A stretch of 64,000 bases of DNA from Agarophyton chilense (lineage: Eukaryota; Rhodophyta; Florideophyceae; Gracilariales; Gracilariaceae), in contig JARGXX010000022.1 in NCBI GenBank assembly GCA_030374765.1, positions 1,302,001 through 1,366,000 of the forward strand. Reading direction: 5' to 3'. This document shows, piece by piece, positions 1 through 64,000 of this stretch (position 1 is the stretch's first letter; every line of letters starts with the position of its first letter). The position numbers and the translations under genes are program-made. Under the pieces are notes generated by a model, which was not told the origin of the DNA, ran no database searches, and saw nothing but the letters and a program-made list of their open reading frames with translations.

Positions 1-140
1 TTTTGTATCCTGTTAAATCACTCTACGGAGATCTTATTCTGCTTAAGAGGCGTTATAGAGGACACAATTTGTAACCCTATCTTCCAAAAGTCAGTTTGAT
101 CAATCAATGTCGAATCCAAGTTATTGGTTTTGGCCGCATT

Positions 141-991
141 TGAAGGACAATGCTCTTCAAAGTGGTTTCTTCGTATGACTACGAAGTTTCGCTTGCTTGA
201 GGAATAGCTTGGGCTATGACAAGCTATGCCGCTATTGCGTGCTGACGACCGGTTAGGACCGGAAGTGCACATGGGTGGAACACGTGGACTGCACGGATGC
301 CAACGCTTGAGTACGAGGCGTGCCACACGTGGCCCGGGTTCTACCTAATGGTTAGTATTATTTAGTAATTTTTAGTATTTATTTGGCTACGCTATCGCTA
401 TTTAGTGTCTATTTCTTGGGCGCGCGCCCACTGTCAAAGGCCGCGCGCCACACTACTTAGAAGGTTGAGCACTGCTCCCCAGTAAAGACCCTCTCGGGAG
501 ATCCAAGAAGGGAGTCTTGGCTCTGAACTCTTCGCCTTCGGCGCATCTTCACCGCATACTGCGTGAGCGCCCGTCGCACGTTAGTTCATCCACCCCTTCG
601 TCGACCAGAGTGCTACCACCACAGTGGGTTCATATTTAATCGCCGACACTTGTCGTAGTCTCGCCCCTGTATAGGGTTTCGCCCCCGTTTTTCTATCGTT
701 CTCCTTTTTGGCTCTCGTGAGCGGCCGCACCACTCACCCCGCTCGTCCACCTCATACGAGTGTTTCCTCGCTCTTTTTACGACAATCGCCGTGGTACCGC
801 TCCGCATCGGATTGGTCACACCCCGTACGCCAGATTGGCCTCGGTCTTACACCCGACTCCGTGGTGCCTTTCCAGAGTGGCTCTGTTTCTGTGCTCCGCT
901 GGGACGCGTCTCCTCCGCCTGAGGCGTGTCTCTCAAGAGAAGAAGATCCCGAACATCTTCGTGGTGTCTCCGCTCTAAGCGTTGTCCTACA
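141..991 (+). repeat. Solo LTR of the younger chromovirus
   Basis: The 851-bp sequence starts TGAAGGAC and ends CCTACA. It matches both 887-bp LTRs of the element at 33770-44371 and sits at exactly the same genomic site. It lacks a net 36 bp near position 815 that both other LTRs have. Its left flank GCATT equals the left flank of the full element, and its right flank GAGTT corresponds to GAATT at the full element, so the presumed 5-bp target duplication is imperfect. Through most of its length it shares variants with the 5' LTR, but at its extreme right end it follows the 3' LTR. That is what recombination between the two LTRs would leave. Confidence 0.88.
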
Positions 992-2277
992 GAGTTCGTA
1001 AGACCTGCGCGTGTTACATTAGTTTCAAAAGCTAGGGAAAGAATAGAACGATCAGAAAGCATTTTTTACTGTTGCTAATAGCCTATGCACTCTCTGAAGT
1101 GCAATATTGACCAAGCTGGAAGCCAAAATATGTATCTGATCGTAAATTGCCTTACATTCTGAGTACTGGCCGTAGTTGTGAAGCTCAAAATCCTAATTGG
1201 CTGTCACGAGATCATTCAACTCCGCTCCTGCGTCTTCGGTGCCCTCTACGGCTATTAGCTTGAGTTTCAACGCATTTAAATCTATCCAACCTGCTGTTTG
1301 ACGAACGATGGACAGTCGCCAAATGTTCCGGTCATCCGAAGTTTGATTCCAGTATGTGTCAAACAATTTGTCCAGTTGAATGTACTCCGAGAGTAGGACT
1401 TTAAATTACGGCTGATGAAGAACCTCTACTCCGTACACCATTGCGCATCTAACAATATGACGGCACGGAAACCCCATTATTATGTTCTTCTCACAGCTGG
1501 CGCGCACTTTGAGATTTCTTTTGGCTTATGTGCCATTTCCGTGTACTCTAAGGGCAAAAAGCAAAGTAATTTCAGTGGTATTAAACTTTGAATCATAGGC
1601 AGGATGTGGAATGGAAAGTGTTCTGGAGGCTGCGGCATACGTTTATCTACATATTAGCTCGAATTTGACGACAGGTCCTACATAGCTCTCACCTTGTTCG
1701 AGCTCAGGTCATTCTACATCCTCGATATCTACTATAGTTGCGCTTAACACAGCGTACAATTTTGACGTAACTTTACTGGGCTCCTTTAACTGCAGGAGCC
1801 CGTAGCTTGTGTACTCATTGAATATGAAGTTCAGAACTGGAGAGGGGATAGGGAGCTCTGTGTCTCGGATAGATCGATGACGTGAGCTGAGCGGACTAAG
1901 GGATCTGAGATGTGAGGAATGCCTTTCAACTGTCCTTTTTCTCGTAAGCCGATTCATTTCGTAAAGTTTATTAGGGAAAGGCACCTTCTTCGGTAGAATG
2001 TATGCCTTATGTCCAGAATTGGATGCCTCTTTATAGCCTCTGCCTTGAAAAGGATACCTTTTTGGTTAAGATGCAGCTCTGGAACAAAGCACTAACATTT
2101 GTGGTTTCAAGTGGTAAAGGTATTTGAACCAGAGTGGAGGGCTACGTTCCAAACCGAAGTACCGTTGTTCGAACGAATTCTTCTAGACATAAAATTTGAT
2201 ATACTTCTTGACCTTCTAAGATTGAAGAGGTCTCGGGACATGCATCGCACCATGTGCTCCTTCCAACGTTGCCACAC
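992..2277 (-). other. Degenerate 3' part of an older element, copy A
   Basis: This is the sequence between the solo LTR and the old gypsy insertion. The only sizeable open stretch is 1709-1984 on the minus strand (91 codons, rich in Arg and Ser). In copy B the same frame is open for 189 codons (45089-45658), so copy A has a frame-breaking indel near 2180. With positions 1-140 and 12508-15841 it appears to be one minus-strand unit split by later insertions. No family is recognised here. Confidence 0.45.
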
Positions 2278-2723
2278 TGTAACGCAATGACTGGTAGGTC
2301 AGCGTACTGGTCTCAACCTGGGGTAGCGTGGTAGAGCGGGTCCTCAGGTTGGTATCCTCGACGGCGGCACTCCCAGATTTCTTGGTGCATTGGGCTGGCG
2401 TTTACTGCGTAGTCCTACAGGTCGGAGCTACGTGAACGATGGTTTGAATACCAATTGGTAGAACTAATGTACCAAAGAGGGCAATTTAGTATCCTAGCGG
2501 TTCCTACCTGGTTCTACTGGAGAAGCGTCACTCGAGCCAAGAAAATATCGACGGTGAGTCGCTGGGATCTCCCTGGAACTGTAAATCTATTCTATTACAC
2601 TAAATAAAATCAAATCAAAATCAAAATATGTCCAGCTGAGGTCGGCCAGTCCACTTGGCGTCTGTAAGATACCTCAGGCCCTCGCGGCTTACCGTACTCA
2701 ACCTTAATCGTTGCTCCTTTACA
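2278..2723 (-). repeat. 3' LTR of old chromovirus, copy A
   Basis: The 446-bp LTR begins TGTAACGC and ends TTTACA on the plus strand. It pairs with 12060-12507. On its inner side, 2726-2736 is an unbroken pyrimidine run, which on the element's own strand is a polypurine tract directly before the LTR. Confidence 0.85.
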
Positions 2724-3328
2724 TACCTCCCTTCTTAGGATTCGACCGTCCCGGCGAAGTCCGAATTGCCTCACACCTTCCTGGGAGTCTGGCTCTAGTT
2801 GGGCCTTTACATGAATCTCCAATCTTTCCTTCAGGGTCAGAACGTCGTGATTATCTGCATACTAATCTGGACACGAGCGGTGCCTTGATTGACATGTCAG
2901 CACCCCATGACCATTCCGGGGGGCCCGACGCGGCGTCGCACCGCCACCATCCTCGGGGGTACCAGTGCGTATGAGCTGACGCTTGGCGCCATGCTTGCAG
3001 CTAGTTCCCCGAAGGTACTGTACGCGCACCGGGAGGGGGGGGGATCAGTGCCACTTTTTCTATGCTTCGTTATTCTTTTGGTGACCCTACGCGCGTCGTC
3101 CGCCGTGAACCACGGTGTGCACTTCGTCCATTCGGGTTCACGTCGATCATCCTGCCCGATTCTGTTTCATCTTCTCTCCTTTCCGTCGTAGTATTCCTCC
3201 ATTGGTCGCGCGCGATGCCGAACTCGCCTTATTAGCCCGTCGGATACGCCACTCACCCTCCGAATTCTCTCTCTTCCGTCGGTTCCCATATCTATTTTCC
3301 GGCGGACCTACCTGTGGGCGGCGGCGCC

Positions 3329-5298
3329 ATGGCTTCGAACAACCAAGCGGGGAGCTCCTCGGGATACCAAGTGGTTCATGAGCAGCCCGGGGACAGCTAT
3401 GAACATACCATCGGACTAAATCCGCGGGCAGTGCGTCATGCCATTCTGCCGTCCCCTGTGGAAGAATACCAGAAGTTTTGTAATGAGTATCTCGACGCCA
3501 GGAGGTTCCCTCAGATCCCCGATTTCTGGAGGAGCAGTAATAACGCGCGCAGCGTCTCGTGGTATAACCATTGATTGCATTGTCCTGTGGATCCGCAATC
3601 GGCGACGCGGTGTCGCACCCTCATTCCAGCGGACATGCCGTACGTCCGTTGTGAGGAAGAAGCCGAGAACCATTTCAGGGTAAACAAACTCCTTTCGGAC
3701 CTATAAGAGGACTTCATCTCGCCTTACGTGAGATTTCCTCCGGCGGGTCACAATCTTTTGACGCTCATGTGCTTCCTACCGCCGTATGACCACCTGTTTT
3801 GGATGTCCAATAGGGTCTATTGGAACGAGATGCATGAGCCCGATGGCCTCCTCCGTCAATCCCTGAAGTTCTTCTTCTGCTGGCACCGGGTGGTGTTTCA
3901 TAACATGAGCGCAGACAAACGTTCTCCGTTATATCTCTCGCTTCCCGGCGTGGATGAGAACCAATGGGCCCTCTACTGGCGTATCTCGCCGCTGCTTTTG
4001 GTTCCCACGCCGTCCGTAGTGGCGTATCAATCGTCCCAACTCATGGGCGATGACAATGACCGAAGGTTTTGGTTATCCTGGCATATACTTTTCGGTTAGT
4101 TCGGCGTGATGTCCCTTATGGCCTTCTTGGATACGTCGAAGTATGGAGTACGTGGTAATATCCGTTCGGACGATTGCAGGATATGGCACGAAGAGCACAT
4201 ACCCGGTCCTCGAGGTCGTCTAATCCCGCTTCCGGACATCATGATCCGTTTCCTAAGGAACCTGCGCATCCAGAATATCGTCCGTGGGACCCATTTCGCC
4301 GTCGAGGAGGCCGAGATCCTTTTTGGATCATGGTCTACAGGTGGAGTGGAGCGAGACTCCCGGATTTCTTCGGTATGACCACGATACCGACTCGTTTACG
4401 CCGATTCCGCTACATCCACTGGCTCAGGATGACACTCGTGCCTATGGCGCCAACCCTTTGAAGAAACAACCATCGGACATTCCGACGCGTCATGGGCCTG
4501 ACTATTACCCGAAGGCCATCGGTTTCGATCCCCTGTGTTTTGAGCCTGATTTGGAAGCCACGCCGTTAGTTCGTGCTGTTATGTCAGATGGAGAATACTT
4601 CGGCGAAGATCCCTTCATCTTACCCGTGGAGGGCGTCAATCCTCCGGTCGAGTCCGCTGTTGTGTTGCCGACCGCTTCCCCTCCTCCAGCTCCTCCAGGC
4701 ACTGGTCCTCAGGATGAACTCTCATATGAGCCCCCCGTCGCCCAAGTGGATATCCCTCCTGGAGAGGTTACTGTCATAACCGAATGTCCTGTAGGTGATG
4801 CGATGGCTCAGACGTTCACTGTGGGCGTCGACATCGCTCTGTCCTCTCCATTGCCGTAATTTACCGCTTCGATCACGGCTGCAGCCGCGGATCTCCGTCA
4901 TGAATGCCGTACCGTTGGTATTACTATTTCGATAGACATTGGGACAGTCCCGAGGGAAGCTTGCTTCTGGCCGCGTCGCTCGGCGCGCAACAACCGCTGT
5001 TTTTCAACAGGGTCAAGATCTGAAGACCGCTATGGTCACTTTCCTGCAGCAGAATGCACAAGTGATGTCACAGAGGGTTACTGCCGACTTGGATTCCCGG
5101 CATCGTCTAAATATGAGCGACCGCGAGGCTTTCGAGGGTGACAATAGTTCCTCATGTGAATCTCCGCAGAAGAAGCGTGCTCGGCTCGCTGGTGCTGGTT
5201 TTATTGGTCCAGTAGGACCCTCGGTTGATCCTATCCCCGGTTTCGCTCCTGCAGTTTCCAATGAGGACGACGGAGTTACTCCTGCGCCGCCCCAGTGA
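3329..5298 (+). pseudogene. Antisense accessory ORF relic of old chromovirus, copy A
   Basis: This plus-strand gene relic runs opposite to the element's pol and lies between the chromodomain and the left LTR. An ATG at 3329 opens a frame interrupted after about 80 codons. Further open blocks follow at 3728-4099, 4106-4378, 4284-4859 and 4939-5298, in more than one frame. The N-terminal block has GLNPR followed by AIL, and a later block has P-x-VV-x-Y-x-x-S-x-L. The same motifs occur in the same order in the antisense ORF of the younger element (43449 to 41582). The C-terminal block is Pro-rich, then a basic KKRAR segment. I do not recognise the family and infer no function. The preceding 2737-3328 has no convincing gene and could be its leader. 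Confidence 0.6.
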
Positions 5299-5472
5299 GT
5301 CCTGTTGGTGTTCAAAGCGCTTTCGCGAACCTTGAGGTCATGGCGAAGGCTGTTACGCCTCTGCTAGTTACTCAAATAAAGTAATGCTTGTGCTTTCCCA
5401 AGTTGCTCCTGTACTTTCCCACTTGGGTGCCCCGAGACGGCGTCCGAACCTTAAAAGCTTCTCATGTCTTCC

Positions 5473-5877
5473 TCAGGTTTCGGCTGAGGACTGATGTTTT
5501 TCCTTGATGCGGGAGCTACGGCTAACCGTCGTGTCAGGAGACGTATCGAGAGACGTTTTGGTATTATTAGGGCCAATGGTTGCCCCCTCCTGAAAGCTGC
5601 GCTCCGTGCTGCCAATTTTGCGCCAATAGCGGGCGATAAAATTAGGGGGAATGGTATTTGGCTTTTGCCATGTGTCTTCCTCAAGAGCATAGCCAAACAA
5701 ACGGACGCGATAGTGCACTATCCAATCTTCTCCTCGACCGGCGGAGATGATTCGTTCAATAAAGTATTCGTGTTGGTATTCCTCCTCTGAAAGAAGATTG
5801 TTGTCCGGAAGGGCGAATCTACCGGGGTCGGTTGGGAGAGATGGGTCATCGTCATTGGCACTGACCAATGGGTCCAT
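5473..5877 (-). pseudogene. Chromodomain C-terminus of old pol, copy A
   Basis: Residues about 36-86 form a chromodomain: EYFIERII, then a HYRVRLFGY strand, then the EEDTWQ helix lead and a terminal ARYWRK helix. In chromoviruses this module binds modified histone and steers integration to heterochromatin. It follows the integrase in the expected order but in a different frame from integrase (5' pieces at 6137-7165), so pol is frameshifted. A basic Ser-rich tail follows. Confidence 0.85.
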
Positions 5878-6136
5878 GAGTATAGTCGGGTCCGCAGATA
5901 TTGCCTTAGGAGCAGTGGGGATCTAAACCTCGACCTGAGGTCGTGGTGATTCCGTCGGGCCAAGGGGCTGGGACATTGGTGGTACGGAGGAACTGGGAGC
6001 TTTTGTCACCCGATCAATAGACGCTGTGTCCTGTAGGCCGTTAATTAGTGTCGTAATTCTGTGTTGACTGTCCTTAGGGATTTTTTATAGTCCCGTCGAG
6101 CGGGGTAGGAGTTTCCGCGTGGTATCTTCGAGTTCA

Positions 6137-7165
6137 TCACTGTCTTTCGGTGGCCGGTCCAGGTGAACCAATTCTCCTTTTCCCAAAGGTAGGCGTGTTC
6201 CAGACGGTTTTGTCGAAATTGACTTTGTAGCGCCCTTCGGCTTTGGTCAGTACAGCTCTAGCCGATTGGATAATGTTGTCGATGCGTCGGCACAAGTAGC
6301 ACTTCGCTTGAGTAGGAGTCATTTCTTCGGTTATGTCTTGGAGTATAATGGACTCCTGAAGGTCAACAGCTATCAGCGGTGGCGATCTCGTTAGCGTTAA
6401 ATAAAATATTGTTGTATCCTTGGAAGCTTGTACTTGAGTGTTGTAGGCATAAACGAGTGGCTCAACGTAGTCGTGTCAGTCCAATCGGTGCCCTGATACG
6501 TAGTGTGCCAATCAGTCTAGAAGGGTACGGTTGAAGCGTTCGGCTTGGCCATTGGTTTGCGGGTGGTATGCCGTTGTGGTTAAATGTCTGATACGTATGG
6601 TAGCACAAACGGGCAAAAACACTTTGGATACAAACTGGCTGCCATTATCTGTAAGGAGGGAGAGTGGCTTGCCATATGGATGTACCCAGTGGAACAAGAA
6701 GGCCGTGGCAACATCCATGGATTTTGCCTTCCCTGGGGGTAGGGCTCGGGTAAGTTTGGTAAACCTATCGGTTATTACCAAGACGACCCGTGTCCCATGG
6801 GACGACTTGTACAAAGGCCCAAGTATATCCATTGCGACGAATTCCATCGGGCCTGCGGCGGGGAAAACATTCAAATTGGCCTGATGGTTGGCGCGAGACC
6901 CTCGAATTTGTGCGCGCGAAGTGCGGTTCCGTGCGGTTTTCCATAGGTCCTGCGCCATCAGTAGCCAGGAGAATAACTTCCTTAGGGTCTGGTTCATTCG
7001 CCGGCCTCCAGGGTGAGCAGCCAAGCGAATGAAATGGGCGAGGTATAGGAATTGCGCCCTCAATGGCCTCGGTACTACCCGTTGGAGTGCGCCACCTAGT
7101 GGTGCGCGGCGACACAATAGTCCGAATCGGTCGTTGTCGAATAAGCATCCAGGGGTTTCTACCAA
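6137..7165 (-). pseudogene. Integrase of old pol, copy A
   Basis: The N-terminal part carries the linker between RNase H and integrase with part of the zinc-binding region (LAHFIRLAAHPGG). The core has all three catalytic positions: D in VAMDILGP, D in LTDNGSQF, and E in QAERFNRTLL. The reading frame is then broken by stops at about 6512 and 6480, with a recognisable remainder to 6137 (ARAVLTKAEGRYK). The catalytic triad is intact but the protein cannot be made whole. Confidence 0.87.
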
Positions 7166-7217
7166 TTAGGCTGTTTCATTGCAGTACTCGTCTTCGACCA
7201 GCGCCTCTAGAAGTTCC

Positions 7218-8825
7218 TCAATAGTTATATGGAGGAGCTATTTTCCTCTGGGGTTCTTGCATGAACCTGAGGTGGTATCGGGTTGGGTGGTACTGTCTTC
7301 CAGTGCAAAAGTAGAATTCATTCTCCTTTACCTCAGAATCATCCACTTTGACCGTATCCACCAGGTAATCCGGTTTCGTATTATCTTGAGGTCCATCATC
7401 TGCGAAGGGAGTAGGAATGAGTTCGTTCACTGGCGTGTCATCGGTTCCGTTGGTAATGATTCGCAAGAGGGCATCTGCGGCCTGGTGCTTGATGCCTGGC
7501 CTATAGGGATTATCATAGTCATACTCTGACAGCCTAAGGCGCCAACGAGCAAGGCGACTTGATGCATCGGTCATATTGAGTAACCAGCGGAGTTAATCGT
7601 GGTCTGCCCTAATGGTGAACCTAGTGCGCTAGAGGTATGGTCGGAGTGTGAATACAGACCATGCGATGGCGATACATTCCTATTCGGTAGTACTGTAGTT
7701 TCGCTCCGCGCTAGTACTCGTTCTGCTCCAGTATCCAATAGGTCGATAATCCTTTGCTGAATCTTGTTCCTGTAGCAGTTCACATCCCACTGGGACATCA
7801 GAAGCGACTGTGTCCAAGACAAAGGGCCTGTTGGGTTTTGGTAAAGCCAGTATGGGTGGGTTTAGCACTTTGGCCTTTAGGGTTCGAAATGCCTGATACT
7901 GGTCCTTGGTAAGGCATTCAAACACCGAAGGTGTTTCCTTCTTCAACATTGCGTTGAAGGGGGCCGAGATTATAGCAAATTCTTGGACAAAACGTCGCCA
8001 GACATTGCACAAGCCCAAAAAAGATCGTATTTCCATGTCGGTTTGGGGAGTTTTAGTCTGGCCGATGGCATCCGTGGTCCTTTTGGCTATATCTAACTTT
8101 CCTGGAAGGACGATGTGACCGAGATAGTCCACTGAGGCCCGAAAGAAGGCGCGTTTGCGGAGTTTCATTGTTATTCCGGCGTTTTGTAGGATTGTTAGCA
8201 ACGTCTACTCTTGGCCAAGGTGTTCCTTAACGGTCTGTGAGAAGATTAATACGTCATCAAAGTAGACCAGGGCGAAATTTCATTTGACTCTAGATAGTAT
8301 GATGTCCATTACCCGTTGGAAGGTTGCTGGTGCATTCTTTAAACCGAAGAGCATAAGAGTAAATCTGAACAGACCTTCATGGGTGGTGAAGATTGTCAGC
8401 GCTCTCGCATCATCAGCCATAGAGCTTTGCCAATATCCGGTATTAGCGTCCGGTGTGGTGAATACGGCTGCTCTACCCGAGGAATCTAGACAGTCATCCA
8501 TACGGGGTATCGAGTATAAGTCCCTCTTGGTTACTGCGTTCAGCTTCCTGTAGTCGACACAGAACCTGAGGGAGCCATCCTTCTTATCAGCGAGGACAAG
8601 GGGACTTTCCCATTCGGATTGGTTAGGAGGTGCCGGCTCGATGACGTGAGCTTGGCGCATTTTGTCCATCTGGTCGGCGACAATTTCCCTACCCTTCAGG
8701 CCTGTACGGTATGAGTGCTGGAACTGTGGTCTAGCATCATCCTGGAGGTCAATGCGGTGCGTAGTAGCTCTGTTTTTCCCCAAATCTACCTTACCACATG
8801 ATTTGGTATTCCCTGAGGAGATCAA
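7218..8825 (-). pseudogene. Reverse transcriptase and RNase H of old pol, copy A
   Basis: All pieces are in one frame with in-frame stops. RT motifs run from FCVDYRKLNAVT and the modified DANTGYWQ through FGLKNAPATFQR to the catalytic YFDD (about 8255), then YLGHIVLPGK and FLGLCNVWRRF. A TGA at 8280 lies just before FALVYFDD, where a Trp codon is usual. RNase H follows (IGYWSRTSTSAERNYS, then LARWRLRLSEYDYD). Unlike the younger element, this RT keeps its palm region. Confidence 0.88.
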
Positions 8826-9600
8826 TTACCCGGGGCCTATAGGATTCGAATTCTGCGCGGATGGCGACTGTCCCCTTCCAATCGTCGACGTTCTCGTCGG
8901 GACTTTTCCTTGAAAATTTATCCAATTGGGCTTCCATAATGCCCAAAGGGGCGGGTAGAGTGATGCCAATCACTGTACCTTTCGGTAACTGTACGGGATT
9001 ATCTCTGAAGTTGCTGATTGTGAACAAAAAGGGCCTGTTGGGGCGGATGTCTATTGCTCCAGTGGCTATTAAGGTGAGGTGCTTCAAAACCATTTTCGGG
9101 TGGTTCTGTATCTCCAAGAGACCTGAGGACTGGACATGGACCGATACAGTGATCTGGGTCATTGGGGGTATCTTTATGGCTTTCGATAAGCGAACCTTAT
9201 TGGACTTAGGATCTTCGGAGGTAATTGTTCGTTTGAGGTTAGCTTCTGGCCCTGGGGCGGAGCCAATTATGGAGATGGAAGGTGCGCGATAAAATGCGAC
9301 TTTCATAAGGCCAGAATAAATGGCCTCGATGTATAGGTGGATGAAGGAGGTCCCTAGGATTGCATCAGCGCCCAAGTTTGCACATACAAGGAACCACGTG
9401 CGGACTTTGAATCGTTTTATCTGTATTTAAAGTGGTAATATCCCTTCAATGTCCATTGGTCTAAGTGATGCATCAGTAGTCCCGTGGTTCTTCTTTTCCT
9501 GAAGGAAATCTTGACAACCAAATGAGTATAGCTTAGAATGGACCAAATTGAGACCAGCGGCTGTGTCCTATACTGCTGTTGCCACCAGGCAGGTGTTGAA
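8791..9600 (-). pseudogene. Aspartic protease and linker of old pol, copy A
   Basis: The C-terminal flap-side motif is GADAILGTSFI (from 9375). Upstream, at about 9555, lies the remnant active-site loop DTAAGLNLV, where DT/SGAG is expected, directly after an in-frame TAG. The C-terminal portion (PPMTQITVSV ... LPKGTVIGI) matches the protease-RT linker of the younger element at 37540-37800. The protease and RT frames differ, so at least one indel separates them. Confidence 0.75.
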
Positions 9601-11856
9601 ACATAGTTTCATGGCTACAGGAACTTCATAATTCTCCTTCCTGAGGATACAGACGGGGTCGCTACTGTCTTCCAAACTTATTGAATTCGGAGTGGTAAAA
9701 TGGTTGAGGTTTGTATTGGGAGATGAGGAGCTCCTTGGCACCTGACCTTCCAAATAGTTGAGGAATGTACTTCAAGAGGGAGGATTTGCCTTGCGTCGAC
9801 TCTCTAAGCGTTTTACGATGGTGTTTCAGTTTCGTCCTGAGGATGGGGTTCCTCTTCGGGGTCGTCCGTGGGGTCTACAATGGCATGGACCCGTGGGGCT
9901 TTCATTAGGCTATCCGGAGGGTGGGCGTAGCGAGAGCTTCCAGGTATTCCCGTGGGTCGTTGCTGTGCCCTGTTAAACAGTTCTTTGGATCTCCTCACCT
10001 TGTAATTCTCTTCCTTCACGGCTGGGAGATGTTTGCGTGCGTCTTCAGGCAAATATCTTGTGCATTCACAGGGTTGGATCATGGAAGGGCAGAGAAAGCA
10101 GGTCCTTGGTGAGCGAAGAAAAGCGTCCTTGCGTGGTGGAAAGGGGTAATACTTGGGTGTGGGTGGTCCAGTGGTCGCTGTACTTCCCCGAGAGGTAAAC
10201 GATGGGGGCCCAGACGGAGGGCACCAAAATTAACCGAGAGAATATCTCCCGAGGCGGCATAATGAAGTGATGAATCCATGTCTGATTCCGTGGAGCTAAT
10301 CGAATGGGCTTGGTTTAGTTTCCGCAATAGAATTGCGTGTCCTCTGGATATATCAGCATTGCGCCTGGGAGTTCGGTAGGTTTTGCTATAACCTTCGGCA
10401 TAGGTGACGAGCCGTCGGACGGAATATTATGGGTTTTCCGTGTGGTAATTACAGACATGTGTCCGAATGGCAGGAAGTAATCACGTGATGAAATGACGTT
10501 TTAGCCGTTCTTCGAAGAATACTTTTTCACATCGGTAAGCCTTCTTCCATAGGTCGTCTGCAAAAGCCTATTCAGTCATGTTGGAGCTCTGCCTAAAGGA
10601 TATCACTTCCTGATAGGGATCCATTATAACCTCATCTGTGGCATAGGTTCCCGAGAGGTAATGAACAACCTCAGGACATGACCTGAGAAGCTCACGATCA
10701 TGAGCATCCACGAGGTCAGTTGCGCAAGATACCTTCGAAACCACTCAGTCAGGCGCATGTCCTGTGAGAAAGAATTGTGAAAGGTACAGAGCGGCGCCCT
10801 AGTGGACACCGTTCTGATCACAGGCCGTACGGAACAAACTACGAAACCTAAGGACGGCAATGGAATCGGAACCTGAGAACTTGTCCGTAATGGTGAGTTG
10901 CATCCGTTTGGCCCATTTGATGACTCTGCGAGCCACCGAACCAGAATATGTCGGAGACCTGTCGGCCAATCGATACTTCTGGTAGTCTAGAATCTTAAAG
11001 AAAAGGTCGTTAGTTATTGTCAGTGGTTTGTCGCCTCGAACGGCAGCCTTGTTTACTTCCAGGTAGGTCGTTTCGGTTGAGTCCGAATCGGAATCATCCG
11101 AACGTTCTCTTACTTTTCTCTTTCTATTCCTTTTTCTCCCGCGGTTACTTCGTTTCTTTTCGGTGGGATGGGAACCTAACGGATCGATCTCTCTATCAGA
11201 TCCGATGGAGCCTTGAGTTCGCTGTACCTCGTATTGTTTTTTGGGTTGAGCAATCTGTCTCTCTTCTAGACGCGGAGCCTCTCTTCTGCTCTTAGTTTAT
11301 CTTTCCATTGGATTTTCCTGCTTTTGTTCCCGGAGAGGAGCCGGTAATACCGCCATTCCTGGGGATTCCGTAGGGGGTTTCCACATGGAAGCCGGATGGT
11401 TGACTTTTGGAGAGGTTCTAGGGACTTCATTGCCTGACTAGCTGGTGACTGCTCCTTAAACGCCCTGCAGGAGGGAGTATATGAATAACTCAGACTACAG
11501 TACCTTAAGCACTATTCGCCTAATGAGGTAATCTGAATGGTCAGAGATCGCCGTAGCGAGTCGCATGTTCACAATAGAATTCACATGGGCTGAGCAGAGC
11601 TCACTGTGACGGGGCCAATGGTTGTCGGCAAGCACTGTGGGAATGTTCTCTCTAATTCTTCCGGTCTTACGGGGTTCTCTTTTTGGGGTGTCTCTGGCCT
11701 AGAGGTGGCCCTGGTGAGGCGTTCTCGTAAACGCGCTGCCACCGTTGGTTCTTGGCGAATCCTTTCAGGGTCCCCCAGGGGAGTCAGTACTTCTTGCGGC
11801 TGGCTTCTCGTGCTCCTGATGTCGCTAACAGTATCAACGTGTGGTTCAGGCGACAT
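9568..11856 (-). pseudogene. Gag region of old chromovirus, copy A
   Basis: This region is read leftward from 11856 and is recognised mainly by position. An N-terminal basic, Arg/Pro-rich stretch (11581-11856) is followed by a capsid-like block (about 10400-10860) rich in aromatic residues, then LPEDARKHLPA at about 10060. Frames change several times and stops are frequent. No intact zinc knuckle is evident. The 11857-12040 interval before the primer site has no gene. Confidence 0.55.
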
Positions 11857-12040
11857 CTTCGGCGTTGTAGCGGAAACTCGTCCTGCAATAGGAGTCCTAT
11901 GATCTATTCAGTTGGGTGTGTTTCCTGCATTCATAGTGGCGGTTGCTTTTGTACTTCTGGTTCGTTGAAGAGTCAAACCAAAGGGTAGAATCCATATAAT
12001 TCTTCGTTTCAGTGGTCCGCTCAATTATTCCTAGGGGATT

Positions 12041-12056
12041 CTAAGTCGGGAGACAA
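12041..12056 (-). other. Primer-binding site of old chromovirus, copy A
   Basis: Read on the minus strand, three bases after the LTR, this reads TTGTCTCCCGACTTAG. It matches TGGTCTCCCGACTTAG in the younger element at 34660, with a G-to-T change at the second base. It would pair with a tRNA 3' end of type CTAAGTCGGGAGACCA. The same site recurs in copy B at 55421-55436. Confidence 0.7.
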
Positions 12057-12059
12057 AAA

Positions 12060-12507
12060 TGTTACGCAATGACTGGTAGGTCAGCGTACCGGTCTCAACC
12101 TGGGGTAACGTGGTAGAGCGGGTCCTAAGGTTCGTATTCTTGACAGCGGCAATCCCAAATTACTTGGCGCAATGAACTGTCGTTTACTGCGTAGTCATAC
12201 AGATCGGAGGTACGGAAACGATGGCTTGAAGACCAATTGGTGGGACTAATGGACCAAAGTGGGTGATTTAGTATCCTAACGGTTCCTACTTGATTCGAAT
12301 AGAAAATTGTCACTCCAGCTAAGCAAATATCGATGTAGAGGCGCTATGATATCCCTGGAACTGTAAATCTATGCGATTACACTAAATAGAATAAAGAAAA
12401 TTTCAAAATATGTCCAGCTGAGGTCGGCCAGTCTACGTGGCGCTTGTAAGATACCTCAGGCCCTGGCGGTTTACACAACTCAACTTTAATCGTTGCTTCT
12501 TCATACA
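12060..12507 (-). repeat. 5' LTR of old chromovirus, copy A
   Basis: It begins TGTTACGC and ends TTCATACA on the plus strand and is the partner of 2278-2723. The exact right end is uncertain by about two bases because CACAC/ACACA repeats occur there. Confidence 0.83.
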
Positions 12508-15500
12508 CACCAAGAATTGCCATTATTTATCTGGTTTTGATTCAGATGCCACTCTTCAAGCGCAACAAAAGATCTATCGAAGATCTTTCGGTCGCGTTAA
12601 TGCACGGCACGCTCTGGTTCATAGTTATCATTGCTGGAGAGTACATATTAATGGACTTAAAACGATAAATTACCTGATTGAAATCTTCTTCTCTGTCTCC
12701 GGCAATGAAACCCGTGAAAAACGTTAGAATAAAACCATCGTTTGATCTCCCATTGATTTTGAATAAAGGATATCCGAAACGATTCGCTACTGCCTTGCTA
12801 TCCACAGAAATGCCTGGAATAATTCCTCACTTCTTGTAGTAATTCAACCACTACCTGAAAGACCAGCACGCAGACATCATTCTCCTGGAGGAGTCGCAGT
12901 TGAAGAAGAACTTGTTGCCTGCGTCTTTTTTGTTTAGGGATACAAGGGCTTCACAGAGTCTCATGCATGCCAGATCCTTTGGATTGCTCAACGAACCCGC
13001 ATATCCGAGTTTCTTTCCAGCCGTTAAAGGATTGATTACTTTCTCAAACTTGTTCTCCAAGTATCGTAACGTGTCTTGGAAGGACATTCTAAGAGTTTTA
13101 GTCATGTGAAGGGCTTCGGTGCACATCTTGGGGGCCAGAGGCTTGACCCTGCAGCTTTCTGCAGGATTGTGATTATTTATAGCCCCCGTTAAGTCCACGG
13201 CGTAGTGTTTACCTGCTCCGTCTTCGTCTGAGCCGACTGTCTTGATGGTGAGAGAGAAATTGTATCTCTCAGGTTGCTTCTAATTGTATTTCTCGCACTT
13301 AAGGATGCCCTTGTGTAGTACACGACGGTCTCCAGCGACTCCATTTGTTTCGCTCCGCTTCCTGTGACCTACGTAGACCGCTTTCCACGTATACAGATAG
13401 TATCCCATACAATTTGCAGTGTGCTGCACTTCTTTTACGACATCATGACCGGGTGCATTGAAGGATTGACTTTGAAAAAAAGCAATAACTGCCGCCTTAA
13501 AGCATTCTTCAATACGTTTCTGGTCATCTTCGACCTTACCAATATTACCACTGAGCGAAATGTGCTTCTCTACTTCTCCATCTCTGACTTGGACGTCAAC
13601 TTCATCATGGCATGCAGTGGGTCATCGTCATGGAAAGGTTCTTGTATGTGGAAAATATCTGGAGGAATCTCTCCTTTTTTATCTAAGAACAGACAACGAT
13701 CGATCAGATCAGAAGTTCTATCATCAAGCTGTAGTCTAATATCATCCTCTATCGTTTCCATGCTATTACTGCTCTTCATTACCTCATCTGCCTCTTCTGC
13801 CAGCATTTTGTTCTGTGTTGCCCTTGTACCACCGTGAGGATTTGAGATAGAAGAGTAGGAAAATTAATCTACACAATGCTTCTTAGGTTCTCTGTTGGGA
13901 CTCGGTATCCCAAGGGCTTCAGATCCGGATGCAGGTACTCCTAGAACACTGATGTCGGGGCTTCGTATCCCAGGGGCTTCAGATCTAGACTCTGGAGCTC
14001 CTAGAACAATTACGTCGGGGCTCCGTATCCCGGGGGCTTCAGTTCCAGACACTGGGGCTCCTAGAACACTCACGTCTCCTACTTCATTACCAATCACGCC
14101 CGTTAGTCTTTATCACTTCCGTCTCCTACGTCATTAGTTGACGACCTCAAGTCCACAACTTCTTCTACTGTTTTCGCCGTGTTCTATATCCCATTCACGC
14201 CTCCTACACGCAGCCATGAACTTGTATTCTTCGGGATCTCTTCCAGAGTTTGAGAAAGGTCATCGAGGCGACGGGAAGGGCTATTAGTCGTTCCATTTGG
14301 CGTTCAAGTCGTGAAAGGATTGACTTCAAGTTTCAAAGCAGCTGAAGCGTTTCTCCTGAACACATCTTCCAATAATGTGCAACCCGGAACATCGGACGTA
14401 GAACCATCTTTTTTGTTAGTAAAGCGCTTTGGTTCTAACGATTCCCAATCCCTTGCTCCCTGCTTTCATCCGCTACAACCCTCCTCCTTCAAATTCAGAT
14501 AGTGAGCTCTCATTGAGCTCTGAAGAGCTTCACATCGCTCCTTGACAACATCAGCAGTTAATTCAAAGGGTGTCCAGTTGTTTCGTAGGTCAGCATGAAC
14601 ATGCCAGTTCAGACTTTATCTTTCGAAGCTGAAAATAATACTTGAAGGGCACCGATTCGGGGCTTTGCCCTTGGCACACCGAAGTCTCCCATTGAAGATG
14701 CGATCGTTCTGCTTAATGTCTCTTCTCACAATTCGAAAGTGGTGCATGACACAAAGGAACCCATGAAGAGAAGCTCTCGAGGATATGAAAGTAATCAGAT
14801 CGTCTATCCCGCATGAGAACCTTATCCCAGAATCACTGGGAGCCTTCCCTCCTACTCGTAATCCCACGGAAGGAGCCTTCTTGTGATCTCGGGTACGGTT
14901 TTCGTCGAGAGAGTGTACTTCTAGAGCAGATACTCTCTCTATCACTTGATCAATGACGTGATCCAGGCCTGAATGCGCAATCTTAGCACTCTCGAGAAAC
15001 TTCACTCTGCGAGTAGAATTTCTCGGCGGCGGAGGAGATAGACATGAATTAAAACCCTCAACCTTGATTCGAAGCAGTTTCTTAATGTTTTCTTCTTGAC
15101 ATTGCAACGACTTTTTTCTTTCAATTCCCTCCATCATTCTCACTATGAAATCTCTCAGCTGCTCATCAACTGATTCGAATCCGGCGTTACCCACGTCGCA
15201 CGTCTTTCCCTTCCACCACCACTTTGCTACGTTGAATAATTCATCTTTTTCAAGGAAAGGATACTTGGGGCAGGCTTGCCGCCATCTCTGGCTGGTGCTG
15301 CTTGCGAGGGATATCCAGTCCCTTTCCTTTTCGTCATCAGCAAATCATCCCGTTCCATAATAGGACTGTGAATTTTCTTCAAGCGCCACTTTCTTTGCTC
15401 CCGGGTGTGATAAATTTGAGGGCGATGATGCAAGCGATATTGTTGAAGCATACTCTCGGATACCTGTTTCTCTTCGTAGATTTAGTAGGCTGTAAGAACA

Positions 15501-15841
15501 TGAACTACACGACTCCTGATTGCCATCCACCTGTACTTTTCCGACAACGTAGCACTAAAACCCTTCGCAAGACTACGAGGAGGAGCACATCCTCGATCCA
15601 CAGCAAACTCAGCCGCCGCAGATATGACATAACACCCGCAGCTGTGTCTATCCCTCTGCCGAGAGTATTTCTTCACGTCAAGCATACAATTCTTCGTTGA
15701 GAGAACCGCAGAACGCTTTCCATTCATAATAGTATACTCAAACGCTCTCTTCAAAAAGCATCAGTACTTTCCGCGAACATCTTCGGCGTTGACTATCGCC
15801 ATCGAACATTGTGGGCTTCTTTTTTCTGTTCGAGCTACTTT
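12508..15841 (-). pseudogene. Degenerate older element with Ulp1-like fragment, copy A
   Basis: Minus-strand open fragments succeed each other: 15482-15754, 14616-15194, 13570-13806, 12851-13198 and 12542-12805. The first contains RHSCGCYVISAAAEF, which resembles the C-terminal catalytic stretch (Gln/His-rich, then CG) of Ulp1/C48 SUMO proteases; many large DNA transposons carry such a domain. The second, after a frameshift, begins with a WWWKGKT-type segment and has a charged helix. Stops and frameshifts are abundant. The old gypsy element is inserted in it. The family assignment rests only on the short Ulp1-like motif. Confidence 0.45.
13897..14076. repeat. 60-bp tandem repeat, three units, copy A
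   Basis: The three units start at 13897, 13957 and 14017 and share GTATCCC, GGGCTTCAG and CTCCTAGAAC blocks. Because the period is a multiple of three, both strands stay open: the minus strand encodes about 20-residue repeats with LGAP and APGIRSP motifs. The repeat lies in the degenerate Ulp1-like element and is conserved at 57276-57455. Confidence 0.9.
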
Positions 15842-16439
15842 CGTGTAGCTGACTTTTGGAGTACTACAGCCCACGTCGAATAATTTCGTAGTTGAAGTTG
15901 AGATTTTTTCTGCTGTATAGATCTGATGCATGTTTTTCAGTGTTCAGTGATTCGAACACTCTGCTGAAGTGGCAAATTGAGTTAGCTTTGTTGCATAGTA
16001 TGGGAATGGAGATAAGAGGTACAGTAGTGTGTTTCTTAAGGTATGAAATGATGAAGTGTGTGGTGTATTGCTTTTGTTGGAAATGTTTTGGTATCGGGCT
16101 GCTACCATTTTTTAGTGTACTGATTAATACTGCCTCGGATGTTTTCCCATTCCGAAAATGTTCTCCAGCGGTATGCTCTCTGCGTCCATATTCAAAAGGC
16201 TGTAGTATTCCGTCTTTTAGTTCGCAATATGGTTGAGATTCTTTTGAACAGTAGTATATGGGGTCCATTGGTCTTTGAGAACTACAAAACGTTTTAAATT
16301 GTAGACTAATACCGTGTTTATTGCGGGTAAGACTAGGTGGTTTTTCTTTGTTTCAAAAGTTTGCTTGTCTGATAAACTTGAAGGTGTTTCTAAAAGCAAT
16401 CAACTAACCCTCCATCGATGAGCTGGTAACCATTTTAGA
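15842..16439. other. Unique sequence after duplication breakpoint
   Basis: This is AT-rich sequence without a confident gene. A minus-strand fragment at 16217-16399 contains INTVLVYNLKRF, which faintly recalls the NLKRF motif of USP-type ubiquitin hydrolases, and 15864-16268 is open in the same strand. Both are weak. They may be more of the degraded element on the far side of the rearrangement. Confidence 0.3.
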
Positions 16440-18680
16440 AAATTAAAACTTTAAAAGTGTAGGAGCTACTTTTCAAATGTAGTCATCAGGAAGCAAGTCC
16501 ACCAAAGCTACGGATATATGACGTTTTTAGCGTAAGAAGAGTCTAAAAAGCGAACAACTCGTATAATGTCCATCTTGAGTAGAAGAATAAGACGAGATAC
16601 GGGGTCACTTTAGCGTAGCGAACAGCTCGGCTCAGCTGATCGACAATCTTCACCCTCTTCCTCTCGAGTCATTCCATTTTGTTGTGAGCCAGTTGCGATA
16701 CTGCGGACTTGTAATCTGGCATGGTGTTTTATCACCAAGCGATTCTTATGTCCATAATTCATAAAACATAAAACGACACGGCAGTAGACAGTTCTTCGAG
16801 GTTCTTGATGTAGATGCGCTTGTTCTGTATTTTTATTCCATCGCTTTCTCAAGTGAACGAAAGCCCAGTAGAGATGCAAGGCAAAAACGTCTTCTTTGTC
16901 ATTTCAAGCTTCTTGTTCGTCTTCTTTTAAGACCTCTTGGAAGAAGAGTCACCTTATCGCAAGAGATCATCTAAAAACCACCTAATATTTCTTTGAGACT
17001 ACTGTATTCCGTGTGAAGGTAAAGAGCCTGTCCCAATCCAGTTGATACCATGCCCAGGTCCGTGGTATTGTTATCGTCTTTAATTTGGTTTCACAGTTCC
17101 CCAGATGAACAAGAACCCTACCGAGGTTTCAGCAGCTGTGGGTATGGGGAATAGTTCAGTTTAAGCTCTGGAAGAGGACTTTTGATGAAAAGCTCGCGGA
17201 GAATAGGCTCTGCTGAGTGGAAGTAAGCTCGACTGATATCAGAGCTCCAGACATCGCACCTATACATGGCAGCTAGAACTAGAGGCAATCTGATAGACGG
17301 CGGTTGTAGATTGGTTGTTTAATACACCATCATGTTCTTCGTGCGACCACGGTGTATATCGATAGCATGTCTAGACTTGTAATTCAGTTTTTCATCGCCA
17401 GGAGAATAAATTCCAAGTACAAATCCTTCATATAAAACGATTGTCCTCGTCGGGATATCTTCTGATTGTATGATTTTGAAAGTCTTTGTATCCAACAGAT
17501 TCTTGATGTCATTACATTTCGCGGAACGCATCTTCTTCGACGATGCCCATAATTTCCGTCAAGTAAATTCCAGGATCATACGGGCAACTTTAAAATCATT
17601 AACCTTCTTCAAAGTTCGGTAAAGATTGAGTGCGCCAAATCTTCAGGTTCGTAATTCGCTTTGACTTGTGCAAGAGAAAACTGTTTGACAGTCCCACGCG
17701 AACGTCTTGGGCGAAATTAAGTCGTTTAATCTTGCAGACACTGTTGACGGTCAGTGCACCAATCAACTCTCCAATACGATTGTAAACGATCTTCTCTCGC
17801 AAAACAAAGACCTTATCTTTCGTCTTATATATTTTGTCAGTCGCAGGAGATGTTCTGTGCTTCAGTGCGCGATCTATATATAGCTCAGCCATGAAATTCT
17901 TTCAATTTCTTCCTTCGACGTCCCACCGATCTTTTTCTTACTTTCCAATGTTACTTGTTGGTCTAGTATCTAAGATCGAGTGTGAAATTTCGGGCACTCC
18001 CACACAACTAGGGAAAAGAATATAGTCGCTCAGGGCCTACTGTATCCGTTACTGATTTAAGTGCGACAGAAAGAGCAATTCTGCCGTCCGCAAAGAAGTC
18101 TTGTGGAGCTAACTTCTGGTACGTCTATCGAAGAGGCCGGTAATACCTTTTGCCAATATCAAGACTCGAGTATGCTTCTTTTCCTGTTTGATTTTTTACT
18201 TTTGGGATTCATCACCATGGCGAATAAACAATCGTTTGGTTAAACGACTTGAAACCATATTTGTGATCGAGAACTCTTTGAACAGGACGTCCATACCAAA
18301 AAGAGCGTGTAAACTAGCTTTAAAGACTTCGAATTTGAAAAATATAGGATGTGCACTAGATGGTGTTGCGAGATGTATCACTGCTTGTTCTATGGAATCG
18401 AAGCATGTCTAGGCGAAATGGAATATTGAGTTTTACAGACGTTTTGAAAGAGTTAGCATGGGAACCAATTATTCACGGTACACCCTTTTCAATTCCTTGA
18501 TATCAACAACAGATTTCGGGGCACCAATGACCACGCAGAAGCCATGTAGACGAGAGAGACGATGTTCTCGTAAAATGGATGCGACAGAGACATCCATGCG
18601 TGCATACTCTTCACGCCTGCTTAGCGCCTCAGATGAGTGGTGGGATAGGAAGTTATCAATCATGCTAGGCGACGAAGACG
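16440..18680 (-). mobile_element. Ty1/copia retrotransposon relic
   Basis: Read leftward it shows copia parts in order. The protease region is at 18469-18663 (VIGAPKSV, where the catalytic Asp of D-x-GAPKSV is replaced) and at 18196-18381 (ALFGMDVL and SRLTKRL). The integrase C-terminus is at 17599-17892 (KVFVLREKIVYNRIGE). RT follows at 17319-17531 (TFKIIQSEDIP, then FVLGIYSPGDEKLNYKSR), then about 17290-16950 (LPLVLAAMYRCDVWSSDISRAY; the YVDD site is reduced to GF-stop-MI) and about 16750-16440 (DSSYAKN near the RNase H-side region). No LTRs were found and no part is intact. Confidence 0.8.
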
Positions 18681-20035
18681 AGCCAAGTTCCCTCGATGCG
18701 TTTCTGAAAAAAACTACGGAGAACAGTTGTTTGAAGAAGCAACAGAAATACCCGAAGCACCGTTCCAGTATTCTCTACACCATTTGTAGTCAACTGCTCC
18801 AAAAACAGAAGCAACCGCGATAAACCGGTCCTTAGTTAGTTCGTCAAACAGACCAACATTCTTGTGGGCATGCTCAGAACCACTCTCGTCTTGTTGATCA
18901 GAGATACTATTGAGGTTGGAGTTTTCTCCTTCAATCCAAAAAATGAGTTTTTACGTATTTCATACTGCCGAATCACAGTTTCTCAAACCTTGAAGAACCA
19001 AACCGGAGAGGGTTTCGGTAGAAAGAACATCCGTATGAAGATGATCCTGATCATGCTCGGTATTGTGAGATGGAACAGTACCACCTGGCTTTAAGTAACT
19101 TTTCTCTGGTTCACCGCGTTCTTCAGTAGTTTTTAGTTGTTAACGTCGAACCGTTGCAGATCGTTGGCTTTTTCAGAACATTAGAACTCAATACACAGAT
19201 TGGCGTGCTTTGTAAATTCCAACGCCAGATGTTTCATTATTCATCGGAATTTAAGGTTACCTTCGTGAAACAAATATGCTTTTAAACATACCACTTTGGA
19301 GAGTATTTTCAGAAAAGAATCTCAAATTCGCAGTGATTCATTTTTGGCAAGCTGCCTACTTGGTCAAGAGCCAAACTATCTCGACGTAACTAAACTAGAA
19401 AATGCAGTGATTTAAATAATTTTTGTTCAAATATGACTTTCAGTGAAGATAGAATACTTTTCAAAGTCCTTCCTACGTATTTTTGCGTAGTCTGGAAAAA
19501 GGTGTGAGAAACTCATCTTCGTTCAAGTCAGTCACTGCATCACAATGACGAATTCAAAGTTTCGTATTTGCTTTGTAGGTTTCGCTTAGGACTCCATGAC
19601 AGTGATTGATTGCTTGAAACCATGATATTAAGAGAAAATATATGAGTTGGGACAAGTAGCATTATTCAAAATGAACATTGCTCAACAATAAAACTTAGGA
19701 TCCGCAATTTTGTCAACTTTCGATGTTTAAAAGCATTGATCAGACAATATTGTCCATAAAATCGCGGTTCATGTACAGCGTGTTCGACAAGGAGCTATTA
19801 AAGTTAACATGTATAGTATGAGAGCGTCTTTTTGCTTTTAGAAGAAAAAATTGTATCAAATTGTATTGTTGTAATCTAAATACATCGTTTTTTAACGGAA
19901 ACTGTAAGGCTGAGGGTGCGCGTCAACACCGGGTCGGAAATTTTCGGATGGATTTTTGTGACAAAAACGGCGGGTGGTAACCCGCGACTACCCGAATAAA
20001 TCAGAAACGTATCCGTTGGGAAGGGGTTCTTACAG
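18681..20035. other. AT-rich sequence with no recognised gene
   Basis: The first few hundred bases could include the gag end of the copia relic, but no motif is visible. From about 19100 the sequence is AT-rich with many stops in all frames. Confidence 0.5.
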
Positions 20036-20039
20036 ATCC

Positions 20040-20100
20040 TCGTGCATACTTTGTATGCGTTCTGATCCACTGGACCCGAAAGCATACAAAGTATGCACGA
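20040..20100. repeat. Perfect 19-nt inverted repeat with palindromic arms
   Basis: The arms at 20040-20058 and 20082-20100 are exact reverse complements around a 23-nt loop. Each arm also contains its own 15-nt near-palindrome (GCATAC-TTT-GTATGC and GCATAC-AAA-GTATGC), so a cruciform or two small hairpins are possible. It lies 236 bp upstream of the transposase start and may belong to that element's end or control region. Confidence 0.85.
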
Positions 20101-20335
20101 AAATCTCCAGATTGATGAAACCGTCCAACAAACAACACGTCGCCAGCTGCTGGCAGTTGCATTGCTGGACCTTTCGAGCTGCTGTGCCCGCCGGCGGCGG
20201 CTGTGCGCCGGAACGGCTCACAACAGCTTTATTTTTGGTTTGAAACCGGGGCTACAGCGTGCGGTCTTCACCTCTAGTAGATGGGGTGGGAGGTCTTCTC
20301 CGAGATAGAGAAGATCTTTCACTCCATTTCTTATC

Positions 20336-21625
20336 ATGGACGACGAGGTACCTGATGTAGTCCTTGAGATAAGCGCTTCAGATTCGGAGTCTGAGCAAGA
20401 CTCTCTCGTTAATTTCAGGAAACAATGGATCGCAACAAATAATGTGTTTCGAGCAGGAACGGTAACTGCTTTTCACGCTTATGTGACTGCTATTGTACTA
20501 ACAATTTCGGAGCTGGTCGAGCGACAAACCCCGAAGCCCTCTCTATTCCCTACTATTAAGCCGAATTTTGAAGATGTCACCGCGATACTATCTGACAGTG
20601 ATTTTTCAAGGGCGTTTCGAATGTCTCGAACCGCTTTGAACGCACTACGAGAAATAATTGCGAGAAGTAATCATTTGAAGCCCGACACATTTGGAGACAG
20701 AATAAGAATACCTATTCCCGTCAAACTAGCAATTGGAATAAGAATTATGTCGGGTGCTAGTTTTCACGATCTCATGGTACTATATGGTGTAAGTGAAACT
20801 AGTGTCCGCAGGTGCTTCAAGCAGTTTATAACTGCAGTTCTAGATGTAATGTCGCTCCCGGGTCTACCAAAGAATGAAGAGGGTCTGCGTCAATTGGAAT
20901 TTGGGTTTAAGACCTCGCGGAGAATTCCGAATCCTCTCTCTGGCTGTATTGGTGCTTTTGATGGGCTTTGTGTGAAAATCAGAAAGCCACCAAATGATGA
21001 GAATCCAAGTTCTTTTTACTGCAGGAAAGGATACTACTCGATTCCTGTGCAGGCTTTGGTCGACTCTGACTACCGCTTTCTTGACTTCTCTGCTCTTGCA
21101 GTGGGGTCTACTAACGATGCATTGGCTTTTTCTATATCCCCTTTAGCGCGGCACCTCGATGAGGGAAACATTCCTTTGGGCTACTACGCGGTGTGTGATG
21201 CGGCTTATACGTTATCTAACTTTTGTATATCCCCGTACCCAGGGAAAGATATTGACGCTTTCAAAGACGCTCTCAACTTTTTAACTTCATCCATGCGAAT
21301 TCATGTGGAACAAGCGTTTGGCATTCTTACAGGTCGTTGGAAGATATTTCGCAATGGTGAAATCAATTACAGCGTGAAGGACTGTGTCAACATCATTGCC
21401 GTTGGGATGATTCTAAACAATTACGTCATGGATTCAATGCCGGGAAATAGGTACGTTTACAATCCTCACGAAATTAACGCTCTACAAACTGAATTAGATG
21501 ATTGGCACTCAAGTATTCAGTCCATTGCGCCCCCAGATCTAGAAACAGACAGGGAGGTAATTCGGGAGAAACTACGTGAAATACTAGTGGAAAGAGGTTT
21601 GCTGCGTCCGACGAGTAACCTTTAG
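20336..21625 (+). CDS. PIF/Harbinger-type DDE transposase
   Basis: This is an intact 429-codon ORF, within the normal size range for HARBI1-like transposases. A short acidic N-terminus is followed by a predicted helix-turn-helix region (about 125-165: SFHDLMVLYGVSETSVRR). The DDE_Tnp_4 nuclease core is at about 203-345. Likely catalytic residues are D209 (IGAFDGL), D288 (VCDAAYTL) and E325 (HVEQAFGIL). The flanking GYYSIPVQALVDSDYRF and GSTND motifs are typical. The enzyme would cut and paste its element with a short TWA target site. No terminal inverted repeats could be fixed by eye. All catalytic residues are kept and there is no frameshift, so it is young or domesticated. Confidence 0.92.
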   Translation: MDDEVPDVVLEISASDSESEQDSLVNFRKQWIATNNVFRAGTVTAFHAYVTAIVLTISELVERQTPKPSLFPTIKPNFEDVTAILSDSDFSRAFRMSRTALNALREIIARSNHLKPDTFGDRIRIPIPVKLAIGIRIMSGASFHDLMVLYGVSETSVRRCFKQFITAVLDVMSLPGLPKNEEGLRQLEFGFKTSRRIPNPLSGCIGAFDGLCVKIRKPPNDENPSSFYCRKGYYSIPVQALVDSDYRFLDFSALAVGSTNDALAFSISPLARHLDEGNIPLGYYAVCDAAYTLSNFCISPYPGKDIDAFKDALNFLTSSMRIHVEQAFGILTGRWKIFRNGEINYSVKDCVNIIAVGMILNNYVMDSMPGNRYVYNPHEINALQTELDDWHSSIQSIAPPDLETDREVIREKLREILVERGLLRPTSNL

Positions 21626-22187
21626 GTTTAATAGGTGAGTTAAATCGGATCAGCGTTTACATATGATGCAGCGTTACTACCATCTTTCTATATGTTTGGC
21701 AGGTTTTTGTTTTCCTACGAACGTTTCTTGCTGTGTGGGCTTGTTTTCGGTACTACACTTCTCGAGCTGGGGAGATGTGGCAGCAGACTGTTGTGGAGAT
21801 GGCAGTTACTTTTCAGCGATCTTCATCCGCGCACAAGCCAAAGCGTCGAGCTAAGAGCAAACAAGTTCGAACAATTTTCACAGTATTCCATACAACTACT
21901 CACAGCACTTTCGATCCTTGGTGATAGCCCCTTGGTGATGGTGGTGGTGGCGTGTTTATGGATGCAATTAGAGGTTTCTCAGATCCGGACACTGTTTCGT
22001 TATCATAAGACGGCCAAAAGCCAGCACATTCTTCGAAAAGAATAATGAGACGCGCCTGAGGAATCATTCGAATGAAAACAATCAGCAATTGAATGAAACA
22101 GAGAGCCAACCGAGAGTAGACAATATGTGGTTAGAACCGGAAGATATACGAAACCAAATCCATACCCCTCTGTTGGGGGTGTGTTAA
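21626..22187. other. Downstream of transposase, no gene recognised
   Basis: Short open frames are present but none has a recognisable motif. A weak hairpin with C-rich and G-rich arms lies at about 22165-22183. Confidence 0.45.
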
Positions 22188-23392
22188 CTAAGGATACGGT
22201 TCAAGCCCCATTGCCTTAGCCATTTGCACAATGGCAGTTCTCATTAGAGCACAAGAAGCGTTCTGAAGAACGACATCACCGGAGGACAAGGGAACAGAAT
22301 CGCGCACGAGTCTGTACGCAGTAAGAGCACATGCCGAAAGCGTCGCAGCAAGGTCAAGGCGAATGGCATGCGAAACAGAGATGAAATGACTGTAGTCAAT
22401 GACAGAGACTCGATGCCAAGTTTCGAGGCGAATAGAGTGCGGAACAGGGATGATGGGACTGTAGTCAATGAAAAAAGATTGATGACAAGTTCCCAACGAA
22501 TTCTTTCGTGGAACGCAGAGGGTCAGGGAGCTGAAAGAATTCCGAAACAACGCTAGCAAAGCGATTTGAAAGCATGTCGCACCTTGACTGGGATGAAGAG
22601 GTCCCCCTGCGCAACGCAGATAACGCCTGGGCCTGCAGACGTAACGTGCGCAACTTCCTCGGTACGGGCAATGGCAGGGAAGATATTTGGGGCGAAGACG
22701 GATGCAGAGTGGGTGTCACAGATGGCGGCCAGATCGACGGGATCGACACCGGTGTAGTCGAGCCGCATACGGTTGTATGAGCTCGTAAAGTCTGACGTCT
22801 CTTTCCAACGCACCGTTTCGCATAACCTGTTTGCCAACGCGGACATTCACAGCTGCTGCTGCCACGAAATATCGATCAAGTTGTAGATGGAACTGCACTC
22901 TACAGAGTTTCCTTTGCTCAGAAACGGCTTGCCTTTGTACATGGAGCATAGTTTGGGTGGGATGAACACGTCGCTGCGACTTACGCTGCGCCCAGTGCCG
23001 CCTTAACCGCCGTGACAAGGGTTTTCCGTCTTGCCTCTGCGCACGGCAACGGCGCTGCTTCCAGTTGCAGAACGATGAGAGAAAGGGTTTGGGTAACCAT
23101 TTGGGCGGCACGTTGAAAGGATTGGAAGTTGCGGCGCTTCTGGAGGGGGTGCATGAGTATTGAGGTTGGTTTCATTATAAAGGCAGTCGATCAAGTTGCT
23201 TGCACCGAGCCAGAGTCATGAAAGGGACGGAGCAAGCCACTTAAGACCGAGATCGCTGTCGGACGGCTTAGCATCGGGCAGCTGCTGGAGCGAAAGCACG
23301 GAAAACGGCGCGCCCGTGGAGGTGAAGGTGTATGCGGTGGAAAACAAGGGCGCAACAAGAGCGTGACGCGCAAGCGCCGGGAAGCGGAGCAT
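22188..23392 (-). pseudogene. Mitochondrial enoyl thioester reductase (MECR/ETR1-like) relic
   Basis: The gene starts at an ATG at 23392 with a probable mitochondrial targeting sequence (LARHALVAPLFSTAY), then TGAPFSVLSLQQL, as at the N-terminus of MECR. Later blocks in other frames follow: APNIFPAIARTEEVAHVTSAGPGV (22553-22846), then LAATLSACALTAYRLVRD, SSGDVVLQNAS and IVQMAKAMGL (22188-22559). These match the order in MECR, which reduces trans-2-enoyl thioesters with NADPH in mitochondrial fatty-acid synthesis. About 300 bp of unrelated sequence (about 22860-23190) and a 67-bp tandem duplication (about 22355-22490) interrupt it. It ends before the second half of the nucleotide-binding domain. 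Truncation and frameshifts make it a pseudogene. Confidence 0.8.
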
Positions 23393-23805
23393 TGCGGCAG
23401 GTGCGCGGCGGAGATGATGACACCACACACGATTGGGTTACGCGTTGCGAGATTCTTTCTCTTGGTGAAGCGAAACGAGGCGATGCGATATGGATGCGGG
23501 AATTGCGAATCGAAAGCTGCCTAGATAGCTCTGTTTTTGGTTAAAATCGGGGGCGGGAGGACCAAGGGGCTACCCAAGGGCGCTTGGTCAAGCCAAGGCG
23601 AGGAGGCGGTAACGTCGTCTCCCAGCAGCAACACAGCGCCGTGTGTATTTAAACCGAAGTTTCTTCGCTGGTTGTGGCACTTATCGGCGTCGTCGCGTGC
23701 GATGAGGCGCCGCTGGAGCGCGTCGACCTACGCTTCATAATTTGGCGCCCCATCAGCACCCCAAAAACATTACCACGCCCCCTCCCCCCTTCCCAACCCC
23801 AAGCA

Positions 23806-23961
23806 ATGCCTTCCTCGCGCGCTGACGACGACAATGGCACCTCGGACCTCGATATTCAGCCCTATAACCCCTACAAGCCTTCCTCATTGGCCGCCACCCC
23901 GCTGGTGGCAACTTCTGGCAGCACTCTGTCGTCAGAGTCCTTACGCGAAGCCGTGGGATAG
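23806..23961 (+). other. Short ORF with a gene-like start
   Basis: A 51-codon frame begins MPSSRADDD after a C-rich CCCCTCCCCCCTTCCC tract that looks like a 5' leader. It contains a YNPYKPSS segment and ends just before the GPI relic. It might be the first piece of a broken gene; I do not recognise it. Confidence 0.3.
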
Positions 23962-24756
23962 TATGGGCACAGATTCAAATATTGTACGTCAGCATATGGT
24001 TGCCTGCAGTACTAACTTGGTGAAGACAGAAGAGTTTGGTATTGCTACGGAAAATGTATTTCTGTTTCGGATTAGGATGGTGGAAGATATTCCGTTTGTT
24101 CCGCAGTTGGGGCACTACCATTGAGTCTTTTCTATGGATATAATGTGTTCGAAAATGTCCTCAGCGGTGCGCGTAGCATCAATAAGCATCTTGCCAACGT
24201 CCCATTGGAAAGGAACACTCCAGCACTAATGGGCTTAATGGGGGTGTGGAAAATGACCTTCATGGGGTACAATTCAAGGGCTACGCACCCATACATCGAG
24301 GCTTTGAACAAATTCCCGGCCCACATTCAACAGGTTGATATGGAGAGCAATGGCAAACATATTTCACGACATGGTGTCGAACCTGACATTGCAGTTGGTG
24401 ACGTCGATTTATGAGAGCCTGGAACCCTAGGTCAACACAGCCTCCTCCAGTTGCTACACATGGGGCAGGTTGTTCCCTGTACGTTTATTGGATTCATGGA
24501 GTCTCAGACCTCAACTTGTCAAGATGGGGAGCCCGTGGGTAATCATGATGAACTCATGTGGAACTTTTTCGCCCAGACAGATACTTCGGCGAGGGGAAGA
24601 ACGGCTAACGAATGTCGTGCCGATGGACGTCCCGAGTGGCTTATTCCTCAACCCCTCGGACCCTTATCCTTAACATCAGCATTTCTTCGCCGCACGCCCC
24701 ACAATCTTTCTTCATTCAAACTGGCTCTTCACATACTGGTCAAACAACGCTTGTAA
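23962..24756 (+). pseudogene. Glucose-6-phosphate isomerase relic
   Basis: Blocks match GPI in order. VACSTNLVKTEEFGI is followed by GGRYSVCSAVG (24076 onward, after an in-frame stop), then LPLSLFYGYNVFENVLSGA, RNTPALMGLMGVW and QVDMESNGKHISRHG. EPGTLGQHSLLQLLHMG follows a TGA where the family has Gly, and then FFAQTDTSARGRT and PEWLIP. GPI interconverts glucose-6-phosphate and fructose-6-phosphate. The N-terminal third and the extreme C-terminus are missing, and several stops and frame changes are present. No introns separate the surviving blocks. Confidence 0.88.
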
Positions 24757-25434
24757 ATATCTCTAGTCTTCTCTCAAACTGATGTACCTTCGTACAGTAC
24801 ACGTAGGATTTCCTCCCAATTGTTCTCCACGTGCATCACCCAAAACAAAAAAAGCAGCAGCAGCAGCAGTTGTCCTAGTGAAAGAGAGATATTGTGGCCA
24901 TGAAGCACCGACCAGATCAGAGAATCGCGCAATCCAAAAGCCACCCAAGGCATCGCTGTTTGCTGAACAATCCCGAAATGCTTTCCAGAGTATGGGCAAG
25001 TCAAATCATCAGAGCATGACATTCACTTTTTTTATCTATTCAAGAGTACCAAAGGGGGTCCTTCTTCGGGTAAAAAGGTGAGAATCTCAAGCATACCAGA
25101 CTTTTTCCCCTTCCCATTTTCATCACAAAGTAACATTATCAGCTGTTTCCAAGTATGAGTGGGCGCACAATGTGACCTTTGCGCATTGTGTGAGTTCCAA
25201 CGTTTTGCGAGTGTTTTGAATCGGAGCCTACAAGTTGCAAGCGACCTCTTTGACCGTAACAGCATCCCTGATCCATCGTTGCAAACGGAAACCATCAAAT
25301 TTCAAAGCTCGTGTTTCTTAAAATCGCGAATCGCTTGAAACATGAGGTAAAGACTTGGCACACTAGTCTCCAACGTTCGTACTATACAGTTTTCACTGCA
25401 AAGAGATCCAAAGATATCGGCATATTCCTTGAGC
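24757..25434. other. No recognised gene
   Basis: Short frames on both strands lack known motifs. A minus-strand stretch at 25302-25496 may be a frameshifted tail of the BET relic, but it has no diagnostic residues. Confidence 0.4.
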
Positions 25435-26814
25435 TCATGGCCAGCCCTGCATGAACCAACCTTTTTGATATCGTATTTCCACGAGTCTAGTCTCAATGTC
25501 TATGATTTTCCCTTCACTTTGTCTCAACGCTTCTTTCGCGGTATGAGCTGCAGGGTTCCTTAAAGAGAATTGAGTATCTCTCAAAATCTTTTTATCTAGT
25601 TCATTGATATCCATTTCGAGGGACACTTCGTTGAGCAGGTCCATTCTATTCAATCCTCAAGCGATGATGTCCACAACGGCTTTCATGTGTACAAAGTCTA
25701 GTCTGCCAACCTGTTCGCATACAGCTTTCTTTTCCTCAAAAGACAGTTCGATCTGCTTCATCTTATTCAGTTATACAGACATTTCAAGCACTGCCTTTCT
25801 CCTTTTCGTCAGATCGTCGTGTTTTACTTCAAGTTCCATGACGACCGCGCTCTTCCGGCCGCGTTTCTTCTCCATGTTCTCTGTGGATACGAATGTAGTG
25901 GTCACTTCCCCAATTCCAGTGTCGTGTTCGTCACTACTCACGCTGCTGGTATTTACCAATGTGCCACTTCTTTCTTTTCGTTGCTTTGCTAGTAGATCTT
26001 CGAGTGCTTCTTGCATTGCTCGAGCTTTTTCTTGTTTAAGACGTGCAGCCCACTCAGCCTCATTCTTTCGCAACTCTTCTTTTCGCCTTCTTTCAGCTTC
26101 TTTCGCCATCCTCCTCACCTTTTCAAGCGCCGCCGCCGCTTTTTTCGCTTGGGAAGCTGCGAGTGCGGCCTCCTCTTCCGCTGCCTTGCGTCGTTTCCTT
26201 TCATTCTCACGCTTTCGCTCAATCTCGCGACGTTCTTTCTCCTTTTCACGTGCGATATGTGCTTCGTTTTCAATGATTTGTGAGCTTATATCATCCAATG
26301 GTGTCTTCCCTGTATCTTCCAACCCGCTACTAGGCTCGTTGTACTCCCTGCAGTTCTGAATTATCAAACGCAAGTCTTTCGCCATAGCTTTTCATTCGAA
26401 TGCATAGGTAACGTTTTTCTTATCGTGGAGGATATACTTGTCGCCTTTAATGTTTCTCTTGACGGTTCCCAGGTCCATTGGATGCTTGATTTTATCCAGA
26501 TAACCGGGAATACCCTCGAGGCTCAAAAGCGTGAGAACGGGCTCTGAAAAGTCCTGACATTCAGGCTTTTCCAAGAGTTCGAGTAACATGCCCTCATAGA
26601 ATGCCCGTTGTGCAGTGCTGCGCACAGCGCGTGCGGATGTGAGAGGCTCGCGTTCGGTGCGCTTACGTTTCTCGTTGGGGCGGTTTGAGGAAGGGGCCAT
26701 GTCCATTCACTTCCCCTGCTCAATCAGCTCTTCATCGTCTTCCGGCGGGGAGGCTGCAGGTGGAGAAACAGAACACCCAGAGGAGGAACGACGGGACTTA
26801 CGGTTTCGCGCCAT
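25435..26814 (-). pseudogene. BET-type bromodomain/ET-domain protein relic
   Basis: A continuous frame from ATG 26814 carries a short basic N-terminus, then a bromodomain (PGYLDKIKHPMDLGTVKRNI to NCREYNEPSSG). A long Lys/Glu/Arg coiled coil follows (AREKEKERREIERKRENE), then an NET/ET domain beginning LSFEEKKAVCEQVGRLD. This is the bromodomain, coiled coil, ET order of plant GTE and animal BRD proteins with one bromodomain, which read acetyl-lysine on histones. It has four in-frame stops (TGA 26707-26709, TGA 26392-26394, TAA 25771-25773, TGA 25657-25659) but no evident frameshift, so it decayed by point mutation. One stop falls inside the bromodomain. Confidence 0.87.
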
Positions 26815-27297
26815 GTCGCTCTGGGTGGAAGGAAGGAGAGAAGGCCGGGGAGCCGAGAGAACGATGAGAGAAGTTGCGCCAATCGAATAGGCCGGAGGGG
26901 TGGGGATGGCTTGGACAATTTCACTTGCCAGACTGTGACAAGACACGGTGTTTATGTCGTGCTCAAAAACAGAAGAATGCAAACGGCCCATTGCACAGAA
27001 ATAGGAACAACAACTTTCGTACAACCTGAATTCGACGCATGGGAAGGGAGAATTGTTTCTAGCAGTGTCGTTGTCTCCGGTTTCGTTATAAGGGGCGAAA
27101 GTGGTCACGAAACAGGAGAAAGGAACTTACCGTAAAAGGTTCTCTATTGTTCTGGTCAAATCGAATCATGGAAGACAGAAGTACAAGTCTCGAGTGCGCT
27201 GAGATAACCGGTACCGACGAAAGGGAAGAAATGAAAAGTCAGCAAAAGATCACGCCTATACATTTCCGCCAATGAAAGAGCCAACTCAAACCTGGTT
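26815..27297. other. Intergenic, no recognised gene
   Basis: The minus-strand frame upstream of the BET start remains open to 27108 but lacks motif content. The stretch could hold the promoter of the BET gene before it decayed. Confidence 0.4.
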
Positions 27298-29004
27298 TTA
27301 GTCTTTGTTCTTGGTAACGGGAAGTTCCTGCAACATATGATCAAGAGCAGTCTTAAATGCCCAATACACATTGTGTAGTGATTCAACATGAAAATCATCC
27401 TTGTTCGCATCCCTCGCTTTCAGACACCTCTCGTAGGCCTCGTCCATTGTTTTACTCAGCTCGTTTATCCGGTTCGAGGTCTGCAATGTAGACTGCGAAG
27501 AATTTTGCAACGGTTGAGTGGAACTTTCGCGAGCTCTTCGGCGTTCTTCAAGATGCTTATCCCTTCCCTCCAGCATTTGCTGTTGCAAAATGATATGCTG
27601 CTTCTTCATAGCGTTAAATTCGTTCATCGACGTTCCAAGCTCCGAGAGAGTGCTTTGAATTTTGTTGTCGTTGCTATTGCGGTTCGAACGAATTTGTTTG
27701 CTCGAAATAGAAAGCTCACCCGAACTCGCTCGACGTTTCACTACACTCTCGTCATGAAGCCTTTGTCTTATGCCTAGACTTCCCCCCGCATTATTAGGTA
27801 TGTTTCGCGAGATGAAGCGCGCGACCACCTTATCTGTATCCTCATAGTTGAGGCCAAACACAATAAACGTTAGATATGTACGCCTTCCAACAGCTGAAAG
27901 GCGATTGAGGCGTTGGTTTTTGTGGCAGAATTCTTTGAAAGGGATCTCACCATTATTTCCGCTCACGTCGTACTTAGCCAGCGTAGACGTCCACGCGCTT
28001 TTTGCTTCTCTCATTACCTGACATAATTTATTTCCAGATCTTCGATTCAGTGGAGGACAACTCGGATCGAGATATTCAAATGGTGGATCAAAGGAGTAAG
28101 TAGGGCAAAAATCCATGCTGTTGAACCGATCCGCCAGTAGATTCCAAAGATCAGGGCGTTTCAATCCAGCGTCTTGAGCTTCACGTGACAGTGCACTCGG
28201 AATACTCTCCACCGTTCGTTTGGATTTAACATCATCTCGCAGCATTAGAAGCAACCTGGCGAACTCCTCCTCCGAGAAATCCGTTGAATTTTCTTTCCTC
28301 TTCTTTTCTAAATCCTTCGATAGAGATTCCGCTTTAGAAACAACCAGGGTGTGGGAAATTTCATGACCGAATTTAGTTCTCTCCGCGACACCAGTAATCA
28401 CTCGCAATAGATCAGGAACACCAGGCGGAGATTTGCACGACAGGAAGTCTATTGTGCGCATGTAGTTGCGACAATCATTCGGTACAATACTAAGTAGAAG
28501 CGAAAGCGGTATAATATTTCGGCGAACTTCGCTGTGAATATGCAGCATCATTCGAGCGACGAGAACAGGCTTCGAGCCAGAAAGGTTACGCCGAACCTTA
28601 CTGAGAACGGTTTGAAGTACCTTGGTCGTCCGAGACGAAAGGTAGTCGTAGGAAAACGCGAGCTCCATTTCCAGACTTTCAAGTTGAAGGGACTGAAAGT
28701 TTACTGCATCATGGTTTAGCTGAAATGTATCTTCTGCTAGAACCACATTCGGTTCAGCGGCACTTGGTAGAGATGTTTGTGATTTGGGTCTCGTTGGTGA
28801 AAGAGGAGCAATCTCTTCCTGTACGAGCTCCGGGAACATCTGAAAACGCGATTGAAAAAGAGCGCAAGTAGAAGTTAGTACAAAGATACGCGATTTAAAA
28901 TTAGCGCGAGTAGAAGATAGTGGTGGAAGAGACGCTGGGAAGCAATGTAGAAGAGGAACGTTCAAAACCGTGCGGAAAGGAAGCGCAGTCTCAAAGGCAA
29001 ACAT
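27298..29004 (-). CDS. Unassigned 568-residue protein, possibly transposon-associated
   Basis: This intact long ORF starts with ATG at 29004; a second in-frame ATG at 28839 (MFPELVQEE) would give 513 residues and removes an atypical hydrophobic leader. A Glu/Lys-rich stretch at about 230-260 is followed by a conserved-looking block at about 285-420. That block contains DLWNLLADRFNSMDF, LDPSCPPLNRRSG, VMREAKSAWTSTLAKYDVSG and FKEFCHKNQRL, and is followed by a Gln/Arg-rich helical tail (MKKQHIILQQQMLEGRDK). The L-x-x-RFN, then PSxPP, then SG-x-N layout recalls a family amplified with transposons in some protists, from memory only. It might partner the transposase 5.7 kb away, but their orientation does not require this. 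It is the longest unbroken ORF of the central region. Confidence 0.6.
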   Translation of the reverse strand: MFAFETALPFRTVLNVPLLHCFPASLPPLSSTRANFKSRIFVLTSTCALFQSRFQMFPELVQEEIAPLSPTRPKSQTSLPSAAEPNVVLAEDTFQLNHDAVNFQSLQLESLEMELAFSYDYLSSRTTKVLQTVLSKVRRNLSGSKPVLVARMMLHIHSEVRRNIIPLSLLLSIVPNDCRNYMRTIDFLSCKSPPGVPDLLRVITGVAERTKFGHEISHTLVVSKAESLSKDLEKKRKENSTDFSEEEFARLLLMLRDDVKSKRTVESIPSALSREAQDAGLKRPDLWNLLADRFNSMDFCPTYSFDPPFEYLDPSCPPLNRRSGNKLCQVMREAKSAWTSTLAKYDVSGNNGEIPFKEFCHKNQRLNRLSAVGRRTYLTFIVFGLNYEDTDKVVARFISRNIPNNAGGSLGIRQRLHDESVVKRRASSGELSISSKQIRSNRNSNDNKIQSTLSELGTSMNEFNAMKKQHIILQQQMLEGRDKHLEERRRARESSTQPLQNSSQSTLQTSNRINELSKTMDEAYERCLKARDANKDDFHVESLHNVYWAFKTALDHMLQELPVTKNKD

Positions 29005-29134
29005 GTAGGATTAAACTGGCGCAGGAAATAATATCTGCACGTGGCTTGCGAATCAATGAGTTTGGATGGAGTATCCGATAAAGGAAGAATATGCAGTATT
29101 TTTCTTATAATCTCTTACATCCTGACAAACTTCT

Positions 29135-29173
29135 GCTGGGAGATCGGCGCTTTAGAGGCGCCGATATCCCAGC
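29135..29173. repeat. Strong 16-bp hairpin
   Basis: GCTGGGAGATCGGCGC (29135-29150) and its near-perfect complement (29158-29173, one mismatch) flank a 7-nt loop. It lies upstream of the ORF at 27298-29004, which is transcribed away from it. It could be an element terminus or an RNA stem. No U-run follows, so it is not a typical terminator. Confidence 0.75.
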
Positions 29174-30039
29174 GATCAGCTCGGGATACCGAGGACTTTT
29201 GTAACGGCAGAAACCCAAGATTTTTGGTTCATGCCTGATTTTTTGCCATGCTGACGAGCGCCCTGAGAGAAATAGCTAGAAATCTATTCAAATCTCTCGT
29301 ACTATTCGCTCGATGGCCCTGCTTGCCGAAACGAAAAAAAAGCAATATACAAAACAATATTGCCCCACGCATATTGGGAGATTTTTAAGCTCTACGGCAG
29401 AATTTAACTCAGTGCGTCTCAACTCATGGTTGCGAGATGTGTCAGTAGTCGAAGATTCTAGTTTCTTTTCTTTGAGCTATTTCCCACATAACCGCCGATT
29501 CATCGATTTACAAGTGCGTATTAACTGTGTGGAGATTGTGGACTGACGTTGCAAATTTTAGTAGTCTATAAATAAGCGCACGACTTGCAAAATCCTGCCT
29601 TTCGACTATTTTGAGCTACAGCGTTGGAAGGCGGCACAAAGAACATAGCAGTGACGACGGTCTATTATATGATTGGCTCGTCGTCTAAAACCGTCAATTC
29701 TGACAAGTATATGGGCTTTGCTCTTTTGTGGTCTTCTTTTTGGCATCCTTCGAGGACTCGTTTGCACCGGCGGCGGGCGTGTGTACTGTAAGCGCACCAG
29801 TACATCTGCAGCACTCTGTTTGAGCCCATCTAGAGGTGTCTGATTGGATGGCTCCCTGTGAGTCGACCACGTCGTTCCGATTTGGCACTGGCCGCAATTA
29901 CAACGGTTGAGAATCTCACGGCTGTCGACCTGTCTCGAGACAAACCGAATCGCAGGCAATCCTCACATGTATCGAGTCCGGTGCTTGGCAAGCCCACCGC
30001 CAGTCCACACCGTCTACAACATAGAGCGACGCCAGCGCA
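29174..30039. other. Upstream of Uma2-like gene, no other gene recognised
   Basis: The region separates the divergently oriented 27298-29004 and 30040-31197 ORFs and may hold both promoters. Short ORFs occur (29313-29546 plus, 29606-29959 minus) without recognisable motifs. Confidence 0.4.
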
Positions 30040-31197
30040 ATGGAGTTTCCGCTTCCGTCTTGTTCGCATCCTTGTACTCCAGAGCCTGAATGCGATCGAT
30101 CTGACCTCCAACCGAATGCGCCACCTTCGGGGCCTGCCTCTTTCGTCGAAGCGTCTGATACTGCCCCGCCCAGAACCGAGATGGGCTCGCTAGATCTCAA
30201 GCCCTGCTCGGTGGAGGAATACCTGGACATAGACGCTTCAGTGTATGGAAGATACGAATACGTGGAAGGTATTCTCGTCGCACTACCAATGTCAGAAGGG
30301 CCCCACGATAACATAGCCAAGTATTTGCAGAACCACGGCACAGCACGATATCTCAGAGGCCAGACCAAATATCCACCGGCATCACAAGAGAGTGTTGCTA
30401 TCCCCCGTTCACCTCCCTCTCCTGGGAAACCCCCATTGAGAAGGACCATACGAAGGCCCGATGTTAGCACCGCAGCCCCGTTGTCGCCATCGCGAAGAAG
30501 TCAGCTTTCCCCAAAGTCGCGAAGGATCTCAAATCCGGTTGCTGGACAGGTCCAAACAGCCGTAGAAATTACCAGCCACAACGAAAGTACGGACACGGAT
30601 GTCAAAGTGGCCGAGTACGAAAAGGCGAAGGTGGATAAGTACATCATTATCAACAGGGACGCAAACTGTAGGGAAGAGGGCAAGAAAGATCAACGCGTGG
30701 AGGTCTATGACAGGGATTCGAATACAAACAGATGGGGCCCTAAACAAGTGTATCGTGGCGCTAGCCCTGCGGATCTTGGTCCTTTTGGATCTCACAAACC
30801 GCAATCTTTGTTTAGTGATCCTGACCCTGTTTCTCCTCTACGGAAGGTGGCTAATGAATTAGAGCATGGAAAGAAAGCCCGTGAGGATGCAAAGGAAGCC
30901 CGTAGGCGAGCAGACAAAGCTTGTCAGGATGCAAAGGAAGCCCATAGGCGAGCAGAGAAAGCCCGTGAGGATGCAAAGGAAGCCCATAGGCGAGCAGAGA
31001 AAGCCCGTGAGGATGCAAAGGAAGCCCGTAGGCGAGAAGACGAAGCTCGTGTCAGGAAATGGCATTCCAAACCCATAGCTAAGAGATTTGTTCCCAAGGA
31101 TGAGGTGAGCAACTCTAGTGGGAGTCGGAATAGTAGCAAAACCACTAGCCCAGTTAAGAAGAAGCCCCAAAAGCCGCCGTTGAAGAATGATGTATAA
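30040..31197 (+). CDS. Uma2-family (DUF820) PD-(D/E)xK nuclease homologue
   Basis: This intact 385-codon ORF has the Uma2 layout. The N-terminal SVEEYLDIDA and YEYVEGILVAL come first, then RRPDVSTAAPL, AVEITSHNES and KYIIINRD, then a VEVYDRD strand. The likely nuclease triad is D141, E176 and K189. Uma2 proteins abound in cyanobacteria and other bacteria as presumed nucleases of unclear role; in the same family a charged C-terminal coiled coil is common, and here residues 279-334 are such repeats. The first 47 residues are Pro-rich, and a second ATG at 30181 gives a start more like the bacterial proteins. The insert after residue 110 is long and Pro/Ser-rich. The tail (350-385) is basic and could be a nuclear signal. 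Bacterial ancestry is inferred. Confidence 0.75.
   Translation: MEFPLPSCSHPCTPEPECDRSDLQPNAPPSGPASFVEASDTAPPRTEMGSLDLKPCSVEEYLDIDASVYGRYEYVEGILVALPMSEGPHDNIAKYLQNHGTARYLRGQTKYPPASQESVAIPRSPPSPGKPPLRRTIRRPDVSTAAPLSPSRRSQLSPKSRRISNPVAGQVQTAVEITSHNESTDTDVKVAEYEKAKVDKYIIINRDANCREEGKKDQRVEVYDRDSNTNRWGPKQVYRGASPADLGPFGSHKPQSLFSDPDPVSPLRKVANELEHGKKAREDAKEARRRADKACQDAKEAHRRAEKAREDAKEAHRRAEKAREDAKEARRREDEARVRKWHSKPIAKRFVPKDEVSNSSGSRNSSKTTSPVKKKPQKPPLKNDV
30874..31041 (+). repeat. 42-bp tandem repeat, four units
   Basis: The four units each encode 14 residues of the type KAREDAKEARRRAD in the tail of the Uma2-like protein. The near-identity of the DNA between units points to recent expansion. The antisense frame is also open. 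Confidence 0.92.
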
Positions 31198-31803
31198 ACA
31201 AAACCATATTACTTTACATGAAAAGGGAGTCCTTTCCCATGAGAAAGTGTCACATTTCTCAAGCGCTCTGCTGCATCCACACTGATCCTCCAAATATGCA
31301 GCTCAGACACTTTGTGGTGACCACGTCCATCTCCACCGTGCCCGCGTTCCGAAAGTGCCTGGTCTAGGTGTTCAGTTCACCAAGTTCGATTAGAACAAAA
31401 TCGGAAGCATAGATTCCAGCGAGCTGGCCCATGCCACATTCAGCGATCGCCCGGCTGCCGCCGCGTCGCCCGGGGCCAACCACCGTCATGCGCAACCGGC
31501 GGTTGCAATGTGTCATCCGCACTACAACATGGCGCGCTACTGTCCCAGTCTGATGCAACCGCCCACTCCCGATTCCATATCCGAGCGGCCAAGTGGCTCG
31601 ATCACCATGGAACACAATTTATCCGACAACCCTTTTTCATATCGCTGTTACCAATGGTGGTAATCCCGAGCGCAGCATCGGCACTTCATGAAAAGCTACC
31701 GCTTGCAAAGCGAACCCCCACGATATTGTTCAAGGTTCTGTTCGGCGGGGCTCTCAAACAAGTGGCTACCAACATCTCAATGGCAGCCAAAGCAGCACAG
31801 TAG
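31198..31803. other. No gene recognised between Uma2-like gene and GnT-I relic
   Basis: No frame shows a recognisable protein. The sequence may include the degraded 3' end of the GnT-I gene. Confidence 0.4.
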
Positions 31804-32945
31804 TCAACAACAAGTGGGACCTTCAAGTTGACAGCGCGCGGGCGGCTTCCAGCTACGACTGACAATGAACGCCCAGTGCTCATTCCACGGAAGCACCACC
31901 ACGCCTTTGTAACTAGTACGCCTCACGCCGTTTCGATGGTCTCCCATAGTGCCCGTACGCTTGCTAATTGCATCCATATTCTCGTCCGGATAAAATGCGA
32001 TAACGTCTCCGTTCTGAGGCCGGCCGGCGAGGTAATTTGAAAAGCGCACTAGCATGTTTCATACGCCCAAAGATGAGCTCATCGTATTGGCGTTCATTCA
32101 AATAGGACAGATTGAGGCGGGAGAAATCGACGGCTTGTCGTGACAAGACCACTTTCGACACGTGCTCTTGAAAATGAAACGATTGTGAAACGCCTGCAGT
32201 GGCGACACTTTGTTTGTTGTTAATGCCGTAGCCAATCGTCCCAGTCCCAGTACTTGGATGGCCACTTTGGCTCTAGTTCATGCCACAGGGCACGCGTCAA
32301 CATCCATCCGAGCCCCGGGAACAAATTGGTTCGGTGAAACTGGGAGTCGTTCAAAGCGACGTCGGGGATGCCATTGTCATTCCACGCAGACACGCAGAAC
32401 AAGAAAGGGTCAGATTCCAGCACAGGGGTGAAGGCGCGGAAGTAGTCAAACTATGTTCGAGGCGACTTGCATGTCATCCTCCAGGACGATGACGCGGTGC
32501 ACAGGGTGCGACGTGAGCGCGGCGGAGAAGACGGTGTCAAGAGCCCAGTGGTAATGACGCGTGATTCGGCGGTGGGCAATGGTATCGACGAACGCAGGCT
32601 GGTGCGGATCTGGCTCATCGACATAGCACTTGACGTGGGCGCAAGAGTACAAAGGAATGGCGCGGGAGCGTGCCAATAGGGCACAAAATGACGCACAAGG
32701 CGATCAATGGGCGGGTGGTGGCCATCCTGCTGATCGCACGGTACGACGATGGGGAATTCGAACGGGCGCGGCAATGGCGACGGTGATGGTGCTGGTGCTG
32801 ACGATGACGACGCCGGGTGCGCAATGTGCACGAGCGTTGTGCCCGAAAGAAGAAACACGGCAAGCACGAGCATATGCGACAGCCACACGACGGCGCGTCG
32901 TAGTGAGCGCCAGCGACGCGTGTGCGCGAGGGCGCCGTGGGGCAC
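31804..32945 (-). pseudogene. GnT-I (MGAT1, GT13) relic
   Basis: This is a broken gene for N-acetylglucosaminyltransferase I, the Golgi enzyme that starts complex N-glycans. An N-terminal anchor (MLVLAVFLLSGTTLVHIA) and Ser/Pro stem lead to the catalytic domain. FPIVVPCDQQD and HFVPYWH are followed by a frame change to PLYSCAHVKC, RHYHWALDTVFSA and the metal-binding VLEDDMQVASNI. A one-base shift leads to DYFRAF, FCVSAWNDNGIPD, NLFPGLGWML and ELEPKWPS, and a WDDW-LR motif ends at a TAA at 32220. GVSQSFHFQEHV, LNLSYLNERQYDE and YKGVVVLPWNEHW follow in two further frames. The segment expected between WDDWLR and GVSQ is missing. At least four disruptions make it a pseudogene unless the sequence is faulty. 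Confidence 0.87.
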
Positions 32946-33232
32946 CTCCGCGTGGGCAAAAGGCCAAAATACACGACGTCTGGTATGTATGAAATAGACT
33001 AGATGTAGACCAATTAAAATTCTGGCCGCATTTCAGATACCGTACAATGCGCCGTGGCCCCCAACTTGGAGTGCGCTCTCTGAGCTCGCGTGCTCTTTGC
33101 GCATATGCGTATCAGGCCAATCACACATCGTCCATATCGTCCTCTCTTCCTCCTCATTCAATGCGCTAGCCGGCCGCAACTCGAGCCCCCTTTTCCCAAA
33201 CCACCTCGCGCCAAGTCCTCAGGATGTCGATG
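32940..33232 (+). repeat. Left arm of a 290-bp inverted repeat (GnT-I 5' region)
   Basis: This is matched in inverted orientation at 60020-60312 at roughly 85-90% identity, including the motif GACGTCTGGTATGTATGAAA. It covers the GnT-I start region and sequence upstream of it. A frame beginning MRIC at 33097 is maintained in both arms but ends differently. Confidence 0.85.
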
Positions 33233-33629
33233 AGAAAAAGGGCACGACATTTGAACCAGAGATGCAAAGAGAACTGGCAAGCTCGAGCAGTTATTACGTC
33301 CAGATGATTGAGCAGAAATTGTTGCTATTCAGCTTTCCTCCATCCCGCCCGTAATGTCTCTAATCCTATTTCTGGACGTCTTGAGCGATACTACAGACAT
33401 TCAGCTGTTCTCCAGCATATAAAAGAGCTTTTTTAACTTTTTATGTTTATCAGTACCTCAATCTGACTCATTCCTTTGGTTTGTATTCTACTTATGAGAT
33501 ACGCTTTCAATTACGTCTATTTCTCTCACGTGCGAACAATTTATATTAGATTCAGAAAAACTTAGAGTCAGTTTCTACGATTAAGAGCCATAAAAGGCTA
33601 AAAGAGTTGGTTGCAGCACACTGATTCGT
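33233..33629. other. Left flank of duplication copy B, no gene
   Basis: AT-rich sequence with no gene seen. It ends where copy B begins, at TTTTGTATCC. Confidence 0.5.
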
Positions 33630-33769
33630 TTTTGTATCCTGTTAAATCACTCTACGGAGATCTTATTCTGCTTAAGAGGCGTTATAGAGGACACAATTTG
33701 TAACCCTATCTTCCAAAAGTCAGTTTGATCAATCAATGTCGAATCCAAGTTATTGGTTTTGGCCGCATT

Positions 33770-34656
33770 TGAAGGACAATGCTCTTCAAAGGGGTTTCTT
33801 CGTATGACTTCGAAGTTTCGCTTGCTTGAGGAATAGCTTGGGCTATGACAAGCTATGCCGCTATTGCGTGCTGACGACCGGTTAGGACCGGAAGTGCACA
33901 TGGGTGGAACACGTGGACTGCACGGATGCCAACGCTTGAGTACGAGGCGTGCCACACGTGGCCCGGGTTCTACCTAATGGTTAGTATTCTTTAGTAATTT
34001 TTAGTATTTATTTGGCTACGCTATCGCTATTTAGTGTCTATTTTTTGGGCGCGCGCCCACTGTCAAAGGCCGCGCGCCACAGTACTTAGAAGGTTGAGCA
34101 CTGCTCCCCAGTAAAGACCCTCTCGGGAGATCCAAGAAGGGAGTCTTGACTCTGAACTCTTCGCCTTCGGCGCATCTTCACCGCATACTGCGTGAGCGCC
34201 CGTCGCACGTTAGTTCATCCACCCCTTCGTCGACCAGAGTGCTACCACCACAGTGGGTTCATATTTAATCGCCGACACTTGTCGTAGTCTCGCCCCTGTA
34301 TAGGGTTTCGCCCCCGTTTTTCTCTCGTTCTCCTTTTTGGCTCTCGTGAGCGGCCGCACCACTCACCCCGCTCGTCCACCTCATACGAGTGTTTCCTCGC
34401 TCCTTTTCCGACAATCGCCGTGGTACCGCTCCGCATAGGGTTGGTCACACCCCGGACTGTGCCGTGCTCACCTAAACACTCTAGGTATATCCCGCCGGAT
34501 TGGCCTCGGTCTTACACCCGACTCCGTCGTGCCTTTCCAGAGTGGCTCTGTTTCTGTGCTCCGCTGGGACGCGTCTCCTCCGCCTGAGGCGTGTCTCTCA
34601 AGAGAGGAAGATCCCGAACATCTTCGTGGTGTCTCCGCTCCAAACGTTGTCCTACA
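33770..34656 (+). repeat. 5' LTR of younger chromovirus
   Basis: It begins TGAAGGAC and ends CCTACA. It should hold the promoter for gag-pol. It matches the 3' LTR at 43485-44371 over its full length; substitutions are clustered in the first 70 bases. Confidence 0.92.
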
Positions 34657-34659
34657 AAC

Positions 34660-34677
34660 TGGTCTCCCGACTTAGAA
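34660..34677 (+). other. Primer-binding site of younger chromovirus
   Basis: TGGTCTCCCGACTTAGAA lies three bases after the 5' LTR. TGG complements a tRNA CCA end. The old chromovirus keeps the same core. The last ten bases of the deduced tRNA end, CGGGAGACCA, recall yeast tRNA-Tyr from memory, but the tRNA is not assigned. Confidence 0.78.
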
Positions 34678-34821
34678 GTTTGAGTCGAGCACACCCAGTC
34701 ACGATTAATCGGAAAAAGGACTCACAAATTGAGGTTGATCTCAGTTGCCCTATTTGAGGCAGTTTCTTGGCCCCAATAGCCGATCGGGTTTGGATACTCA
34801 CGTGTAACGGACTTTGATCTC

Positions 34822-36756
34822 ATGTCGTCCAAAGACCGTCCGAGGACGCGGAGTCAAACCGGTGCACCGGAACCCTCGCAACCATCCCGTATCCCAGTCC
34901 GTTCACGATCTCATACCGGTGGATCGACTGGCGTGCCAGGTGGAAGGACCTCGAGACCTCCTGTCTCTGATTCGACACCCCCAGCAAGTGGAGCAGGACC
35001 GGCGTCTGCCGCCGCCCTGATGCTCTCCCCTGCTAGGGATGTCACACCCCATCCCAGCCTTGCAGCTGTGGAAGAGCAACTCCACTCTATGCGGGAAGCT
35101 CAAGTCATCCTTGCAGAGGAGTTCGATTCCCTTCGCAAGAAGGTAAACGACACTGCTACGCAGGATTTTTCTGAGGACCTCCGTGTCCTCCGTGCGGATG
35201 TGAACTCGATTCTAGAGTCCCTTGGTGAACCCTCGGCTTTTGTCAAGGACGTCGCGGACAAGTTCTCGTGCGTCCGAAGCCGTCTCGAGACGTTGGAACA
35301 AACCCTAATGTCGGGAGATGATCCGGCCGAGCCGGTTGCAGTATTCCACAAGGGATGTAAGGAAGAGAACCGCCAGGCTCGAAAGAAGCGAAGGAACACG
35401 GATCCCGAACCGTCGGACTCCTCATCCTCGGGGTCCGACTCTTCCGATTCATCGGTGGAAGTAGCTCGCCGTGAGCGTTCCTCACGCTCTAAGCGGTCAA
35501 CAGCCACCCATGGTGTGATCCGCGCCCTCACGAAGGGAAGCAAGCACATAGGTTTGAAGGAGCTGAAACCGACCAATTCGCTCTTTAAGAAGCTCTTATC
35601 ATACCGGTACTACCGTTTGGAGGACTCCTCTTTGGATCGTACACCCCGTGGTACGGGAAGAGTGAAGGACTGCATTAAGCGAATGCAGCTCTCACTTCGC
35701 AAACAGTTGTTTTCTGGAGAAGACCGAATGTTGGTGTTGGATTTCTTGGAACGCTTTGTCGTGGAAGCTGACATCCTTGGAATGAACGAGGGACAGGCCT
35801 ACGTTGCCTTATCGTACTTCTTACGTGGGCTTGCAGAAGACCAGTATCACTCTGTCAGAGGTACATCACGCGTGTCCGAAGGAGGGGTAACCTGCTGGCC
35901 TGAAGCAGTTCAGTACCTCCTGAGGTTGTATGCTACTAACTCTGCCATTCAGCAGGCGATACGCGCCCTGCGGGACACCCGCCAACGTCCAGGCGAGTCG
36001 GAAACCGATTATTCGTCGCGCCTTAACAAGGCCTGCCACCGCTGTAGCAACGTTTACCTCACTGAAGAGCGTTGTACCATGTTTGTCGATGGTTTGGACC
36101 CGGCGATCCGGACTCTTGTTGCTCGACGTCGAGAAGATAGACCTAAAGCCACGTATTTGGAACTAGTGCAGTTCGCTCGCGCAGAAGGTGACGCCCTGCG
36201 CGCACGCACTCCTGGCTCCAGGGTTAGGTCCGCAAAAGCGTTGATGTTACAACCGGGTACCCCGTCAGCTTCGATGATCGACAAACAGGCCTCTCGAGGG
36301 GACTATGATAACGTGCATCTAGCCCATAGCAACGTTCATTCCATCCCGGCAACGGAGTTACCCTCTACATTGGACGAATCACAATACGTGATTGAGGATG
36401 ACATGCTACTCTATGCGGATAATGGTCGCGTCCGTGCGCCACGCATCCCACACGAGAGTGGTAATGTCCGCTTTACGCGTCTTGGTTGGAGAGATACCCG
36501 CCCCGCGGTGAAGTTCGCCGAGCTCCGCCATCCAACACCGGCTTCTGGTCTGATTTGTCATCTCTGCTACAAACCATTCCATACTTCTCCACAATGTGTG
36601 TTGTCTCTCCGAGAATGGGCACAAGTCGTAGTCAATTACGAGGCCCTATCCCCGGAGGACAAATCAGCTGTTCCGATTGCATCGTATATCCGTGCTCGAA
36701 CGGATGTTCCACGTCACGTGTCGCTTCCCCGAGCTCGGGTGGTACCTGCACCGTAA
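34822..36756 (+). CDS. Gag polyprotein of younger chromovirus
   Basis: This is an intact 644-codon ORF with ATG at 34822, 166 bp after the LTR. A basic Pro/Ser-rich start is followed by a coiled coil (about 80-160), an acidic Ser stretch and a capsid region (about 255-480, with RQRPGESETDYSSRLNKACH as in Retrotrans_gag proteins). A zinc knuckle follows, C579, C582, H587, C592, with the canonical CX2CX4HX4C spacing. It would form the virus-like particle and bind genomic RNA. After its TAA the same frame is Pro-rich and open to another TAA at 36880, so this stop may be a mutation or a readthrough point. Confidence 0.9.
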   Translation: MSSKDRPRTRSQTGAPEPSQPSRIPVRSRSHTGGSTGVPGGRTSRPPVSDSTPPASGAGPASAAALMLSPARDVTPHPSLAAVEEQLHSMREAQVILAEEFDSLRKKVNDTATQDFSEDLRVLRADVNSILESLGEPSAFVKDVADKFSCVRSRLETLEQTLMSGDDPAEPVAVFHKGCKEENRQARKKRRNTDPEPSDSSSSGSDSSDSSVEVARRERSSRSKRSTATHGVIRALTKGSKHIGLKELKPTNSLFKKLLSYRYYRLEDSSLDRTPRGTGRVKDCIKRMQLSLRKQLFSGEDRMLVLDFLERFVVEADILGMNEGQAYVALSYFLRGLAEDQYHSVRGTSRVSEGGVTCWPEAVQYLLRLYATNSAIQQAIRALRDTRQRPGESETDYSSRLNKACHRCSNVYLTEERCTMFVDGLDPAIRTLVARRREDRPKATYLELVQFARAEGDALRARTPGSRVRSAKALMLQPGTPSASMIDKQASRGDYDNVHLAHSNVHSIPATELPSTLDESQYVIEDDMLLYADNGRVRAPRIPHESGNVRFTRLGWRDTRPAVKFAELRHPTPASGLICHLCYKPFHTSPQCVLSLREWAQVVVNYEALSPEDKSAVPIASYIRARTDVPRHVSLPRARVVPAP

Positions 36757-36884
36757 TCCCATGTCACCGACGTGGTCGGTCACCCCACCGCCTGTACGGA
36801 ACCTTCTGGACCTGGTGCCCCGGCGTTGCCTGCTCAACGTCCTGAGCAGCCGCCTCCGGCGGAGCAGGCCCAGAAAAACTAAAT

Positions 36885-37655
36885 GTGAAAGTCTCCTCTC
36901 AAGGAGGGGCGCACTCAGAGTCGAGGTCGACGGCGCCCGAGGCGTCCAAGCCTCGCTCCCCGGTCCAAATCCTTTCAAGGAAAGAGGCCGTCGATGACGT
37001 GAACTCGGAACACTTTAGTGTTCTGCGTCGTCCGTGGAAACTTGTTTCCCATAACCGGTTCCCGGATAGAGTTCTGGTGATGGCCAAGAGAAACTACAAA
37101 GTCTATTCTGACCTTGGCCTTTCACCCCAGTTTATGGTGCGACACCTTACCGTCTTAGACACCGGTGCCGGTCCGAACTTTGTCGTGGAGGAAGTGTTAC
37201 CGCCTGCCTTGCAGTCTAGGATCCGCCGTGACCACGTCCCGGAGGTCGCTGACGCGAACAACAAACCGTTGGATACGGTGGGGTTCATAGAACTGGTAGT
37301 CCGCGTTGGCGCTCGCGTGGTGAAACTCGACTTCGTCGTATGTCGGAAATTAGCCGCCCCAGTCATCTTGGGTTGCGACTTTTGCGATTGCTTCGTCGAA
37401 GCGATCTTCCCCCGCCAGCGGCGTGTCGAGATGGAGGATGGATCGTCCACTCCAATCGTTCGTCGTCCACTTAGGCGTGCCACTAAGAAGCACGTCCCGC
37501 TATCGGCAGCACAGGAACCTGGACCGGATAACGGTGAATCTAATAAGCTCCGCGTCGCAGCGTCGTTGTGCGTCCCGCCTGAGTCCCAAATGATGGTGAA
37601 AGTAACCTCCCGAACGTGGACTCTGGGTCTTGCAACCATTGTCGTCACTGTATGA
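36885..37655 (+). CDS. Aspartic protease part of pol, younger chromovirus
   Basis: This frame is one base back (-1) from gag. It has no convincing own ATG and is best read as polyprotein. The retropepsin active site is VLDTGAGPNF with D92 counted from 36885, and the later LGCDF motif closes the fold. The C-terminal part is the linker to RT (VPPESQMMVKV). It is followed by a frameshift near 37625. The equivalent old-element protease has lost its DTG. Confidence 0.85.
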   Translation: MKVSSQGGAHSESRSTAPEASKPRSPVQILSRKEAVDDVNSEHFSVLRRPWKLVSHNRFPDRVLVMAKRNYKVYSDLGLSPQFMVRHLTVLDTGAGPNFVVEEVLPPALQSRIRRDHVPEVADANNKPLDTVGFIELVVRVGARVVKLDFVVCRKLAAPVILGCDFCDCFVEAIFPRQRRVEMEDGSSTPIVRRPLRRATKKHVPLSAAQEPGPDNGESNKLRVAASLCVPPESQMMVKVTSRTWTLGLATIVVTV

Positions 37656-40600
37656 CAGGCACAGCCTCGCAATTGAGAATGGAATCCTCCATGTGGAGCC
37701 AAACCAACCGTTTCACGTGCTGATCGCCAATCTAGGCACTGTACCCTGTACCCCAGTATCTGGTGAAGAACCAAGTGATAGGGTCCGTCATGCCGCACCC
37801 CATCGCTGTGGTACCGACAAAGCTGACCGCAGCTGACGTTCTCGGACTCGTTCACTCTAAGGAGGGGGACAGCCCGGAACCCGTTTCATCACCGGTACCC
37901 GGGGTTCAACCAGTAACATCAGGGACGCAGCCCGTTTCAACGATTGGTGACCGCCCCGATCCAGTCCAAGAACTCGAGGACCTGGATCTCAGCCATGTCC
38001 CGGGGTCATACCGCCATCGATTGCGAGAACTGTTGAAGGACTTCACCACTATGTGTGACGGCTGCCTTGGTAAGATTTCCACTACCGAACACCGGATTGA
38101 TTTGCTACCGGACACCCGACCCATCTCTCAGCACCCATACCGTGCCGGACCCGCCGCACGCGCGGAGGAAAAAACGCAAGTGGATAAAATGCTTCGAGCA
38201 GGAGTCATTGAACTGGCTCAGTCGCCGTGGGCTTCTCCAGTAGTACTGGCTCCAAAGCAGGATGGTTCCTGGAGGTTTTGCGTCGACTACCGTCGGTTGA
38301 ATGCCGTTACCGTCAAGGACGTGTATCCAATCCCAAGAATGGAGGAGTACATTAACTCGCTGGGCACCACCACCGTCTTTACAACCCTGGACGCCAATTC
38401 GGGATACTGGCAAGTTCTGGTAAGGAAGCAAGACCAGGATAAAACAGCTTTCGCGTCGATCCTCTCGTTGCCCAAGCCTGGAAGGCCCTTCACCGTAGAT
38501 ACGGACGCCAGCGACTACCAAGTAGGTTGTGCACTGTTTCAAACTGCACCCAATGGGGAAAGACGCCCCGTAGGGTACTGGTCCCGATCGCTCAACGTCT
38601 ACGAGAAGAATTACTCCGTCTCGGAGAAGGAATGCCTTGCAGTAGTGTGGGCATTACAAACGTTGCGCCCCTATGTCATGGGTAATCATTTCACCGTTTT
38701 CACGGACCACGCATCGCTTCGATTGCTACTCTCCATCTCGGAGCCTTCAGGCCGCTTGATGCGTTGGAGTCTCCGTCTAGCGGAATTTGACTTTGACGTG
38801 CAGTACCGAAAAGGATCGTTCAACACCCAAGCCGATGCTCTCTCCCGCCTGGTCACTACTGGCGAAGCACTACCCGTCAAAGAAGATGAAATACCCTGCT
38901 TTGCAGTGAATGGCGACGACGCTACCATCGAGGACGAGGAACGAGACACGGACTCTTCAGATTCCGGTTCCGAATTGGACGACTTTGTTCTCTCGGAAGA
39001 TTCCGAGAAACCCTCACCAGGCAACTTCGTGCCTATTACTCCAGAGGAGATGATACGGGAGCAATTCGCTGACCCGTTCTGCGCGAAGGTCCGCGCTCAA
39101 CTCAATGGAGGAGGCACTCTCCCCTTTCAGGTGAATGAAGACGGATACCTTGTACGGACCGTCGGATCGCACCCACAAACCTTGGTACCACAGAACCTCC
39201 AGTCGAGAGTCTTGCGGTTGTCGCACTGCTCCAAACTGAGTGGCCACGTCGGGGGACGGAAAATTTACCTCACCCTACGCCGTAACTTCTACTGGCCTGC
39301 CATGGCAGTGGAATGCTACGCAACGGTGCGGTTTTGTACCGATTGCGCTCGGGACCGTGTCAAACTCCGCCGTCATGCGACGAAGTTGAAGCTGTTTCCA
39401 GCTCGCGCTCCATTGGAGTTTGTGGCCATCGATATACTCGGTCCCTTCCTTACCACCAAGCCGAATTACAAGTTCTTACTCGTAATTACGGATTTCTTCT
39501 CCAAGCTGGTCCGGACCGTACCGTTACGGAAGATCTCCGCTATGAGCGTGGCTCAAGCCTTCGTCCTACACTGGTTCTTCATCTACGGTCCACCGGTCAA
39601 CCTGCTCTCCGATAACGGGAGACAGTTCGCCTCTCGTTTCTTCGAGGATGTATGTCGCATCTTGGACATTAGGAACCTGTTCACGACCACTAACCATCCC
39701 CAAACTAATGAGCAGGCCGAACAGTTCAACCGGACACTACTTGTGACACTCCGTTCATACGTTGCAGATCACCCCAAAGATTGGCACTTGTTCACTGATG
39801 CGCTCACCTTTGCGTACAATACGCAGGTGCACAGGACAATTGGATTAACGCCCTTCGAGCTGTTACTGTCCCGTACCCCACCTCCCGTGGGGCTGGAACC
39901 ACAGCCCACGCTGGATACCTTTCCGTCACCGACTGCTTACCGCGAAGCGTGGAAAACTTGGCTCTCGAAGTTCGTTCCCGCCGCACGGCGTTCAATGGGC
40001 CGAGCCCCGGCCGCTTACAAGCGTGACTTTGATACGAAAGCCCCTCGCTCGCCGCCACGTCTCGCCCCCGACGGTTATGTATTCATCCGCAAGGAGTAAT
40101 GGAACCCAGAGAAGGAGAAACGCCACAAGCTGTCACCTGTTGCCGACGGCCCCTTTCAGATTATTTCGGTGGCTTCCGACACTGTCGTTGTTGACCTCGC
40201 CGGTAACCACGAACGCCTCTCCCGCGATCGCGTGGTATCAGCTCCTCCGCCGTTGACATCCCAACCTACTGGTGTGACTGCTCCCGTTGAAACGGATTCA
40301 TCGACCCCCTTACCCCAGGTCCACCCGCGTCCCTACGCGTTACCACACCCATCTCGGGGTTTCTCTGACCTTCCGCTACCCGCGGCGCCCAACCCGAAAG
40401 GAATCGTGTCACGCATTCGTCGCTTCTTCCCAGTCCACCCAACGGACACCAACTCCGGTGCATCGTCTAAGGAGGGGGAGGCGCCCGACAGCCGTCGTAA
40501 TCCGGTCGAAGCCGTCGCTGGAAACGCCGCACCTTCGCCTGTCATTCTTCTCCCATCAGGGGTGCCTGATACCGACGTCCTGCACGACTCGAAGCAGTCG

Positions 40601-41368
40601 CTATCCAAGCCTCAGACCGCAGCTGTGGATAACGCCACCAACACTCGCCGAGGTGTCACCACACATGCAACACGGAATGCAAATGCGCTTGACGCATTGC
40701 AGCCTGATACACTACGAGTGGACGACGCACAGCCAAGTACCCCGCACAGGGAGGCGAATACATCCACGGCGCCGACGCCAGACAGCCAGCCATTGAAACG
40801 CTCACGTGACTACACGTAATCTCGCCGTGGGACAGAGAGGTGCGACAATGCGCCACCGCCCCAGCGAATCTCACCGCCGAAGCGAGCTTCACCACGCCGA
40901 TTAGCGGAACGACCACCCGGGCTACCCGCTGGTGTGGGCCCTCCAACCGGAGTGGGAAGCGCCGAAACAAGCCCGGCACTCGGGGAAAATGAACCGCCGA
41001 ACTCGGGTCGACATTATACTCAGCCGAGGACTGCCTTGCGCGCTACACGGCCCGACCGGAGCGAAGCCGCCCAACGCGTGATCACTTCGGTACCCCCTGG
41101 CTCAGGACGGGTACCACCCGAAGATAGCGACACCGTCATACGGGATGTCCGGGAAGTATACCGACAAGAGTTCGTGGTCGGACGCATTCTAGAGCACTCC
41201 TACCACCCAAAGGGGTATCTCCAATACTTGGTCCGTTGGTACGGGTACGGCCCCGAATGGGATTCAGACGAACCGATAGAGCACCTACCTCGGTCAAAGG
41301 TGGTACAGTATCATCGTCGTACTGTCACGGCTTTGCCGGCTACCATAGATCGAGCCCAAGTGGGATAA
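37656..41368 (+). pseudogene. RT, RNase H, integrase and chromodomain of pol, younger chromovirus
   Basis: The main frame runs from about 37763 to 41368 with TAA stops at 40097 and 40817. The RT start is present (FCVDYRRLNAVTVKD, then DANSGYWQV), but at 38452/38453 DKTAF jumps directly to ILSLPKPGRPF. The FGL-x-NAP and YxDD segments are absent without loss of frame. RNase H follows (VDTDASDYQVGCALF to KGSFNTQADALSRL). Integrase has HHCC zinc ligands at about 39225-39345 and a core with AIDILGP, LSDNGRQF and QAEQFNRTLL, with 35 residues between the second Asp and the Glu. After the first stop come a GPF-like motif and a Pro-rich linker, and after the second the chromodomain (41161-41325). Confidence 0.9.
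41161..41325 (+). CDS. Chromodomain of younger chromovirus
   Basis: FVVGRILEHSYH, QYLVRWYGYG and EWDSDEPIEHLP, with a terminal VVQYHRR helix, give the chromodomain fold. It is the C-terminal end of pol and would direct insertion to heterochromatin. It lies in the pol frame but beyond two in-frame TAA codons. Confidence 0.88.
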
Positions 41369-41581
41369 GAAGACATCCGATGGGGATAAAGGAACAGAAG
41401 ATCTGGATAAGGACCCTTGGAAGAAGGAGAAGATGCACAGAAGATCTGGAGAAGGACACACAGAAGAATTGGAAGAGAAGAAAGAAAACAAATACGTCAT
41501 AGACGGAAGCAGTTTACTATTTTGGAAGTTGCTGCACACACTACCGCACAGCAGGACAGACTAACCAAAGATCATAAGGGA

Positions 41582-43449
41582 TTAATTGAAAGAACCCGGA
41601 TTGCCGTGCGCGCCACCCAAATCGCTAGCGGGGTTACTCCCGCCGGCCAGGCGTGCCGCGAGGGCGTCTCTCATCGCACCGATGTCGCCGCTTGCTGCTT
41701 GCGCGTTCACTCCAACAACCCGAAGGAACTGGGAGATAAAAACCGCTTCTGGGCGTATGGGAACCTCGATAACTTCCGGTTCGTCCGGCAACGCCGCTGC
41801 CACTGGATCGACCACCGCACCTGCGTGAGTCGCTCCCTGCGCAGCCCGCGCCATAGTATCGGCTCCATTGGGGTCTCCCACGTCCTCCATGACCTCGTCG
41901 CCACGGTATTCGCCCGCCTTCTCCGGGAGATCATCACCGCCATAGGCGTAGTAGAAGTCATCCGAGTTGACAAACCCCACGGGGTGCCCGTATGGTATGC
42001 CTCGTGGAGCCATCCGGAGTGACGACGCCTCCGCCTCGGAGATCTCTTGCTGCTCCCATGGGTTAAAGAAGATGAAATCTCCCGCCAAGGGCGTGCGACG
42101 GCCCGGAGACCGATCAGCCCCACCGGCTTCTTGACCACGGCCGCTCTGCCGGACAGGCAATACAGCCCAGTCGACACGCGCGATGATGTCGATGAGCTCC
42201 TGAGCTTCATCAGCGTTATTGTCACCTCCAAGAGGGAGTTAAAGGTCCAGCTGCCGGATGTAACCACGCAAACGCGGAGGAAGATACCACAGTTGATACT
42301 GGTCGTAGGCTTCCCACAAGATGTACGCCGCGGCGCGGACTGCCCATTCGGTTAGGACCACGGACCATAAGCCGGAGTGCGGATCCTCGATGAGGTACGA
42401 GCCCAGATAGGAGACGACTGGAGGCAACTCCACGTAACATCCCCGGCACACCTCGACGGAGGACCACCACCCAGGCAGGGAAACGTATCGCCCAAACTGG
42501 TAGAAATAACTAATCCGGATTATCTCCGTGTTCTGATGAGGGACAAGGACCCAAAGCGGGACCTGCCCCAACGCTCCTCGCGGACGAAGTTCTGTAACCA
42601 CCGATATCGGGATTCACGACGAAGGTGACGGAACTCGGCACGAATGATCGGACGGACCCAGCAGGTCGCTTCTTGACGCGCTCGCGGTTGACCGCGCCAT
42701 GCGTAAGTTTCCAACGCCGCAAGGCGGTCACAATAGCCGATCTCACCCTGCGTCTGGTACATCCGTAGGTCGAAGCCGAATCCGTCGGAGATGGGGTATT
42801 GGAAGTTAGCCCTGTTGATCCGTGAGTAGCCGATGCGGACGAAGGTACACTGCGCTTCTTCCGCCGACTCGCGTCTTCTCCGCAGAATCGCGTGAACGGG
42901 AACCGTCACTCGGCGTCGCCAGTCCCACGAAGTGGTGATCAAAGCCGGCAGCTCGCCCGGGAGACGCGCATTGCCATCAGCATACGCGGCCACGAGTTCT
43001 TCGTCGAAGACCGCTGTCGGATGGAACCACGGAGCTCTCCGGAGAATCGCCGCATGTTGACGCGGGTTTAACCCGAAGAGTTCGTCGTAACTGGGCCAGG
43101 AGTGCTCCGCAGGAGTGATGTGGCTTGTAGCTTCAACGGGACCCCGGGATTGGCTCGGTGCGGTTGAGGAGGCACTCCCCCGCGAAAGGGGAGCCGAATG
43201 GAAACCGGAGAAGTAACCCCGGCGCGGATTATTACTACCGTTCATCGGGAGTGCTGGTCGCCGAGGAATCGGGATGTGGTCGCTGGAAGTGTGCGTACGG
43301 TGCGGAAGTGCGCTCGAAGTTCGAGGAGTGGTTACCGCGTTGTTGCGTTTGTCGTTCGGTGATGCAGCTCTGCCTTCGACAGTCGAGTGGTCGCTGGACG
43401 CGTTACGCGGCTCGCTCTTATGTCGGTTGGACCGTTGCCTACCCACCAT
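41582..43449 (-). pseudogene. Antisense accessory ORF of younger chromovirus
   Basis: A long ORF runs opposite to gag-pol between the chromodomain and the 3' LTR. The first ATG at 43449 opens 310 codons (43449-42520), rich in Arg and Ser at the start, then NPRQHAAILRRAPWF and SWDWRRRVTVPV. A frameshift near 42540 leads to the second part (42601-42239: ISYFYQFGRY, PPVVSYLGSYL), then a TAA at 42239. The third part (42160-41582) has PYGHPVGFVNSDDF and a FLRVVGVNAQAASGD end. The order of motifs matches the antisense relic of the old element. Undamaged it would be about 620 residues. A promoter in the antisense strand of the 3' LTR is possible because the ATG is only 36 bp from it. No family is known to me. 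Confidence 0.72.
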
Positions 43450-43473
43450 GTCGACGGCGTGTTCGCCACTTGC

Positions 43474-43482
43474 GGAGGGGGA
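43474..43482 (+). other. Polypurine tract of younger chromovirus
   Basis: GGAGGGGGA ends two bases before the 3' LTR, the usual position of the plus-strand priming site. Confidence 0.82.
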
Positions 43483-43484
43483 TA

Positions 43485-44371
43485 TGAAGGACAATGCCCT
43501 TCAAGGGGGTTTCTTCGTAGGACTTAGAAGTTTCGCTCGCTTGAGGAATGGCTTGGGCTATGACAAGCTATGCCGCTATTGCGTGCTGACGGCCGGTTAG
43601 GACCGGAAGTGCACATGGGTGGAACACGTGGACTGCACGGATGCCAACGCTCGAGTACGAGGCGTGCCACACGTGGCCCGGATTCTACCTAATGGTTAGT
43701 ATTATTTAGTAATTTTTAGTATTTATTTGGCTACGCTATCGCTATTTAGTGTCTATTTCTTGGGCGCGCGCCCACTGTCAGGGGCCGCGCGCCATACTAC
43801 TTAGAAGGTTGAGCACTGTTCTCCAGTAAAGACCCTCTCGGGAGATCCAAGAAGGGAGTCTTGACTCTGAACTCTTCGCCTTCGGCGCATCTTCACCGCA
43901 TACTGCGTGAGCGCCCGTCGCACGTTAGCTCATCCACCCCTCTGTCGACCAGAGTGCTACCACCACAGTGGGTTCATATTTAATCGCCGACACTTGTCGT
44001 AGTCTCGCCCCTGTATAGGGTTTCGCCCCCGTTTTTCTCTCGTTCTCCTTTTTGGCTCTCGTGAGCGGCCGCACCACTCAACCCGCTCGTCCACTTCATA
44101 CGATTGTTTCCTCGCTCCTTTTCCGACAATCGCCGTGGTACCGCTCCGCATAGGGTTGGTCACACCCCGGACTGTGCCGTGCTCACCTAAACACTCTAGG
44201 TATATCCCGCCGGATTGGCCTCGGTCTTACACCCGACTCCGTCGTGCCTTTCCAGAGTGGCTCTGTTTCTGTGCTCCGCTGGGACGCGTCTCCTCCGCCT
44301 GAGGCGTGTCTCTCAAGAGAGGAAGATCCCGAACATCTTCGTGGTGTCTCCGCTCTAAGCGTTGTCCTACA
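43485..44371 (+). repeat. 3' LTR of younger chromovirus
   Basis: The 887-bp partner of the 5' LTR begins TGAAGGAC and ends CCTACA. It would supply polyadenylation for gag-pol. On the opposite strand it lies directly upstream of the antisense ORF. Confidence 0.92.
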
Positions 44372-45658
44372 GAATTCGTAAGACCTGCGCGTGTTACATT
44401 AGTTTCAAAAGCTAGGGAAAGAATAGAACGATCAGAAAGCATTTTTCACTGTTGCTAATAGCCTATGCACTCTCTGAAGTGCAATATTGACCAAGCTGGA
44501 AGCCAAAATTTGTATCTGATCGTAAATTGCCTTACATTCTGAGTACTAGCCGTAGTTGTGAAGCTCAAAATCCTAATTGGCTGTCACGAGATCATTCAAC
44601 TCCGTTCCTGCGTCTTCGGTGCCCTCTACGGCTATTAGCTTGAGTTTCAACGCATTTAAATCTATTTAACCTGCTGTTTGACGAACGATGGACAGTCGCC
44701 AAATGTTCAGGTCATCCAAAGTTTGATTCCAGTATGTGTCAAACAATTTGTCCAGTTGAATGTACTCCGAGAGTAGGACTTTAAATTACGGCTGATGGAG
44801 AACCTCTACTCCGTACACCATTGCGCATCTAACAATATGACGGCACGGAAACCCCATTATTATGTTCTTCTCACAGCTGGCGCGCACTTTGAGATTTCTT
44901 TTGGCTTATGTGTCATTTCCGTGTACTCTAAGGGCAAAAAGCACAGTAATTTCAGTGGTATTAAACTTTGAATCATAGGCAGGATGTGGATTGGAAAGTG
45001 TTCTGGAGGCTGCGGTATACGTTTCTCTACATATTAGCTCGAATTTGACGACAGGTCCGACATAGCTCTCACCTTGTTCGAGCTCAGGTCATTCTACATC
45101 CTCGATATCTACTATAGTTGCGCTTAACACAGCGTACAATTTTGACGTAGCTTTACTGGGCTCCTTTAACTGCAGGAGCCCGTAGCTTGTGTACTCATTG
45201 AATATGAAGTTCAGAACTGGAGAGGGGATAGGGAGCTCTGTGTCTCGGATAGATCGATGACGTGAGCTGAGCGGACTAAGGGATCTGAGATGTGAGGAAT
45301 GCCTTTCAACTGTCCTTTTTCTCGTAAGCCGATTCATTTCGTAAAGTTTATTAGAGAAAGGCACCTTCTTCGGTAGAATGTATGCCTTATGTCCAGAATT
45401 GGATGCCTTTTTATAGCCTCTACCTTGAAAAGGATACCTTTTTGGGACAGATGCAGCTCTGGAACAAAGCACTAACATTTGTGGTTTCAAGTGGTAAAGG
45501 TATTTGAACCAGAGTGGAGGGTTACGTTCCAAACCGAAGTACCGTTGTTCGAACGAAAGTCTTCTAGACATAAAATTTGATATACTTCTCGACCTTCTAA
45601 GATTAAAGAGGTCTCGGGATATGCATCGCACCATGTGCTCCTTCCAACGTTGCCACAC
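44372..45658 (-). other. Degenerate older element 3' part, copy B
   Basis: This is the partner of 992-2277. A 189-codon minus-strand ORF (45089-45658) is open here; its first codons abut the LTR of the old chromovirus, so the true gene continued upstream before the insertion. It is rich in basic residues and has no recognised domain. Confidence 0.45.
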
Positions 45659-46709
45659 TGTAACGCAATGACTGGTAGGTCAGCGTACTGGTCTCAACCT
45701 GGTGTAGCGTGGTAGAGCGGGTCCTAAGGTTGGTATCCTCGACGGCGGCACTCCCAGATTTCTTGGTGCACTGGGCTGGCGTTTACGGCGTAGTCCTACA
45801 AGTCGGAGCTACGTAAACGATGGTTTGAATACCAATTGGTAGAACTAATGTACCAAAGAGGGCAATTTAGTATCCTAGCGGTTCCTACCTGGTTCTACTG
45901 GAGAAGCGTCACTCGAGCCAAGAAAATATCGACGGTGAGTCGCTGGGATCTCCCTGGAACTGTAAATCTATTCTATAACACTAAATAAAATAAAACCAAA
46001 ATCAAAATATGTCCAGCTGAGGTCGGCCAGTCCACTTGGCGTCTGTAAGATACCTCAGGCCCTCGCGGCTTGCCGTACTCAACCTTAATCGTTGCTCCTT
46101 TACATACCTCCCTCCTTATGATTCGACCGTCCCGGCGAAGTCCGAATTGCCTCACACCTTCCTGGGAGTCTGGCTCTAATTGGGCCTTTACGTGAATCTC
46201 CAATCTTTCCTTCAGGGTCAGAACGTCGTGATTATCTGCATACTAATCTGGACACGAGCGGTGCCTTGATTGACATGTCAGCAACCCATGACCATTCCGG
46301 GGGGCCCGACGGGGCGTCGCACCGCCACCATCCTCGGGGGTACCAGTGCGTATGAGCTGACGCTTGGCGCCATGATTGCAGCTAGTTCCCCGAAGGTACT
46401 GTACGCGCACCGGGAGGGGGGGGGATCAGTGCCACTTTTTCTATGCTTCGCTATTCTTTTGGTGACCCTACGCGCGTCGTCCGCCGTGAACCACGGTGCG
46501 CACTTCGTCCATTCGGGTTCACGTCGATCATCCTGCCCGATTCTGTTTCATCTTCTTCCCTTTCCGTCGTAGTATTCCTCCATTGGTCGCGCGCGATGCC
46601 GAACTCGCCTTATTAGCCGGTCAGATACGCCACTCTCCCTCCGAATTCTGTCTCTTCCGTCGGTTCCCATATCTATTTTCCGGCGGACCTACCTGTGGGC
46701 GGCGGCGCC

Positions 46710-48679
46710 AAGGCTTCGAATAACCAAGCGGGAAGCTCCTCGGGATACCAAGTGGTTCATGAGCAGCCCGGGGACAGCTATGAACATACCATCGGACGAA
46801 ATCCGCGGGCAGTGCGTCACGCCATTCTGTCGTCCTCTGTGGAAAAATACCAGAGGTTTTTTAATGTGCATCTCGACGCCAGGAGGTTCCCTCAGATCCC
46901 CGATTTCTGGAGGAGCAGTAATAACGCGCGCAGCGTCTCGTGGTATAACCATTGATTGCATTGTCCTGTGGATCTGCGATAGGCGACGCGGTGTCGCACC
47001 CTCATTCCAGCGGACATGCCGTACGTTCGTTGTGAGGAAGAAGCCGAGAACCATTTCAGGGTAAACACACTCCTTTCGGACCTATAAGAGGACTTCATCT
47101 CGCCTTACGTGAGATTTCCTCCGGCGGGTCACAATCTTTTGACGCTCATGTGCTTCCTACCGCCGTAGGACCACCTGTTTTGGATGTCCAATAGGGTCTA
47201 TTGGAACGAGATGCATGAGCTGGATGGCCTCCTCCGTCAATCCCTGAAGTTCTTCTTCTGCTGGCACCAGGTGGTGTTTCACAACATGAGCGCAGACAAA
47301 CGTTCTCCGTTATATCTCTCGCTTCCCAGCGTGGATGAGAACCAATGGGCCCTCTACTGGCGTATCTCGCCGCTGCTTTTGGTTCCCACGCCGTCCGTAG
47401 TGGCGTATCAATCGTCCCAACTCATGGGCGATGACAATGACCGAAGGTTTTGGTTATCCTGGCATATACTCTTCGGTTAGTTCGGCGTGATGTCCCTTAT
47501 GGCCTTCTTGGATACGTCGAAGTACGGAGTAAGTGGTAATATCCGTTCGGACGATTGCAGGATATGGCACGACGAGCACATACCCGGTCCTCGAGGTCGT
47601 CTAATCCCGCTTCCGGACATCAAGATCCGTTTCCTAAGGAACCTGCGCATCCAGAATATCGTCCGTGGGACCCATTTCGCCGTCGAGGAGGCCGAGATCC
47701 TTTTTGGATCATGGTCTACAGGTGGAGTGGAGCGAGACTCCCGGATTTCTTCGGTATGACCACGATACCGACTCTTTTACGCCGATTCCGCTACATCCAC
47801 TGGCTCAGGATGACACTCGTGCCTATGGCGCCAACCCTTTGAGGAAACAACCATCGGACATTCCGACGCGTCATGGGCCTGACTATTACCCGAAGGCCAT
47901 CGGTTTCGATCCCCTGTGTTTTGAGCCTGATTTGGAAGCCACGCCGTTAGTTCGTGCTGTTATGTCAGATGGAGAATACTTCGGCGAAGATCCCTTCATC
48001 TTACCCGTGGAGGGCGTCAATCCTCCGGTCGAGTCCGCTGTTGTGTTACCGACCGCTTCCCCTCCTCCAGCTCCTCCAGTCACTGGTCCTCAGGATGAAC
48101 TCTCATATGAACCCCCCGTCGCCCAAGTGGATATCCCTCCTGGAGAGGTTACTGTCATAACCGAATGTCCTGTAGGTGATGCGATGGCTCAGACGTTCAC
48201 TGTGGGCGTCGACATCGCTCTGTCCTCTCCATTGCCGTAATTTACCGCTTCGGTCACGGCTGCAGCCGCAGATCTCCGTCATGAATGCCGTACCGTTGGT
48301 ATTACTATTTCGATAGACAATGGGACAGTCCCGAGGGAAGCTTACTTCTGGCCGCGTCGCTCTGCGCGCTACAACCGCGGTTTTTCAACAGGGTCGAGAT
48401 CTGAAGACCACTATGGTCACTTTCCTGCAGCAGAATGCACAAGTGATGTCACAGAGAGTTACCGCCGACTTGGATTCCCGGCATCGTCTAAATTTGAGCG
48501 ACCGCGAGGCTTTCGAGGGTGACAATAGTTCCTCATGTGAATCTCCGCAGAAGAAGCGTGCTCGGCTCGCTGGTGCTGGTCTTATCGGTCCAGTAGGACC
48601 CTCGGTTGATCCTATCCCCGGTTTCGCTCCGGCAGTTTCCAATGAGGACGACGGAGTTACTCCTGCGCCGCCTCAGTGA
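46710..48679 (+). pseudogene. Antisense accessory ORF relic of old chromovirus, copy B
   Basis: Same layout as 3329-5298. The ATG of copy A is AAG here (46710-46712), so that start is gone. The later blocks (47184-47480, 47487-47759, 47665-48240, 48320-48679) are kept, and the block at 47665-48240 is still 191 codons long. Confidence 0.6.
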
Positions 48680-48853
48680 GTCCTGTTGGTGTTCAAAGCG
48701 CTTTCGCGAACGTTGAGGTCATGGCGAAGGCTGTTACGCCTCTGCTAGTTATTCAAATAAAGTAATGCATGTGCTTTCCCGAGTTGCTCCTGTACTTTCC
48801 CACTTGGGTGTCCCGAGACGGCGTCCGAACCTTAAAAGCTTCTCATGTCTTCC

Positions 48854-49390
48854 TCAGGTTTCGGCTGAGGACTGATGTTGTTCCTTGATGCGGGAGCTAC
48901 GGCTAACCGTCGTGTCAGGAGACGTATCGAGAGACGTTTTGGTATTATTCGGGCCAATGGTTGCCCCCTCCTGAAAGCTGCGCTCCGTGCTGCCAATTTT
49001 GCGCCAATGGCGGGCGATAAAATTAGCGGGAATGGTCTTTGGCTTTTGCCATATGTCTTCCTCAAGAGCATAGCCAAACAAGCGGACGCGATAGCGCACT
49101 ATCCAATCTTCTCCTCGACTGGCGGAGATGATTCGTTCAATAAAGTATTCGTGTTGGTATTCCTCCTCTGAAAGAAGATTGTTGTCCGGAGGGGCGAATC
49201 TACCGGGGTCGGTTGGGAGAGATGGGTCATCGTCATTGGCATTGACCAATGGGTCCATGAGTATAGTCGGGTCCGCGGATATTGCCTTAGGAGCAGTGGG
49301 GATCTGAACTTCGACCTGAGGTCGTGGTGATTCCGTCGGGCCAAGGGGCTGGGACATTGGTGGTACGGAGGAACTGGGAGCTCTTGTCAC
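48854..49390 (-). pseudogene. Chromodomain C-terminus of old pol, copy B
   Basis: The frame is open further upstream than in copy A (178 codons). It includes a Pro-rich linker before the chromodomain (EYFIERIISASRGEDW, HWRKIG). Confidence 0.85.
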
Positions 49391-49517
49391 CCGATCAATA
49401 GACGCTGTGTCCTGTAGGCCGTTAATTAGTGTCGTAATTCTGTGTTGACTGTCCTTAGGGATTTTTTATAGTCCCGTCGAGCGGGGTAGGAGTTTCCGCG
49501 TGGTATCTTCGAGGTCA

Positions 49518-50546
49518 TCACTGTCTTTCGGTGGCCGGTCCAGGTGAACCAATTCTCCTTTTCCCAAAGGTAGGCGTGTTCCAGACGGTTTTGTCGAAAT
49601 TGACTTTGTAGCGCCCTTGGGCTTTGGTCAGTACAGCTCTAGCCGATTGGATAACGTTGTCGATGCGTCGGCACAAGTAGCACTTCGCTTGAGTAGGAGT
49701 CATTTCTTCGGTTATGTCTTGGAGTATAATGGACTCCTGAAGGTCAACAGCTATCAGCGGTGGCGATCTCGTTAGCGTTAAATAAAATATTGTTGTATCC
49801 TTGGAAGCTTGTACTTGAGTGTTGTAGGCATAAACGAGTGGCTCAACGTAGTCGTGTCAGTCCAATCGGTGCCCCGATGCGTAGTGTGCCAATCGGTCTA
49901 GAAGGGTACGGTTGAAGCGTTCGGCTTGGCCATTGGTTTGCGGGTGGTATGCCGTTGTGGTTAAATGTTTGATACGTATGGTAGCACAAACGGGCGAAAA
50001 TACTTTGGATACAAACTGGCTGCCATTATCTGTAAGGAGGGAGAGTGGCATGCCATATGGATGTACCCAGTGGAACAAGAAGGCCGTGGCAACATCCATG
50101 GATTTTGCCTTCCCTGGGGCTAGGGCTCGGGTAAGTTTGGTAAACCTATCGGTTATTACCAAGACGACCCGTGTCCCATGGGACAACTTGTACAAAGGTC
50201 CAAGTATATCCATTGCGACGAATTCCATCGGGCCTGCGGCGGGGAAAACATTCAAATTGGCCTGATGGTTGGCGCGAGACCCTCGAATTTGTGCGCGCGA
50301 AGTGCGGTTCCGTGCGGTTGTCCATACGTCCTGCGCCATCAGTAGCCAGGAGAATAACTTCCTTAGGGTCTGGTTCATTCGTCGGCCTCCAGGGTGACCA
50401 GCCAAGCGAAGGAAATGGGCGAGGTATAGGAATTGCGCCCTCAATGGCCTCGGTACTACCCGTTGGAGTGCGCCACCTAGTGGTGCGCGGCGACACAATA
50501 GTCCGAATCGGTCGTTGTCGAATAAGCATCCAGGGGTTTCTACCAA
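49518..50546 (-). pseudogene. Integrase of old pol, copy B
   Basis: Same as 6137-7165, with the catalytic D, D and E retained (DILGP, LTDNGSQF, QAERFNRTLL). Here the core frame continues about 12 codons further, to 49857, because a stop in copy A is absent. Confidence 0.87.
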
Positions 50547-50598
50547 TTAGGCTGTTTCATTGCAGTACTCGTCTTCGACCAGCGCCTGTAGAAGTTCC

Positions 50599-52206
50599 TC
50601 AATAGTTATATGGAGGAGCTATTTTCCTCTGGGGTTCTTGCATGAACCTGAGGTGGTATCGGGTTGGGTGGTACTGTCTCCCAGTGCAAAAGTAGAATTC
50701 ATTCTCCTTTACCTCAGAATCATCCACTTTGACCGTATCCACCAGGTAATCCGGTTTCGTATTATCTTGAGGTCCATCATCTGCGAAGGGAGTAGGAATG
50801 AGGTCGTTCACTGGCGTGTCATCGGTTCCGTCGGTAATGATTCGCAAGAGGGCATCTGCGGCCTGGTGCTTGATGCCTGGCCTATAGGGATTATCATAGT
50901 CAAACTCTGACAGCCTAAGGCGCCAACGAGCAAGGCGACTTGATGCATCGGTCATATTGAGTAACCAGCGGAGTTAATCGTGGTCTGCCCTAATGGTGAA
51001 CCTAGTGCGCTAGAGGTATGGTCGGAGTGTGAATACAGACCATGCGATGGCGATACATTCCTATTCGGTAGTACTGTAGTTTCGCTCCGCGCTAGTACTC
51101 GTTCTGCTCCAGTATCCAATAGGTCGATAATCCTTTGCTGAATCTTGTTCCTGTAGCAGTTCACATCCCACTGGGACATCAGAAGCGACTGTGTCCAAGA
51201 CAAAGGGCCTGTTGGGTTTTGGTAAAGCCAGTATGGGTGGGTTTAGCACTTTGGCCTTTAGGGTTCGAAATGCCTGATACTGGTCCTTGGTAAGGCATTC
51301 AAACTCCGAAGGTGTTTCCTTTTTCAACATTGCGTTGAAGGGGGCCGAGATTATAGCAAATTCTTGGACAAAACGTCGGCAGACATTGCACAAGCCCAAA
51401 AAAGGTCGTATTTCCATGTCGGTTTGGGGAGTTTTAGTCTGGCCGATGGCATCCGTGGTCCTTTTGGCTATATTTAACTTTCCTGGAAGGACGATGTGAC
51501 CGAGATAGTTCACTGAGGCCCGAAAGAAGGCGCGTTTGCGGAGTTTCATTGTTATTCCGGCGTTTTGTAGGATTGTTAGCAACGTCTACTCTTGGCCAAG
51601 GTGTTCCTTAACGGTCTGTGAGAAGATTAATACGTCATCAAAGTAGACCAGGGCGAATTTTCATTTGACTCTAGATAGTATGATGTCCATTACCCGTTGG
51701 AAGGTTGCTGGTGCATTCTTTAAACCAAAGAGCATAAGAGTAAATCTGAACAGACCTTCATGGGTGGTGAAGATTGTCAGCGCTCTCGCATCATCAGCCA
51801 TAGAGCTTTGCCAATATCCGGTATTAGCGTCCGGTGTGGTGAATACGGCTGCTCTACCCGAGGAATCTAGACAGTCATCCATACGGGGTATCGAGTATAA
51901 GTCCCTCTTGGTTACTGCGTTCAGCTTCCTGTAGTCGACACAGAACCTGAGGGAGCCATCCTTCTTATCAGCGAGGACAAGGGGACTTTCCCATTCGGAT
52001 TGGTTAGGAGGTGCCGGCTCGATGACGTGAGCTTGGCGCATTTTGTCCATCTGGTCGGCGACAATTTCCCTACCCTTCAGGCCTGTACGGTATGAGTGCT
52101 GGAACTGTGGTCTAGCATCATCCTGGAGGTCAATGCGGTGCGTAGTAGCTCTGTTTTTCCCCCAATCTACCTTACCACATGATTTGGTATTCCCCGTGGA
52201 GATCAA
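50599..52206 (-). pseudogene. Reverse transcriptase and RNase H of old pol, copy B
   Basis: Same frame structure as copy A, including the TGA before the YFDD block (51661) and stops between RT and RNase H pieces. FGLKNAPATFQR is retained. Confidence 0.88.
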
Positions 52207-52990
52207 TTACCCGGGGCCTATAGGATTCGAATTCTGCGCGGATGGCGACTGTCCCCTTCCAATAGTCGACGTTTTCGTCGGGACTTTTCCTTGAAAAGTT
52301 ATCCAATTGGGCTTCTATAATGCCCAAAGAGGCGGGTAGAGTGATTCCAATCACTGTACCTTTCGGTAACCGTACGGGATTATCTCTGAAGTTGCTGATT
52401 GTGAACAAAAAGGGCCTGTTGGGGCGGATGTCTATTGCTCCATTGGCTATTAAGGTGAGGTGCTTCAAAACCATTTTCGGGTGGTTCTGTATCGCCAAGA
52501 GACCTGAAGACTGGGCATGGACCGATACAGTGATCTGGGTCATTGGGGGTATCGTTATGGCTTTCGATAAGCGAAGCTTCTTGGACTTAGGATCTTCGGA
52601 GGTAATTGTTCGTTTGAGGTGAGATTCTGGCCCTAAGGCGGAGCCAATCATGGAGATGGAAGGTGCGCGATAAATGCGACTTTCATAAAGCCAGAATAAA
52701 TGGACTCGATGTATATGTGGATGAAGGAGGTCCCTAGGATTGCATCAGCGCCCAAGTTTGCACATACAAGGAACCACGTGCAGACTTTGAATCGTTTTAT
52801 GTGTATTTAAAGTGGTAATATCCCTTTAATGTCCATTGGTCTAAGTGATGCATCAGTAGTCCCGTGGTTCTTCTTTTCCTGAAGGAAATCTTGACAACCA
52901 AATGAGTGTAGCTTAGAATGGACCAAATTGGGACCAGCGGCTGTGTCCTATACTGCTGTTGCCACCAGGCAGGTGTTGAAACATAGTTTC
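52172..52990 (-). pseudogene. Protease and linker of old pol, copy B
   Basis: The linker frame starts at 52651 here, after a one-base deletion near 52675 relative to copy A. The DTA-type active-site remnant lies near 52935. Confidence 0.7.
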
Positions 52991-55269
52991 ATGGCTACAG
53001 GAATTTCATAATTCTCCTTCCTGAGGATACAGACGGGGTCGCTACTGTCTTCCAATCTTATTGAATTCGGAGTGGTCAAATGGTTGGGGTTTTTATTGGG
53101 AGATGAGGAGCTCCTTGGCACCTGACCGTCCAAATGGTTGAGGAATGTACTTCAAGAGGGAGGATTTGTCTTGCGTCGACTCTCTAAGCGTTTTACAATG
53201 GTGTTTCAGTTTCGTCCTGAGGATGGGGTTCCTCGTCGGGGTCGTCCGTGGGGTCTACAATGGCATGGACCCGTGGGGCTTTCATTAGGCTATCCGGAGG
53301 GTGGGCATAGCGAGAGCTTCCAGGTATTCCCGTGGGTTGTTGCTGTGCCCTGTTAAACAGTTCTTTGGATCTCCTCACCTTGTAATTCTCTTCCTTCACG
53401 GCTGGGAGATGTTTGCGTGCGTCCTCAGGCAAATATCTTGTGCATTCACAGGGTTGGATCATGGAAGGGCAGAGAAAGCAGGTCCTTGGTGAGCGAAGAA
53501 AAGCGTCCTTGCGTGGTGGAAAGGGGTAATACTTGGGTGTGGGTGGTCCAGTGGTCGCTGTACTTCCCTGAGAGGTAAACGATGGGGGCCCAGACGGAGG
53601 GCACCAAAATTAACCGAGAGAAGATCTCCCGAGGCGGCATAATGAAGTGATGAATCCATGTCTGATTCCGTGGAGCTAATCGAATGGGCTTGATTTAGTT
53701 TCCGCAATAGAGTTGCGTGTCCTCTGGATATATCAGCATTGCGCCTGGGAGTTCGGTAGGTTTTGCCATAACCTTCGGCAAAGGTGACGAGCCGTCGAAA
53801 GGAATATTATGGGTTTTCCGTGTGGTAATTACAGACGTGTGTCCGAATGGCAGGAAGTAATCACGTGATGAAATGACGTTTTAGCCGTTCTTCGAAGAAT
53901 ACTTTTTCACATCGGTAAGCCTTCTTCCATAGGTCGTCTGCAAAAGCCTATTCAGTCATGTTGGAGCTCTGCCTAAAGGATATCACTTCCTGATAGGGAT
54001 CCATTATAACCTCATCTGTGGCATAGGTTCCCGAGAGGTAATGAACAACCTCAGGATATGACCTGAGAAGCTCACGATCATGAGCATCCACGAGGTCAGT
54101 TGCGCAAGATACCTTCGAAACCACTCAGTCAGGCGCATGTCCTGTGAGAAAGAATTGTAAAAGGTACAGAGCGGCGCCCTAGTGGACACCGTTCTGATCA
54201 TAGGCCGTACGGAACAAACTACGAAACCTAAGGACGGCAATGGAATCGGAACCTGAGAACTTGTCCGTAATGGTGAGTTGCATCCGTTTGGCCCATTTGA
54301 TGACTCTGCGAGCCACCGAACCAGAATATGTCGGAGACCTGTCGGCCAATCGATACTTCTGGTAGTCTAGAATCTTAAGGAAAAGGTCGTTAGTTATTGT
54401 CAGTGGTTTGTCGCCTCGAACGGCAGCCTTGTTTACTTCCGGGTAGGTCGTTTCGGTTGAGTCCGAATCGGAATCATCCGAACGTTCTCTTACTTTTCTC
54501 TTTCTATTCCTTTTTCTCCCGCGGTTACTTCGTTTCTTTTCGGTGGGATGGGAACCTAACGGATCGATCTCTGTATCAGATCCGATGGAGCCTTGAGTTC
54601 GCTGTACCTCGTATTGTTTTTTGGGTTGAGCAATCTGTCTCTCTTCTAGACGCGGAGCCTCTCTTCTGCTCTTAGTTTATCTTTCCATAGGATTTTACTG
54701 CTTTTGTTCCCGGAGAGGAGCCGGCAATACCGCCATTCCTGGGGATTCCGTAGGGGGTTTCCACATGGAAGCCGGATGGTTGACTTTTGGAGAGGTTTTA
54801 GGGACTTCATTGCCTGACTAGCTGGTGACTGCTCCTTAAACGCCCTGCAGGAGGGAGTATATGAATAACTCAGACTCCAGTACCTTAAGCACTATTCGCG
54901 TAATGAGGTAATCCGAATGGTCAGAGATCACCGTAGCGAGTCGCATGTTCACAATAGAATTCACATAGGCTGAGCAGAGCTCACTGTGACGGGGCCAATG
55001 ATTGTTGGCAAGCCCTGTGGGAATGTTCTCTCTAATTCTTTCGGTCTTACGGGGTTCTCTTTTTGGGGTGTCTCTGGCCTAGAGGTGGCCCTGGTGAGGC
55101 GTTCTAGTAAACGCGCTGCCACCGTTGGTTCTTGGCGAATCCTTTCAGGGTCCCCCAGGGGAGTCAGTACTTCTTGCGGCTGGCTTCTCGTGCTCCTGAT
55201 GTCGCTAACAGTATCAACGTGTGGTTCAGGCGACATCTTCGGCGTTGTAGCGGCAACTCGTCCTGCCAT
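52948..55269 (-). pseudogene. Gag region of old chromovirus, copy B
   Basis: Counterpart of 9568-11856, with the same fragments (54961-55269 N-terminal, 54004-54240 capsid-like, 53193-53462). The N-terminal block is 11 codons longer here. Confidence 0.55.
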
Positions 55270-55887
55270 AGGAGTCCTATGATCTAGTCAGTTGGGTGTG
55301 TTTCCTGCATTCATAGTGGCGGTTGCTTCTGTACTTCTGGTCCGTTGCAGAATCAAACCAAAGGGTAGAATCCATATAATTCTTCGTTTCAGTGGTCCGC
55401 TCAATTATTCCTAGGGTATTCTAAGTCGGGAGACAAAAATGTTACGCAATGACTGGTAGGTCAGCGTACCGGTCTCAACCTGGGGTAACGTGGTAGAGCG
55501 GGTCCTAAGGTTCGTATTCTTGACAGCGGCAATTCCAAATTACTGGGTGCAATGAACTGGCGTTCACTGCGTAGTCATACAGATCGGAGGTACGGAAACG
55601 ATGGCTTGAAGACCAATTGGTGGGACTAATGGACCAAAGTGGGTGATTTAGTATCCTAACGGTTCCTACTTGATTCGAATAGAAAAGTGTCACTCCAGCT
55701 AAGCAAATATCGATGTGGAGGCGCTATGATATCCCTGGAACTGTAAATCTATGCGATTACACTAAATAGAATAAAGAAAATTTCAAAATATGTCCAGCTG
55801 AGGTCGGCCAGTCCACGTGGCGCTTGTAAGATACCTCAGGCCCTGGCGGCTTACACAACTCAACTTTAATCGTTGCTTCTTCATACA

Positions 55888-58800
55888 CACCAAGAATTGC
55901 CATTATTTATCTGGTTTTGATTCAGATGCCACTCTTCAAGCGCAACAAAAGATCTATCGAAGATCTTTCGGTCGCGTTAATGCACGGCACGCTCTGGTTC
56001 ATAGTTATCATTGCTGGAGAGTACATATTAATGGACTTAAAACGATAAATACCTGATTGAAATCTTCTTCTCTGTCTCCGGCAATGAAACCCGTGAAAAA
56101 CGTTAGAATAAAACCATCGTTTGATCTCCCATTGATTGTGAATAAAGGATATCCGAAACGATTCGCTACTGCCTTGCTATCCACAGAAATGCCTGGAATA
56201 ATTCCTCACTTCTTGTAGTAATTCAACCACTACCTGAAAGACCAGCACGCAGACATCATTCTCCTGGAGGAGTCGCAGTTGAAGAAGAACTTGTTGCCTG
56301 CGTCTTTTTTGTTTAGGGATACAAGGGCTTCACAGAGTCTCATGCATGCCAGATCCTTTGGATTGCTCAACGAACCCGCATATCCGAGTTTCTTTCCAGC
56401 CGTTAAAGGATTGATTACTTTCTCAAACTTGTTCTCCAAGTATCGTAACGTGTCTTGGAAGGACATTCTAAGAGTTTTAGTCATGTGAAGGGCTTCGGTG
56501 CACATCTTGGGGGCCAGAGGCTTGACCCTGCAGCTTTCTGCAGGATTGTGATTATGTATAGCCCCCGTTAAGTCCACGGCGTAGTGTTTACCTGCTCCGT
56601 CTTCGTCTGAGCTGACTGTCTTGATGGTGAGAGAGAAATTGTATCTCTCAGGTTGCTTCTAATTGTATTTCTCGCACTTAAGGATGCCCTTGTGTAGTAC
56701 AAGACGGTCTCCAGCGACTCCATTTGTTTCGCTCCGCTTCCTGTGACCTACGTAGACCGCTTTCCACGTATATAGATAGTATCCCATACAATTTGCAGTG
56801 TGCTGCACTTCTTTTACGACATCATGACCGGGTGCATTGAAGGATTGACTTTGAAAAAAAGCAATAACTGCCGCCTTAAAGCATTCTTCAATACGTTTCT
56901 GGTCATCTTCGACCTTACCAATATTACCACTGAGCGAAATGTGCTTCTCTACTTCTCCATCTCTGACTTGGACGTCAACTTCACCATGGCATGCAGTTGG
57001 TCATCGTCATGGAGGGGTTCTTGTATGTGGAAAATATCTGGAGGAATCTCTTCTTTTTTATCTAAGAACAGAAAACGATCGATCAGATCAGAAGTTCTAT
57101 CATCAAGCTGTAGTCTAATATCATCCTCTATCGTTTCCATGCTATTACTGCTCTTCATTACCTCATCTGCCTCTTATGCCAGCATTTTGTTCTGTGTTGC
57201 CCTTGTACCACCGTGAGGATTTGAGATAGAAGAGTAGGAAAATTAATCTACACAATGCTTCTTAGGTTCTCTGTTGGGACTCGGTATCCCAAGGGCTTCA
57301 GATCCGGATGCAGGTACTCCTAGAACACTGATGTCGGGGCTTCGTATCCCAGGGGCTTCAGATCTAGACTCTGGAGCTCCTAGAACAATTACGTCGGGGC
57401 TCCGTATCCCGGGGGCTTCAGTTCCAGACACTGGGGCTCCTAGAACACTCACGTCTCCTACTTCATTACCAATCACGCCCGTTAGTCTTTATCACTTCCG
57501 TCTCCTACGTCATTAGTTGACGACCTCAAGTCCACAACTTCTTCTACTGTTTTCGCCGTGTTCTATATCCCATTCACGCCTCCTACACGCAGCCATGAAC
57601 TTGTATTCTTCGGGATCTCTTCCAGAGTTTGAGAAAGGTCATCGAGGCGACGGGAAGGGCTATTAGTCGTTCCATTTGGCGTTCAAGTCGTGAAAGGATT
57701 GACTTCAAGTTTCAAAGCAGCTGAAGCGTTTCTCCTGAACACATCTTCCAATAATGTGCAACCCGGAACATCGGACGTAGAACCATCTTTTTTGTTAGTA
57801 AAGCGCTTCGGTTCTAACGATTCCCAATCCCTTGCTCCCTGCTTTCATCCGCTACAACCCTCCTCCTTCAAATTCAGATAGTGAGCTCTCATTGAGCTCT
57901 GAAGAGCTTCACATCGCTCGTTGACAACATCAGCAGTTAATTCAAAGGGTGTCCAGTTGTTTCGTAGGTCAGCATGAACATGCCAGTTCAGACTTTATCT
58001 TTCGAAGCTGAAAATAATACTTGAATGGCACCGATTCGGGGCTTTGCCCTTGGCACACCGAAGTCTCCCATTGAAGATGCGATCGTTCTGCTTAATGTCT
58101 CTTCTCACAATTCGAAAGTGGTGCATGACACAAAGGAACCCATGAGTAGAAGCTCTCGAGGATATGAAAGTAATCAGATCGTCTATCCCGCATGAGAACC
58201 TTATCCCAGAATCACTGGGAGCCTTCCCTCCTACGCGTAATCCCACGGAAGGAGCCTTCTTGTGATCTCGGGTACGGTTTTCGTCGAGAGAGTGTACTTC
58301 TAGAGCAGATACTCTCTCTATCACTTGATCAATGACGTGATCCAGGCCTGAATGCGCAATCTTAGCACTCTCGAGAAACTTCACTCTGCGAGTAGAATTT
58401 CTCGGCGGCGGAGGAGATAGACATGAATTAAAACCCTCAACCTTGATTCGAAGCAGTTTCTTAATGTTTTCTTCTTGACATTGCAACGACTTTTTTCTTT
58501 CAATTCCCTCCATCATTCTCACTATGAAATCTCTCAGCTGCTCATCAACTGATTCGAATCCGGCGTTACCCACGTCGCACGTCTTTCCCTTCCACCACCA
58601 CTTTGCTACGTTGAATAATTCATCTTTTTCAAGGAAAGGATACTTGGGGCAGGCTTGCCGCCATCTCTGGCTGGTGCTGCTTGCGAGGGATATCCAGTCC
58701 CTTTCCTTTTCGTCATCAGCAAATCATCCCGTTCCATAACAGGACTGTGAATTTTCTTCAAGCGCCACTTTCTTTGCTCCCTGGTGTGATAAATGTGAGG

Positions 58801-59670
58801 GCGATGATGCAAGCGATATTGTTGAAGCATACTCTCGGATACCTGTTTCTCTTCGTAGATTTAGTAGGCTGTAAGAACATGAACTACACGACTCCTGATT
58901 GCCATCCACCTGTACTTTTCCGACAACGTAGCACTAAAACCCTTCGCAAGACTACGACGAGGAGCACATTCTCGATCCACAGCAAACTCAGCCGCCGCAG
59001 ATATGACATAACACCCGCAGCTGTGTCTACCCCTCTTCCGAGAGTATTTATTCACGTCAAGCATACAATTCTTCGTTGAGAGAACCGCAGAACGCTTTCC
59101 ATTCATAATAGTATACTCAAACGCTCTCTTCAAAAAGCATCAGTACTTTCCGCGACCATTTTCGGCGTAGACTATCGCCATAGAACATTGTGGGCTTCTT
59201 TTTTCTGTTCGAGCTACTTTTGTGCGACGACTGTCCTGCATAACCCCCGCAATGCTGATTTTGAGATTTTTTTCAAGGGACTGATACGGTATGGATTGAG
59301 TCACAGCCCGTAGCATTCCTTGAAAGTGATTCCGAAAGTGGCATAGAACCGTTTCTAGGATTTCATCCGAATCCATGCGTTCTGCGTCTATTCTGTTCAA
59401 ATAGCCAGATAGAGATGTTACAGTGTCATACGGATAAATACAAACTTCAGGCGTCGCCTTCATGTCCATCACAGCCAAATTTATAAGATCACTGGACAGA
59501 TAAACCGTCTTTTTCGAGCTTTGGACAAAGTAAATGGGGTTGAGTTCACGTTCTTCTGCAATCAAGATGTCGTAGACGTGACGATGAACCACAGAAAATC
59601 GCAGCTCGGACGTTGCTACCTGTACTTTACCGTGAATTCGAAGGGTTTTGTAGAATTCAGGACATATCAT
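55888..59670 (-). pseudogene. Degenerate Ulp1-like element, copy B, extending past breakpoint
   Basis: Counterpart of 12508-15841, continuing to 59670 beyond the duplication edge. The 59140-59670 frame (176 codons) is unique to this copy, and a stop separates it from the Ulp1-like piece at 58861-59133 (GRHSCGCYVISAAAEF). Its upstream part contains VYDILIAEERELNPIYF and VYLSSDLINLAVMDM, which could be the Ulp1 domain's upstream half, with the catalytic Asp region at about 59450. Other pieces are at 57995-58573, 56230-56577 and 56949-57158. Confidence 0.5.
57276..57455. repeat. 60-bp tandem repeat, three units, copy B
   Basis: Identical in structure to 13897-14076. Conservation of all three units in both copies shows that the expansion preceded the duplication. 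Confidence 0.9.
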
Positions 59671-60019
59671 AGATACAGCTTCCTTTTCATCCTTTCTACA
59701 GAGCTGTTCAAAAAAGTTTTCTACATCGCAAAAAATGTGAGCGCTTGCGCACTTAACATGTCAAAAAAATCTCGTTTTCGATATCTTACCTTCGCTTTTC
59801 TGCATTTGAGAGCAAGAGATAGATAGAAGGGGATGCACAGAATCGATATGAGAGGGGTAAAAGGGACTGAAGGATTCGAAAATACCGATATGATTTGGAT
59901 TGTGAGATTGGGACGGGGAATAAAATGTTTAAGAGCATCAATTTATTCTTCGCAAAAAGTAACGCCAAAAATTTGAAATGAATCTGGAGAACTGACGCCG
60001 GAATATGGTCTTCATCGAC
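59671..60019. other. No gene recognised
   Basis: AT-rich interval between the Ulp1-like relic and the inverted repeat. The minus-strand frame 59786-60148 enters it from the repeat but has no known motif. Confidence 0.4.
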
Positions 60020-60312
60020 ACCCTTAGGAATTGGCGCGAGGTGATTTGGGGAAAGGGGGCTCGAGTTGCGGCCGGCTTGTGCATTGGACGAGGAAGTAAG
60101 GCGAGAGATATGAACGATGTGTGATTGCCCTGATTCGCATATGCGCAAAAATAGTCATGCGAGCTCAGAGAGCGCACTCTGAGTGAGGGGTAACGGCGCA
60201 TTGTACGGTATCTGAAATGCGACCAGAATTTTAATTGGTCTACATCCAGTCTATTTCATACATACCAGACGTCGTTTATTTTGGCCTTTTGCCCTCCGCG
60301 TGCACCGCCGTG
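60020..60312 (-). repeat. Right arm of the 290-bp inverted repeat
   Basis: Reverse complement of 32940-33232 with roughly 10-15% differences. The arms enclose about 26.8 kb containing all of duplication copy B. Confidence 0.85.
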
Positions 60313-60432
60313 TGCCCCATCGCCGTCATTTTGGCGGCATTGCTGTTGGAGCGGTATGTGCTCTCTTCGTGTCGCCTTCAGCACTCGCGTTGTAAGGGCG
60401 CAGATGCGTATGCTCGAAGGTTCAGTGCGTGA
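60235..60432 (+). pseudogene. Truncated second copy of the GnT-I 5' end
   Basis: Its plus-strand frame starts in the inverted repeat and encodes YFGLLPSACTAVCPIAVILAALLLERYV, a plausible membrane anchor at the place where the GnT-I relic has its own. No glycosyltransferase domain follows. Homology to the GnT-I start comes from the DNA match; the protein reading is an inference. Confidence 0.4.
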
Positions 60433-62930
60433 ATTCTTTTCTTAAAAATCATCTTTTCTAGCGTAATAAAGTCTGTTTCAACATTGTATTCCTTGCACAC
60501 AAAATTTGGTGAAGTAGCTTTTCGACTACATTACAACTAGTAAAAGCAACAGGATACTGTTTTCAAAAAAAATATTTTAATGCATCATTCTCTCTCGAAC
60601 GCACACTCAGGAGTTTATTTTCGCTCCTTTCGACTGGATAGCAGTTTCAAAGCGCCTTGGCATTGATTCAATAGAAAGACCAATAGCATTAAAACTAGTT
60701 TTGTCCTGGAAATTCTTGATACAGTTTTTCAGTTCAAAAACTGTACTTAAAGGTTCAAGAAACCATGTGAATAACCGATATGGATTTTTTCGGACAGCGA
60801 ACACGTAACCATTTCTTTCCAGAAAATTCTTCTGTGAATCCAAACCAAAGCTGCAGCTCACTTTTCAGCTCCCAGCTCCCAAATACAGAACTCATACTAC
60901 GTTGGTATTGAAAATAATATGAATAAGGCAAAATTCAAGTACTACGTATCACGACCGTCATTTTTTTCAGTCAGTGCTACAAGCCAATGTGATCTTGTTT
61001 TGGCAACCATTTACTCACATACACTTTCAAATACGTTATCACAAAGATAAAAACTGTAATCCTCTCTTACGCAGACGTCAACGAGATCAAAAAAGTGGTT
61101 GAAACCGTTACTGAAATAGGAATAATAATTACATTGCTATTATTGGAATGCTTGTTTGGACACCAATACCCCAAAATTTGAAGAATTTGCACTTTGTGTA
61201 TTCATTGACTGTTGAAAAAGAATTCACGAATATCTTTTCCGCATGAGTAATCAAAAGCAAGAACAAACAATATTAAGAGCGCTTCAGAGCGTCAAGAAAA
61301 GTAAAAAAAACACACCAAAATCTTTCTCCAATCACACATTGAACTTTAATAAAACAGAAGAGTTCGGTAGACACAACGCTTTCATTAACGATTTGTATCA
61401 TTTGATGTGGAGAAGAGATGTCAATTTGTTAAAAGCTCTATTTCAATCATCTAAACGCTGACTAACAATGGGATTCTGTGTTTATAGCGACCTAAAAGCG
61501 TAGTTTAATCTCTTTATGCAAATAAATATACACGCCCTATGATATGATGAGTCGAGAAAAAACATTCATGGAGATCTTCCTTTTTCTTTCCAAAAGTTTA
61601 AATCAGCCTACAGAGCCTCTCCAGCTAAACATGATTAAGCCAGAGTGCAAGTTCTATGTTGAACTTCACGACAAGCGAAGAGACTAGAGGGCAAGCGGTG
61701 GCGTCCACAGAATGTGTAAAGGGTATTTTTGGGTGAGACCAAAAGGTCACAGTAGTGTTGACCTAAATGAAAAGGTCTCGGAAGTCAGGCGTCGTTAGGG
61801 CAACAAAATATTTACCAATCAAAAGATTTAAAGAAACCACGAGAGTGTAGATAGAATAAAAAGAAAATGTTAACTAGAAAAAGAAGAGAAAGAAACACAA
61901 TATTGGGGTGAGAATTCACGAAATGTGTAAACAGCGAACCGATGACAGTGTTTGTGAAATTCCTGTTAAAGGAAGGGGGTTAGATAGGTTGCAGGCTACG
62001 TTTAAATTTCTCCGGGAGGCGGGCGTACTCCCGCAGGCGAACAATTCTAGAGCCAAGAACTTCTGGCTGGGAAGTTTACTTTGTGTCCCGGATGATTCTC
62101 CGAAGCAATTAGTATTATTTATTATTGTATTAAAACCCTCTCTATACTTGTAAAATACTAGGATAAGTACCAAAACTATCCAGAAATGCTTGTTGGGACT
62201 CTTTTGCCGCCGATTCAATGTGGCATACTTGCCTCAGCGTAGAAATGAGCATTTATGACGTACACAACAACCGGTGGTCAACTAATAGGAGCATAAAGCT
62301 TTTCATTTGATTAGGCTTAACTATGGCAGGGATCGATTGTATCATTTTCCAGAACCAGGCGTATTCCCTTACACTGGAATGAGAGTAATGGAGCCGATTT
62401 ATCGATTCGATATGTCCCAAGGCAAGCCGTGTGGAAAGGGAAGACTGTTTCTCTGTTCATGTTTTCCTTTGTCTACTACTATGTACCTGGTCGAAGAATG
62501 TACAGCTCCCTGCCTCCAAGAAATCTGCACCTGCTTTCCAGAATTCTACGAGTCTCTGCGTGGCCGCGTCGATAGGAAGCTCAACTCTGGGTGTTTGTCA
62601 GTTCTTAACTGCATGTTTTGAGCGTTACTATTTCCCTTTCACTGGTTTATGATAGGTATCAACCCGACGTGATAAATGAAGTTGTTTTGATTGACTCGAA
62701 GAAAATGTTCACCTCACTGGGTGTCCATATGCGCTTAAAGCCCTAGTTACTGGTGAAAACCAAATTCATCGTTTCGTTTTTGACTAACTCCTCTGCGATG
62801 GACACTTGAAAGTTGAATTTTGGCGGTATTATCGGTCTCGCTCGCCTTAAAAAGACAAAGGTAAGTCAGTCACCAGCTACATTATGTCTGCCACCTGCAC
62901 GAGAAGAAAGAAAGTCAGTTTTTACGGTTT
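60433..62930. other. AT-rich region, short unassigned ORFs
   Basis: No confident gene. Candidates with open frames are 60607-60861 (minus, 84 codons), 61243-61461 (plus, 72 codons, Lys/Asn-rich, real ATG), 61908-62153 (plus) and 62307-62621 (plus, Cys-rich end). The last lies upstream of the gypsy pol relic and could be part of it. A small hairpin lies at 62013-62033. Confidence 0.35.
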
Positions 62931-63990
62931 TTGGCATGTATAGATTCGATGAAAGAACTTGAAGAACTCAACATATACCCTGTACTAGAATTACACCGTG
63001 AACGACTGCCTGACATGCTACGATATTTTACCACTCTTTACTATGGCGTTCTTTGTAAGAGTATAACACCCAAAGATCAGAAAAACGTGTTTCTGAATGC
63101 TCGAACTTATGGTGAATACCCTTCCGCAGAAGGCCAAAAAGCTCCTGAAAAAGAACTTTCTTAAGTGCACAAAACGATCTGAGCTGGAATATTCAAGCCG
63201 ACTCAGTCCCTTTGAGCAACTCTAGTTTTACTGGCTCCTAGTATTGAATACCATCGCTTTAATGCCCAAACTATCAAGGACGTGTATCCTGTTTCAGGCA
63301 TGGACGAGAACATCTACCAGCGCGGCACCGATATCATATTTACGGCTTGTGACGCCAATTCTGGATAGTGGTTAGTTCCCGTCAGAAAAGAAGACAACTA
63401 AAAGGCGGCCTCCGTTGCTTTTTCGGAACTTTACAGTGTCAGTTTTTAGGTGGCGTATGTTTTCCACTCATTTGGAAGTTGTTATCGTATTCCACGGTAG
63501 TCTGCACGACCATCGCACTAATGTCAGGGACATTTTAATCATGTTTCGCTATGTTTGATTTACACTCAAGCTAATAAAAAGCCAGTTGTTTTACAGATAC
63601 TGTCAATTATCTGGGTCCTATTATCTGTCCTGGAAGTATGATGATCGAAAAAGCTCTTGAAAAATCACTTCAGCTAGCGAAGATGCCCGAAACTCAAAGC
63701 GAACTTTGCTTCTTTGTAGGATCAGGGGACTTCTTTCGAAGGTTTATTCAAAACAGCGCGAACATGGCGACTTTCTTGAACGCTCATCTGCAAAAAAGGT
63801 AACCCCTAAAACTAAACCTCTTCAACTCAGCCCTGACGGATGCAGTTAGCATCCATAAGGAGGCTGTCACGTCAGCGCAAATACATCGTTGCCAAAACCT
63901 GGACTACTGTTTCCTTTGGATACAAAATTTAGTGACTACCAAGTCGGATGTGTCCTCTTTCATTCCGAGCATCATTAAAGTAACCGAACA
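62931..63990 (+). mobile_element. Ty3/gypsy pol relic, cut by the window edge
   Basis: Motifs of the chromovirus RT occur in order. HRERLPDMLRYFTTLYYGVL matches the protease-RT linker end, then TIKDVYPVSGMDENI, ACDANSG-stop-W and VRKED. A degraded YxDD region follows at about 63480 (VVIVFHGSL), then YRYCQLSGSYY, LCRIRGLLSKVYS and PLQLSPDG. SLPKPGLLFPLDTKFSDYQVGC is the RNase H start. Frequent stops and frame changes occur. It is a different lineage from both chromoviruses above and keeps the palm part that the younger one lost. Confidence 0.8.
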
Positions 63991-64000
63991 GTACTAGAAA

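Follow-up and report, generated by a model that had tools for sequence, protein, structure and literature searches.

A 64,000-nt stretch of the genome of the red alga Agarophyton chilense (hereafter the window; contig JARGXX010000022.1, positions 1,302,001 to 1,366,000, assembly GCA_030374765.1) raises the question of whether a long reading frame that runs opposite to gag-pol in two diverged chromoviruses, between the chromodomain and the 3' LTR, is a gene kept by selection, and what such a gene might do for its element. A sequence-only reading of the window had proposed that the frame is shared between the two elements and retained by selection. We examined the frame in the window, across copies of both elements and across the genome.

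Two chromoviruses with an antisense gene

The younger element, F1, spans 33770-44371, and the old element, F2, lies on the - strand and occurs in two copies that a segmental duplication produced (138-15845 and 43482-59224, 97.8% identical). The features of both elements are as follows.

33770..34656, + strand: 5' LTR of F1, TG...CA, 887 bp, start set by TG
34822..36756, + strand: gag frame of F1, 644 aa (Pfam Retrotrans_gag, E 1.3e-6)
36885..40099, + strand: pol of F1 in two frames, defective in the window copy; the RT match covers part of the profile only
40820..41365, + strand: chromodomain frame of F1 (Pfam Chromo, E 4.6e-7), stop codon 41366-41368
41582..42568, - strand: middle and C-terminal part of the F1 antisense ORF, in a different frame from the N-terminal part, with one internal stop
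42520..43449, - strand: N-terminal part of the F1 antisense ORF, ATG at 43449, open frame 42520-43494
43472..43484, + strand: purine-rich tract, putative PPT, assigned by position and abutting the 3' LTR
43485..44371, + strand: 3' LTR of F1, putative promoter and source of an antisense transcript
141..991, + strand: solo F1 LTR, in the duplicated segment without a full F1 (match of 1-991 to 33630-34656; TG taken as the start)
2278..2727, - strand: 3' LTR region of F2 (partner 12060-12511, 84% identity), LTR ends approximate
3257..5289, + strand: relic of the F2 antisense gene in three pieces (tblastn with the intact copy L061, 62-73% identity)
45659-46108 and 55440-55891: F2 LTR-region pair in the segmental duplicate
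46632..48670, + strand: second relic of the F2 antisense gene, in the segmental duplicate, in three pieces (tblastn with L061, 63-72%)

The LTRs of F1 (33767-34656 and 43482-44371) are 97.1% identical, and its 5-bp flanks, GCATT and GAATT, agree at four of five positions. The pol frame at 37763-40099 matched Pfam RVT_1 (partial), RT_RNaseH, Integrase_H2C2 and rve, while the Pfam search with the first pol frame (36885-37655) gave no match. With domains in the order RT-RH-IN and Chromo in the next frame, F1 has the organization of a chromovirus. For F2, the chromodomain was recognized in another copy, L012 (Pfam Chromo, E 5.2e-8); a Pfam search with the two F2 chromodomain-region frames in the window gave no match. 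The claim that the LTRs and internal DNA of the two elements are unrelated stood at the level of DNA but not of protein, as F1 and F2 share 58-59% identity in RT, 49% in RNase H, 37% in integrase and 31-33% in gag. By gag-pol, F1 and F2 are evidently related lineages.

In the window, the antisense gene of F1 is broken by a frameshift and one in-frame stop. Read straight through, the 1868 nt of 43449-41582 contain four stops. The N-terminal part is 88.7% identical to the intact copy L007 over 42544-43500, and the part at 41582-42568 is 86.9% identical to L007 residues 312-639. The ATG at 43449 and the stop at 41582 correspond to those used by intact relatives, and the two F2 relics likewise agree with the positions given in the sequence-only reading. 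Its description of a long antisense ORF between the chromodomain and the 3' LTR of both elements was thus right about location but not about integrity, since 43449-41582 is not a single open frame and the F2 relics are in pieces.

The antisense stop of F1 is convergent with the stop of the chromodomain frame (41366-41368) at a distance of 213 nt, and 35 nt, within which the purine-rich tract lies, separate the antisense ATG from the 3' LTR. This closeness of the ATG to the LTR holds for F1 and is not general: in F2, the antisense ATG position (3329) is about 600 nt away from position 2727, the limit of the LTR match. Both elements carry a long ORF antisense to gag-pol in the interval between pol and the 3' LTR, the arrangement termed aORF-3R. 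The frame overlaps no recognised sense gene and occupies its own 2-kb stretch; it differs in this from HIV-1 ASP, which overlaps env.

The window holds further features. A 16-kb segmental duplication (1-15845 and 33630-59224, ~98%) has a full F1 in one copy and a solo LTR in the other, and inverted repeat arms that are 86-93% complementary lie about 27 kb apart (32954-33233 and 60012-60294). A third pol relative (62943-63993, + strand), 38-56% identical to F1 pol, continues past the end of the window. A frame of 429 aa at 20336-21625 (+ strand) encodes a DDE_Tnp_4 transposase, presumably Harbinger-like. The 568-aa frame at 27298-29004 (- strand) has a weak SAP match; nine near-full-length copies including that of the window (81-100%) and many relics occur in the genome, and we read it as the gene of a mobile element. 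A 385-aa frame at 30040-31197 (+ strand) has a Uma2-type nuclease domain (E 1.9e-12) and contains an array of 42-nt repeats (30872-31081).

Purifying selection on the antisense frame

Selection was assessed by pairwise Nei-Gojobori dN/dS on 40 F1 copies (the first 40 of the ranked list) and 17 F2 copies (12 search-returned loci and five chosen for long open frames). All copies were retrieved through their similarity to the antisense protein, so any apparent conservation relative to LTR or pol is biased; the comparison between frames is left unbiased by this choice. The antisense frame gave a dN/dS of 0.647 in F1 (95% over copies 0.57-0.73), with the other frames at 0.94-0.96 and the frame that shares its third codon positions at 0.76. 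In F2, the value was 0.409 (0.37-0.47), with the other frames at 0.88-1.33 and the mirrored frame at 0.50. The antisense frame has no majority stop over 622 (F1) and 643 (F2) codons, and each other frame has 8-26. Only the antisense frame unites low dN/dS with zero majority stops.

Variants shared among copies were then compared with singletons; the resulting p-values are rough because sites and copies were treated as independent. In F1, the synonymous to nonsynonymous ratio was 33:38 for variants in at least four copies and 317:764 for singletons (p = 0.003), and the other five frames gave p values from 0.11 to 0.33. In F2, the ratio was 154:129 for variants in at least three copies and 268:678 for singletons (p = 2e-15). 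The F2 mirrored frame leaned the same way more weakly (133:147 versus 252:660, p = 1.5e-9); among the remaining four frames, three leaned the opposite way (p from 0.004 to 0.0001) and one was flat (p = 0.12). F1 singletons were spread evenly over the codon positions (268, 260 and 265), which fits the decay expected after insertion. A fragment of F1 pol, taken as a positive control for this test, gave no signal in any frame; the copies are diverged there and probably poorly aligned, so this control carries no information in favour of the test.

Could the frame be a chance ORF, or the mirror image of a gene on the sense strand? The sense frame with common third codon positions does show lowered dN/dS in both families, and in F2 it shares the enrichment of synonymous variants among shared ones. 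It is nevertheless weaker on both measures and carries 26 (F1) and 20 (F2) majority stops against none in the antisense frame. Stop counts and dN/dS together rule this origin out for practical purposes, and we give it a negligible chance. An env-like gene would lie in sense orientation behind pol, and the frame under selection here is antisense. Nor does it seem at all probable that the antisense RNA is what matters, through dsRNA or interference, with the open frame incidental. Antisense transcripts of LTR elements with possible RNA roles are on record (PMC7264820), but purifying selection restricted to one frame in two families, and conservation of the protein across families, largely refute such a role. 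With dN/dS below 1 in both families, no majority stops and intact copies elsewhere in the genome, the proposal that retention of the antisense protein reflects selection was borne out, and the frame is very probably a protein-coding gene maintained by selection.

Distribution of the antisense gene in the genome

The genome (79.8 Mb, 135 contigs) contains intact antisense frames of about 590-650 aa outside the window. It also has 13 matches to the phycobilisome linker domain PF00427 (E 1e-32 or better), some of which lie on contigs of more than 1 Mb; such linkers in a nuclear genome are a mark of red algae. A search with the N-terminal piece of F1 returned 123 places at 77-100% identity, and four of 40 fetched F1 loci (L024, L025, L027 and L029) have an ATG-to-stop frame of at least 600 aa. 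The F2 piece returned 150 places, and two F2 loci selected for long frames, L061 and L062, are open over 670 and 669 codons.

Additional families came from the chromodomain side. The 2.5 kb behind eight of 150 chromodomain matches, chosen for long frames, were inspected, and in five of the eight a relative of the antisense protein is encoded on the opposite strand: L071 (F3), L072 and L074 (F4), and L070 and L075 (F5). The assignment of F3-F5 to chromoviruses rests on their having been found through Chromo matches, and their antisense ORFs are placed relative to the chromodomain only, behind it. The F4 frame in L074 is open over 611 codons. As for the other three flanks, L073 has no relative of the antisense protein within 2.5 kb, a nested pol fragment breaks up L068, and L069 looks, from its motifs, like a host chromodomain helicase. 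In L068, which belongs to another chromovirus family, a 206-codon sense frame follows directly after the chromodomain (16-633, + strand) and is a possible sense accessory gene. L075 also holds, separate from its F5 antisense gene, a fragment with 52-66% identity to the F2 antisense C-terminus (2330-2497, - strand), perhaps a piece of the F5 gene that lies in a different frame, or else of an F2 copy next to it.

Searches with these relatives widened the set. The C-terminal piece of F3 found 118 places, 87 of them (by row count) with no stop in the matched stretch; seven are at 94% or more and belong to F3, and 111 are at 53-65% and were read as two clusters, F6 and F7. The F4 protein found 72 places, 17 of which are stop-free over nearly all 611 aa; four of these 17 are identical to one another, which may reflect duplication in the assembly. 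With the F5 piece, seven places came up at 95% or more, along with 143 weaker matches, among them many from F2. Loci selected as open, two each from F6 and F7, have frames of 651, 652, 657 and 652 codons. Near-full-length open antisense frames therefore occur in F1, F2, F4, F6 and F7. Three F7-type antisense genes (C68:3139012, 3148209 and 3157406) lie at an exact spacing of 9197 bp and are perhaps tandem elements with common LTRs.

In all, the antisense protein is found in at least seven chromovirus-type families, which are clusters defined in this analysis, and at no fewer than 470 matched places (123 + 150 + 72 + 118 + 7), a count that may include assembly duplicates. The searches were seeded with the antisense ORF, and hence these counts cover ORF-bearing copies only. 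In F1-F5, the families in which its position was checked, the gene is antisense to and convergent with the chromodomain frame. The ORF is thus not confined to the two elements of the window, five further families having been found. Relatives in other genomes did not turn up: IMG/VR, scanned with A2, A1 and an F7 protein, had no match, nor did phage records scanned with that same F7 protein.

Relationship between the antisense proteins

The proteins fall into two clades. Between families, identity is 32-56% in clade A (F1, F3, F4, F6 and F7), with E values of 5e-23 or better; clade B (F2 and F5) has 27-30% across about 220 aa, with E values of 7e-12 or better. The comparison of F1 with F2 crosses the two clades: the antisense proteins are 21-24% identical over the alignable part and more diverged than RT, RNase H, integrase and gag of the same elements. 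The shared segments are colinear, an N-terminal G-x-N-P-R...AIL, then P-x-V-V-x-Y in the middle and, judged by eye, a segment with VG towards the C-terminus, and the F1-F2 alignment shows the same motif order that had been noted from the window.

Before F3-F7 were known, homology had little to support it: single-profile hmmsearch between F1 and F2, in both directions, did no better than with shuffled sequences. BLASTP between clades reached 39.7 bits at best, compared to 28.9 for the best shuffled or reversed control. Profile-profile alignment with hhalign was marginal for the two families alone (E 0.0013, prob 18). With all families, it gave E 6.1e-5 (prob 65), and 1.9e-6 (prob 90) when query and template were swapped; the controls, run in the first direction only, reached E 0.024 for the best of 100 column shuffles and 0.63 for the reversed alignment. 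The profile-profile match anticipated between the two antisense proteins was therefore obtained with the help of intermediate families, and the link between the clades appears remote but above controls.

The low pairwise identity and the failure of single-profile searches to tell real from shuffled sequences would suit antisense genes that arose independently in clades A and B and are alike through chance or convergence. Against such origins stand the hhalign result and its controls, the identical location, strand and segment order, and the relationship of the carrier elements by gag-pol. We regard independent origins as improbable, and a single origin for the antisense genes of both clades as likely. 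Shared descent would then explain retention in F1 and F2, because the elements themselves are related by gag-pol.

Possible expression and role of the protein

The explanation that we lean towards, with moderate confidence in it as a whole, is an antisense accessory gene that is ancestral in red-algal chromoviruses and kept by purifying selection; it would be transcribed from the 3' LTR and may act as a nuclear regulator. The gene, encoding a protein of about 590-650 aa opposite gag-pol in the interval between chromodomain and 3' LTR, would make the element ambisense; it would have been present in the common ancestor of the families, at least seven in number, and inherited with them under purifying selection. 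Its mRNA would have to come from integrated copies, because the genomic RNA holds the complement only. A promoter in the 3' LTR of F1 is plausible because the ATG is only 35 nt away, and the transcript would end before or within the 213 nt between the convergent frames. It counts against the explanation that the sole antisense TATA-like hexamer in the 3' LTR of the F1 reference copy is kept in one of 40 copies, and that no AATAAA or ATTAAA follows the antisense stop in that reference copy.

Domain and structure searches returned little. Pfam searches at E 10 matched none of nine clade A and none of seven clade B rows, with the qualification that HMMER filters drop most matches above 0.1, and a PDB search with the antisense proteins gave no credible match. 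A single-sequence AlphaFold model of the N-terminal piece from the window was useless (pLDDT 35.6). The F2 protein carries PKKR[AT]RL near its C-terminus in all five rows that reach that far, a motif that we take to resemble a nuclear localisation signal. Clade A representatives lack an NLS-like pattern (KR.R) after the ATG and have only an RRRR run in F1, and nuclear action is unsupported in clade A because such a motif is missing there. As a weaker part of the explanation, the protein may act in the nucleus on the transcription or silencing state of its element, as HBZ and APH do for HTLV; we consider such a regulatory role possible but tentative.

Two other functions were weighed. The protein could belong to the transposition machinery, residing in the particle or pre-integration complex and aiding nuclear entry, packaging or integration, as the long conserved core of clade A (by eye), the hundreds of copies that carry the protein and the basic motif close to the F2 C-terminus might suggest. 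If translated from an antisense mRNA, a particle protein would, however, require expression from integrated DNA simultaneous with that of gag-pol, and the Pfam searches of both clades (nine and seven rows) found no gag-like or nucleic-acid-binding domain, which leaves this function rather unlikely. Still less probable is a role in anti-silencing, in which the protein would work against host silencing of the element by chromatin or methylation. Arabidopsis VANDAL elements offer a precedent in their VANC proteins, and long retention in high-copy families suits a gene that raises copy number, but no sequence feature or domain match points in this direction. The nuclear regulator thus stays the preferred, if tentative, function.

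Comparison with known antisense genes

Antisense accessory ORFs are a class already described (PMC7264820). Plant aORF-3R examples include maize Grande gene23, rice RIRE2, Silene Retand ORF4 and bean PvRetro13, and a fungal one is Boty; a nuclear role has been suspected or proposed for the plant ORFs (PMC7264820; PMC11963269). The red-algal gene resembles them in encoding a protein without assigned function, antisense between pol and the 3' LTR, that is kept across copies and has a suspected nuclear role. It differs from plant aORF-3R in its red-algal host, its chromodomain-bearing families and the lack of a Pfam domain. Retand is of a non-chromovirus lineage and carries TRP28 (PMC11963269); that domain (PF04195) was not found at E 10 in nine clade A and seven clade B rows. 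The start codon of F1 lies directly beside the LTR, whereas Grande gene23 is reported with its own promoter (PMC7264820; PMC11963269).

Among retroviruses, HTLV encodes antisense proteins, HBZ in HTLV-1 and APH in HTLV-2/3/4, which influence how their own virus is expressed (PMC10186651). The likeness lies in an antisense gene at the 3' end, for which the 3' LTR promoter would be the simplest, putative source here as well. The red-algal protein is far larger, with no homology found; no bZIP domain of the HBZ type was matched by Pfam in the nine clade A and seven clade B rows. HIV-1 ASP is similar in being an antisense frame in a retroelement (PMC10186651). Some chromodomain Gypsy elements are depicted with one more ORF, of unassigned function (PMC2864245); a chromodomain and an extra ORF are what they have in common with the present families. 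A literature search of open-licence papers, by titles and abstract openings, returned no red-algal report of such a gene, which is weak evidence of absence.

Implications

Antisense genes of LTR elements were already on record from flowering plants and from a few fungi, without an assigned function. Traced here is one protein family across at least seven element families of a single host, with selection on the antisense frame in two of them; seven families also offer a more diverse sequence set than any single family, and they render testable what antisense genes do for retroelements. On a more speculative level, and short of what we would assert, the ambisense layout could be an ancestral trait of the whole red-algal chromovirus branch. 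A new protein family, read only from integrated copies, would then serve most chromovirus families of this genome as a built-in regulator, either a latency or copy-number switch or an anti-silencer. If this is true, it would be a functional parallel to HBZ that evolved separately, outside retroviruses and land plants.
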